Source: Amphiura filiformis
Taxonomy: Eukaryota > Echinodermata > Ophiuroidea > Amphilepidida > Amphiuridae
DNA: 64,000 bases
Direction of reading: 5' to 3'
NCBI RefSeq assembly: GCF_039555335.1
Contig: NC_092628.1
Span: forward strand, 33,068,965-33,132,964
The translations under genes were made by a program, and so were the position numbers. Below, piece after piece: positions 1 through 64,000 of the stretch (the stretch's first letter is position 1; every line of letters begins with the position of its first letter). Below the pieces are notes generated by a model. It did not search any database, had not been told where the DNA came from, and was given only the letters and a program-made list of their open reading frames with translations.

Positions 1-339
1 CGAAATGAGCAACAAAATGATCGCAATCATCACTCACAATCACTGCCATCACATTGAATCTATTATTTTGCTAATTTACGTATATTAGCTGTATCCACGA
101 CAACTTTCCGAGAGTGAAATGATTTAAAAGCACTTGAAAGATAGAATCTATTTTAAAAATAAAGGACAATCAAATTTTTTAATATCCTTTGTGCATGTGG
201 TGAGGGACTTTTTAAATATTCGTCATTTGCACAGTTCTGTCTTTTGCCATTGCAAAGTACAAAGCCAACAGACTGTTCGCTTTTCAAAGCGGCAGATGCC
301 TCAAAGAACATGATGTGAGGGAATATAAAATCTTAATAC

Positions 340-498
340 TTCTTCAATCTTGGCCTCGTCATCGAGTGCTGCTGTCCCAATGTCTTTGATAAACATCAGC
401 TGTCTCTTAACATCTTCAGGGAAATTGGTATCGTCAAAACGACTGGCGTTTTGGTAGGCTTTCTTGTTGAACTCAGCTAAGATCAAAGTGGCATCTAT
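340..498 (-). CDS. ACE-like peptidase M2, coding exon 2 (partial gene)
   Basis: Second coding exon of an angiotensin-converting-enzyme-like zinc dipeptidyl carboxypeptidase. It encodes 53 residues in phase 0, from IDATLILAEFNKKAYQNASR to an acidic end in AKIEE. The block has the conserved layout of the M2 N-terminal helices: an FxxKAY-type segment, then a D-x-x-NFPEDVKRQL segment and an IKDIGTAAL segment. The acceptor is TGCAG just right of 498; the donor, GTATTA at 339-334, is weak but in the expected place. The catalytic HEXXH exons would lie beyond the left edge. ACE, ACE2 and other M2 paralogues cannot be told apart from these exons. Recognition rests on similarity remembered for the family, not on a search. 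Confidence 0.8.
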
Positions 499-715
499 CT
501 GCACGTCATTAAAAAAACATGAAAAAGGGATGGTATCAATAATAATAATTAAAAACCATCCGTTTCATTTGCTTACTAATTTCGATTTTAGGAATCAATA
601 ATTTATATAAAGTGAGAAAATTCTGTAGCCTAGAGTAGAGGAAAACAGTGTCTGACCACTTGTGTCCTGCAAATCGAAAATTTAAATGGTACAAAAATTG
701 TAAAATATAACACAC

Positions 716-925
716 CTCTGTTTGTTGGTTGAAATCCGTGATATTGGTAGCGTAATTCCATCTTGCTGATTCGGTATCATAGTTAACTATCATTGCCTGT
801 CGATTGTACTCATCAAGAAACGCTCTGGCTTCTGCAAGATTCGTAATCTGCTGCGCGTTTGAGATACAGATCAATGTACACAATGCAAAGAGCATTTGAT
901 GAATACTTTTTGGTGGAGAATTCAT
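716..925 (-). CDS. ACE-like peptidase M2, coding exon 1 with signal peptide
   Basis: First coding exon of the same minus-strand gene. The frame is open from an ATG at 985, but the ATG at 925 is preferred because it gives a compact signal peptide: MNSPPKSIHQ, a hydrophobic core LFALCTLICIS, and a likely cleavage near NAQ. The mature start, about 47 residues, has AEARAFLDEYNRQA followed by an NYATNITDFNQQTE segment, which matches the typical start of an M2 peptidase domain, including an N-glycosylation sequon (NIT). The donor GTGTGT starts at 715. The exon ends in phase 0 and joins exon 2 in frame. The product is expected to be secreted or a membrane ectoenzyme. The next gene, WDR18, lies 19.7 kb away and is transcribed divergently. 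Confidence 0.8.
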
Positions 926-1174
926 TCCCAACATTCTGCTCGATGGTTCATCAGCCGTTATGTGAACATTGCTTGTTCCCATCATATAAAACCCAAGTTT
1001 GGAAGGAAGTATGTACGTCTCGCTTGTTATACAAATATTATTGTTTCATTATAATCAAGCTTAATCAAATGCATTCATTTGAGCACCAATGTGATCATGG
1101 TGATAATATTTGATAACATTAATTTTTCTTGGTAAACAAAGTGCTTTGAAGTAATAAATTGAACTAGACTTAGC

Positions 1175-2120
1175 TGTGGTCTAAGACCACGAACACAGCC
1201 GTGTTGTGGCCGCTTAATGACCTTTGACCCCAAAATATATGAAAACGCCATAGACATTGCCTAATGCCAATGCATGTGTGCACGTGGCATTGCTTTGCCA
1301 TGTTATTTGTGGCCGAGCGGCATTTTGAATGTTTTTCGTCTCAGACCGGAAGTGACCTCTTAATGCCCTTTGACCCCAAATAAAAAAAAATACCACATAT
1401 ACATTGGGTAAACACAATGCATGTGTTAAAATACCGTCACACTCCTATGTTTTGTTTAGCTAATAAAAATTTTTGAAGGTATTTCGTTTTATACCGGAAG
1501 TGACCCTTTAATGACCTTTGACCCCAAATCTGTGTACACCCTGTAGACACTGGGTAATGACAATGCATGTGTGCAAGTGGCGTCACTGTCCTACATAATT
1601 TGTGGGAGAAGATGCATTTTAAAGGTATTTCGTTTTATACCGGAAGTGACCCCTTAATGACCTTTGACCCAAAATAAAAATTACCACATATACATTGGGT
1701 AACCACAATTCATGTTTGCACATACCGTTACTGTCCTATGTTTTGTTTAGCTAATAAAAAATTTTGAAGGTATTTCGTTTTATACGGGAAGTGACCCCTT
1801 AATGACCTTTGACCCCAAATCTGTGTACACCACATAGACACTGGGTAATAACAATGCATGTGTACTAGTGGCGTCGCTGTCCTACCTAAGTTGTGGGAGA
1901 AGATGCATTTTTAGTTGAAATCACGTTTTTGACCCCTGTGTGACCTTTGACCCCACGAGTTTCATGTGGCATGTAGGGGCACGGTCAATGATCATTATGA
2001 CCAAGTTAGGTCAAAATCGATGTAAGCATGTGAGTGCTAGAGCAAATGTAAAGGTTGACAGAAAGAAAGAAGAACCTGTAAGAAAAAAGACACAGCCGTG
2101 ACTAACGTCACGGCTGTGTA
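1175..2120. repeat. Tandem repeat of about 145 bp with DR1-like motifs, bounded by CACAGCCGTG hairpins
   Basis: About six diverged units with spacing near 145 bp. Each carries CCGGAAGTGACC followed by TTAATGACCTTTGACCCC. The 14-mer TGACCTTTGACCCC or a one-base variant starts at 1218, 1364, 1512, 1658, 1803 and 1941. The block begins with a palindrome, GTGGTCTAAGACCAC (1176-1190), next to CACAGCCGTG (1194-1203). It ends with a perfect 12-bp-arm hairpin at 2091-2118 (CACAGCCGTGAC, loop TAAC). This probably represents one mobile element with an internal tandem array. Confidence 0.75.
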
Positions 2121-4440
2121 ATTCATGTAGAAATTGTTTTGCTTCAGTCCTGGCTTAAGTAAAAATGATTGAAGTGCACTGCACTGTTACATGTAAGCAT
2201 TAATAAAGGAAAGGGTCAACAACATTCATTTCTCTTGGCAAACAAGGTGTTTTGAAAGCAATTCAAAATGTTGTATGCTATGCGTGATCTTGAACTTTTT
2301 TGTATAGGTACTCAAATTAATTATGTGGGATCAGGAGCGAAAATAAACAAACAACGTCAGCTTTATATAAGAAACAAAAACATTGAACTGTTCATTAACC
2401 CGCTCTACAGGGGTAGATGCACTATGAGTTTCATTTTTTTCCTTTTCATTTTTGTGGCGCCCTCTACGGAGGGGCCACATATAGGCATGTACTTTGTGAA
2501 AAGCTTCTAATTTCACTCTTGCTAGATTTACTCCTTAATTGTTTTGCTAAAATTATGCCCAGCTCAGAAATAAAACCACAATATGCTAGGATTTTATTTT
2601 ATTATTGTTTTCTGATATGCACGGGATAAAATGATGTGTGTATATTCTTTGTTTAAAATACAAAATTAATGGACTTATAAAAACACCAAATAACCCGTGA
2701 CCTTTGTATGGTTTAAACCAGTTTACCGCCTCTTAGAACCCGATAGACGGTGACATTTGACCATTCTAATTATGTATGTTTTGAACATGTTTGCACATGA
2801 ACTAGTTGTTTACAGTGTGAAGAATCTACAACATGCTCATCTATCAGGGCACAGTTCTTTAACCCCAATACATTTGTGCATTCATTGAATGACCTTTGAA
2901 AATGTGAGTACAATAACTCATACTTTGCAAATTAAGGTCAAATTTTGCACTATGATTGTTTAATTGAGGTTATTGATAATATAGTGATTGCACACAGTGC
3001 ACCTAATCCTTAAACCAACACCAATTAATTATAGTTGACCAACACAACCACTGACCAAACATGAAATCACTAATGGTTTATGTGCTTGAATACAGCTCAG
3101 TATCTTTGTGGTGACTATCTCTGATAAAAAACAAAACATTAATTAACGAAAATCAATCCTGGTCAGCAGAGAAAGGAATAAATTTGGAAGACATGACTGT
3201 GTTGAAGGTCAGAAGTTTATTTGCAAAAATAATATTTATTGTAATATGCCTAACTGCTGGGAAGGGTTCCTAGCAAGGTAAAGTGAAAGAAACCCCAATG
3301 GCTATTTTGTCTGTTTAAAATAGAGTTCTATGGCCGACTTAAAGTCATAATTATGACGTAATTTTGTTATTTATTAATTAATTTTTAGCAGAATTAATAA
3401 CATAAAAATGGGCTGTGCCTGTTTCATGAAGAATAACGATCGATCTTACCCTTGATTTAACAGGCCTGTCAATTTCTTGGTATTGTTTGATATGAAAGGA
3501 GGGTATGATTGTTTTGTATTAGTTTAAGTATTTCCTAGCCTCTCTTAGCCACATGGTTGGCTACAAAAGACACAGAGTAGCCTATACCTTATAAACTGGC
3601 ATGAGTGCGCCGACCCCAAGTTTTCAACATTTCAGGATTGTTTCTGGACGGAGGTCGGGTGAAAAACGAAATTACGTTTACATGACTTTGTCGAAATTCG
3701 TCGTGTGACAAGAATGAGTGTATAGATGACTAGGGGGAAGCTTACTTATTTGTGTCTTCTAGTTATCCATCATATACCCTAGGTCCTGATAACGAAATTC
3801 AACAATATTCAATATCCAAAGCAATATCCTCACTACAACGGCCCCAAAAACAGAACTCCCACCCCACATAATCGCAAATTGACACGAAAGCTTCATTCCA
3901 TGAAGCATTTCTCTCATTTGATCATCTTCTACTCTTCCCTAAAAAATCATTATAATACCAAATCTAATCACCATGGAATTCACCATATCCCGTCCAGCTC
4001 ACATTGGGCGCCACATTCCTTTTTTAAAGGAATTTTTATTTTACTTTGGAAGGAAACCTTTGTCAATTTCCAAGGTTAATTTGTTATGCCAACTAGTCAC
4101 CTCAGTCTAATAAGTGATACTAATACGGTTTTCATACGTGATTTTTTTTTCTGGTAAGCCTAATAATAGGCTAGATTTGGTATACACGGGAATAAACAAT
4201 TACTGGCCCAAGATTCAGAATAAGCACATCATGCATCAAACAGTAAAGTTAAACTTATTTAAATATGGGTGACTTGATCGACAGCCTCATCCCCCGACTT
4301 TTTCCTATCAAAATGGAGATTTTGGTATGAAAGGTCATGTTTTTCTCATAATCCCGGTGAAATTTTAGGCCTAAAATATATTCCATTTCGATGTTATGAA
4401 TGTAAATGTCCAATACCACACGCACCGTTCTATAGGCCGT
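2121..4440. other. Non-coding, no gene seen; contains one dispersed repeat
   Basis: Only short open frames without recognisable protein content. The segment 2827-2975 is a diverged copy of 50910-51047: both carry ACATGCTCATCTATCAGGGC, then an ATTCATTGAATGACCTTTG block and a GATTGTTTAATTGAGGTTAT block, in the same orientation. The rest looks like old, unlabelled AT-rich sequence. Confidence 0.5.
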
Positions 4441-4700
4441 TGTGAAACACGTTTTTCCGCCAAAATTGAGTTTATATGCTTTTTTATGGGGTTGACCCAT
4501 AACTTTCATGTCAAAATTTTTGAGGTCTGTTTTTTTTGCATCAGCCCCCCCCCCAAGTGTTTGTGAACGGTATGCACGTATATAGGAAGAAGAAAAAGAT
4601 ACATTGCACAGCCTATGGGAGTTTCAAGTTTGAAGTGCCCGGCCGGGTTGAACCCAGTGGCGTAGCCAGTGGGGGAGGGGGGGGGGGCAGGGGGCCGGTG
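4440..4700. repeat. Partial copy of the CACAAACACTTG MITE, then a GTGGCGTAGCCAG repeat end
   Basis: 4445-4572 matches one half of the inverted-repeat element found complete at 15974-16250 and 58209-58894: it shares the GGGGTTGACCCATAA block, a TTTTTGAGGTCTGT block and the terminal AAGTGTTTGTGAACGG. At 4652-4668 is CAGTGGCGTAGCCAG, whose reverse complement recurs at 20629-20642 just upstream of WDR18. The G-run at 4671-4687 is low complexity. The stretch from 4700 to 5290 shows nothing recognisable. Confidence 0.6.
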
Positions 4701-5290
4701 CACGTCGGTTCATGTAAGGCCGTCGGTAGACGGAAGGCGTTGGTGAAAAAAAAATTGGGTTAACAATAGACTGTTTTTACCCAGGGTGACAGAAAAAAGG
4801 GGAGAATTATCAAAAAAATAATGAAAAATTGTGAATGAAATTGAATTTTACATAAAAGTTTTGTGTTTTATGTTGGTACCGCCTATTCTGTCGGTCCGTG
4901 CCACGTCACTTCCGGTTGATGATGCGACTCACGGTCGAGTGAAAACATTCGACTTTTGTTGATGATTTCTGTCATTGGTGTTATGTAAATTTCGATCGCA
5001 AATAGTCAGTGGAATCAATCAACCGTTTCTAAGTCTTCAGAGTGGAAGAAACGTACTTGATTTACCGTTTATATACTGACAAACTATGTAGCCTCCTTCA
5101 CAGCCGGTTTCTGTTGTTCATACAAACCGTGAGCCACATGCAGTTTTGTGGGCCCGAGACTAGACTAAATCCGTCAGTCTCCTAACCTATGCGCACGGCC
5201 GCTTCTCTGAAACCAGGTCACCAAACTCAAGGTGTAGGGTCTTAATAGTGTGCGCATTTTGGTGATTGCAACAAATTATCAAATCACAGG

Positions 5291-5539
5291 TACCGTATTC
5301 GTTCCATTGCCCAGGGCGCTTAACAAAATCATTTAAAATCATTTTGGGTGGGCGCTGATTTTTTACATTTCTTAGGCCAAGAAGATGTAAATAAAGGTCC
5401 AAAATATTCATCTATCATCGTGGTGTGTCATATGTTTCAGATTTGCATGGGCAGAACTAATAATGTAATATTATCAGTTTGCTTGATGTAAAGTCACTAC
5501 AAATTATGTAGGTGGGCGGTTAATGGAACAAATACGGTA
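5291..5539. mobile_element. MITE with TACCGTATT...AATACGGTA termini, copy A
   Basis: A 249-bp segment starting TACCGTATTCGTTCCATT and ending AATGGAACAAATACGGTA, so the ends are inverted repeats. The internal motif ATTTTGGGTGGGCGCTGATT recurs in copy B near 44336. It has no coding capacity and is a non-autonomous DNA transposon by structure. A target duplication could not be assigned with certainty. Confidence 0.65.
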
Positions 5540-5957
5540 CGGTACGCCAACCTAATCCTTCAGCCGCAGAGCGTACACATACAATGGTGGTCTGTTGGAG
5601 GTGGCACACTGAAAGTAGGCCCAACTGATGTTAACTATCAAACTTGAAGCAAGTAAAAAAAATACTATGGTTAATGTTTATGAATTCTAAAAATAGGCCT
5701 AAATGTAAATAAACCAAGACTTCTAAATGTTTTGTATTGTTTTTTTTTTCAGTACACAACATGACTGTATAGTGTTCAGCAACTTGAAGTTTCACAACTC
5801 AGATGACAATCAATTATCACTGCAGGTATGTACAAATTAAACAACAAAAAACATTGTGAGAGAAAGATATGATCACTTCCATATTGAATTTTGAACTGGA
5901 AGTCATGTATACAGGTCATAAGTTTTGTGTTATTTAGACCAAAATGTTTTGTGTTTA

Positions 5958-6302
5958 TTAAAGGAGTATTTCGTGATCCTAGCATCCTCTATTTATGTCA
6001 TTTTTCATTAGATATCCACGAAAAAACCTATTCCCAAAATTTCAGTTGATTCCGATTTTGCGTTCGCGAGTTATGCATGATTATGTGTATTACACTGCTC
6101 CATAGACAATGCGTTGTAATTTCGTTCTGGTGCACCAGAACGAAATTCAAATTTCACAATATCTTTGCTAAACGATTTAATCTGCAAGAAATATTTTGTA
6201 CATAAACATTATGTAGCTAGAGGTTTCCAGTGATATAAAAATCTCAACTTTTTTTGAGAAAAGTGGGGGGATGAGGCTGTGGATCACGAAATGCCCCTTT
6301 AA
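5958..6302. mobile_element. MITE with TTAAAGGRGYATTTCGTGATCC termini and central palindrome
   Basis: A 345-bp element. The left end TTAAAGGAGTATTTCGTGAT (5958-5977) and the reverse complement of the right end (6281-6302) differ at two positions over 22 bp. At its centre is a perfect 30-bp palindrome (6118-6147) containing TTCTGGTGCACCAGAA. No transposase frame. Fragments with the phrase GACAGCCTCATCCCC also occur near 4280 and 9860. Confidence 0.7.
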
Positions 6303-6379
6303 GACAAAAATGTAAACCAAATAACCAATGTAGGCCGAGTATGCCCGCAGGGGGGCAGAGTGCCCCGGGCTTTTCCCCT

Positions 6380-6466
6380 GACAAAAAATGGAAGAAAAAA
6401 CTACCTTTCTGACAAAAAATGAAAGAAAAAACTGCCCTCTGACAAAAAATGAAAGAGAAAATCTGG
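6380..6466. repeat. Short tandem repeat, TGACAAAAAATGAAAGAAAA units
   Basis: Three units of about 30 bp with the core TGACAAAAAATGAAAGAAAA. The unit length and composition keep minus-strand frames open by chance. No gene is visible from 6303 to 7598 apart from this. Confidence 0.6.
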
Positions 6467-7598
6467 AGGACAAAGGAAAAGAAATAGAAAAGGGGCAAGG
6501 AGCTCCTTTCCACCAATATTCACCCTGATCATGGGCAAAAATATTGTAAAATGCATGAATGGTGTTGTTATATGTGCAAAAACAACAACATTTTAACTGT
6601 TCAAATGAGGGGCCTTCATGAGGCCTCATCGTACCACTTCCGCATGAAGCCTAAAAAAAATGTTTGATCGGCGTAGCCCGACCGACCCCCAAAAGAGTCC
6701 CGACCCTGACTTTTTATTTTTTGCAAAATGAAAAATAAATGAATTAAATTTTTTTAAAGAAGAAAAGTTCAGCTAAATGGGTCATCTGGTTACGCCAATC
6801 AAGCAATTTTTATGCCTATTTCAACAACTTTTGAAATTGGAATGTGTTACGATTTTGAAAGCCAACATGCTGTAATACCGTACATGATTGCATATCAATA
6901 TTCTTTACTTTCTTTTTGCGTTCTTTTTTGTTGTTATTTTGCAGATCAAGAAGATGGATTTCAACTATAACAAGTTTTGCCTGAGACAGCAACAATAGAT
7001 GAATGATTAGCAAGCAATGGGTGCTGGCATTTTGCTGAACTGAAAATATGAAAAAGAGCAATATTGTAACATTCACAATCATTGTTTAAGAGAGCGATTT
7101 TGTAACTCTTAATTCACATTCCTCCAGGAGTGAAATTCATACCGTAGTTTTCCTTACTGATGTTAACAGTAACAGTATCCTGCAGGGTTCATCAAAAATA
7201 AATGAAATAAAAGATTGGGTCAGATTTTTATCTAAGTCCACCTCATCTCAGTCATCTGAGTCAGAGCGATTCCATTTGTATCCAGGTCAGTCAGCCACTT
7301 CCGAATTCATTTGTGTCTGAGTCCAGACTCGAATCCAAGTCTATCAAGACTATGGCAGATTTCATGCTCATAATCGGAAGTTACAGATTTTATATTTAAG
7401 ATTCCAAAAAAATTGCCACCAATCCCATTGTAGATGTTCAGTCACAAAAACAGGTGTTATATTTCTTGTAACTCTGCATCCATACATTGTGAATCGCAAT
7501 CGCAATGCATGTAGAGTCACAAGAATTAAAACACCTTCGGCGGGTGTTGTTTTCTTATGAATAATGATTACTCTTCATGATTTTGTTGTTTATTATGT

Positions 7599-8012
7599 AG
7601 GGTGTCATTTTTGGGTAATTTACTGCCCGGGTACACGGCGCATTTTTTGGGCGGGTAACCGGGTACCCAAAATTGCAAAAAAAAGTTATTAATTTTTTCG
7701 GTTTTGTAGGGTCCCTGGACCTAGACCTAAATGCTAGGATCATTCATGGTTGACGATGTTTTGTGTTTTGAATATATGAAAATTTATACTTTGTTTTCAT
7801 GTCATACTCTATTAATGATATCAAAATGCATTGAATTTGAAAAATGCACAAAACATTGTGCAAATTTATGTTTTTTTTGGTCAACCATGAATGATCCTAG
7901 CATTTAGGTCTAGGTCCAGGGACACTGCAAAACAAAACAAAAATTAAATTTCGGGTAACTGGGCAGTGTAATCTCGGGCGGGTACCCGCGAGCCCGTCCA
8001 AAAATGCCAGCC
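7599..8012. mobile_element. Foldback element with a 44-bp perfect inverted repeat
   Basis: 7711-7754 and 7881-7922 are inverted copies of one 42-44-bp sequence that includes GTCCCTGGACCTAGACCTAA. Outside these arms both flanks continue as diverged inverted copies rich in GGGTAACCGGGTACCC-type motifs, giving a foldback of about 410 bp. The inner spacer is AT-rich. No coding capacity. Confidence 0.7.
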
Positions 8013-8655
8013 TTATTATTATGTCAATGCACCTATTGGGTTGATCTGTGTTTATCATTACCCAGCTTTTTGGCTGTCCGTGCTTCTTGCCATGTGCATT
8101 CACTTTCTTCTGGACACAGATCATCTCCATGTACCGTATTTAATTTTAAAATAACTTTCATAATGTGTGATTTGATTGTATGAGCAGTAGTTGATTAAGA
8201 GCAGGGGGCTGGTGGTTATTCTCTTTGTACCAGAGATGTAAGTTTTCGGGAAATTTCCTGGGTTTGTTTTGGTTTGGTTCTTTTTCGTGGAATTTTCATG
8301 CCTTTCACAGGAGTTTTTTCATGGCTTACATCTCTGTCGTGTGTCTTTTCCCCCACCAGTCCCAAGTACAGGAATAAAAAGGAAAAAGAATTAAAACACC
8401 TGTTTTTATCTTTTTCTAAGTTTTATGATTAAGAAATAAACAATAAAAAAAGTGCACACTTCACAACCGGATCAAACTGCACCACTAATAATAACAAAGA
8501 AAAAGTAGCATTTTATTATTATTAATAATAAAACATGCAAGAAATCATTAATGTTGTGACGTGACCAGATTGACTCTTCTCTTACAATAAATCATCACTT
8601 CCCTGATCATACAAAGTGACAAAAACAACAACACTCCAACCCCTTCAGATGCTCC

Positions 8656-9620
8656 TTTTTTTGTCTGAATTCAGTTCCTAAAGTTATGTAATGGGACTAC
8701 TCTGCACTGCACACCCCTACCAAGATTTTAGTTCAGTGCTCGCACCACAGAACCAGTCACACAATGAGTCCTGAATACATACTTATGAAGAGGCAGCTGC
8801 TACTATGAGCCCCGACTTAGTAACTCAGGGCAACGCTTTAGTAACTCGGGGCCCGACTTAGTCACTCGGGGCCACAACTTAGTAACTCGGAGCCTTGACT
8901 CAGTAACTCGGGGTCCGAGATAGTAAGTCAGGGCCCCGAGTTACTATCTCGGACGCCGGGTTACTAAGTCGGGCCCCAAGTTACTTAGTAACTTGGGGCC
9001 CTGACTTAGTAACTCGGGGTCCGAGATAGTAACTCGGGGCCCTGACTTTTTTGTCTGAATTCAGTTCCTAAAGTTATGTAATGGGACTACTCTGCACTGC
9101 ACACCCCTACCAAGATTTTAGTTCAGTGCTCGCACCACAGAACCAGTCACACAATGAGTCTTGAATACATACTTATGAAGAGGCAGCTGCTACTATGAGC
9201 CCCAACTTAGTAACTCGGGCCATGACTTAGTAACTCGGGGCCCGACTTAGTAACTCAGGGCAACGCTTTAGTAACTCGGGGCCCGACTTAGTCACTCGGG
9301 GCCACAACTTAGTAACACGGGGCCTTGACTCAGTAACTCAGGGTCCGAGATAGTAAGTCAGGGCCCCGAGTTACTATCTCAGACGCCGGGTTGCTAAGTC
9401 GGGCCCCAAGTTACTTAGTAACTTGGGGCCCTGACTTAGTAACTTGGGGACCGAGTAAGTAACTTGGGGCCCGACATAGTAACCCGGGGTCTGAGATAGT
9501 AACTCGGGCCCCGACTTAGTAACTCGGGTCCGCGATAGTAACTCAGGGCCCCCACTTAGTAACTCGGGGCCCCCACTTACTAACTCGGGGCCCGGCTTAG
9601 TAACCCAGGGTCCGAGATTT
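8656..9620. repeat. Minisatellite of CTTAGTAACTCGGGGCCCGA units with a 390-bp duplication
   Basis: Two direct copies of a segment of about 390 bp begin at 8656 and 9046. Each has a unique leader (TTTTTGTCTGAATTCAGTTC onward) followed by 20-24-bp tandem units of the form CTTAGTAACTCGGGGCCCGA. Some internal units are inverted (GGGCCCCGAGTTACTATCTC at 8932 and 9362), so local hairpins can form. Open minus-strand frames here are repeat artefacts. Confidence 0.8.
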
Positions 9621-9919
9621 TTATTTTCTTTCATGTCACTTTGGGGGCTCCGTAGACATATGACCATCCATCAGGCACGTAAAAAGGATAGAAGACAGAA
9701 CCTAAGCTACTAAGGGTGGAATTGCACCACCAGCAACTTATGCAAGTTGACCACTAGTGCATAGTGTAGTGCTAGAAGTTCCATTTTAAACCCTTAAAAC
9801 ACATTTTGTGCAATTGACATATTAAAGGTCTGTAGCTGTCTGTGACCCGATTGACAGCCTCATCCCCAAGTTGAGATTTTTATACCATCATAAACCTGAA
9901 TTACCTGATACTACATCAC

Positions 9920-10765
9920 ATTAAAATGTATTTAACTTTACTGCGATATCGTTTGCAGTACGATGCAGTGCGGCACCGCATCGCAAAGCAACGCATCGCA
10001 AATTTGCGGTGGTAGTATGAACGGACCTTCATGATAAGATCATGATGTACCGTACCATAAAAAGGTGTGACATAGGCCTAGCCCTAGCTGAGGCTAGCTC
10101 TAGTATTAGACTTAGAGCGCTCACTTTTTGGGTATTAGTTCCAAGGGAAATGAAGAAATCCTTGTGACCAGATCCACAGTACCCACACATTAAAGGTCCG
10201 TTCATACCACCAACGCATAATTTGCGATGCGTTGCTTTGCGATACCGATATATCAATTACTTTTTACCGCAACTCAACGCAACTCGTCACATTTCCAAGT
10301 TAAAATGTATTTAACTTCATTGCGATATCGCAATGCAGTAAGGTTCGTTCATACTACCACCGCATTTGCGATGCGTTGCTTTGCGATGCCTATATATCGA
10401 TTACTTTTGCCGCAACTCAACGCAACTCGTCGCATTTCCAAGTTAAAATGTATTTAACTTCATTGCGATATCGCAATGCAGTATTTTGCAGTGCGACACC
10501 GCACCGCATCGCATTTGCGATGCGTTGCTTTGCGATGCCGATATATCGATTACTTTTTACCGCAACTCAACGCAACTCGTCGCACTCAAAGTTAAAATGT
10601 ATTTAACTTTACTGCGATATCGCAATGCAGTTCTTGCAGTGCGACAACGCACCGCATCGCAAAGCAACGCATCGCAAATACGGTGGTAGTATGAACGGAC
10701 CTTTAGTTTGCAGTACGATGCAGTGCGGCAACGCACCGCATCGCAAAGCAACGAATCGCCAGCGT
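9920..10765. mobile_element. Cluster of MITEs with AGGTCCGTTCATAC termini
   Basis: Tandem and inverted copies of an element of about 110-160 bp. Repeated parts are GGTCCGTTCATACTACCACC, GCGATGCGTTGCTTTGCGAT, CGCAACTCAACGCAACTCGT and AAAATGTATTTAACTT. Termini facing one way lie at about 10192 and 10340, and facing the other way at about 10030 and 10702. The short frames inside (MRCFAIPIYQLL-like) are the repeat translated and are not a gene. Confidence 0.75.
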
Positions 10766-12007
10766 GGTGCCGACGATCAACGATTGTGACACAAGTTTTA
10801 CTTTCATATTAGGGCATATATGTACAACTACAAGAACTCCAAAAATCATTTGAATTTCAGTAGCCTTCGGTCGCGGCCTAAATGTCGGGCCTAGCAGTGC
10901 AGTCGTACATATCATAGTTTTAACATTAAACCATGTATAGGCCTACTAGGCCTAGGCCATACATGCCATATAGTAGTCACAGACACTATAGGGGCCTAGT
11001 ATAATTTAAAAGAGTCCTGTACTCCTAGGCTATATATTTTTCACCCATGCATGTGTCAGTGATGTCAATGCATTGTGGAGGCTATTTTCACTTACACATC
11101 AGCAATCTATGTGGTGTCCTTACTCGTGTGCAGGTGTACACCAGCAATTTCATGGTACGCTAGCTATTTGAACTTGAAGCTGCGCCCAAATGCAATGAAA
11201 TGCGCAGTCATGTCACTGACATCTACTCACTGCCACATCACAGGTTGCTAAATGGTAGAACTATTATACCAATATGGCAATAATATTTTTGTTGAAAACA
11301 AGTCGAGTCGGTCTGGACAAACACATATTAAAGTAACATCCGAGATGACATCATATTCATAGGCCCTAATCCTTTCCCTTTTAAAGTAATTTATTATAAG
11401 CTGAAGCTTATACTCGGTTTTGTGAGTAAAGATTTTTACACACTGCACTGCGGCCTCGGCATGATCAGTCTCAGCAGTCAGTATTCTCAGCCTCAGGGCC
11501 AGGCATCAGAAACCCGATAATATTGCATGCTTGTGCATAAGCTTTCTTGCAGATCAGGCATGCATACAATGCATAACTATGCAGGTCGTTTGACAAAGAT
11601 ATTTCTCGGATAATCATCCATAATTAATACCTGACTAAGTTGACGGTAGATGAAAACTTGCATTCGGCCTACATGCCCGGGCCTACATGATCATGTCTGA
11701 AAACACAAGCCCTTACCCGGCCGGTTCTGCACCGGGGTTCTGCATGCCCTTTTACTGATGATGAAGCTATTCTGAACAAATAAATGTAGTGATTCCTCCA
11801 AAATAATCATGAAATACATGATTAAATGGTTAAATTACGATCACCAACGACACAGTTTATGTAAACAACTTCACGTGTGTGATGACACGATCCCGGCACA
11901 ATAAACCTGTACCGCTGATATTTATGACAAAACAGGACACTACTGCGCACGCTCAAATGGCAGGAATCCTGCCAGAAAGTGCTACACTTTTTAACACACA
12001 AGTTTTG
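10766..12007. other. Non-coding, nothing recognised
   Basis: AT-rich sequence without convincing exons, RNA genes or repeats with clear termini. All open frames are under 75 codons and resemble no protein I know. Confidence 0.4.
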
Positions 12008-12094
12008 TCAGGCCCTATTCGCGGCCGAACAGGATTATGGGTAAAAACGAACAGGATTGTGGGTAAAGTAGGACGCCGCCGCGATAGGGCCTGA
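12008..12094. repeat. Small inverted repeat GTCAGGCCCTAT...ATAGGGCCTGAC
   Basis: The left arm GTCAGGCCCTATTCGCGGCC is matched in inverse at 12074-12094 with one base difference. Between the arms GGATTRTGGGTAAA appears twice in direct orientation. Likely a very small foldback. A T-run of about 24 bases lies at 12153-12176. Confidence 0.6.
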
Positions 12095-12295
12095 CGGAGA
12101 TAGGCTAGCCCGAGACTAGAGATAGCCCGGATGTTGGACCGACAGAATAATCCTTTTTTTTTTTTTTTTTTTTTTGCTCTTCACTTTTTCAAACCATGCA
12201 AAACAATTTTGGGTCAACAAATCACAACTTCAGCCGGCAAAAAATATTTCCGTCGGTATAGTACAGGAGCAGCAACCTCAAAAAAATGACTAGTC

Positions 12296-15200
12296 GTTCA
12301 TCCCCCACTACATACAAGGTTTGACACCATAGGTAGTTAGTATGGACCCTCTAGATCACTGCTAGGTAGGTAGTGGACTCAAATTGTGGTATCACTTTTT
12401 TTTTACAGGTCATTTTATGTATGGACGTATAATCGCATAAAATCACCAAAAATAGGACAAAATTAAGGGGTAGGTGAGATATAAATTCCCATAACTCAAC
12501 TTTTACTCGTGATTTTGAATTCATTTTGGTATCAATATGTAGCTAAATGATTTTCCTAACTTTCTAGTATTATTTTTAAACAAAAACAGGTTTCATTTGA
12601 GCATATTTGGAAGTATATAGTCCATAAATGAGTGGTAATCTGATTTTTTAAACTATATGTGTAAAGTTTGGCATTGGCCTCAAATCTCACAACTATACCA
12701 CTTTATATTTTCAAAATTGATTCAGTTTCCATTTTTAATTTTTTAATTTAAATTTTAATGTTTAATTTTGTTTTTAATGTTAAGCATATCAAGGGAAACA
12801 TTATTGTAACAGTTCCAATCATTATAACATGTATGAGTTCGTTGGGGTGTCTGTGGGACGAGGTGTGTGTGTGGGGTGCTGGGTGTACATAAGGTATGTG
12901 TGGGGGTGAGGGGATGAATGTGTGTGTACATGTCTTAATATGTCACTTCACTGCACCAACTTCCATTTACAAAATCCGTTAAGTTTCCATTGATGTGAAT
13001 ATTTATGTGTAGGACGTGATTAACCACTGGGAAAAAGACAAAAAATTTTAAAAAAACCAAAAACCCAACAAAAACTGATGTTGATTTCCCTCGTATATCA
13101 GCATAACATAGAAAAATATTAAGGGGTAGGGGAAAATAAATCATCAGAACTCAATATTTTACTCATGATATTGACTTCATCTTGGTATTAATTCTATTCA
13201 ATTCAATTTAATATGTATATCTAATTGATTGTTCTAACTTTTTTGTATTATTTTAAAGCAAAGCGACCATTAGTTGTCAGGTAGATACACAGAAACTGTG
13301 AGAAAAGGGTACGTTTTCTATGTCTAACAGCGTAAATATGACAATATTAAGGGGTAGGGGAAATATAAACTGCCATAACTCAACTTTTACTCATGAAAAT
13401 GAATTCATCTTGGTATCAAAATATATCCAAGTGATTGGTCTAGCTTTCTAGTATTATTTTAAAGCAAAGCGACCATTATTTGTCAGGCAGTATATACAGA
13501 AACTGTGAGGAGAAGGTAATTTTTCTATGTCTAACAGCGTAAAATGACAATATTAAGGGGTAGGGGAAATATATAACTGCCATAACTCAACTTTTACTCA
13601 TGAAAATGAATTCATCTTGGTATCAAAATGTATCTGATTGGCTGTTCTAACTTTCTATAAACAAAGCGATCATTAGTTGTCAGGTAGATACACAGAAACT
13701 GTCAGAAGAAGTCATTTTCTATATCTAGCAGGTTTGACACCATAGGTAGTTAGTATGGACCCTCTAGATCACTGCTAGGTAGGTAGTGGACTCAAATTGT
13801 GGTATCACTTTTTTTTTACAGGTCATTTTATGTATGGACGTATAATCGCATAAAATCACCAAAAATAGGACAAAATTAAGGGGTAGGGGAGATATAAATT
13901 CCCATAACTCAACTTTTACTCGTGATTTTGAATTCATTTTGGTATCAATATGTAGCTAAATGATTTTCCTAACTTTCTAGTATTATTTTTAAACAAAAAC
14001 AGGTTTCATTTGAGCATATTTGGAAGTATATAGTCCATAAATGAGTGGTAATCTGATTTTTTAAACTATATGTGTAAAGTTTGGCATTGGCCTCAAATCT
14101 CACAACTATACCACTTTATATTTTCAAAATTGATTCAGTTTCCATTTTTAATTTTTTAATTTAAATTTTAATGTTTAATTTTGTTTTTAATGTTAAGCAT
14201 ATCAAGGGAAACATTATTGTAACAGTTCCAATCATTATAACATGTATGAGTTCGTTGGGGTGTCTGTGGGACGAGGTGTGTGTGGGGGGTGCTGGGTGTA
14301 CATAGGGTATGTGTGGGGGTGAGGGGATGAATGTGTGTGTACATGTCTTAATATGTCACTTCACTGCACCAACTTCCATTTACAAAATCCGTTAAGTTTC
14401 CATTGATGTGAATATTTATGTGTAGGACGTGATTAACCACTGGGAAAAAGACAAAAAATGTTTAAAAAAACCAAAAAACCCAACAAAAACTGATGTTGAT
14501 TTCCCTCGTATATCAGCATAACATAGAAAAATATTAAGGGGTAGGGGAAAATAAATCATCAGAACTCAATATTTTACTCATGATATTGACTTCATCTTGG
14601 TATTAATTCTATTCAATTCAATTTAATATGTATATCTAATTGATTGCTCTAACTTTTTTGTATTATTTTAAAGCAAAGCGACCATTAGTTGTCAGGTAGA
14701 TACACAGAAACTGTGAGAAAAGGGTACGTTTTCTATGTCTAACAGCGTAAATATGACAATATTAAGGGTAGGGGAAATATAAACTGCCATAACTCAACTT
14801 TTACTCATGAAAATGAATTCATCTTGGTATCAAAATGTATCTAAGTGATTGTTCTAACTTTCTAGTATCATTTTAAAGCAAAGCAACCATTAGTTGTCAG
14901 ACAGATATACAGAAACTGTGAGGAAAAGGTAACTTTTCTATGTCTAACAGCGTGAAGATGACAATATTACGGGGTAGGGGAAATGTAAACTGTCATAACT
15001 CAACTTTTACTCATGAAAATGAATTCATCTTGGTATCAAAATATATCCAAGTTATTGGTCTAGCTTTCTAGTATTATCTTAAAGCAAAGCGACCATTATT
15101 TGTCAGGCAGATATACAGAAACTGTGAGGAAAAGGTAAATTTTCCATGTCTAACAGCGTAAAATGACAATATTAAGGGGGTAGGGGAAATTTATAACTGC

Positions 15201-18200
15201 CATAACTCAACTTTTACTCATGAAAATGAATTCATCTTGGTATCAAAATATATCCAAGTTATTGGTCTAGCTTTCTAGTATTATCTTAAAGCAAAGCGAC
15301 CATTATTTGTCAGGCAGATATACAGAAACTGTGAGGAAAAGGTAAATTTTCCATGTCTAACAGCGTAAAATGACAATATTAAGGGGGTAGGGGAAATTTA
15401 TAACTGCCATAACTCAACTTTTACTCATGAAAATGAATTCATCTTGGTATCAAAATGTATCTAAGTGATTGTTCTAACTTTCTAGTATATTTCAAAGCAA
15501 AGCGATCATTAGTTGTCAGGTAGATACACAGTAACTGTGAGGAAAGGGTAAATATTCTATGTCTAACAGCGTAAATATGACAATATTATGGGGTAGGGAA
15601 ATGTAAACTGCCATAACTCAACTTTTACTCATGAAAATGAATTCATCTTGGTATCAAAATATATCCAAGTGATTGGTCTAGCTTTCTAGTATTATTTTAA
15701 AGCAAAGCGACCATTATTTGTCAGGCAGTATATACAGAAACTGTGAGGAGAAGGTAATTTTTCTATGTCTAACAGCGTAAAATGACAATATTAAGGGGTA
15801 GGGGAAATATATAACTGCCATAACTCAACTTTTACTCATGAAAATGAATTCATCTTGGTATCAAAATGTATCTGATTGGCTGTTCTAACTTTCTATAAAC
15901 AAAGCGATCATTAGTTGTCAGGTAGATACACAGAAACTGTCAGAAGAAGTCATTTTCTATATCTAGCAGCGTAATAGACCGTTCACAAACACTTGTAAGG
16001 GGAGGGGCCTGATGCAAAAAAATTTCATCGCAAAATATTCTTTCGAGCCCCCCCTTTACAGACCTCAAAAATTGTAGGGCCCCTTTTGACATGAAAATTA
16101 TGGGTCAACCCCATAGAAAATCATATAAACTCAATTTTTCCAGGAAAATTTTTGATCATTTTTTTCAGGCCCCCCCCCTTAGGAGGGTCAAAATTTTCAG
16201 ACCCCCCTTTTTGCATCAGGCCCCCTTTACAAGTGTTTGTGAACGATCCCTAAATATGACAATATCAAGGTAGGGGAAATATAAACTCCCATAACTCAAC
16301 TTTTACTCTTGATAATGAATTCATCGAACGTTCTGGTATCATTAGTTGTTATGTAGATACAAAGGAAATGTGAGAAAAAACTTCCATGTGTAACAGTGTC
16401 AAATATGATAATATTAAGGGTAGGGGAAATATTACCATAACTCAACTTTGGCTGCATTAACTGTGAAGGGGAACACAGGAATACAAATCGTTGCACCAAA
16501 ATTTGAATGTAGTATACGATTGAGGTTTCTTACGTTAATTGGTGCAATTGGGCCATTTTAAAAATTTGACATTTGTGATATTGATATATTCGACGTTATA
16601 ACCCCTAAACTAAGCTTCGTAGAACTATGACAATTGTCTTTTTTTAAATTCTTAGCGATGAGAGGAACAATTTGAGATTACAACATTACAACATGATAGG
16701 ATAATTTTTTAGTATTGGCCCCATTATGACCTTCAACCCCTCGTGGGAAACTTAATTGCTTTTAAAATAATGCCAGAAAATGAGAACAATCAAATAGCTA
16801 CATATTGATGCCAAAATGGAATTCATTTTCGTCAGTGAAACTTGTGTTTTGGTGATCTGTATGTCCCCTTACTCCTTAATATTGTCATATTTTACGCTGT
16901 TAGACATTGAATATTAACATTTTCATACATTTTATGTCTATCTACCTGACAACTAATGAATTTTAAGTTGCTTTTAAAATAATACTAGAAAGTTAGAACT
17001 ATCAAATAGCTACATATTGATGCCAAAATGGAATTCATTTTCGTCAGTGAAACCTGTGTTTTGGTGATTTGTATGTCCCTTACCCTTAATATTGTCATAT
17101 TTTACGCTGTTAGACATTGAATATTAACATTTTCATACATTTTATGTCTATCTACCGGACAACTAATGGCTTAATTGCTTTTAAAATAATACTAGAAGGT
17201 TAGAACTATCAAATAGCTACATATTGATACCAAAATGAATTCATTTTCATCAGTAAAACTTGAGTTTGGGTGATTTGTATGTCCCTTACCCCTTAATATT
17301 GTCATATTTTACGCTGTTAGACATTGAATATTAACATTTTCATACATTTTATGTCTATCTACCGGACAACTAATGGCTTAATTGCTTTTAAAATAATACT
17401 AGAAGGTTAGAACTATCAAATAGCTACATATTGATACCAAAATGAATTCATTTTCATGAGTAAAACTTGAGTTTGGGTGATTTGTATGTCCCCTTACCCC
17501 TTAATATTGTCATATTTTACGCTGTTAGACATTGAATATTAACATTTTCATACATTTTATGTCTATCTACCGGACAACTAATGGCGTAATTGCTTTTAAA
17601 ATAATACTAGAAGGTTAGAACTATCAAATAGCTACATATTGATACCAAAATGAATTCATTTTCATCAGTAAAACTTGAGTTTGGGTGATTTGTATGTCCC
17701 CTTACCCCTTAATATTGTCATATTTTACGCTGTTAGACATTGAATATTGATATTTTCATACATTTTATGTCTATCTACCGGACAACTAATGGCTTAATTG
17801 CTTTTAAAATAATATTAGAAGGTTAGAACTATCAAATAGCTACATATTGATACCAAAATGAATTCATTTTCATCAGTAAAACTTGAGTTTTGGTGATTTG
17901 TATGTCCCCTTACCCCTTAATATTGTCATATTTTACGCTGTTAGACATTGAATATTAACATTTTCATACATTTTATGTCTATCTACCGGACAACTAATGG
18001 CTTAATTGCTTTTAAAATAATACTAGAAGGTTAGAACTATCAAATAGCTACATATTGATACCAAAATGAATTCATTTTCATCAGTAAAACTTGAGTTTGG
18101 GTGATTTGTATGTCCCCTTACCCCTTAATATTGTCATATTTTACGCTGTTAGACATTGAATATTAACATTGTCATACATTTTATGTCTATCTACTGGACA

Positions 18201-20540
18201 ACTAATGGCTTAATTGCTTTTAAAATAATACTAGAAGGTTAGAACTATCAAATAGCTACATATTGATACCAAAATGAATTCATTTTCATCAGTAAAACTT
18301 GAGTTTGGGTGATTTTTATCTCCCCTTACCCCTTAATATTGTCATATTTTACGCTGTTAGACACTGAATATTAACATTTTCATACATTTTATGTCTATCT
18401 ACCGGACAACTAATGGCTTAATTGCTTTTAAAATAATACTAGAAGGTTAGAACTATCAAATAGCTACATATTGATACCAAAATGAATTCATTTTCATCAG
18501 TAAAACTTGAGTTTTGGTGATTTGTATGTCCCTTATTATACATTGCATATTAACATTTTCATACATTTTATGTCTATCTACCGGACAACTAATGGCTTAA
18601 TTGCTTTTAAAATAATACTAGAAGGTTAGAACTATCAAATAGCTACATATTGATACCAAAATGAATTCATTTTCATCAGTAAAACTTGAGTTTTGGTGAT
18701 TTGTATGTCCCCTACCCCTTAATATTGTCATATTTTACGCTGTTCAACATTGAATATTAACATTTTTCTCATATTGTATGTTTAACTACCTGATAACTAA
18801 TGGTTTAATTGTTTTTAAAATAATGCCAGAAAATGAGAGCAATCAAATAGCTACATATTGATACCAAAATGGAATTCATTTTCGTCAGTGAAACCTGTGT
18901 TTTGGTGATTTGTATGTCCTCTTACCCCTTAATATTGTCATATTTTACGCTGTTAGACATTGAATATTAACATGTTCGTACATTTTATGTCTATCTACCT
19001 CACAACTAATGGTTTAATTGCTTTTAAATAATACTAGAAAGTTAGAACTAACAATTAACTACATATTGTTACCAAAATGAATTCATTTTCATCAGTAAAA
19101 CTTGAGTTTTGGTGATTTGAATGTCCCCTACAACTTAATATTGTCATATTTTACGGTACTACACATGAAAAATTGACATTTTTAAAAACATTTTATGTCT
19201 TTCCAGCTAACAATTAATGGTTATTTTGCTTTAAAAGATTACAACAACCAAATAGCTATATATTAATGCCAAAATGAATGAATTATAATGAATAAATGTC
19301 GAGTTACGTTGGTTTGTACGTCCCTAACCTTTAATATTGTCAAATTTTATGCTGTTACACATTGGAAAATTAACATTTTCATCATATTTTATGTCTATCT
19401 TATGGTTTTTCTGTTAAAAATAATACTGGAAAGTTAGAACAATCAATTAGCTACATGTTGATACCAAAATGAATTCATTATTATGAGTAAAGGTTGAGTT
19501 ATGGTGGTTTTATTTCCCCTACCCTTAATAATGCCATATTTGACATGGTTATACATAGAAAAGTAACCTTTTCTCGCATTTTATGGTTATCTACCTGACA
19601 ATTAATGTTTGCTTTGCTTTAAAATAATACTAACACGTTTGAACAATCAATTAGCTACATATTAATTCCAAAATGAATTCATTATCATGAGTTGAGTTAT
19701 GATGGTTTATATTTCCCCTACCCCTTAATATTGTTACACACGCTGCTACATGTGGAAAAGTAACTATTTTTTACATTTTCAGTCTATTTTCCTGACAAAC
19801 AGCGGTTGATCTCACCCCACACATATAAATATTCAAAATATTACATGAATGGCAACTTAACAAACAAATTTTGTTAATAGAACTTATATAGTTCAGCCGA
19901 GTGACATATTAAAACATGTAAAACACCCCAACCCTGAACCCTATACACACCCCGCACCCACCCCCACATACCCACACACACCTACCCCAAACCCACACAA
20001 CACAAACCAACATGCAAGCAAACATGCACATACATAAATATTTGAACCAGAACATCAAAGTTTACCTAGATATGCTTGATATTAAAAACAAAATTAAAAA
20101 AAGGAAACTTAATTAATTTTGAAAATAGAAATTGGCACAATAGTAAAATTTGAAGCCAATGTCACAAAAACACCCACCCTGCGCATTGTTGTGAAAAATC
20201 TGATTTTTCTCTAGTGTATGGACTGGCCACTTCCAATCATGATCAAATGAAACCTAGGTTTGCTTTCAAATAATACTAGGCAGTTAGAACAATCAATTAG
20301 CTACATATTCATACCAAAATAAATTCATTATTATGAGTAAAAGTTGAGTTCTTGGAGTTTATATTTCCCCTACCCTTAATTTTGTCCTATTTTTGGTGAA
20401 TTTATGCGATTATACGTCCATACATAAAATGACCTGTAAAAAAAGTGATACCACAATTTGAGTCCACTACCTACCTAGCAGTGATCTAGAGGGTCCATAC
20501 TAACTACCTATGGTGTCAAACCTTGTATGTAGTGGGGGAT
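12296..20540. mobile_element. Giant foldback (TU/FB-like) element with tandem-subrepeat arms
   Basis: An element of about 8.25 kb. The left end (GTTCATCCCCCACTACATAC onward, including GGTTTGACACCATAGG and the TAGGTAGGTAGTGGACTC block) is repeated in inverse as the right end at about 20360-20540. Both arms are mostly tandem units of about 208 bp; on the right arm the marker ACGCTG falls at 16894, 17104, 17311, 17519, 17727, 17935, 18143 and 18351. The left arm holds a 1,413-bp direct duplication (12318 against 13731), and 13345-13730 recurs at 15585-15969. There is no transposase. The structure matches what is described for sea-urchin TU and Drosophila FB foldback transposons; family membership is inferred from structure only. 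Confidence 0.85.
15974..16250. mobile_element. MITE nested in the foldback, GACCGTTCACAAACACTTG termini
   Basis: A 277-bp element whose ends are inverted copies: GACCGTTCACAAACACTTG at the left, and CAAGTGTTTGTGAACGATCC at the right. Sibling subrepeats give the empty site AGCGTAAATATGAC. Here it reads AGCGTAA, element, TAAATATGAC, so the target duplication is TAA (or TA). Related copies lie at 58209-58894 and, half only, at 4445-4572. Confidence 0.8.
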
Positions 20541-20732
20541 GAACCAAGTCCTTATTTAGGCCCCCTGTGGGATCTTGCTCCTGGACTAGTACATTTACAA
20601 GTTGTACCCCCTCGGTTCCAAAATCCTGGCTACGCCACTGGTTGAACCCGGGGTAGAACTCCCATAAATTCAACTCAACGAATGTAGTGGTGCTCCTACG
20701 CACAAGGAGGAATTTTAATATATACGAAAGAA
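20541..20732 (+). promoter_or_regulatory. Presumed WDR18 proximal promoter and 5' UTR
   Basis: These 192 bp are all that separates the foldback element from the WDR18 start codon. 20623-20642 is the reverse complement of the CAGTGGCGTAGCCAG-type repeat end seen at 4652, so most of the segment is itself repeat-derived. The start codon context is GAAAGAAATGG, with a purine at -3 and G at +4. No TATA box at a convincing distance. The transcription start cannot be placed from sequence alone. Confidence 0.35.
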
Positions 20733-20943
20733 ATGGCAGCGCCCATGGAAGTTCTCGTGACGAGCGATTCTGCTGGACAACTTTGGAACTTCTGTATTTG
20801 GGATGTTTATTCTGGTGCAGTACTTGCAAACTATAAAGGCGGGTGTAGTTCACAACGTACGCTATCTTGCTTAGCAGGAGAATATTTCATTTCAGCTGCT
20901 AGTAATAAAACGTTGATACATGTCTGGACCACGCAAAAAAAAG
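20733..20943 (+). CDS. WDR18: WDR18 exon 1
   Basis: Encodes the first 70 residues, from [15 protein letters not shown] to HVWTTQKK, covering the first WD blade and part of the second. The start is fixed by identity of the first seven residues with the vertebrate protein. The donor is GTAAGC at 20944. The exon ends in a run of eight A followed by G. As written it leaves one extra nucleotide (phase 1), while exon 2 needs phase 0. Seven A would give AAG|GTAAGC and an exact join TTQKK|DQHH. Either this is a one-base homopolymer error in the assembly or the allele carries a frameshift with a stop about 20 codons into exon 2. Confidence 0.92.
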
Positions 20944-23900
20944 GTAAGCTTAAAAGTTTAACATATGGTCATTTTCACAGTAAAGGGTGTAACTTTTGAT
21001 TTTTAGGGTCAAATTTTCAAACCACTTAAATATGTTTCTGTTTACTGAAATCATGCATAGAAGCAACTTAAATTCCAGTAAAATTTGACATTTTCATAAC
21101 ATTTTGGTTAAAATCTAAGAAAAAATGTATTTTACATTAAAGCTCAGAAAATTGTGAAATGAAAGCTGGTATACATGTGAAATTTCATTCCAAAGTAAGT
21201 CAACAGATATAAGTTAAATTTTATACCATGTTTTGCTATGTTTGTACTTTTTTGAAAATCTTTAACATCAATGTCAACTTCAAGTGTCATTTACAATGGA
21301 AATTTCCCTTTCCCAACCTTAAACATATTTTTTAAGTTTTAATTGGGTTCCTAAAATAATTTGAATGTCTAACTTCATGTACAAATACTACCAGGCTGTT
21401 GCAACTCGTATACTAGCGCAATACAAAAAGGTGGCGACAGCGTCGGCTTTCCCTGTGTATTTATACTCTGCACTTAAATGGCGTCCGATGGCGTCGCCAA
21501 AAGGCACCAAATTGATTCAAGGGCTGCGCCATATTGGAAAAGTAAAGAAAATGCTGCTGCCACCACGATAGTACTAAAAGCTACGTAAAAAAATATGCGT
21601 AGTGCTGTGGAGACTTATGCTAATTAAAGAAAAATGCTGCTGCCATCTACGTCCACATGTTGCAAGCGTGATGATCGCTGACCTCACATCGACGACCTCA
21701 CATCGAGTTGCAAGTCCATCGCACTTCGTGCTCTATTATACATCCATGATATATACTACTTGATAAAAGGAACCTCCCAGCCAAGTTTCATAGAAATTGG
21801 AGTTATTTTTTAGAATTGGCAATTCAAGCGATCTGTGTTTCGGAGACGGAAGCTTCAGTTAACAATACAAGTGATCATAAAAGTAAAATATTTGGCTAAA
21901 CTACTACAAGTTGACATGAAAAAATAGGTAAAAAATATCACAATTACCAATTTTCATGCTTTGCTTACAAGTATTGAATTTCAGTTGTAACAAAAAGTAA
22001 ATTATCACAGCAAGTCATGATTTTTTGTTTCGGAGGCTTCATGTTAACAATGGTTAAACATTGCAGAAGTAGTTTTTTGAAAAGAACACTGTTTGGATCA
22101 TATAAGCTGTTATTTTCTTGTGTGTATTGAATAATTAATTCTATGCTGCAGATATTGTAGATTTATCACACTTAAATTTTTTCACCCATTTGTTAAGGCA
22201 GCTGTGTACTCTCAGACATGCATGTAGTAAAAGTGCAATAACTTTGTAATTATTCGCATAAGACATATAAAAGTATACATTTTTATGAAGGCAAGACATC
22301 AATAAATCTTAATATAAATACAGATTTGGGGTAAAAACAACAATTCTGAAGAAAATCACAAAAAAGTGAGTTTTTGTCAATATTTGTTAGGTACATCATA
22401 ACAAAAAAACACTCTTTCCAAAATATTTTATTTTGTTTTTAGCTCAATCTTGAGGGTCCATTCCAAAAACTTTTTTTTAATTTTTTGATATTAGCCTTAT
22501 TTTTTGAGATATTGACCATATGGCATCAAATTGAACTTTTTAAAATTCACAAACGCCTATTTGCACAAAATGATGCCTAAAATCGGAAATAGACCAAAAT
22601 ATAAAAAAATGAGAAAACTGTTTCTTGAGTCGATCATGCTTTTTATGATGATCATATTTGCTTACCTATAGATGCTGTATTTATTGAGTTATCGTGTACC
22701 TAAATCGTCATTTTACCGAGAAAATGAACATTGAAATAATGGCCGTTAAAGTTTAAAGTGGTCACATTTTGCACTTTCATCGAAACTCACAGGAGAATGC
22801 GGCAGTTTTCGTTTTTGTACCTTATATTACGTGAACCTCGGTAAATCCACAGCCCCTTGAGAAGTTTGAGCGAAATCCATTCATAACTTGATATTTAAAT
22901 CGGGGAAATAACTTGAAAAACCCACATTTTATCAGCTAAAACGGAGCCATTTGACCACTAGGTTTTTGTGAAATCAGTGCTTCCGCGGTGTTTCCATAAG
23001 ATGCGCCAAGCATGCAGATAAGCGTCGGCGTATGTCGTAAGCGTGCGTATTTGTGCGTTAACAAATTGCGCGATACGCAACGCGATGCGTTGTTGCGCTG
23101 CAGTACCCTGCTGGTTCAACAAAGATTTTCTTTCCTTTTCAATTTCAAACACGAGTGGAATAGTGAAATAAAATCCTTAAAATATTGCAGTTGGAGTTTA
23201 CAAATCTGGATTTTCATTCCTTGTATTTATAAAAACATAACAAAGTACAAACATATCAAGAAAACTCAATTTTGCGAAAGAAACAATGTCTAGAGTACAC
23301 AGCCGCGTTAAGTATGGTGTTAACTTGCATGTGAAGCCTCCGAAACAGGCTTTCTTGGGTACCGTATCAGTATATTTTTCGAACATTAACCATAATATCA
23401 ACACTTTTTTAAATTTATGACATTCTGCACATATCAAGTAACAATTACAATGCAGATATCAGTATGAAACACACCAATTTAGATGTACAAAGATGATAAT
23501 TAATCTTATTGTTGTTTCAGAGACTTCATTTGTTTCGGAGGCTTGTTTGTAGTGGGTCCCATTTTCAAACGGTGATGTATAATATATCTCCACTGTTTAA
23601 AAACAAGTGACTTGAGGATCTACTTTGCTACATTTTGATAAATAGATTGGATGAGCTCTTTTATTTATATTTGCACAAGCTAGCTGAACAGTTTGTTTCG
23701 GAGGCTCCAAAAGAGTTAATGGAAAATCGCCTTTATGAAATCAAGATTTTATAAAAAATTTAAAAGCTTGCAAATCGGCTAATTTTTGTTACCCATTTCA
23801 AGTTAAGTTAGGCTATCGAAATTTGATGTTGAGTTTAGCGTCCCATTTTTTTCAGCTCATAATGAGGCAACTATTTCATTATTCATTATTTTCAAGGTTT

Positions 23901-26900
23901 CATTATCAGCGGCCTTTTACCAATGCTTATGCGCCTTTGTTCATTCTAATTGGGTATCGCCAGTTGGAATATAATGTAACAAACACACATAAACATATAT
24001 ACATGTGTATAACCATATCAAAACGATGCACTTGTCGGCTGCTACATGTGTCTCATTTCACATAATAGAGCTAGGAATAAATACCAGACTCATATCAAGT
24101 GCAGGTCACTTCAAATCATCTTTAAGTCAAATTGTATAAGGAATGTTCTCTGTATTCCTAACCCATGTGACTTCGGATGATTTGAAGTGATCTCCACTGC
24201 GGAGATGAGTCTGGTATTTAATCTTGGCTATTATGTGAAATGAGACACATGTAGCAGCCGACAAGGGCATCGCTTTTGATATGGATGTACACATATAAAA
24301 AGTATATTTATCTTGCTTTTTGTTTTTCAAGTTTTAAAACAAACTAAATGTATTCCGTTATAACCTCTCTGTATACATTTGAGGATAGGGGGTAATGGGG
24401 GCGGGGTTGACTCATTAAATACAAAAATAACAATCATGCAGAACATTATGAAATTAATTTTTGGCACCAATTTGTCAAAACTAGGTCTTTCCTAGTTAAA
24501 TCATTTACAACATCAACAATCTGGTAAAAACATTTTGGCTAGGTTGATTTCTCTTCTACATTTGTACATTGTAGTCTACCCTGGTATCCCAAAGGTATAA
24601 TTGAAATAATTGGATAGAGCAAGGGTCAAAAACCTGTATATTTTTATTGCCAAAATATTTAGATGGATTCATCTAATAGTTCTCAAGGCTTTCTATAGTT
24701 TTTAAAAGGGGTTTAAAAATTTTGCAGAACAAATTTTCTTTCTGGTTTAGTATTAATTTGCAAAATAATGAATTATTTTCAGATTTTACATCTCAAACGG
24801 GGCACAAAATTCATAACGCGGGCGGTGGACGCTAAACTCAGAATCAAATTTCAAGTGCCTTATCAACTGTTATGAGTCAAGAAGAAATAAAGAAATAACA
24901 AAGAATATGAACCAAAGCTATCCCCACAAAGTTTGTTTTACAATTATTGTTTACGGAAAATGAAGCCTCCGAAACGACAAATATCGAAGTCCGGTTCTCA
25001 AAAATACAGGGCTGTTCACAATTAAAACTAATGTGGCAGTTTTTACTGAGCACATGACTACAGTTTCAGCATAAGAAAAATTATCCATGAACTAACTGAA
25101 GAAAACACAGGGCTTTACAAAAATGTTACTATTTTTTAGTACATCAAAAAGGCCATGGACATTTTAGCCTGCCAAAACTGAACGCAGTAACTCCCAAAGA
25201 TGATTATGCTACCCAAGGTAGCTGCTAACTAGATGACTTATGTGGAATTTTGTAGCTTTATTAGACCACTACGGATCAAAGTGTTAAAAATCCAAAGTTC
25301 ACCCTTTACCGTGAAAATGACCATATGTGTAGTACCGGTACCTTAATGCGTATAACATCCCAAGCCTTGTATATAAAAGTCCAATGTATGGACCAAAGAT
25401 TTTGTGCACATAATTTTAAGCTAGATATCAAAATGTATATTTTGGACAGCTATCAAGTATCGTTTCTACCCTATGACGTTTGAAAGTTTCTTGTTATCAA
25501 AGTGTCCGCAAAAAACTGGTCATCACTAGCATCTTTGATTAAGAAAAATGAGAATATTCACACCGGGACAGGCCGAAAACCTTACCTCAATCGTAAAATC
25601 CTGTCGGGAAATTTTGCACATGTCACGTCCTGGTGCACCGTGGTGCTATGTGGCTTCACTTTTCTGCAAAAATGAGCGAGGGGTATAAAGTCAGCGACTC
25701 AGCGTCACACCTGTGATTTATGAAGCATATCTGACATTAGTCTCCGTCCCAGCCGATTTGTGCTCCTTCGTCACTAAACAAACCATCTGGCGACAATCTC
25801 ATAAAATGTCTTTCCTGATTGGCTGAATTGTGTTGCCAAATAAGGCCAGTGATGGACAGCCATGCGGTGATATAAATCCCCGTATTAATCAACATAATGT
25901 GTGTGAGTACGCGTTGCGAGTTGCTGACATGAAAGGCGATATCAGACGATTGGCGCCTCAGTGGCTGCAAGCTAGCGTACATTTTGTGTTTGCGGTATCT
26001 ACAAAGCTTGGCTACAGGCTCGTTTTTATTTCTGTATGCATGCCCAGCGAAACGTGTCAGGCTCTCTCTGATCTTCTTCGATAGCTCACCATACAGTTCT
26101 TTGTTCAGGATGTGCTGCCTCCACTTGATGTTGTAAACTGCTCTAAGCATTCTTGTGTAGCAACCTTTAAGTTCTTTACATAGTCTGGAAGACATGGTCC
26201 ATGCTTCGCATCCATAGGCTAGTACTGTTTCAACGGTAGCAGAAAATATACAGATCTTGAATTTCCTTGGGAGAGTTGACCTCCAGATTTTGTTGAGGCT
26301 GTTACATGCCCTCCATGCAGCTGCTTTGCTACATTTTGTGTCAGTAGACTACCCCGCAGTCCACTTGCCCATTGTGCATACTCTGGATATTGAATTTAAG
26401 CTTAAAACTCAGATTTAATTAATTTGTGCACAATTGATAGATTTTCACAACTGATCATCTTTTCAGTCACCGTACTCCCTCTGTTTGTTAGCTTCCCAAG
26501 TGGAATACTGACTTTGGATTGCGGTTTACATGCTTAACACCGCTGTCTATGAGCTTCTATGGATGAGATTGTCGGATTCCTGGCCTACTAAAATTGGCCA
26601 TGATGTAATGCATCTTTAAATGGATCTGGCTTGTGATTGGTCGCACAGATCTCGTTATGGTTTAAATACTCCGGGCACCTGCCATTACCATTATTAACTA
26701 CATGGTACACAACTATGCGGCCTTTGTGTCGGCGGGAACATGAGCGCGTCTTGTACCATGCTTGTATTTCCAGGCTTTGTGCATGCGGTTAAATTGGATG
26801 ATAAACAAGTATGATTGACAGTGTTTGTGTTAGGGATCAAGGTCCCGTTTAAAATTGAAAGTCCATAGTCTATTTTTAACTGGGACTTATGCGATTAATA

Positions 26901-29900
26901 AACTGGTAGATTCTAAAATCAGAATTGTTCAGTATTGAAGTGCTTATATAATGACATTATGATGTTGCATTCAATAATATAAGTCTACATCTACTTTACT
27001 TTTACAGTCACTAATATAATTATATAAACTTTTTCATAACAATTTTATACTAGTATTTTGATGTAATAAATATCAGTCCCAGAACAACGCCAAATATGGA
27101 TTAAAAGACCTTTGACCTTGGATGTACAACAGCATGTTATGATCTAATGGGAAACTGTGCACATCAACAAACACCATTTCTATCACTAAGGCAACGTCTG
27201 ATATAATTTGAAACCACATAAATTACTAGAGTTGGTTCTTCTCTTGGATTTGGACCAAGCTTTAGAATATCGAATGTTGCGTTTTTGAAATAAAACAAAC
27301 CAGAAATTTATCACCCATTGTAAAAGATATGGCACATGTACCGAATACATGTACATACATTGGCTGACCTTGTGGATTTCCTGGCCCAGCCATGCTAACC
27401 ACATAAGGAGATTATACGATTTTAAAACCTAGTGCAGCTATTGTCATAGCAGGGTATTATTATGTAATACTCCTGATCCATATTTGGCATTCTCTTGGAC
27501 TGAATATCAGTATAATTTCGAGTTCAACTGAATGCTTTCATCATGATTAATAACATGTTTTATTTATCAAAAATCGACTATGGCATAGTCTACTGCTTTG
27601 CGTGTTTTTATGTCTTCTCTGTGCTAACCATCCATGCACCCAGATATTTGAAGTTGCGCACTTCTTCTAGTTTGGTGCCATTGTTATGGTTATGAATAGC
27701 TATTTTAAATTAATAATCTTTTAAGATCTTGCTTCTTGTGTACAAGGCACTTCATGATCAATCACCTACTTATATTGCTCAAATGTTCTCTTATTATGTT
27801 ACTGCTCGCCCACTCAGATCTTCAAATGATCCTTCACGTCTTGCAATTGACAGATTCAACTCTGTTGCTGGAGAACACAGGTTTCCTGTTGTTGCTGCCA
27901 AAGCATGGAATGGTCTACCACAACACATCAGGGGAGCCTCATCTACAGTCACTTTCAAGAAACTCTTAAAAACACACTTGTTCTGACTTTCTGGTTGTTA
28001 TTGCTTATGTATTTTGCTCATGTTATTTTTGTAAACGCAATGTTGCTTTGGCGAATTGCGTCCTAAGAAACTTTTGTATGTATGTATGTATACGTATAAT
28101 TATTCATTTTTTTTTCATTACAGGATCAGCACCACTTGCGTATAGTATGTCCTGGGGTAGTATCTTCCCTTGTTGCCTCTCCTGATGGAATGTATTGCAT
28201 AGCAGGAATAGCTGAAAAGATTTATGTATGGCAGGTAAACTTATATAATCAGGCCTCTTGCAGCAGAAAAACTTGTGTGCATGCCTTATTTTTGGTATTT
28301 TAAGATAATGTAATGTAAGATATTGTAAGATGTGGGGGCATGGGAGAGAGAGAGAGAGAGAAAGGGGAGATGCTTAGAGGGAGCAAGAGAAATAAGGGAA
28401 AGGGAATTTTAAAGAGATACCTACCTAAAGTTTGTTCGGCTTATGGCCCATTCTCCGTTAAAGCGTCCAAGTTTGGTCTCAGGAATGACAAAATGCCAAC
28501 CACAAAGAATTCATAAAATTCATTCAGAATCGTAAACTTTAATAGTTTAAGAACACAAAACAGTGCATGGGTGATTTTTCAACAATACTTCATTTTTAAG
28601 CAATATTACTTGTACATATTGGGGGTAAATACGTTACAGTGGTAACGTATCTGTGAAACCCTTTCCCATCTTTGTCTTAATCGTGCAAGTGTAAAAACTG
28701 ACCGACTTAATACCCATACTTGATCAGTCATTACCCAATGTACTAAAGTCTGGTATGGTATTTGGCTTCATTTATCACAGCGTTTTTCCGAGGGAGTAGA
28801 ATTTAGGTAACGTATCTGTGAAGGCATGAACGTAACGTCAGGACTTTTTGCCATTAATAGACCTGATTTTTTTACTTTGAAACCATTATGTTTTGTTCCA
28901 TATATATAATATAACTATGGAGACTGCTTGATCCATCACATATGAGAACATACATCTAGCCAATTATTTTCACAGATTATTATCCATTAGAAATATGGTA
29001 ACGTATCTGTGAACAATATTGGCGACATAGTCTGAAAGACCTGTTGGAAAAATGTAATAATCTGTGTTGTGATGATTTATACTTTATAATTAGGGCATGA
29101 TACCAGCTAATTAAAAGTACCTATAATCCATTATATGCGCGCATGTTTAGAGAGCAGGGACACATTATACAGAACACACCTTGGCTGGCGACATGGAGGA
29201 AAACAGTGGACATGCATAATCAGCTCTATTGTTTTATTCTTTCTAGGCATGTTACAACCTCTAGCCTCACACATTTTAAAAAGCAACTCCTAAGTATAAG
29301 TTATATTAATAAAAGTTATTTCTTTCTGGCGAAACAAGTCTGAATACGACTTGAAACTATGGGCGACACATATTTGGCATTTTGAACGCTTTATCGGAGA
29401 ATGTGCCTTATATAAGGCGGAAAAATAAGACTCATAACACTGTGTATTGATATAGAATGGCATGCACGCTATTGGGCGCAATATTTACGCTAGGTGTGTG
29501 TTGTGTAATGCGTGACACGCTTATGTGAATTTACGCAAGTGTGAGTTGGGACCTTATTGACGTGGGCAGTAACAAAAGCTGAATAATTTCCGCCTTATAT
29601 AAACCGAACAAACTTGAGATAAAATGACATCTAAGAAGTAGCAGCATACAGACTGATATTGGACTCGGTCATATTGATATTTTCTGGCTTAAAAAGTTTC
29701 TTTTTCAGAGTCTGTTTTGAGCAGCAGCTTGGCTTGAATGAAGACACTGTGATGGTGTCACAAGCTACGTCACTGCTCAATGCAGAGACTGAAAACTAAG
29801 GTAACTTTTTAAGCTTGGGCCAAATAAAGTAAATAACACATATATCGTCAGGATTTTCTCAAAATTTCGTGAGGGAGGCCCTTATTATTTGTTAATTTGT

Positions 29901-32900
29901 TACAAATTTACTATTCATTTCTGTGTAAAATTGCAATTGCAAAGGCTTTGTCATCACATCATAAAAATGGGGAGGCCCCTAATATTTTGGTTTTAAAAGT
30001 CCTACACCTGGCTTGAAGAAAGTATTTGCAATGTGTTTGTATGATAACCAAGAACTTCTACCATGTCTTTTCATCACGACAATTTTAGAAACAAAGTAAG
30101 GGACCAAAATAAGAACAATAACAAAAGTGTTTTAAAGTCTCCAAATATCGGTGAGGGCAGAGACAATATACATTTTACTTGGCCTTACCATATCTAGAGA
30201 AGTAATTCTGAAGAGAGTAAAGGCTTATTGGCAATATGGAGTTTATTACATGTATGTATATAAACATGGTACTGGGATATTATAGTTCAACACAAAGTGA
30301 TTAATTTTGTATTTTTGTGTTGTTTTGAATTAAGATATCAACAGGCAATTTGTTAGCAGTGGTATCACGGCATTACCAGACAGTGACCTGCTTACGTATC
30401 ACAGATGATGGCAGCCATTTTGTTTCGGGAGGAGATGATAACCTGGTTATGGTGTGGTCTTTAGCAAGGTGACTATACCATTCAGCATATTACTTCAACA
30501 GTGGTTCGTCTGCTCTGTCAGATTATCGCGTAAAAAGAACTAGGTCATGCATTGCTACACAGCTTGACCAGCGAATGAGGTGCCGATGTGATGATGATGT
30601 GATTCAATTAAGTCAATCAGAACCACACTTCCATATATATGCCATAAACTGCACTAAATTGGCTGTCTGCTGAAGTTCTCTGCTGAAAACTATAAGACTT
30701 AATAAAATTCAAGAATAATGTGTACATTTTGATATTATTTCAAAGCATTTAAGGCAGGTATGGGCAACCTACCGACCGCTGGTCGCATGCGGCCCACTAG
30801 TAATTTTTGTGTGGCCCGCGAGACTAAGTACATGTAGAAGTAAAAAAATTGAAAAAAGCTACCTTCCGTGTTCCTATTGTGTATGTAAAATAATAATTTT
30901 TTCCACAGACTGTCATCACCATATGATTTCGTATGTACTTGAAGCATGTGCGTGCCACATAATTTGATATTTAAAGAATATTTTTGGCTTGATGGGATGA
31001 AAAGGTTGGCCATCCCTGATTCAGGGTGTTTCACTTTCCAGACTCATTTGATCACTCATTGCAGACAGATATGGAAGCTTGAGAATGATGTGATCGGGCT
31101 ATTATGCCATCCCAAACAAGCTTTATTTTGGGTATGATGCACCATTCTCAAAGGTCAAAGGGTGTCAGGCAAGAGAGTCATGCCAAATTCTACAAATTCT
31201 CCTGTAATTGAAAACAAATAAACAATTAGAATGGCTAGTGATTAGGCCTAGGGTTGCAAATATAACTAGCCCGGTCTTAGCTAGAATATTGAGGTTAGCC
31301 TGTCATTTGAATAGAATTACCTGTCCTAATTTGGCCTTTATAAGCATTTACATGTACCAGACTTCTACAGCCCATTTGGGGTTCAAAGAGTTCAAATATA
31401 TGTTGCTATGGCCTTGTTTTGCAAATATGTTTACTATAAAGGTCAATAGCCTTTCTCAACACCTGCAATTACTCCTGCCTAAAATGATGGGTAGATGGGT
31501 GGCTAGCTAAAACACTGGCAACTAGTGACATGCAGTAAGACTTCAAAATATCAGCCCCTCCCCCCCCCCCCCAAGGATTATTATTAGTGTTAGAATGAGG
31601 GTTAGGGTTAGCTTCTGTGGTTAGGGTTAGATATTAAGGTTTGGTTCTAGGGGAAGGATAAGAGTTAATCATAGGATTAGGGTTTGGATTGGGAGATTAG
31701 GGTTAATATTAGGATTACGGTTGGGTGGTAACCACTATTACTTTTTTATTTTTGTTGCAGTGTGTTACAGGAAGGCCAAAGCACACAAGGTGTGGACCCT
31801 GTACATATTTGGTCTAACCATTCCCTACCAGTCACAGACCTACACTGTACAACAGGTGGTATGATGGCAAGAGTTGCATCTGCCTCACAAGACCACACAT
31901 GCAAGGTAAGTCTTTACAAAGCACACAAGGTGTGGCCCCTGTACATATTTGGTCTAACCATTCCTTACCAGTCACAGACCTACACTGTACAACAGGTGGT
32001 ATGATGGCAAGAGTTGCATCTGCCTCACAAGACCACACATGCAAGGTAAGTCTTTACAAAGCACACAAGGTGTGGCCCCTGTACATATTTGGTCTAACCA
32101 TTCCCTACCAGTCACAGACCTACACTGTACAACAGGTGGTATGATGGCAAGAGTTGCATCTGCCTCACAAGACCACACATGCAAGGTAAGTCTTTACAAA
32201 GCACACTAGGTGTGGACCCTGTACATATTTGGTCTAACCATTCCCTACCAGTCACAGACCTATACTGTACAACAGGTGGTATGATGGCAAGAGTTGCATC
32301 TGCCTCACAAGACCACACATGCAAGGTAAGTCTTAACAAAGCACACAAGGTGTGGACCCTGTACATATTTGGTCTAACCATTCCTTACCAGTCACAGACC
32401 TACACTGTACAACAGGTGGTATGATGGCAAGAGTTGCATCTGCCTCACAAGACCACACATGCAAGGTAAGTCTTTACAAAGCACACTAGGTGTGGACCCT
32501 GTACATATTTGGTCTAACCATTCCTTACCAGTCACAGACCTACACTGTACAACAGGTGGTATGATGGCAAGAGTTGCATCTGCCTCACAAGACCACACAT
32601 GCAAGGTAAGTCTTTACAAAGCACACAAGGTGTGGCCCTGTACATATTTGGTCTAACCATTCCCTACCAGTCACAGACCTACACTGTACAACAGGTGGTA
32701 TGATGGCAAGAGTTGCATCTGCCTCACAAGACCACACATGCAAGGTAAGTCTTTACAAAGCACACAAGGTGTGGCCCCTGTACAAATTTGGTCTAACCAT
32801 TCCCTACCAGTCACAGACCTACACTGTACAACAGGTGGTATGATGGCAAGAGTTGCATCTGCCTCACAAGACCACACATGCAAGGTAAGTCTTTACAAAG

Positions 32901-35900
32901 CACACTAGGTGTGGACCCTGTACATATTTGGTCTAACCATTCCCTACCAGTCACAGACCTACACTGTACAACAGGTGGTATGATGGCAAGAGTTGCATCT
33001 GCCTCACAAGACCACACATGCAAGGTAAGTCTTTACAAAGCACACAAGGTGTGGACCCTGTACATATTTGGTCTAACCATTCCTTACCAGTCACAGACCT
33101 ACACTGTACAACAGGTGGTATGATGGCAAGAGTTGCATCTGCCTCACAAGACCACACATGCAAGGTAAGTCTTCACATAGCACACAAGGTGTGGACCCTG
33201 TACATATTTGGTCTAACCATTCCTTACCAGTCACAGACCTACACTGTACAACAGGTGGTATGATGGCAAGAGTTGCATCTGCCTCACGAGACCACACATG
33301 CAAGGTAAGTCTTTACAAAGCACACTAGGTGTGGACCCTGTACATATTTGGTCTAACCATTCCTTACCAGTCACAGACCTACACTGTACAACAGGTGGTA
33401 TGATGGCAAGAGTTGCATCTGCCTCACATGACCACACATGCAAGGTAAGTCTTTACAAAGCACACTAGGTGTGGACCCTGTACATATTTGGTCTAACCAT
33501 TCCCTACCAGTCACAGACCTACACTGTACAACAGGTGGTATGATGGCAAGAGTTGCATCTGCCTCACAAGACCACACATGCAAGGTAAGTCTTTACAAAG
33601 CACACTAGGTGTGGACCCTGTACATATTTGGTCTAATCATTCCTTACCAGTCACAGACCTACACTGTACAACAGGTGGTATGATGGCAAGAGTTGCATCT
33701 GCCTCACAAGACCACACATGCAAGGTAAGTCTTAACAAAGCACACAAGGTGTGGACCCTGTACATATTTGGTCTAACCATTCCCTACCTACCAGTCACAG
33801 ACCTACACTGTACAACAGGTGGTATGATGGCAAGAGTTGCATCTGCCTCACAAGACCACACATGCAAGGTAAGTCTTTACAAAGCACACTAGGGACCCGG
33901 TGCTTAATCTCGCCGATTACCTCTGCGTCGTCTCGCAGCATTTCGATGGCTCTACTGCGTCTTGCAGTTTCAAGCCGCAGCACGCCGATGAATTAATATA
34001 GTGTAGCCATATACCTGGTTGCGAATTCGCGAGCAGTTATGGGCATCGAGTTCGCAACATCTTGTCATCTTCTTGCTCTGCGGTTTGCCATTCATTACTC
34101 AAAACCTTTATATTAATGTTTATTGTAGTACGTACTTGAGTTTACTCACCGTGAGCAATTTGCGGATCAGTCGACATAATCCGGCAATGAATCAACGCAA
34201 TCAAGGACACTAATTTGTAAGGGTATTGTTGTCAGTTGTCAAGTGTTATAAGCCGGTTGCGAGAAATGTAGGAGTTGGGCCGATCAAGCCGATGAACGGG
34301 TGACTGAACATGGCTTTTCATCGAGCAGACACACATTTTGTTAGTGCATATCGCAACAGTATTTTATTTCTCAGCATAGGCGCATCGGCTTGGGTCTGCG
34401 TCTTGGGTTGCGGGCACGCCGCAGACTTTATCGGCGAGATTAAGCACCCAGACCTAGGTGTGGACCCTGTACATATTTGGTCTAACCATTCCCTACCAGT
34501 CACAGACCTACACTGTACAACAGGTGGTATGATGGCAAGAGTTGCATCTGCCTCACAAGACCACACATGCAAGGTAAGTCTTTACAAAGCACACTAGGTG
34601 TGGACCCTGTACATATTTGGTCTAACCATTCCCTACCAGTCACAGACCTATACTGTACAACAGGTGGTATGATGGCAAGAGTTGCATCTGCCTCACAAGA
34701 CCACACATGCAAGGTAAGTCTTTACAAAGCACACAAGGTGTGGACCCTGTACATATTTGGTCTAACCATTCCTTACCAGTCACAGACCTACACTGTACAA
34801 CAGGTGGTATGATGGCAAGAGTTGCATCTGCCTCACAAGACCACACATGCAAGGTAAGTCTTTACAAAGCACACAAGGTGTGGACCCTGTACATATTTGG
34901 TCTAACCATTCCTTACCAGTCACAGACCTACACTGTACAACAGGTGGTATGATGGCAAGAGTTGCATCTGCCTCACAAGACCACACATGCAAGGTAAGTC
35001 TTTACAAAGCACACAAGGTGTGGCCCCTGTACATATTTGGTCTAACCATTCCTTACCAGTCACAGACCTACACTGTACAACAGGTGGTATGATGGCAAGA
35101 GTTGCATCTGCCTCACAAGACCACACATGCAAGGTAAGTCTTTACAAAGCACACAAGGTGTGGACCCTGTACATATTTGGTCTAACCATTCCCTACCAGT
35201 CACAGACCTACACTGTACAACAGGTGGTATGATGGCAAGAGTTGCATCTACCTCACAAGACCACACATGCAAGGTAAGTCTTTACAAAGCACACAAGGTG
35301 TGGCCCCTGTACATATTTGGTCTAACCATTCCTTACCAGTCACAGACCTACACTGTACAACAGGTGGTATGATGGCAAGAGTTGCATCTGCCTCACAAGA
35401 CCACACATGCAAGGTAAGTCTTTACAAAGCACACAAGGTGTGGCCCCTGTACCTATTTGCTCTAACCACTCCTTACCAGTCACAGACCTACCCTGTACAA
35501 CAGGTGGTATGATGGCAAGAGTTGCATCTGCCTCACAAGACCACACCTGCAAGGTAAGTCTTTACAAAGCACACTAGGTGTGGACCCTGTACATATTTGG
35601 TCTAACCATTCCCTACCAGTCACAGACCTACACTGTACAACAGGTGGTATGATGGCAAGAGTTGCATCTGCCTCACAAGACCACACATGCAAGGTAAGTC
35701 TTTACAAAGCACACAAGGTGTGGCCCTGTACATATTTGGTCTAACCATTCCCTACCAGTCACAGACCTACACTGTACAACAGGTGGTATGATGGCAAGAG
35801 TTGCATCTGCCTCACAAGACCACACATGCAAGGTAAGTCTTTACAAAGCACACAAGGTGTGGCCCTGTACATATTTGGTCTAACCATTCCCTACCAGTCA

Positions 35901-38900
35901 CAGACCTACACTGTACAACAGGTGGTATGATGGCAAGAGTTGCATCTGCCTCACAAGACCACACATGCAAGGTAAGTCTTTACAAAGCACACTAGGTGTG
36001 GACCCTGTACATATTTGGTCTAACCATTCCTTACCAGTCACAGACCTACACTGTACAACAGGTGGTATGATGGCAAGAGTTGCATCTGCCTCACAAGACC
36101 ACACCTGCAAGGTAAGTCTTTACAAAGCACACTAGGTGTGGACCCTGTACATATTTGGTCTAACCATTCCCTACCAGTCACAGATCTACACTGTACAACA
36201 GGTGGTATGATGGCAAGAGTTGCATCTGCCTCACAAGACCACACATGCAAGGTAAGTCTTTACAAAGCACACAAGGTGTGGACCCTGTACATATTTGGTC
36301 TAACCATTCCCTACCAGTCACAGACCTACACTGTACAACAGGTGGTATGATGGCAAGAGTTGCATCTGCCTCACAAGACCACACATGCAAGGTAAGTCTT
36401 TACAAAGCACACAAGGTGTGGCCCCTGTACATATTTGGTCTAACCATTCCCTACCAGTCACAGACCTACACTGTACAACAGGTGGTATGATGGCAAGAGT
36501 TGCATCTGCCTCACAAGACCACACATGCAAGGTAAGTCTTTACAAAGCACACTAGGTGTGGACCCTGTACATATTTGGTCTAACCATTCCCTACCAGTCA
36601 CAGACCTACACTGTACAACAGGTGGTATGATGGCAAGAGTTGCATCTGCCTCACAAGACCACACATGCAAGGTAAGTCTTTACAAAGCACACTAGGTGTG
36701 GACCCTGTACATATTTGGTCTAACCATTCCCTACCAGTCACAGACCTACACTGTACAACAGGTGGTATGATGGCAAGAGTTGCATCTGCCTCACAAGACC
36801 ACACATGCAAGGTAAGTCTTTACAAAGCACACAAGGTGTGGCCCCTGTACATATTTGGTCTAATCATTCCTTACCAGTCACAGACCTACACTGTACAACA
36901 GGTGGTATGATGGCAAGAGTTGCATCTGCCTCACAAGACCACACATGCAAGGTAAGTCTTTACAAAGCACACAAGGTGTGGACCCTGTACATATTTGGTC
37001 TAACCATTCCTTACCAGTCACAGACCTACACTGTACAACAGGTGGTATGATGGCAAGAGTTGCATCTGCCTCACAAGACCACACATGCAAGGTAAGTCTT
37101 TACAAAGCACACAAGGTGTGGCCCCTGTACATATTTGGTCTAACCATTCCCTACCAGTCACAGACCTATACTGTACAACAGGTGGTATGATGGCAAGAGT
37201 TGCATCTGCCTCACAAGACCACACATGCAAGGTAAGTCTTTACAAAGCACACTAGGTGTGGACCCTGTACATATTTGGTCTAACCATTCCTTACCAGTCA
37301 CAGACCTACACTGTACAACAGGTGGTATGATGGCAAGAGTTGCATCTGCCTCACATGACCACACATGCAAGGTAAGTCTTTACAAAGCACACAAGGTGTG
37401 GACCCTGTACATATTTGGTCTAACCATTCCCTACCAGTCACAGACCTACACTGTACAACAGGTGGTATGATGGCAAGAGTTGCATCTGCCTCACATGACC
37501 ACACATGCAAGGTAAGTCTTAACAAAGCACACTAGGTGTGGACCCTGTACATATTTGGTCTAACCATTCCTTACCAGTCACAGACCTACACTGTACAACA
37601 GGTGGTATGATGGCAAGAGTTGCATCTGCCTCACATGACCACACATGCAAGGTAAGTCTTTACAAAGCACACAAGGTGTGGACCCTGTACATATTTGGTC
37701 TAACCATTCCCTACCAGTCACAGACCTACACTGTACAACAGGTGGTATGATGGCAAGAGTTGCATCTGCCTCACAAGACCACACATGCAAGGTAAGTCTT
37801 TACAAAGCACACTAGGTGTGGACCCTGTACATATTTGGTCTAACCATTCCTTACCAGTCACAGACCTACACTGTACAACAGGTGGTATGATGGCAAGAGT
37901 TGCATCTACCTCACAAGACCACACATGCAAGGTAAGTCTTCACAAAGCACACTAGGTGTGGACCCTGTACATATTTGGTCTAATCATTCCTTACCAGTCA
38001 CAGACCTACACTGTACAACAGGTGGTATGATGGCAAGAGTTGCATCTGCCTCACAAGACCACACATGCAAGGTAAGTCTTTACAAAGCACACTAGGTGTG
38101 GACCCTGTACATATTTGGTCTAACCATTCCTTACCAGTCACAGACCTACACTGTACAACAGGTGGTATGATGGCAAGAGTTGCATCTGCCTCACAAGACC
38201 ACACATGCAAGGTAAGTCTTTACAAAGCACACAAGGTGTGGACCCTGTACATATTTGGTCTAACCATTCCCTACCAGTCACAGACCTACACTGTACAACA
38301 GGTGGTATGATGGCAAGAGTTGCATCTGCCTCACAAGACCACACATGCAAGGTAAGTCTTTACAAAGCACACTAGGTGTGGACCCTGTACATATTTGGTC
38401 TAACCATTCCCTACCAGTCACAGACCTACACTGTACAACAGGTGGTATGATGGCAAGAGTTGCATCTGCCTCACAAGACCACACATGCAAGGTAAGTCTT
38501 TACAAAGCACACAAGGTGTGGACCCTGTACATATTTGGTCTAACCATTCCCTACCAGTCACAGACCTACACTGTACAACAGGTGGTATGATGGCAAGAGT
38601 TGCATCTGCCTCACAAGACCACACATGCAAGGTAAGTCTTTACAAAGCACACAAGGTGTGGACCCTGTACATATTTGGTCTAACCATTCCTTACCAGTCA
38701 CAGACCTACACTGTACAACAGGTGGTATGATGGCAAGAGTTGCATCTGCCTCACAAGACCACACATGCAAGGTAAGTCTTTACAAAGCACACAAGGTGTG
38801 GCCCCTGTACATATTTGGTCTAACCATTCCTTACCAGTCACAGACCTACACTGTACAACAGGTGGTATGATGGCAAGAGTTGCATCTGCCTCACATGACC

Positions 38901-39751
38901 ACACATGCAAGGTAAGTCTTTACAAAGCACACTAGGTGTGGACCCTGTACATATTTGGTCTAACCATTCCTTACCAGTCACAGACCTACACTGTACAACA
39001 GGTGGTATGATGGCAAGAGTTGCATCTGCCTCACAAGACCACACATGCAAGGTAAGTCTTAACAAAGCACACTAGGTGTGGACCCTGTGCATATTTGGTC
39101 TAACCATTCCTTACCAGTCACAGACCTACACTGTACAACAGGTGGTATGATGGCAAGAGTTGCATCTACCTCACAAGACCACACATGCAAGGTAAGTCTT
39201 CACAAAGCACACAAGGTGTGGACCCTGTACATATATAGTTTTATTAATACCCACATTTTTCCACATCCCTCTTAATTTTTTATATTTATTTTTTTTCTTC
39301 AGGTGTGGGACATGTGTTCAGGTGAACTTTTATGCAATTTTGTGTTTGATGTACCGTTAAACTCTGTGTGTATGGACCCAGCTGAGTATAGGCTGTTTGC
39401 AGGAGCCATGAATGGGACAGTGTATCAAGTCAACTTATTTGAATCAGTAAGTTATGAGAAATGAAAAACTATTATGTTGATTGTCTATCAAGCTTAAATT
39501 ATCATGAAAAGTTACAAGTTGGCAAGAATGTACCACCAAAATAATATTGCAGATTATTATGCAAAAATGAAAATTAAGAAAACAAGTAAATGTTAATATC
39601 ATTATTTATATTGCTACTGAACCTGCAAATTATTGCTGGTAGCTTGTGTGACGATGATGTTTCACAACCCCTATAGCATCATGTACTGCTTCCCACACTA
39701 CATGTTATTTCTATACAAATTTTGATTGTCAATCTTCTGATGATGTGTTTG

Positions 39752-39784
<33 letters not shown>

Positions 39785-42700
39785 GTCGGCTGCGGAGCAG
39801 GCGACTACTAGCTTTCTCCAACTAATGCGATCTTGGGCAAGCGAAACAATTTTGTTTGGCTGCAGCATCCCTCCAGGAGGTGCTGGACATACTGTAAGTA
39901 CAGTGTGCACGGCGGTCCTGGTTTCCTCTTCCCATGTGGTGTTTGTATCAGCTTTTAAAAACGACTTTGGGTTGTGGGTAGAGAATTATGCTTTCTATAA
40001 ATAAATCACATTCAAGTTGAGATAAGAATAATGGCAAGAAACATTGAAAAAAAAAAAGAGTTTTAGGCAACGTTTGACAAATTATTGAATTTGAATTTTT
40101 ATAGAATTCCTCTAGAGAAAGGCATATAAAGGTCAGGGAGACAGGTGAGGATGAGGATACTACTACTGCAGTATTTGCAGGACACAGGTAAGAAATATGT
40201 GTTATTGCAAATGCATACCAATTACCAACAAGTGTAATTTTTACTATTTCTGTGAAATTCAAGAAACTAAGTGAGATAGCTATCCCCGAGAAAGCTATCT
40301 GTTGGTACCTGCTAGCTGGTGGTTTTTTAGGTTTTGAAGAAGTAGTGAGCAAGCAAATAGAGGAGAGAAAGTGTGAGAGGATGGAGGAATTCATGGAAAT
40401 GTTCATGCGATGTTTCAACCTGAGAAATTTATCATTTTGTTTCAGTGTCCTAGCATTTCTGGATATGACACCATTGAAAATACTGAATGTATTCCAAACA
40501 AGATATAAATAATGTTTCTCAAAGGTATGAACCTTGTGCAATTAAAACATGGTAACGATGATAGGGTTATACCATGCAACTTCTGTACTATTTGGGGCTA
40601 TATAAATTGCAAAGATTGGTTGATTTTTGATTTAGGTGCTATAGAAATTGCAATGATTAATTCATTGATTGATATACTACATATGTTCCTGTGCAAAAGT
40701 CTCGCTGTATATTCCTTTACCAAAATGACCTTCGGCACCGGACCTACAGCAAATTTTTGAAGTCCTGTGCTTTTAACAGCCATACTGTGTTTCTCTAACT
40801 TTATTATTGTTACAGCAAACCAGTGACTTGTCTTTCTGTGTCTTTGGATGGTTCCATGCTAGTATCTGGTAGTCAAGATCAAACAGTATGCATATGGCAT
40901 ATACAAAGCAAGCAGTGTGTTAGAACCATCAACCATAAAGGTAAGGGTAAATAGATATTTGGGATCAAATTCTTCCAAACTGGTACTTACTTCTGTTTAT
41001 ATATCATGGGAGTACTAGTTTTCATAGTTTCAGATGCAACTGACTTTTTCAGTAAATCCTGAAAGTTTTGCGATTGGACCCTAACGACGTATCACCGATG
41101 AGCACATGTTTACTGCGCAATAGAGGTTATCCATGTTCTATAAGCTGCATATCCTATCAGCGACTGCTATACCTTGTTTAGGACTTTCAAAAGAAGTACC
41201 TGCATGTGCAACCATGACTGTTTCAAGACTATGCAGGTACCTCTGAGGTCGTGCATTGAATTGGTTTGAATGAGTAATACTACAGGAACCAGTGCCTTTT
41301 ATTAGAAGTCACACATTAGTGGAGTGGATAATCTCTATTCATCATTGCATACATCTTCATTGCGTATGTTGTAGAGACGCCACATTTCCATATTTATACT
41401 CCTGCTTGGACATGATATCATATTCAGGAGGAACCTTCCAAAGGAACAATATCATACCTGTTTGCCCTTGATTATGTCCCAAAATAAGTGTCTGAAATTG
41501 GTGATTTTTAGTTCTAGAAAGCCTCAATACCCACTAAAATTGGGGGATAGAGGGGTCCCCCCTCAACCCCAACAAGGGGTGTTGCACCTGGACCCAACCA
41601 GGGCCCTAAAGGCTGGCCCATGGACCCAACCTGTCCCGTAAAAGTTTTGCACCTCAATGAGATATACACCATTAGGGATCCAATGAAAAAGGCTTTTTGG
41701 ATTTACCGAAAAGGGGATCTCATTTCCCCATTTACCCATGGCAGTGTAAGGCACCAAGGTATTTGCAGAAGGAAACTATGGGGCAATTTGAATGGTAAAT
41801 AAGCTACTAAGTTCTGCAAATGCAATACATGCAAATTTTAAAGTGGATGAGAATATTGTTGATGTACTGGTCGTAGGAACAATTATGTGAGACAAAAGAA
41901 CTGTTCATGTTTATTCAGTAGTCACACTAAACCAAGTATGCTTCTAATTAGGTAATTATGTCTTATAGGTGCTGTAACAAATGCAATGATCATACCCACT
42001 CCTCCAAACCTGCAAAGCAGCCAGACCAAACCAACACTACCAATCCAAGTGTTCAAAAGACATCTACATGTACCAAACCAATGGAATGGGCTCCACTCTT
42101 CAACACAGTCATCAAGGAATGGGAGTGATAGACACACAGGGACTGTGGCAGTAAAGCTGAAGGGGACAAAAAGTGAAGCAACTAAGGTGAGTAAATGATA
42201 ACTAGCTGTTCAATTTGGTCACAGAGTTATGAACCATTTGGTTATCAATTTTCTATTGTTTTTGCTAATCTGCATCTGGTTTTTTTAAATTTAATTATAG
42301 CCAGGATGAAAACTCATAACTGGGATCAAATTTCATTTCATGTGACTGTAGAGCAGGCAATTACTCAGTTTCTCCAAGCACCACGTTCCATAGCTAGTGA
42401 GGCATTAGCATCTGGTTGTAAATCCTTGTTATTAATCCCCAACAGCTTCTGTTACCCTGGTCTCCTTTTGCCATGATGGAACACAAAGAGCATATCTTAT
42501 CAGGACGTCTCCACTGGCCTCCTCAGGATGTGTCCGAGGAAGTGAATTCGACACTGCTTTACTAGGATAATGAGAGGCTGTGTGTCAGTCATAACATAGG
42601 TCTGGGCATTGCTCACACTGGGATCTTGTCTACCTTAATAATTGCACAAGAGACGTTTTCCGAAGTTTGTTATGGATGACCCCGTTTACAATTCCGGGTC

Positions 42701-45700
42701 ATCAACGCTAACGCAAATGCAACTATTACGTCTGAATACAAATCTACATGAAGGACACGGTCAAGCATTGGGTATAGCTTGTGCAAGAGATTGATATTTA
42801 TATTGCGAAGACCACACAAAGACCAAATCAAATGTGCGGCAGGCGACAAACATTTGCAATTTTTCTTTCTTTGACTGTCACTTTGTGAAGTGCCAAATAG
42901 TGGAAGTGTTAGTTCAATACCTTTAGAAAATATTTCTCTGTGATGACTCATGTTGATTTTGGCTCAAAAGGGCCTAGCTTACTGGATAAATACTGTGGTT
43001 TTCCCGATTTTTTTCCGATCTTGATTTGAAAAGGTCTATTTACTGCTATTGTGAAGCAAATATGTCATTGTTCCACATAATGGGATGACTATTAGTTATT
43101 GGTTAAAGCAGAGGCAGGACATAATCATTATTATTATTTAATGATTATTGTGTGCAAATTGTAAGCATCACCTACGTGTATGTGGGTTAGTTTTACATTA
43201 TAAAGAAATTCACTTTTTGTGTTTCTTTTGTACTTGAAGGTATCCACAAGTGGCACCAATCTATCCGAAGCTGAACTTGAAAGTTTGTTGGCAACAATAA
43301 ACCAGGTACATATACAAAGTAAATTCCTAACTATGAAATGGTTTAGAAATAATAATCCAACTTGAGGGACAATCTGAGATTTGTGTAACTTCTCCACTTA
43401 GGGATTCAATCATGTTTCACCGTTGTTCATCACTGATTAACAACGATGCGTCCGTGTCGTCTGAGTGGTTTACTTCGCTCGGGCAGCCGCGAGTTGTTAA
43501 TCGGTGATGAACAACGGTGAAACATAATTGAATCCCTTTCAACAATGAAACAAGCTAAAGCTGTCTAATTCACGCGATTCTTTCATTCGGAATGTCCGTT
43601 TGTCATTGCCACCCAACTTTACAAGAAGATTGTGGTATTTCTCTGTTGATATCAGCAATAAAACTAAAGAATAAAGCGGTAATATTTAGCTGCTACCACC
43701 AACATGAGAGAGTTCATGTTTATGCATACGTTCCAGGCATGACGAATTTTACGCGCTCATGCGTAACACGTACGCGTAACCTTGCGTTCGCGTATACGCT
43801 ACTGGACCGTGGATTCATCACCGATTAACAACGCTTGGCTCCTGTACAAAGGTATAGGAAGAGTTGTTGAATTAATGATCACAAACATAAGTGGGTCATG
43901 ATTTGGTTGGAAGTGTTATGTGCTTGTTTTGAAAATTCAAAAATCTGAATTTTGGAAGAAAGTGAGTGTTTTCTGTAGCAAATCATAGAATGGCCCTTCA
44001 GTGTTATAACCACAAGCCTGAATAACGGGTGTGAGAAGCTATGAGATAAGGACAAGTTATTCTTGGCATGCCACGCCTACTACCTACTCCTTACAAGTAA
44101 TGAAAAAGTTTCATTTTGAACTCTTTTAGTTGTAGTCAAAGAGAACAGACTCCAAACCTGCCTAGTCATGGAGACCATAATAGTGTACCTCCATCACTTA
44201 GCAGTAAAAACCAGAAACAGACAATAATTTGCATCTTCAAGCTTGAGCATTACAGTGATTTGTGCATGCAGTGCTTTAATGTGTGTTGCCATGCATCACA
44301 TGTAAAGTGCATTACGGTATTTATTCCAATAACCGCCCATTTTGGGTGGGCACTCATTTTTTACATTGTTTTAGGCATCAATCACCGTCTGATAGTATTT
44401 ATAGTAGGAATTCCAATTGAATGAATGCAGCTTTCAACAGCTGTACTCGATCCAACTGTGATTGTATATCACATATTTCAAACTACAATGCGAACGCACG
44501 ACCTTGGATACAATGATAACCAATCACGAGTGCGTTGGCATGGTTGGATTCAATATCGCCTTACTCACGCACGTCGCACACGCTGGCGTACATCGCGCAG
44601 TCTACACACAAAAAATCGTCACGCTATTGAAAGCTGCGTTCATTCAATTGGAATTCCCACTATAGTTACTCACTGTTAGTGCGCCCTCAAAAAAAATGTG
44701 TCCATATTTTCCAGTTTATGGATTTTGAAGTTAGAATCACCTCAAATTTGGCCTTTTAAAGGCATTTGCAGATGTTTCTTCTGAAGTATTCTTTAAATCT
44801 GTACATCTGCCCACTATGAAATGGCATCAGTGCACATTTTGGATACTTTTGATGCTCAATTTCCCACATGCATGCATGTATAATCACTCGACATGCTCAT
44901 CAACCGGTAAGCTTAATGGAAGTATTTTGACAACATTGGATGGGCAGCTAATAATTTCACATTTTGCTTATTGTAAAGTCACTGGGTGGGTGCTTATATG
45001 GGCATGGGTGGTTAATGGAACAAATATGGTACATGTAGAATGCAAACAAGCATGAACTTGTAAATTTTTATTGGCCGCATGGTGAAAAAATCCGGAGGTA
45101 CACTACACACACAAACATGGTGGTCTGTTCACTTCAGGTCTAGTCTTTGGATGTGGTGCATCAAATTGACCAGTAACCAGGTGACCATTTGCCATTGCAG
45201 TACTTGCAGAATTATTTGCCTTGAGCATTGCCTGTGACACAAGCAAAATTCTAAAAATAATGATAGAATAAGTTCAGTGAACCCAAAACAGGTTATTCCT
45301 TCATGTAATTTTACACACGAAATTAGGGTTAGGGTTAGGGTTAAGGTTGGGGTTAGTTTAGGGTTAGGGTTAGGATTAGGGTTTGGGTTAGGATTAGGGT
45401 TATGATTAGGATTAGGCTTAGGGTTAGGATTAGGGTTAGAGTTAGGATTAGCTTACACGAAATAATTACATGAAGGATCAACCCCAAAACAAGACCAGAC
45501 AAATAAATCAAGGTGATATATTGAAGTGACTGATCCCAGAAGGGGCAGAGGGATGGTTTACCTTGTCAGTGTCAAATTAACAATTTTGGACAGGCAGAGT
45601 TGGTGAAAATAATGATGGGCACTTGTCAAATCCAGCTATTAAAGACTCTTGCTTTGAGTGAGTTTTTGAAACATGTTTTTGTGAATTTTTTGTGGAATGC

Positions 45701-46052
45701 AGACAAGGTCTAGGCATCCATCATTTGATTGATTTTGATGGAGTTGCAATGGAATTCAATACCACATTTTATTTGGCTCCTTACTATTCTAATAGTGGTA
45801 TTTTTGAACATTTTTTACAACCAAAGGCAAACTTTGGTCAAATGATCATTATTTTAGGGTGTATTTTTTTCAAACTTTCTATTATTTTTTTTCTTTTCCT
45901 TTTACAACTTGCAGGAAAGAAGCAGTTCATCATCAGAAGCAGACATTGAGAACTTGTCAGCAAAAGAATTGCACCAAAGATTACAGCAAGTACAGCAACT
46001 CAACAAGGATATCTTCACCTATGCTACAAAGCAAATCTTAAACACTAGGTAG
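20733..46052 (+). CDS. WDR18: WDR18, WD repeat-containing protein 18 (ten coding exons)
   Basis: Whole coding span. Exons: 20733-20943, 28124-28234, 30335-30468, 31761-31905, 39303-39446, 40105-40187, 40816-40940, 41969-42186, 43240-43305 and 45915-46052, about 457 codons. The vertebrate protein is slightly shorter. WDR18 (yeast Ipi3) belongs to the nucleolar/nuclear PELP1-TEX10-WDR18 complex that works with LAS1L, NOL9 and SENP3 in ITS2 processing and 60S maturation. Visible support: the MAAPMEV start, WD-type strand ends CIWDV, HVWTT, IYVWQ, VMVWS, CKVWDM and VCIWHI, the [12 protein letters not shown] motif and a helical C-terminus ending in [10 protein letters not shown]. Exon phases agree at every junction except exon 1/2, where one extra A breaks the frame. 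Exon 4 is embedded in a 49-copy array, described separately. Confidence 0.95.
20961..25328. mobile_element. 4.4-kb element in WDR18 intron 1 bounded by inverted repeats
   Basis: The left end ACATATGGTCATTTTCACAG (20961-20980) and the reverse complement of the right end (25285-25328) match over about 48 bp with five or so differences. It begins 17 nt after the intron-1 donor. There is no coding sequence. The interior holds six dispersed copies, in both orientations, of TTTCGGAGGCTTC or close variants (21838, 22027, 23333, 23529, 23695, 24963) and a 300-bp foldback at 23990-24298. No clean target duplication was found, so insertion as one unit is inferred. Confidence 0.6.
23990..24298. repeat. 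Foldback of about 300 bp inside intron 1
   Basis: Left arm about 23990-24120, right arm about 24170-24298, imperfect. Shared text includes CTTGTCGGCTGCTACATGTG and TCTCATTTCACATAATAG, and at the inner end TCACTTCAAATCATC. The loop is about 50 nt. A transcript through this intron would fold into a long hairpin here. Confidence 0.7.
25950..26345 (-). pseudogene. Non-LTR retrotransposon fragment (region after the reverse-transcriptase core)
   Basis: The minus-strand frame reads [58 protein letters not shown] and then [17 protein letters not shown]. This order (KxW, ATVET-x-LxYG-x-E-x-W, CYTRML, RFAGH) is the typical C-terminal part of LINE ORF2 proteins. The catalytic FADD box is absent, so it is a truncated, dead copy. 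The frame continues to 25737 without recognisable content. A second piece lies at 27595-27690. Confidence 0.8.
27071..27508. mobile_element. MITE-like pair in intron 1, GCCAAATATGGAT termini
   Basis: Left TATCAGTCCCAGAACAACGC followed by CAAATATGGATTA (27071-27103) is matched in inverse at about 27474-27508 with a few differences. The enclosed 370 bp is non-coding. Boundaries are approximate. Confidence 0.5.
27595..27690 (-). pseudogene. LINE ORF2 fragment with the FKYLG motif
   Basis: The minus strand reads [20 protein letters not shown] followed by WMVSTE. KLEEV-x-x-FKYLG is a common LINE ORF2 landmark just upstream of the region seen at 25950-26345. The two pieces probably come from the same family, separated by later insertions. 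A frameshift follows within 15 codons. Confidence 0.65.
27729..28092 (+). pseudogene. 3' end of a CR1/L2-type LINE, next to WDR18 exon 2
   Basis: Open frame 27729-27986 reads [42 protein letters not shown], and ends [10 protein letters not shown] plus stop. [19 protein letters not shown] and FKxxLKTHLF are hallmarks of the C-terminus of CR1/L2/RTE-like ORF2. The 3' tail ends in a (TGTA)n microsatellite at 28075-28092, as is usual for such LINEs. The copy is 5'-truncated and begins without a start codon. It ends about 30 nt before the exon-2 acceptor. Confidence 0.75.
28124..28234 (+). CDS. WDR18: WDR18 exon 2
   Basis: Encodes 37 residues, [20 protein letters not shown] to EKIYVWQ, in phase 0 at both ends. 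It completes the second blade. The acceptor is a T-run ending TTCATTACAG; the donor is GTAAAC. Other frames contain a TGA, so phase 0 is required. The LINE tail lies immediately upstream, leaving about 30 bp for the polypyrimidine tract, so the branch point may lie in LINE sequence. Confidence 0.93.
28425..29614. mobile_element. Non-autonomous element in intron 2, AAGTTTGTTCGG termini
   Basis: The left end AAGTTTGTTCGGCTTAT and the right end ATAAACCGAACAAACTT are inverted repeats. A second inverted pair (CATTCTCCGTTAAAGCG against CGCTTTATCGGAGAATG near 29380) supports a composite foldback. Inside, the 17-mer GGTAACGTATCTGTGAA occurs three times (28641, 28806, 28997). A GA-rich simple repeat lies just upstream at 28343-28361. 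No coding capacity. Confidence 0.55.
30335..30468 (+). CDS. WDR18: WDR18 exon 3
   Basis: Encodes [20 protein letters not shown] then [20 protein letters not shown] and WSLA, ending in phase 2. This is the third blade, with the STGNLL-x-x-x-SRHYQ-x-V-x-CL motif well conserved in WDR18. The acceptor is TTTTGAATTAAG; the donor is GTGACT. Confidence 0.95.
30755..31018. mobile_element. hAT-like MITE in intron 3
   Basis: A 264-bp element with ends CAGGTATGGGCAACCT and AGGTTGGCCATCCCTG, inverted repeats with two mismatches. It is flanked by ATTTAAGG (30747-30754) and ATTCAGGG (31019-31026), a decayed 8-bp duplication matching 6 of 8. Ends starting CAGG and an 8-bp target are hAT features. No transposase. 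Confidence 0.75.
31585..31725. repeat. Degenerate TTAGGG-like tract in intron 3
   Basis: Scattered GGGTTAGGGTTAG and variants between a C-run (31559-31573) and the exon-4 polypyrimidine tract. It is interstitial telomere-like sequence, heavily degraded. Confidence 0.6.
31761..31905 (+). CDS. WDR18: WDR18 exon 4 (first copy of the array)
   Basis: Encodes [38 protein letters not shown] and [11 protein letters not shown], phase 2 in and phase 0 out. This is the fourth blade with the diagnostic W-S-x-H-x-LP-x-TDLHC motif. The acceptor TTTTTGTTGCAG occurs only here. The donor GTAAGT at 31906 is the first of 49 identical ones. The last 128 nt of the exon belong to the repeat unit. Translation of a copy joined to exon 5 at 39303 gives HTCK|VWDM, as the family requires. 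Confidence 0.95.
31778..39231 (+). repeat. WDR18: Tandem array of 49 exon-4-plus-donor units (140 bp) in WDR18
   Basis: The unit is the last 128 nt of exon 4 plus 12 nt of intron, starting AAAGCACACAAGGTGTGG and ending GTAAGTCTTTAC. Exon-end positions run 31905, 32045 and so on to 33868 (15 copies), then 34573 to 39191 (34 copies). Lengths are 140 bp except three 139-bp units and one of 144 bp. The copies differ at few sites, so the array is young or homogenised. Every donor I read is intact GTAAGT. Straight read-through adds about 32 residues, then TGA in the next unit. The final partial unit ends near 39231. The short open frames on both strands inside the array are artefacts of the repeat. 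Confidence 0.97.
33894..34453. mobile_element. 560-bp transposon inserted in the exon-4 array
   Basis: The terminal inverted repeats contain a perfect 19-bp match, GGTGCTTAATCTCGCCGAT at 33899-33917 and its inverse at 34430-34448. The insertion is flanked by CTAGG on both sides (33889-33893 and 34454-34458). Neighbouring units show the uninterrupted CACACTAGGTGTGG, which proves a 5-bp (or CTAG) duplication. It is more GC-rich than its surroundings and has no convincing coding sequence. Confidence 0.85.
39303..39446 (+). CDS. WDR18: WDR18 exon 5
   Basis: Encodes 48 residues, [20 protein letters not shown] to [13 protein letters not shown], in phase 0 at both ends. It closes the fourth blade (CK|VWDM) and forms the fifth. 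The acceptor is a strong T-rich tract ending TTTTCTTCAG; the donor is GTAAGT. This is the only downstream acceptor of good quality for all 49 array donors. Confidence 0.95.
39752..39950. repeat. (ATC)n microsatellite with an adjacent retroposon-like tail
   Basis: About eleven ATC triplets at 39752-39784 are followed by AGTCGGCTGCGGAGCAGGCG and about 150 bp of GC-richer sequence. A trinucleotide run at the edge of such a block looks like the 3' end of a LINE or SINE inserted on the minus strand. The family was not identified. Confidence 0.5.
40105..40187 (+). CDS. WDR18: WDR18 exon 6
   Basis: Encodes [20 protein letters not shown] then TAVFAGH, ending in phase 2. It is an acidic, less conserved loop leading to FAGH, which corresponds to the FKGH of the vertebrate protein. 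The acceptor is AATTTTTATAG; the donor is GTAAGA. A 197-codon open frame on the other strand overlaps it and is not considered real. Confidence 0.92.
40816..40940 (+). CDS. WDR18: WDR18 exon 7
   Basis: Encodes [20 protein letters not shown] and [20 protein letters not shown] plus K, phase 2 in and phase 1 out. This is the best conserved blade: V-TCLSVS-DGS-L-SGS-D-TV-W-QSKQC-RT. The acceptor is ATTGTTACAG; the donor is GTAAGG. Confidence 0.96.
41969..42186 (+). CDS. WDR18: WDR18 exon 8
   Basis: Encodes [15 protein letters not shown], then [14 protein letters not shown] and a Ser/Thr/Lys-rich stretch ending KGTKSEATK, phase 1 in and phase 0 out. VTNA and LP-x-x-x-FKRHL align with the VTNAAI and LP-x-x-x-FNKHL parts of the vertebrate protein. 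It lies after the propeller. The acceptor is TGTCTTATAG; the donor is GTGAGT. Confidence 0.93.
42470..42640 (-). pseudogene. Possible LINE ORF2 remnant ([10 protein letters not shown]) in intron 8
   Basis: A minus-strand frame reads [20 protein letters not shown] then stop. R-x-x-x-LGH-x-L-R-x-P is a motif near the C-terminus of several LINE ORF2 proteins. The remainder is too decayed to assign. Without a search this stays tentative. Confidence 0.4.
43240..43305 (+). CDS. WDR18: WDR18 exon 9
   Basis: A 22-codon exon, [20 protein letters not shown] plus NQ, in phase 0 at both ends. The acceptor is TTTTGTACTTGAAG; the donor is GTACAT. It is supported by phase, by strong splice sites and by its place between two safe exons. 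The sequence itself is poorly conserved in the family. Confidence 0.8.
43400..43537. mobile_element. Foldback MITE in intron 9, GGGATTCAAT termini
   Basis: The left GGGATTCAATCATGTTTCAC and following CGTTGTTCATCACTGATTAA are repeated in inverse at 43491-43536 with three or so mismatches. A third copy of the inner part (TTCATCACCGATTAACAACG) lies at 43812-43831, suggesting nested or longer elements up to that point. Confidence 0.7.
44312..45031. mobile_element. MITE family TACCGTATT, copy B, with nested insertion, intron 9
   Basis: Its ends match copy A at 5291-5539: TACGGTATTTATTCCAATAA at the left, and TTAATGGAACAAATATGGTA at the right. The internal CATTTTGGGTGGGCACTCAT is also shared. It is longer than copy A because a second element (44401-44663) and further sequence lie inside. 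Confidence 0.6.
44401..44663. mobile_element. MITE with ATAGTRGGAATTCCAATTG termini
   Basis: A 263-bp element with 37-bp terminal inverted repeats that differ at two positions (left 44401-44437, right 44627-44663). The ends begin ATAGTAGGAATTCCAATTGA. The GC-rich interior has several CGCAC/GCGTAC motifs. It sits inside copy B of the TACCGTATT family and is therefore younger. Confidence 0.8.
45297..45477. repeat. TTAGGG-like tract bracketed by 14-bp inverted repeats
   Basis: About 130 bp of TTAGGG and variants (45322-45452) lie between TCCTTCATGTAATT (45297-45310) and its exact inverse at 45464-45477. The word ACACGAAAT also flanks the tract on both sides in direct orientation. It lies in WDR18 intron 9. 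Confidence 0.8.
45915..46052 (+). CDS. WDR18: WDR18 exon 10 (last coding exon)
   Basis: Encodes 45 residues and the TAG stop: [45 protein letters not shown]. The segment from AKEL to FTYATK is amphipathic and probably a short coiled coil. It corresponds to the L-KINRDLFDFSTRF end of the vertebrate protein. The acceptor is TTTTACAACTTGCAG. The nearest clear AATAAA downstream is at 46730-46735, a possible but unproven polyadenylation signal. Confidence 0.95.
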   Translation, partial: ERSSSSSEADIENLSAKELHQRLQQVQQLNKDIFTYATKQILNTR

Positions 46053-47820
46053 TACTTGTATAATGACTGCCAAATATCAAAAGTTTTGTGGTTTTCACAT
46101 TATTTTCGAACCCCAACTAACTACAAACCATAGAGGGCGACATTATCAAAGTTTTCAGTGCCAGGCGGCATAGGACACGCGACATGTGACGTTCGAGGCT
46201 GGCGAAAATACAAGGCTGACAGCCCCATTCAAAATACACGGTTAGCAGTTATAAATTGAAAAACAACATACTTACAGTGTGGTACATTGTCGTACCCCAA
46301 CGGTTTTAGAGTAAGATAATTTTGCTTTGACACCACGTAACAAATTTAGAATTGTTTGTGAAGATTTCATGATTATGTGTTAATCCAGTGGCGACGTAAA
46401 AAATGACGATATCGCTTCCACCACCGCCTGTCAGTGCAAAGTCACTTTTGCCTATAGTCGCCAAACCATTTTTCACCCTGATGTGGCAGTGAGGTCATTA
46501 TGCATTTCATTGGGCGAAGTTTCAAATCGCTAACATTTGATCAAAGTGCTGGCATACACACGCACATGCTCAAAGATGCCACAATTAAGGTTAACTACTT
46601 CACAGGTTGTAATACCTTTGGGTAGGGACGACTTACAGTCACATGGTATTTATAAGTATGTGGAAATAATGAGGACATCAACAATTCTATTTGAAGTTCA
46701 ACAGCCTCATTTGGGCAAGAATAAAATTACATACCTTTATCCTACCTTTGTGTTAATTGTCTGTTGTTTTTATTGCATTGTTCTCACCTTAGTCATTCCC
46801 ATGTTTGTTTATTCATGCTTGTTCCACAAATATCAAATTCTTAATTTTCATGGATTTTTGGAGGCTTGTCCCTTTAGGGGCTATGCAATAATTATTATCC
46901 CTGGGGGAGGGCTAAATTGGGGCGTATAGACCACTTGGCATGTCATGTCATTGCCCGGCAGTATGTGCGCGCAATTATCAAACAATAATCAAAGTTAATT
47001 TTGGTCTGAATAAGCCGAAAATCAGATGCACTTTGCAATTTTTGGGTGACTGTTCCATTATTTTGAGGGGGGAAGGTGTTAAACAAATAAAATTACAACA
47101 GGACAAAAGTAACAACTAAACTGTACACTCATGTTTCCTTCTGTATGGTTTAATTGCAAACAAAATAAACTTACAAATAAATAATCAAGATAATAATTAA
47201 AAACAAAAAAACATACATAATAATATAGTAACTGAGTTGCTGACTTGATAGATTTTTCCAGCTAGTGAATGTGAACACCACATAGGACTAGGGGTACAAT
47301 ACATGTACACTGTCAACACAAATCTTTCCATTTTCAAACACTTGTTAGTGGATCAAAGAATACAATAGTTTCTGATGATAACTTGGTTGTTTCATAATAA
47401 TGTGTCATGTGATCTGCTTTGATCTTGACCCCATTTCACACAAAAAGCCGTAAGATTAATCTTACGAAGGATTTACCACACATAATCCTCTATTTAAGCG
47501 TAAGTCTTTGTGAAATGGGCCCATGATCCGCTCTAGTCCAGAAAGATAATGACCACAGTGACAGATCATTTGTTTCATAATAGTGGAGAAATTAAGTATA
47601 CTAGGAATATAATTCTCTCTTTTTAAGTAATCTTCACATATAAAATTGGAAGTTATGATTATCTATGGGAATAATAAAATATTTTATTTACAAAGGGCAT
47701 TTGGAATACAAATCTTTAAGAACTTGAGCAATTCTAGATCAAATCAGACCACTTGAATAATTTACATAACCACATCAATTAGACATTTTTTTCTTGTTAA
47801 ACCATGCACCACATCTTCAC
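46053..47820. other. WDR18 3' UTR and intergenic, no further gene seen
   Basis: It contains a 130-codon plus-strand frame (46537-46929) without recognisable domains, and repeat-like phrases such as GGGGCTATGCAATAATTATT near 46876. A small palindromic element at 47430-47521 has ends CCCATTTCACA and TGTGAAATGGG and an inner GTAAGATTAATCTTAC hairpin. Confidence 0.5.
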
Positions 47821-47821
47821 T

Positions 47822-48013
47822 GGGCAATTCTACATGTAGTTGAAATTCATACACCCCCTATATGGAAGACATGACCTTAATCTCCCACACAGGGGGTGCA
47901 AATTTCAAATGGAATCACCCATTCAGGTAATTACCCGATTTGAAATTCACACTCCCTGTATGGAAGATGAAGGTCATTCCACAGTGGGTGTATGAGTTTC
48001 AACTGGAACCACC
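47822..48013. mobile_element. GGGCTATTCC-family MITE, copy 1
   Basis: A near-palindromic element of about 190 bp. The left half carries GTTGAAATTCATACACCCCC and ATGGAAGACATGACCTTAAT; the right half carries the inverse forms and ends TTTCAACTGGAACCACCC. Related copies lie at 51154, 52540, 53812 and 55677. Confidence 0.75.
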
Positions 48014-48429
48014 CATTCACTAGCTGGACATATACTACAGTAATTGTAATTTATTGTATACTACATGTATGACTTATATGGGCAATTACAGAAATACCTA
48101 AGACAACAAAATTGTGCACACACACATCGCATGACTGTAAAGAAGTCATTACTGAATCATTTTTATATCCATTTGGTATCTGAAACAAACAATTATTGTA
48201 GGGAATTTAACAAATTCAATGTTAAAAGTCAAGTTGAGTTCCATGTGTAACACATACCATTACATAATAGAGTTAGGGTTGTGTGCTAAGTCCAAAGATA
48301 ACAGTTTGTGATGTCTCAAGTTACTATAGTCCTTAATCAGCAACGCCCAATGTGAGGCATGCCACCTGTGACACCTGTTGGCCTTAGCTCTCCCAACAGC
48401 TCACCTTGGGAGCAGTACTTAAGTCTTTA

Positions 48430-48633
48430 ACCCTATGAGAACTACCTGCCTATTGGTCAAAAAGAAGTTTTCATTATCAATTAGACCAATCAGCAACATT
48501 GTTAGAATAATTTCACCACACAAAAAAATTGGTGTGAATTATTTGCAAAGCTCTTTCTGATTGGTGATTAAAGTGAAGATATCACGAAATTGACTAATAA
48601 TAATGATAGATCGGCAGGTAGTGCTCAGGGGGT
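48430..48633. mobile_element. MITE with ACTACCTGCC termini
   Basis: The left CCCTATGAGAACTACCTGCC is matched in inverse by GGCAGGTAGTGCTCAGGGGG (48613-48632) with four mismatches. The halves also share inverted TTGGTC/GACCAA and CAATCAG motifs. About 200 bp, non-coding. Confidence 0.65.
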
Positions 48634-48639
48634 TTTAAA

Positions 48640-51150
48640 CAACATTATTATATAGAAAGACTTATTACCAAGTCCCAGATTTGTCATTTTATTTGATTGG
48701 CTGTGCACACGATTCTAGCGTGAGTGTTCAGAATTTTTTTGATATAAACCAAGAACTGCAATGTCAATTTGCAGCTTATTTAAATCATACCAACTGTTAT
48801 TCTATGAATAACTGACCACTCAAACCAATTGATTTTTTGTGAGCGTCTTTTTCCTTCAGTTATACAGCTGAGTATATATATAGTCCACAACTTGACAAAT
48901 ACATTTCACACAATTTTTAAACTGATTGAAAGACTTCAATGATACCTCTACAGTTAAAACAGAAAAAAAAACTGAATAAGATGCCTTAAAAGTAAATCAC
49001 ACGATAATAAACCTTAAACTAACAAAACTACACAGCACATTTTGTATTACTTGAGCTCCCCATGGCAACCTCGTCAGTGATTGTTTTAATCAAAGCAGTT
49101 ACATCAGAGTCCAGACTCCAAATAACAGTCTGCCATTACTGGATTGTCATTCATGGGGACAAAAATAGCATACCTCCTGCATAGTGAATTATTTGCCAAA
49201 GTGTTGCAAAGGTATGTTGCCCATGTATCGCTTAACATGCGCAATCACCACAAGCAAGCAAGCACATGCCTTTAAATCAAAGTTTGTTGCACATGTGGTG
49301 AAATAATCCTGATGTTCACTATTTTGTCCACTGTAAGCGACACATAAAAATTGTGTAGTCTGGCATAAATAAAGACCATTCACCAACAAGTCCAATCATC
49401 ACCTGTTAATGAGGGCCATTGTTCCATGAAGTGTGACATACAAAACTGCCACCCACATACCACATATTTTATGGTATTTCGCATAAACGTGGAGACATGC
49501 AACAATGCTGGCATGATTTGTTAGACACCCACAATCAAATAATCAGCCCTCATGAATATGCGAGAATTCACAGCAACAGCATACAAAGCACAAGGACTTT
49601 GGCTTTTAGTGAATAATCTGTGCAGTCTGGACTAAAAATTTGAATATCACATAGCTGACATTCCCCACAACCTGTTATATCCAGCATGAGGAATGACGGT
49701 TGCCTGTATTACTACATGTATACTACATATTACATTGAGATGATCTCGTGCAATTTTTTTGGCCATTGTTCACACAAATTTTACACAAGCAGAGTCAACA
49801 ACATATTTGAATAGAATATCAGTTTGGCATGTTGTTATAAATAATGATGTACAATAGATTTCAAAAACCTGTTTATTGCTGTTAAAAACAAATATTGTCC
49901 TTTGTTCCAATATTATGAATGTTTTCCATGCCACTGATAACTAAACTTGTTGCTACAACATATTATCAAGAAACACATTATAGGCTTTTTTCATTATGTG
50001 AACTGGCCTGGTTTTGGGAGCTTTCATTGTAATACTAATAGAGGCCGTCAGCCTTTCTCCATCTTGTGGGTAAAAGCTGGTCTACAGGTCAATACAGTTG
50101 CATTTCCCTTTATTAATATTATCACGGTGCAAATCTGTGTACTCGTCTTTACAACTGTAGGTGATCACATGATTTCTTTTATACTTATAGCTAATTATAT
50201 TGACTTATCCACAAGATGGCTGAAAATGAAGTCACGCTGACGACCAGAATACATTTGCCATATACATGTATGTTACGATTTGTGGTTTGATTTTGATTTG
50301 AGAAGCAAAAAATAAGAATACAAAGAAATTTACTTTTTTTTTACATCATGCAATGTGTTCATAAATTCATAAATTAGATTTGTATGTTGAAAATGACAAA
50401 ACAAAACTAAACCTCACACTTAGTGAAAGTAGTATCTATTGAAGTAGTGACGTAAAAACTTGGACCTTGAGCTTTTATGAACTTCAATATGTTGCTTGCA
50501 ACAGAAACATATACAATGTATACCTTGGTATCTCAACATACTATATTTCTTTCTTGCTGAAACTAACAAATAATTTATTTTTTCTTTCACACCAAAAATG
50601 TAACTTTCTCCATTCTTTTGGTATGCAAGTAGTTTCACTTTTGTAATGTTGTTAGATCCATGCCCTATTCTATGCCATAACATTGTACTTACAACATATG
50701 TGACTGAGGCAACAACTTGCTCATTTCATTATGGGACACACTACGAGTCAATTCCAAAACCTACAAGTCCATTCCAAAATTTCTGATATTCAACATTCAT
50801 GTTGGCTCACATGTTTAAAAATTCCAGAATCTTTCATTATCCCATAATGACCCAAAGTCTCAAAGATTACATGTTGTATCTGGTTGCATGAAAGTCTCAC
50901 TAGGATCCACAACATGCTCATCTATCAGGGCACATTCTTAAACCCCAATACAGTTGCACATTCATTGAATGACCTTTGGAAATTTGGGTACACCAACTCA
51001 TACTCTGCAAATTTTGCTCTATGATTGTTTAATTGAGGTTATCGAACTATGGCATTGGGATGAGGCCATTGTGATCCATAGTGTCTACATGTAATGATTA
51101 AAAAACTGCACAAAACAAAATGTGCTACAGATACTTGTACACATGTACTA
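48640..51150. other. Non-coding, no gene seen
   Basis: AT-rich with many stop codons on both strands. It may in part be the RNF11 3' UTR. A diverged copy of the repeat at 2827-2975 lies at 50910-51047. No exon-like or RNA-gene pattern was recognised. Confidence 0.4.
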
Positions 51151-51153
51151 TCA

Positions 51154-51341
51154 TGGGCTATCCCAGTTAAAATCCATACACTCCTATGGAAACATGACCT
51201 TTAATTTCACACACAGGGGGTGTAGATTTCAAATGGAGTCACCCATTCAGGTAACTCCATTTAAAATTCACACTCCGTATGTGAAAGATTAAGGTCATGT
51301 CTTCCATAGGAGGTGTATGGATTTTTTACTCGAATAACCCA
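51154..51341. mobile_element. GGGCTATTCC-family MITE, copy 2
   Basis: Starts GGGCTATCCCAGTTAAAATC and ends as the inverse (CGAATAACCC). The central part TTTCAAATGGAGTCACCCAT and its inverse are shared with copies 3 and 5. Confidence 0.75.
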
Positions 51342-52539
51342 TATTGCAGGACAACTTCTTTGTTGCAATGGACAATGTTTGATTTATTTATGAACCTGTC
51401 TCAACAACAGCTGAAGTCATTGCTTGCAAAATTGTTTTGTACAGTTTAGAAACTGAACTGAAACATATCATTAAATGTTAATTTTCACATTAAAAACTGA
51501 AACCCATGATACCACAAGTCTAGTGTAGATTCTACATGAGATTAATAATTTCCAAGAATATAGATGATACAGATAAAGCAAAAAAACACCCACTTCTTAC
51601 AAGAATCTTCAACAAAACAAAGGGGGGAAAATGAACATGCACGCAATGGTCATGTCACATTTTAACAATAATATTTAAATATACTTTTTTTTTTACTTTT
51701 TTTTTTTTAATTTAAATAGTTAACCTTTTTTAAGTTAATATGAATTTATAGTTTTAAACTTTTTTCTCTTAAATATGTTGATAAGTTGAATCCAATTCAA
51801 CTGTTTAAAAAGCACACACTACACAATACACTATATCAGCGATTTAAAAAAATCACAATCATAAAATCACACCAGTACTAATACATGTAGCAATAAATCA
51901 CCTTTTGTAAAAAAAATACCACTGTTGAAACTGGTATTGCCTTCCTATTCATCTGTGAAAGAACATATAAAATATAAAAGGTACCAACAACAATGTGTGA
52001 TTGTGAGTGACTTTTTCCATTCCCGTTACAAATTTTACTCTTGTTCCCTCAACTTTCACAGGTCTCCAAGGTATCTTTACCCCTTGCAATATCTACCCAC
52101 AGGTACATTAGCCTTTTATCTTCCAATCAACATCATTTTGATCACCATAATATACCCCATCTACTTCCTTTCTTAAAGTCTACTTGGCAATATCCTGAAT
52201 GCTGATCAGTCCCAACAATTCTAAGTACAGATACATGTCAGTCAAAATCCTGACATACATCATCAAAACCAACATAAGATATTACCATCTACATTTTGTT
52301 GCCGGAAGTCAGTTTCACATTGCTTATCATTAGATAACACGGTTATGGTCAGGCCAATCTCATCGATATCAAAATTTGACAAGAATGATAGCGATTACTC
52401 AACATCCTTTTCTTATCACATGTCATTCATTAATATCAAAAAAATTTACAGAATCCACCATCTTTGTGACAGCATGTGACATAACATCAAATTTTAGGTA
52501 AAAAAGGGAAATACCCAAAAGTTTCAATCAGATCTACAT

Positions 52540-52721
52540 GCTATTCTAGCTGAAATCCATACACCCCTAAGGAATACATGACCTCAATCTTCCACACTGG
52601 GGTGCAGATTTCAAATGGAGTCACCCGTTTAGGTTACCCCATTTGAAATTCACACTCCCTGTGTATGAGATTAAGGTCATGTCTTCCCTAAGGCGATATC
52701 TGGATTTCAACTGGAATAGCC
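52540..52721. mobile_element. GGGCTATTCC-family MITE, copy 3
   Basis: Starts GCTATTCTAGCTGAAATCCA and ends GATTTCAACTGGAATAGCC. Both halves are inverted copies of each other around a central AGGTTACCCC. Confidence 0.75.
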
Positions 52722-52983
52722 TAATATGCCTAGTCTTGATTCTGGGTTCTTCCAAACTTAAAACTTTGCAGTTGAGAAAGTGTTCAGCAAGTGAAAAAAT
52801 CAATCTACTGGGCTAGCAACTTACATTTTCAGCTACATGTACCTCCTTTGTGCCCAAACAGTAAGCTTTGACCACCAGCCATACCACTGATGATGTACAA
52901 TGCAATTCAATACACTTTACTTAACAACATTAAAATCTGAATTACACTGTAAAATGTATTCTGACTTCCGCAACAAACAATAC

Positions 52984-53519
52984 TAAACTGAGCTCAAAAA
53001 GAAACTTATAATTTTTTACAACTTGTGAATCACAAGGTCATATCTTAAAATAGTGTCAATCAAAATAAACCAAAATTACACACAGGATTACTTTAATACT
53101 CTACTCAAAACACATGTCAGTAACCAAGCAGTTGTCCAACTGACACAACAGCAAAATGCACTGTCATGGGACAACTTCCTGGACTTCCTCCACTTTCACA
53201 GCCCAATATTTGGCACCCAGCACAAAAAATCTGTGAGAATGCACACAAGATCCTTGAACAGATGATAAAATGGTGCTGCTTTCTGCTTTTCATACACTTT
53301 TTTCATGAAACAGGGCTGGGCTGTGAATGTGGTCCACGGCTGTTCCATGTCAGTGCATTTTGCTGTTGTGTCAGTTGGATAACTGCTTGGTTACTGACAT
53401 GTGTTAAGAGTAGAGTATTGAAGTAAACCTGTGTGTAATTTTGGTTCAATTTGATGGACAGGATTTCAAGATATGACCTTGTGAAAAATTATAAGTTTCT
53501 TTTTGAGCTCAGTTTATTA
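52984..53519. mobile_element. Foldback element with arms of about 185 bp
   Basis: Left arm 52984-53170 and right arm 53335-53519 are inverted copies with small differences. Outer ends are ACTGAGCTCAAAAAGAAACT and its inverse; inner ends are CACAACAGCAAAATGCACTG and its inverse. The spacer is about 165 bp. Open frames at 53053 and 53166 are part of the arms and show no known protein. Confidence 0.75.
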
Positions 53520-53811
53520 GCACCACAATGAGTTCCTCTCCTCACAATAAGAAAATAACTTGCCACAGTATGCTGCATGTGCTACCAAATTCAAGCAAAT
53601 CGATAATATTAATAAAGTACATGTATGTAAAAAATAAAGGGAATGGTCGTGAGGATTACAGTGTTTAAGTACCATCTCTTGATTAAAGAAAGACCTTAAT
53701 ATATCAGTGCCTACATGTGTTACATCAAAGGGACAAAATAGTTTTAAACATACGCAAGTGCAAAGTTGTAGGATGAGTCAAAGTTATAAATGAAGACAAG
53801 CAAGACAATTG

Positions 53812-54144
53812 TGCTATTCCAGACAAAATCCATATCGAGTCATCGGCACTAGCTTTGAAGTTAAGTGTGAGCTGTGTTGGCTTAGCATAGTTTCTTGCGT
53901 GTACATATGCGGCAGGTTGATCGCGCTCGTAAAAGTATGTACATGCACCAAGTAACGCAAAGCTAACGCAGAACACGCTGCACTAGTGCCGGTGACTCAA
54001 GGTAGTTATACAGACTATACATGGAAGACATTACCTTAATCTCCCACATAGGGGTGTATATTTTACATGAAGTCACCCATTCTGGTAACCATTCACACTC
54101 CCTATGTGGGAGATTATGGGTAGTCTTTCAATTAGAATAACCCA
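53812..54144. mobile_element. GGGCTATTCC-family MITE, copy 4, split by a second MITE
   Basis: The left end (TGCTATTCCAGACAAAATCC) and the remainder from about 54007 (ACTATACATGGAAGACATTA onward, ending AGAATAACCC) form one family member. Between them, 53836-54001 is another element with ends GAGTCATCGGCACTAG and CTAGTGCCGGTGACTC. Confidence 0.7.
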
Positions 54145-55676
54145 TACTATCAAGCACTTAAAGCAGAGATGCCGCTCCCCTTAACCGTCAATCTATGTAG
54201 GAAGGTGTCAATCACACACTGACTTGCTCCTGCTCAACAGAAGTAGGAGGAGCTATGAATATGGCAAACATCTGAAGTACCGTAGTACATGTAGTACCGC
54301 ACACTTTTTAAAATGCCCCCTAAGCCCACTGAAAAATTGGAACCTCACAACGAGTTGTATCCCTTTGAGAAATTGTGCCCATGTGTGGGTCTCTTTGGGT
54401 CTACAATCCTTTAAATTAACCACCAGTATATGAAGTACATGTACGGCATAAAAGAATTCAAGAAGTGTCAATGTATATGAAAAAGCTGGTTTAACTATTC
54501 AGGTTAATATTTGGGATTACATCTCTGTGAGTTGTATAATGATTTAACTGGATGCTACTTAATACTGACTTTGTTGTAAAATTGGGCTATACAGACTTTG
54601 TTACTTTGCAGTGAGTGACACAAATCTCCTCATGGCCAAGCCTGCAGGTCTTCACTTTCACAACTTGCACCTGGACATCATGGTCATCAAGCTCCTATAT
54701 ATATGTAATTTTTATTTCAACCATTCTAGTTTGTTCAACTTATAAATGGCAAAAATCATTTGGCTTTTTTGTTACTCCTTGCGCCAATGAAGTCACAAAA
54801 GCACAGACACTCAGTGTAAGTGCTGCATCAAATTGTGTACACACCATTCTATATCAATCCACGATGACATATGTCTTGCCATTTATAGCTTGTACAGTGT
54901 ATAACTGGATTATTTATATGTACACAAAAGTAATATTACCAATTCTCTCATGAGAGAACCATTATTTTTGTCTTCCACATATAACATTGTACATAAACCA
55001 TTTGTGTAAATGCCAATAGCGCACAATCAGGGCTTGCATTGGTAAGTAGTGTGGATCACATGCCAACCATACAGGAACTGAAGTGTTTTCAACTAAACTT
55101 TGGTTACTTCAAGGTAGGTAGTTGACCGTAGACAGGACCTTATTTCGCTGGTCGCAGTATCGAATCTCGTATAGTTAATTATGCATAGCGTAACGCAAGA
55201 TTACAACAGCACACAAACACCAATGTTACTACCAAACTTGAGGCAAACCAAGCATAGAAACTTGATTTTAGACACTACCTTCGACAGTAAATGAAATTAT
55301 AGCAGATAACCTAAATGATGTACATACTATAAAAACAACCAGGACTTGATGAAACAGAGAGCTTTCATTTCAGTCAGAGGGCATCATCATCAGAAAGCAA
55401 GAATACTGTGCTTTTAAGTATTGCATTCTCATAGTTTTGTGTACTACTGTACATGTATAACAGGACATTTTTAAGTTCTCATTTTCAAGCTTTCCGCTGT
55501 TTATTTTGTTACAATGAATTGAAACATACACCTAATAATGTAGGACTATGACAAATTGGAACAAAACCAATCACTGACAAACTGGTCAGAACTGCCCATT
55601 CATACATAATATCTTAATATTAAATTCTGTTATACAACAACTGCTCTGTTTCAATAGCTCTACTAACCTTTGAAAT

Positions 55677-55860
55677 GGGCTATTCCTGTTGAAATGCATA
55701 CACCCCATATGGAAGACATAACCTTAATCTTCCACACATAGTATGAATTTCAAATGGGGTTACCTGAATGGGTGACTCCATTTGAAATCTACACCCTCTG
55801 TGTGAGAGATTAAGGTCATGTCTTCTATATGGGGCGTATGGATTTCAATTGTAACAGCCT
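55677..55860. mobile_element. GGGCTATTCC-family MITE, copy 5
   Basis: Starts GGGCTATTCCTGTTGAAATG and ends GATTTCAATTGTAACAGCC. It is the closest of the five to the RNF11 stop codon and would lie about 700 nt into the RNF11 3' UTR. Confidence 0.75.
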
Positions 55861-56564
55861 GTAAGTCAGTGTCTAATCAAAAGTACACATGTAAAAGGAA
55901 AAATGCCTTGAAGCATCCTTGACAGACATTACTTCAGCTCCTCTATCTGTCAGCAGTATGATTTTACAGCATGTCTGCAACCTTTTTAGACTCAATCCCC
56001 GGAGAATACAATGTCCGATTAGTGGTACATGACTATTAATATAAACAAAATGCTTTTATTTATACATTGTACCATAATATGTAACAGTTCTACATATGTC
56101 ATAAACAATAAAAAGATTTTGTAACATGTACAATCTTGTTGTTAGTTGTTGGAAAAAAAAAACAAAGTTGAAATATATTATTTTCTAGCATTGAGACTCT
56201 CACAAAATAATCAGTCAGTCCATTGTTTTAAGATGCTTGACAAATTACAGGCCCTGAGCTTCGATGCACAATTATCAGTCGGTAACTCGGCATTCCTTCG
56301 TATGATGAACACCAAATCCTGGGCGTTAAAAATCATGCTTCACATGCTCAGGTCAAATCCATTTGAAATAAAGTTTGTATTGCTGCTACTTGGCACAATT
56401 GCTGCAGCAGCACAAATTTCCAGGCATTCCTGGAGCGTTTTCTTTGCACAATAGAAATGATGCATTGTCTTTTACCACATCATCTGAAGTTTTCTTTAAA
56501 TATGAATATTTAACAGTAGTCTCTTACATGTGTGTCACTGTCATCACACACTCAGCGTTTGTTC

Positions 56565-56736
56565 TTAATGAGTCTCATACGTAGATAGAAGAGCAGCATC
56601 TACAGGTTCCATACACGAGGGACATGTGAAAGATCGCATAAGCCAGTCGTCGATGCATTTGACGTGGTAGGTGTGCATACATGGTAGGTATCGGACTGGA
56701 TCCTTTATTTGGAAATCTAACATACAAATTACACAT
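56565..56736 (-). CDS. RNF11: RNF11, last coding exon with RING-H2 finger
   Basis: The minus strand encodes CVICMLDFQIKDPVRYLPCM, HTYHVKCIDDWLMRSFTCPS, CMEPVDAALLSTYETH and a TAA stop. The ligands are C-X2-C-X14-C-X-H-X2-H-X2-C-X10-C-X2-C, a complete C3H2C3 RING. The WLMRSFTCPSCMEPVDAALL block is virtually identical to vertebrate RNF11, whose protein ends YETN. RNF11 is a small E3-ligase adaptor acting with Nedd4-type ligases and the A20 complex on endosomal membranes. The exon begins in phase 2, one base (A) completing a split codon, after the acceptor CTTTCCTCCCCAG. The exons for the acylated N-terminus and PPXY motif should lie to the right; I did not find them. Confidence 0.95.
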
Positions 56737-56739
56737 CTG

Positions 56740-58200
56740 GGGAGGAAAGAAGAGTGGAAAATAAATGCGTTAATTCAGACAAAATATTACAATGAGATGT
56801 TTAGAAAGTTCTGGCAGCCAGCAAGGATTTCTCGGCCAGCTGAAACAGGTGGGCAGGTGATTTTTAGCAAACCATAAATAATTGTGCAGGCCCCTTAAAG
56901 TGCAAACTCTCAAAAGTTTTTATTAGGGGCTGTACAATTAATGACGTGCCCTGGTGGAGTGTAAAATTAGGTGGGGGAATTTTTTTTTGGTAAGCCAAAA
57001 TGGGGGACAAGCAATTTTTTGCGAAAAAGAAAGGGATGTGATTATTTGTACTTAAAAAAATGCTCTAAAGAGGATTAAGAAAACAAATGCAGACTTTCCT
57101 GCTTGCTACATGTATGCTCATATTTAAACCATTGAGATTTGCAAATGGGGGGGGGGGCAAGCATGCCATTTGGAAAATTTTCCCCCAGACAAGCTCATAG
57201 TTATTGCAGGGGCCCATTTTAAGTCACTTGAACCCACACTTTAGTACAATGTATGTGTATAGTTCAATGACCCCCATTATGACCTGTGCGATTCCTAGGT
57301 CATAGTTCAGTTAGATTCTTGGAAAAGAAAGTAGGATATAGGAAAACAAATTAAGTTTAAATTAAATTATATATAATTTTATTGGTTCTTCTTAAATCTG
57401 TAATTGATGAACTTTGCTTTGTAGCTCTCTCAGAAAAACATCGCACTCCAAATTATACATGGATAGTGTACATAAAATTCATAAATTTATTTAACATTAT
57501 AATAAAAGGGTTTATGGTTTTCAAAATGTCGGGTTATATAAATGTCAGGAAACCGTTTTAAACCATTTTTGTAGACATTGTTAAAAATGCTGTCAACCTG
57601 TTATTGTAAAATATTTTTTTGCAAATATTGTTACAAAATATTGTGTCAATACTTCAAAAAGATTACCGTATGTTAGAATGTTTTGCAGCAAAACTGTTTT
57701 TGAATTATTTAAAAAAAATATTGTACACCTTAAATTACATTCATATGTAACCTGATAACTTTTTCTGGTAACCTTTTCAAACCTGTTGCGAATGATAGCC
57801 TAGAAAAAGCTTGTCTAAAATAAACCGAGACAAATTCAAAATCACATGACAGACAAATGTAGAGTAGACCTATCAATTATCAGACCACTCACTCAATTCT
57901 CCAGCTCGAAGCTTGCCTCTAGTATTCTAGTACATGTACAATCAATGATCTATTTCCGGAGCACTGTGCAGTAAATATAGCTTGGGTTGATTAACATGTT
58001 AGCCGTCAGTATCAATTACAAGCTTACTGATAATTATTGATGCTCAGCAACCACATTGCATGTTATGAAGGGTATAATATTATATTTTTTAATTCACTGC
58101 GTTGCTTAGGGTGGAAATCTTAAATTGGTATAAATCAAGCACGTAACTGCAGTGCAGCCTGGTCATTGCAAGAGGGCAAAATATTAATTGAGGACTTTGT
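56740..58200. other. RNF11 intron, non-coding
   Basis: AT-rich sequence with G-runs (57148-57156) and a diverged repeat near 56930-57200 (GGGGCTGTACAATTAATGAC onward). No upstream RNF11 exon was recognised on the minus strand here or further right. Confidence 0.45.
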
Positions 58201-58208
58201 CATGGTTA

Positions 58209-58894
58209 GGGACTGTTCACAAACACTTGTTGGGGGGCCTGATGCAAAGAGGGGGGCTGAAAAAATTTGACCATCCCAAGGGGCAGAGTCTTAGCCAGAA
58301 ATCAGAAACCACCCGTAGCAGATACGGTACCAAAATTTGACCCTCAAATATAAAACAACTTGTCTATACCCATGGAAGGGTCACTGGGGTCAAATATGTC
58401 CTGATTTGGCCTTTACATGTCACTCTGAATTAGTCTCAAGTTCACATCTGTTTTAGAGCTATCACATCTGTAAAATCCATTAAATCCACCCGTCTAAAAT
58501 TAGATTAGCCTGTCTTAAAGACGGGTGGACGCAAAGGGTATATTGCTGATCCATTAATTATCCTTTTCTGGTGCATTGTGGGATTGAAAAGGGGCAAATC
58601 GATCGCTAATTTGCTCCTTTTCTATCCCACAATGCACCAGAAAAGGATAATTAATGGATCAGCAATATACCCTATGGCTGGCTGAGACCTTGCCAGGGGG
58701 GGCCCTGAAAAAAATGACCACAAATTGCCGTGGGAAAATTGAGTTTATATGCTTTACTATGGGGTTGACCCATAATTTTCACATCAAAAGGGGGGGCTGA
58801 AATTTTTGAGGTCTGTCCGTCTGTAAAGGGGGGCCCGAAAAAATTTCGCGATGAAATTTTTTGGCATCAGGCCAAGTGTTTGTGAACGGACCCC
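58209..58894. mobile_element. CACAAACACTTG MITE, long copy carrying nested palindromes
   Basis: The ends GGGACTGTTCACAAACACTT and AAGTGTTTGTGAACGGACCC are inverted repeats and are flanked by TAG on both sides. The outer parts match the 277-bp copy at 15974-16250. Extra sequence inside includes a CCACCCGTCT...AGACGGGTGG hairpin (58487-58528) and the palindrome at 58535-58673. Confidence 0.7.
58535..58673. repeat. Long hairpin with 50-bp perfect arms
   Basis: 58535-58584 and 58624-58673 are exact inverse complements over 50 bp. The next 15 bp inward pair with two mismatches, leaving a loop of about nine bases (CGATCGCTA). The arms start AGGGTATATTGCTGATCCAT. Confidence 0.9.
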
Positions 58895-59584
58895 TAGTAG
58901 GGGAGAAGTTTGACAGTGATCCTAAATATGATGATGATTTTCATTCTTTTTTATAATGTAACCCCGAATTATTTTTTTCTGAATGGCAGTCCCCTCTGTC
59001 ACTTACTGGTGTAAATTGGGGGTGTGGATGTGGGGAGGCAGGACACTTTCATGAAAATACAAATGACATATTGTTTTGTTTCATGGGTAACAAAACTAAC
59101 AAATATTGCCTTTTTAGTACATTTTTTAAAATATTGAAAAATTCAGTAAACTAAAAAGTTGGAACTATCAACATATAAAAAGTATTGGGTTAATAATGTG
59201 TTTTAGTCTATGTGCATGATGTACTACATTTAGGCACATGTACTCTTAAGAATACAGTAAGGTACATGTACATGTAGAAAAAAATCTAAAAATACTTGTT
59301 GTAATGCTACTTGCCTTTACCACTGACAAGAAGTATGATCAGTATTCACATGATTTAAAAGGTAGCATGTGTTAGGGTGGAGGTCCTGGACCCCAGGAAA
59401 TAAATAATTATCACTCGAGGAGAGTGCAAACCCCTTAGTATAAAGGAAAATAATAATTAATAAACACCTTGAAGGTTTTCTGTCGCCTGTGTAGCTTACT
59501 ACTTTAAAAGGATTTTAAACCAATGGGAAACAATTCAAACTACAGGCAAATGGTGGTCATAGACCACAAACCTAGCTGGGGCAT

Positions 59585-59905
59585 GTTGGTGTTGTGGAGG
59601 TATCTGACCCCTGCAAAATTTTCCAAAAATGTTCCCCTGTCATGAGGTTTGTTGTCACCGAGTTTTGAGTCCTGTACTCCTCACAGATGTCCAGAAAATG
59701 CAATTCTAAGATTTGACCCAGATGACCTTCGACCAGACCCCTGCAAGATGTTCCATAATTCACCCCTGGTCATGAGTTGTCACCGAGTTTGAGCCCTGTA
59801 CCTCTTACAGATGTCCAGATAACGCAATTCTAAGATTTGGCCCCAGAACTTAGTGATGTCTTTTGAGCTGACCCGTGCAAAATGTTCCAATATGTTCCCC
59901 AGGTC
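59585..59905. repeat. Short tandem repeat, CCCCTGCAAAATGTTCC units
   Basis: About two and a half diverged units of 125-150 bp. Shared phrases are ATGTCCAGA-AA-GCAATTCTAA, TTGTCACCGAGTTTTGAG and GACCCCTGCAAAATGTTCC. No coding potential. Confidence 0.6.
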
Positions 59906-59923
59906 AATTGCAAATCCACAGTA

Positions 59924-60823
59924 GGGTTGCAAATATACCATATGTCACTTTCGGAGTGCGACAATTTGTACAGATAAATTTATCACAGGTATTTTTTTAT
60001 TAATTTGACCATTCGTCTGCATATTACCAAATATAACCCATTTTGGGCTACCGTTTTTTCAGCGCGAAGGTCATTTATGTCGACAAATTGTTCACAAATC
60101 CACAGTAGGGTTGCAAATATACCATATGTCACTCGTAGTGCGACAATTTGTACAGATAAATTTATCACAGGTATTTTTCTATTAATTTGGCCATTCGTCT
60201 GCATATTACCAAAAATAACGCATTTTGGGCCACCGTTTCTCCGCGAACATCATTATGTCGACAAATTGTTCGCAAATCCACCACAGGGTTGCAAATATAC
60301 CATACGTCACTCATAGTGCGACAATGTGTACAGATAAATTTATCACAGGTATTTTTCTATTAATTTGACCATTCGTCTGCATATTACCAAATATAACCCA
60401 TTTTGGGCTACCGTTTTTCCGCGAAGGTCATTTATGTCGACAAATTGTTTGCCAATCCACAGTAGGGTTGCAAATATACCATATGTCACTCGTAGTGTGA
60501 CAATTTGTACCGATAAATTTATCACAGCTATTTTTCTATTAATTTGGCCATTCGTCTGCATATTACCAAAAATAACGCATTTTGGGCCACCTTTTCTCCG
60601 CGAACATCATTATGTCGACAAATTGTTCGCAAATCCACCACAGGGTTGCAAATATACTATACGTCACTTTCGGAGTGCGACAATGTGTACAGATAAATTT
60701 ATCACAGGTATTTTTCTATTAATTTGACCATTCGTCTGCATATTATGAAATATAACCCATTTTGGGCTACCGTTTCTCCGGGAAGGTCATTTATGTCGAC
60801 AAATTGTTCGCAAATCCACCGGT
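59924..60823. repeat. Satellite of about 180 bp, five units alternating between two types
   Basis: Units begin with GGGTTGCAAATATACCATA at 59924, 60108, 60286, 60465 and 60643, spacing 178-184 bp. Type A units (1, 3, 5) have TTTTGGGCTACCGT and GAAGGTCATTTATGTCGAC. Type B units (2, 4) have TTTTGGGCCACC and GAACATCATTATGTCGAC. Several long open frames on both strands are side effects of a period near 60 codons. Confidence 0.85.
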
Positions 60824-60976
60824 TACTTTTAAGGATATTAATACATGGCATAAAATGTGACAATTTATCAAAATAATTTTATAATGAACGCTTTTATGGA
60901 TATTTGCCAATACAATATACCGTACAAATTTGCCATCAAACTGCATCATTTTATATATCAAATTAAAGCTCTTGAG

Positions 60977-61142
60977 CAGGGGTAGCGTTTTAAGGGGTCT
61001 TGGGGTCCAGGACTCCTTGATTTCATGGCAGGTCCCCGTGATTTGGACCCCTTAATTTTGTGCGTCTGTGTAGAATTAGATGCCTGGACCCCTTTATTTG
61101 CCAATTTGGACCCCTGGACTCAGCAGGTCACCGCTAACCCTG
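60977..61142. mobile_element. hAT-like MITE with perfect 8-bp target duplication
   Basis: A 166-bp element, ends CAGGGGTAGCG and CGCTAACCCTG (inverse, one mismatch), flanked on both sides by CTCTTGAG (60969-60976 and 61143-61150). The interior repeats GGACCCCTT-type words. CAGGG ends plus an exact 8-bp duplication indicate recent hAT-type mobilisation. Confidence 0.85.
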
Positions 61143-61612
61143 CTCTTGAGTAAACAAAGCCAAAACTGAAAACCTTTTTTTCATAGCACTTTCCGTAGCA
61201 AAGTTACCTCTTGTCTAAGATTGACTTTCATCAAAAAGATTCAGCTAGCAAAATTCCCCAAAGCGGCATTTCGGAGGTGTTTCTAGATCTTAGTCTCATT
61301 ATGATAGCAGCTTTTTTTAATGGAACTGCTATCAAAATCCCTCTAAAATTCCATGTGTGAGTGTCTTATCACCATAAAAATCATATATTTGGGTCAAGTG
61401 AAGTATAGAAAACATATTTATGTAGGTTTCCTTCTTGACCAGTTGTTTTAAATTTCTATGTAAATATGCACATAGATGAACTCCTGGATGGGGCAGCTTT
61501 AATTAGCATGAGGCCACATTGATATGTAAATAGCGTATTGTTATTTAAATTTGTGCCCAGACGTATTGAGGGCGACAGTCATGTTACCCAGACGGAGAAT
61601 GGCTGCATCCCG

Positions 61613-61997
61613 GGGTACTCAAGTTTGGTTTTGGTAGGGACGTGCAGCTGAGAATTTGAAAGTGGACCCATAAATATACCAATTTGTCAAGAAATTTGGA
61701 CCCATTGATATACCAAAAGTCAAAATTTTCGGCCGAATTTAACCCAAATTGTCTTAAATTTTACAAATTTTCCCAAAATTTTGGGAAAATTTAGAAAATT
61801 TTGGCTGAATTAAGGAAAAATTGGGCTATTTTCCGAAAAAATTTAGAAAATTTTGAAAAAAGGACCCATTCATATACCAAAATAGGCTTTGAAAAAGGGG
61901 CCATTGATGCCATTGATATACCAGAAGGCTGAAAATGCTACCCATATTTGCGGCACGTCCCCGTATGGTCATTTGTACTGAGTACCCCCCCGGGGGG
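61613..61997. mobile_element. MITE with CCCGGGGTACTCA termini
   Basis: The left CCCGGGGTACTCAAGTTTGG plus GGGACGTGC is mirrored on the right by GCACGTCCCCG and TGAGTACCCCCCCGGGG. The interior is an AT-rich run of AAATTTTGGGAAAATTT-type words and four copies of a GGACCCATWNATATACCAA phrase. Confidence 0.7.
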
Positions 61998-63565
61998 CTG
62001 CATATGCCAGGCATGTCAATTTGCTGAGTGAAGGCTGATAATCACCTTTCTGTATAGGTAATAAGCTAGTATATTTCGTGTACCAGTTGGTTATAACAAA
62101 AAATTAGTATCATATTAAATATATTAAATGTATAAACTTTGAAATTTACATGAATTTGAAAAGCAGAGCTCGAAATCTAGCTAAGTCAGGTGATGTGAAA
62201 TTCTGCTGCGTGACCCCCTCTGCGTGGTAGAATTATATTCATAAAACATTGAATTTAACAGATATCATGGGCAGCCAACCACGATTTATCAGCATTTAAA
62301 ATATATGTTAATTAACAAAGATAAATAATAAAGAGTACAAATGGCAATTAACTAGTAAACAAGCCTGAAATCTTAAAATGTTGCCACGTGATTTCCCGAA
62401 CACATGATATTTCAACATGTGACCACTATTCAGATTTACCGTAAATATTTGGAGTATGCTTGCACATCATGCATATACACTACTGTGCATTTCTTTACCT
62501 CCGTATAAAATCAATAATTCATGCTGGGAGCCAAGTAACATTGCAGATTGGTATTTTATTTTACTTGAGAGCATAATAGAAATACATAAGACGAATAAGG
62601 CGCCATGATGGAAGGTCAGGTCGGGTATCAAAGGTTATTATAACTTAAATACTACTTGTATTTCCCACATTGCCTCTGTCACATATTTCCTTCATATTAT
62701 TGCCAGCAAGTCCTAATTTTGACTTTGCAAATTGCAAAATGTCATTTCATATCAAATTAGTAGACTTTCTTTGAAAAAACATATCACTGGTGCCTGATGG
62801 GAATACCCGTCCGCCATTTCATTAAACTGGATCGATTACGCCTGGTTTGTGCCCAGATGTATTGAGGGCGCGCTATACTCTCATTGAACAGGCAAAGTTC
62901 GCAAAACTAACAACGTTGTTATTTGCGAAACTCAATTAACATGATCCAAGGGGTCGAACATGAATTATTCATAACGAGCTATAACGGATCGATAACTGGC
63001 CTCACTTTCTAGCTAGTAAACCAGCTGAATTTTTCATAGATTTTATGCGTTGCTAATAGAACAACCGTGAATTTAGTGTCACCCCCTTGATTTGCATTTT
63101 GTCGGCGAATTTGGCCGACTAGCAAATGTGTTAACTAAGGTTTGCCTGGGATGAGTACATCATCAGGTTGTAGTAAGCTACAAATTTCAAATGTTTGAGG
63201 ACTTGTTCTCATTGCTTACCTGTGTTTTCACATCATATTTTGTGGTCAAAATGATTACAAATGTGTAATTTGCCGGGGGTAATTTGCAATCATTTCCGAC
63301 GGCTAAGTACGATGGCCTTGCACAGGGATCTCTGATTTGAATGCACACTAACCAGGGCCGTGACACTCGTATTCAATCCCTGTATATCAGTAAACTTAAA
63401 GACGAAATACCTAGGGGAAACTGGGGAAAAGTGGAAAAAAAATTTTGTCCAGCCCAAACAGGATTACTGAAGCAAGGCAAGGCAAAACTTATTTTACAAG
63501 ATACATATTTGGTGCATACGCACCGATATGAACCTCGCGCCAATCAGGCCGTCTTCACGTACTAG
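61998..63565. other. Non-coding, nothing recognised
   Basis: Only short frames, the longest 74 codons at 63341-63565 with no known features. The phrase TTTGTGCCCAGATGTATTGA near 62846 also occurs at about 61549 with one change, so at least one more dispersed repeat is present. Confidence 0.4.
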
Positions 63566-64000
63566 AGGTAAAGTTTGACATATCAGATATCGCACGACTC
63601 TGTGGTATTTGGTTAACAAGATAGAGGGTTAAATGCACAAAGTGCTATATCTCATTAACCAATGATCCTACAGAGATGTGAGCACTGACTTTTTTGTTCT
63701 TTATTACCAGAGGAAAAGTTTGACATATCGCACGACTCTGTGGGATATTTGGTTAAAAAGATAGATTGTTAAGTACACAAAGTACAAAAAAGTGACTATA
63801 TCTCATTTACCAATGATCCTACAGAGATGTGACCACTAACTTTTTTGTTCTTTATGCCCAGAGGAAAAGTTTGACATATCGCACGACTCTGTGGGATATA
63901 TGGTTAAAAAGATAGAGGGTTTGGTGCATAAAGTACAAAAAAAGTGACTATATCTCATTAACCAATAGTGACTTTTTGTACTTTGTGTACTTAACCCTCT
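63565..64000. repeat. Tandem repeat of about 148 bp running off the right edge
   Basis: Three units start at about 63565, 63711 and 63861. Each has AAAGTTTGACATATC, CGCACGACTCTGTGG, TATATCTCATTAACCAATGA and CCTACAGAGATGTGA. The true length of the array is unknown because the window ends inside it. Confidence 0.8.

Follow-up and report, generated by a model that had tools for sequence, protein, structure and literature searches.

Engineered constructs in which a few sites are duplicated have served to examine how the spliceosome selects between equal donors. In tandem exon duplication, whole exons are duplicated together with both of their splice sites. Such duplications are described as abundant in the sections of PMC9013439 consulted here. 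Parts of exons can be multiplied as well: in the potato RdRp gene, a partial exon and one adjoining splice signal have been tandemly duplicated within the gene, and in fission yeast, introns extend across four and two duplicates of 24-bp repeats (both from the portion of PMC4974935 that we used, the latter as work cited there). Tandem arrays of similar units also occur as minisatellites within introns, an example being hTERT-VNTR2-2nd (PMC2915984, in excerpt).

In a window of 64,000 nucleotides of the Amphiura filiformis genome (contig NC_092628.1, positions 33,068,965 to 33,132,964 of the forward strand; all coordinates below are those of the window), we analyzed an array in which the boundary between an exon and an intron of the gene encoding WDR18 is present in 49 tandem copies. 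The array, the gene structure, the identity of the donors, the reading frames, and the one-copy join in the public protein model were observed directly, and the gene is most likely still functional, since only the first copy adjoins the exon's own entry signal. Among the best matches from open-licence PubMed Central, which are no proof of absence, we found no report of this locus or of a donor array of this size.

Results

The WDR18 gene and its protein

WDR18, an essential ribosome-assembly gene, lies on the plus strand at 20733 to 46052 and has ten coding exons, which were delimited by tblastn of PDB-chain pieces, inspection of splice sites, and chained translation: exon 1 (20733-20943), exon 2 (28124-28234), exon 3 (30335-30468), exon 4 (31761-31905), exon 5 (39303-39446, from its PDB match and chained translation), exon 6 (40105-40187), exon 7 (40816-40940), exon 8 (41969-42186), exon 9 (43240-43305), and exon 10 (45915-46052). 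GT/AG is present at the junctions, and exons 2 to 10 form one continuous frame. Exon 4 is 145 nt long, and its phase joins it to exon 3 (AG+T, giving Ser) and to exon 5 (phase 0); the other exons measure 66 to 218 nt, which makes this length a normal one, and the eight introns other than intron 4 span 628 to 7,181 nt. When exon 1 is read to 20942, the assembled protein comprises 457 amino acids.

The assignment of the gene to WDR18 in the earlier note was borne out, as the joint translation of exons 4 and 5 hits WD repeat-containing protein 18 chains in the PDB, which we take to be human, with an E value of 4.5e-30, the next protein in that search being a general WD40 repeat protein (5.6e-19). 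Exon 1 matches the N terminus of the WDR18 chains (E 5.6e-15). A search of 5.8 billion protein sequences yielded 386 matches at E 1e-20 or better, headed by the NCBI entry "WD repeat-containing protein 18-like [Amphiura filiformis]," with 100% identity over 85% of the query, a similarity along the WD40 protein that identifies the gene as a WDR18 orthologue. This public protein starts with MSGPRKKK... at an ATG inside exon 1, continues through exons 2 to 10, and contains exons 3, 4, and 5 with a single copy of exon 4 joined to exon 5. The agreement fits a common assembly for the window and this entry. Each of nine aligned WDR18 proteins (A. filiformis, three sea stars, a sea cucumber, a feather star, two acorn worms, and a brachiopod) has a single exon 4 region, and the A. 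filiformis protein is 51 to 53% identical to the five other echinoderm proteins.

In the assembly, the frames of exons 1 and 2 are offset by one base, a point on which the earlier note is silent. A run of eight A at the end of the exon (20935-20942) is followed by a G and then by the GT donor, leaving the frame off by one. The start frame of the public protein is the one that the eight A allow, and the protein lacks the first ~62 residues present in eight compared relatives. The run is probably a homopolymer error, the alternative being a polymorphism, and the missing residues are probably an annotation consequence of that error. The frameshift and the shortened N terminus would also suit a WDR18 copy that is dying or dead while an intact paralogue does the work. 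We give this reading a very slim chance: the frame and GT/AG junctions are kept from exon 2 to exon 10, and a single A. filiformis protein is named among the best 120 of the 386 matches, some of which are unnamed. The intact paralogue, which the earlier note had put forward as grounds for giving up its interpretation, gains no support from that count.

Several other features lie in or around the gene. A large inverted repeat (12281-20557), which resembles a foldback-type element, ends ~175 bp before the WDR18 start codon; its arms (~12.3-16.0 kb, plus strand, and 16.8-20.6 kb, minus strand) are 72 to 77% alike in the best alignments, and both contain 207/208-bp tandem repeats. Upstream of it, a minisatellite of ~20-bp CCCGACTTAGTAACTCGGGG units (8811-9615), some in reverse complement, could fold back on itself. 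A degenerate interstitial TTAGGG array occupies part of the last WDR18 intron (45322-45451), a shorter TTAGGG-like stretch closely precedes exon 4 within intron 3 (about 31600-31720), and a 178-bp tandem array of about five copies is located at 59910-60819. Twelve tandem-repeat stretches summed together account for ~24% of the window. On the minus strand, an open reading frame at 536-1045 that encodes the beginning of a Peptidase_M2 (angiotensin-converting enzyme) domain is probably an exon of another gene, and a 203-amino-acid frame in WDR18 intron 1 (25737-26348), with a subthreshold DUF6451 match, is probably a retroelement remnant. Rfam gave no match in the window at the gathering threshold.

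A tandem array across the boundary of exon 4 and intron 4

The array extends over 31778-39234 on the plus strand and is made up of 49 units and a partial copy of 31 nt (39204-39234) that directly follows the last unit. Tandem Repeats Finder reported a period of 140 at 31777-39234 with 53.2 nominal copies, a count that covers the whole span including an insert. Exact counts within 31701-39400 are 49 for GCAAGGTAAGT, whose occurrences run from 31901 to 39187, and 49 for GTAAGT. When the array is cut at the donors, 44 of the 49 units measure 140 bp, three measure 139 bp, unit 15 measures 144 bp, and unit 16, which is split by the insert, measures 705 bp. In each unit, the terminal 128 nt of exon 4 are followed by 12 nt of intron (GTAAGT and six more bases). 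Exon 4 accordingly begins with 17 unique nt upstream of the array, its other 128 nt form the start of unit 1, and units 2 to 49 constitute nearly the whole of the 7,397-nt intron 4, whose unique 3' end (39235-39302, plus strand) consists of a pyrimidine-rich tract and the acceptor. In RNA, read-through of GTAAGTCTTTACAAAGC would indicate that the array is retained, and GCAAG joined to GTGTGGGACATG would indicate the spliced form.

With 49 head-to-tail units of 140 bp that differ by 1.9%, the array is a minisatellite, a class whose highly identical units range from tens to a few hundred base pairs. Its coordinates and its 49 copies had been given correctly in the earlier note, as both Tandem Repeats Finder and the exact counts attest, and the composition proposed there, the last 128 nt of exon 4 with a GTAAGT donor, was recovered in every unit, GCAAG/GTAAGT being kept in 49 of 49 (the slash marks the splice site). 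The uniform unit length of 140 bp had to be qualified, with one unit interrupted and four others of 139 or 144 bp, and the term coding minisatellite suits unit 1, which is coding in the public protein model, but not the other 48 units. We agree that this is not ordinary exon duplication: the exon 4 acceptor and the first 17 nt of the exon are absent from units 2 to 49, so the two splice sites have not been copied together. Nor do the copies preserve an open frame, in view of the three 139-nt units, the 144-nt unit, the insert in unit 16, and a stop reached in unit 2 upon read-through. Outside the array, no match in the window was found to a 30-mer of the unit with up to 6 edits on either strand, and BLAST of the unit against the rest of the window returned nothing longer than 15 bp. 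AATAAA and ATTAAA are absent from the array.

The 560-bp insert in unit 16 (33894-34453, unstranded) has inverted ends, with 24 of the first 30 bases matching, and CTAGG on each side; no second copy is present in the window. It looks like a non-autonomous, DNA transposon-like element that would have used a target site within the repeat, and because no other unit has it, it probably arrived after most of the amplification. For the A. filiformis genome, a burst of repeats, mostly DNA transposons, at 10 to 15 million years ago is described in the part of PMC11310086 consulted.

History and constraint of the copies

Units were compared as 48 aligned sequences, for which unit 16 with its insert was set aside and unit 15 was trimmed of its four extra bases. 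Any two differ on average at 2.7 of 140 positions (1.93%), 18 of the 140 columns are variable, and identical pairs number 51 of 1,128, the 48 falling into 26 distinct sequences. The consensus is shared by unit 1, which is the real exon, and by five further units. At a neutral rate of 1.885e-9 per base and year, taken from the relevant section of the A. filiformis genome paper (PMC11310086), this divergence corresponds to a mean coalescence of ~5 million years; homogenization would make the array older than this estimate, and sequencing or polishing errors would make it younger. Neither similarity between neighbors nor higher-order repeats were found among the 48 units (lag 1, P 0.26; lags 2 to 12, P 0.13-0.91). 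Columns 10 and 19 are mutually exclusive (P 0.0002) and columns 19 and 48 combine almost freely, a pattern that short-tract gene conversion or short-read mispolishing could each produce.

Purifying selection on the copies as coding sequence left no sign. Changes within the 128 nt comprise 11 nonsynonymous and 6 synonymous ones, a ratio close to the expected ~72:26 (no formal test), and none creates a stop, with about 0.5 expected. Frame-breaking length changes occur in 4 of the 48 aligned units, and one further unit carries the insert. Selection on the donors, which are intact in 49 of 49 units, was dropped as well: with 18 of 140 columns variable, a complete lack of variation in the 11 donor columns can be expected by chance (P 0.21; P 0.28 in a 9-column version), so that it does not speak for selection. 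One stretch of 37 nt in the unit is free of variation, a length that is marginally unusual (P 0.048).

Reliability of the assembly

The published A. filiformis assembly was generated with flye from nanopore R9.4.1 reads at ~100x and polished by Racon with nanopore and short reads, reaching a base QV of 31.6 and a structural QV of 26.9 (PMC11310086, as far as its account was available). Because this assembly is nanopore based, the copy number and the within-array variants are uncertain, and the existence of the array is more secure than its unit count or the placing of variants in particular units. Carried to its limit, this argument would make the array, or most of its copies, an artefact of assembly, and the likely homopolymer error in exon 1, the lack of neighbor similarity, and the near-free columns, which mispolishing with short reads could bring about, would fit such an origin. 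We nevertheless regard it as highly improbable, as a CTAGG-flanked insert confined to one unit, 26 distinct sequences, and lengths of 139, 140, and 144 bp would be hard to generate from a single copy. These features support a real array, the copy number of which may still be wrong.

Donors and predicted products

Donor 1 (GTAAGT, 31906-31911, plus strand) is the only one of the 49 that gives the full WDR18 frame, with a predicted product of 457 amino acids, and its use would account for the exon 4-exon 5 join of the public protein; the claim that the first donor yields the correct protein was upheld. Donors 2 to 49 (32046 to 39197, plus strand), identical in GCAAG/GTAAGT, are situated inside intron 4. 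Each of these 48 would add array sequence to exon 4 and run into the same early stop in unit 2, for a predicted product of 232 amino acids, and this stop would lie 677 nt before the last junction with donor 2 and farther from it with the eight other later donors computed. Exon 4 would grow from 145 nt with donor 1 to 285 nt with donor 2, exceeding every other coding exon of WDR18, and to 7,431 nt with donor 49, from which only a 111-nt intron would separate the exon 5 acceptor. Skipping of exon 5 would keep the frame (409 amino acids), and skipping of exon 4 would break it. The 49 donors, which had been called equal, are so in their local sequence, but only the first closes an exon of normal length. 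In sequence, they represent a set of alternative 5' splice sites with one genuine downstream acceptor in intron 4.

Splice sites were scored with approximate vertebrate position frequencies. With this matrix, the array donor AAG/GTAAGT reaches 11.8 bits, a value attained by only 2 of the 3,230 plus-strand GTs outside the array, and among the other eight native WDR18 donors, only that of exon 8 outscores it. The genuine acceptor AGs end at 31760 (exon 4) and 39302 (exon 5), where the earlier note had placed them, and score 11.0 and 12.8 bits with the same approximate frequencies; these values are reached by 12 and 2 AGs of the window, counting the acceptor itself in each case.

The strength and local identity of the donors, the early stop shared by all of donors 2 to 49, and the short intron left by donor 49 would be compatible with a leaky, copy-number-dependent brake, wherein a sizeable fraction of the transcripts uses later donors, above all donor 49, and is lost to decay, with the length of the array setting WDR18 output. 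We hold such a brake to be unlikely, given that the lengths of the eight other introns place the gene in an exon-definition setting and that the array bears no sign of selection. With introns of such length, exon definition usually dominates.

Two further ideas on the donors were discarded. An RNA structure hiding the later donors was rejected, as two units (31918-32197) fold no better than shuffled sequences (z 0.90; 166 of 200 shuffles fold at least equally well). A trans-acting "U1 sink" was set aside by reasoning, since the nascent RNA of a single gene seems unlikely to titrate an abundant snRNP. The roles suggested in the earlier note, namely slower splicing, a level set through nonproductive isoforms, and a donor sink, found no supporting evidence in the analysis.

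Cryptic acceptors within the units

The earlier note's statement that the acceptor is not copied holds for the genuine acceptor, which is single, but a cryptic acceptor of the type ...TTACCAGTCACAG/ACCT, scoring 7.5 to 7.7 bits with the approximate vertebrate-based matrix, is present in 48 of the 49 units, including unit 1. The array has 49 occurrences of CAGTCACAG, a sequence of the cryptic acceptor pair; in unit 2, the first bases after TTACCAG and TCACAG are 31972 and 31978 (plus strand). On the approximate matrix, the cryptic score exceeds those of four of the nine genuine WDR18 acceptors, and outside the array only 61 of 2,832 AGs (2.2%) reach 7.59 bits. CTAAC is found 46 times in the array, at about 7 times its density elsewhere. 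Each unit is thereby a potential pseudo-exon of 68 or 74 nt, and each of the seven evaluated in unit 2 truncates the protein.

It is conceivable that the internal acceptor and the donor of a unit define a poison exon between exons 4 and 5. We nonetheless find this very unlikely, considering that the distance from the branch-like A to the AG, estimated by eye, is short at only ~14 to 20 nt, that the scoring matrix is an approximate one based on vertebrates, that the cryptic acceptor sequence also lies within normal exon 4, and that the public protein model contains no such exon. Another use of the repeated signals would be recursive removal, in which GCAAG/GTAAGT serves as acceptor and donor at once and the intron leaves in 140-nt steps that regenerate a donor. 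Ratchet sites have a pyrimidine tract and an AG immediately ahead of GTRAGT. AG is indeed followed directly by GTAAGT in each unit, but with an acceptor score of -4.7 bits for this AG (unit 2, approximate matrix), we put the likelihood of such a ratchet close to nil.

Discussion

We consider it reasonably probable that the array is a young or homogenized minisatellite across an exon-intron boundary, the later units of which are discarded as intron with near-neutral consequences. In this scenario, a 140-bp piece consisting of the last 128 nt of exon 4 and the first 12 nt of intron 4 would have been tandemly duplicated and multiplied to ~49 copies, the predicted starting point being an intron 4 of roughly 100 nt. 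In the transcript, U1 could bind all 49 equal donors, and exon definition would pair the acceptor at 31760 with donor 1, because the only genuine upstream acceptor sits 145 nt before that donor. Splicing of donor 1 to the strong acceptor at 39302 would then remove the array as intron. With a downstream donor present, more U2AF and U2 snRNP are recruited to the acceptor, a step called the key reaction of exon definition in the part of PMC8724738 consulted. Judging by the public protein model and the geometry of the locus, it is most likely that donor 1 is used and that the array leaves with the intron. Some leakage into nonproductive RNA is possible; use of later donors or cryptic acceptors would give RNAs with an early stop, and these should undergo nonsense-mediated decay because the stop lies far upstream of later junctions. 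With exon 4 defined by its single acceptor and the first donor, the array is most likely tolerated, and it is probably near-neutral, not a regulator. We infer the origin by duplication, the actual use of donors, the decay of by-products, and neutrality alike.

In favor of a tolerated boundary minisatellite, few AGs of the window equal the acceptors of exons 4 and 5 in strength by the approximate matrix. Three points may be held against it. Exon 1 is out of frame as assembled, which makes this a putative functional locus; the 37-nt invariant run is marginally unusual; and donor 49 is the one nearest to the exon 5 acceptor, at only 111 nt. As to the last, Eperon and colleagues reportedly observed, in 1993 and 2000, that of two strong U1-occupied donors, the acceptor-proximal one tends to win.

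An essential gene that seemingly works with 49 identical donors in a row, and with one genuine acceptor on each side, is a natural experiment in splice-site choice, and the use of donors by position would weigh first-come exon definition against acceptor proximity. If the array is ignored, the locus shows the robustness of exon definition; if it is not, it shows control of a housekeeping gene by repeat length. That the 49 donors measurably tune WDR18 appears quite improbable to us, whether the length of the array, variable between animals, were to set the loss to later donors or many U1 snRNPs were to protect or retain the transcript.

Tandem duplication across an exon boundary is already known, and the part for which the matches from open-licence PubMed Central gave no precedent is a donor array of this size. 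The potato RdRp gene, in the account given by the sections of PMC4974935 that we used, resembles WDR18 in that a partial exon and one adjoining splice signal were tandemly duplicated within a gene; it differs in having one extra copy, on the acceptor side, that yielded a new intron, whereas WDR18 has 48 extra copies on the donor side of an existing intron. The AGGT-segment duplications of fission yeast, known to us as cited in those sections, likewise involve short units with usable splice dinucleotides and an intron spanning several copies, but their 24-bp units are exonic and few, and donor and acceptor derive from the same AGGT. Tandem exon duplications and mutually exclusive exons, to the extent that PMC9013439 was drawn on, share with this locus the multiplication of exon sequence within one gene, from which WDR18 units 2 to 49 depart in having neither the exon 4 acceptor nor the first 17 nt of the exon. 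Intronic minisatellites and VNTRs such as hTERT-VNTR2-2nd, as excerpted from PMC2915984, are comparable as tandem arrays of similar units within a gene, and WDR18 is set apart from them by units that each hold a complete strong donor together with coding sequence.
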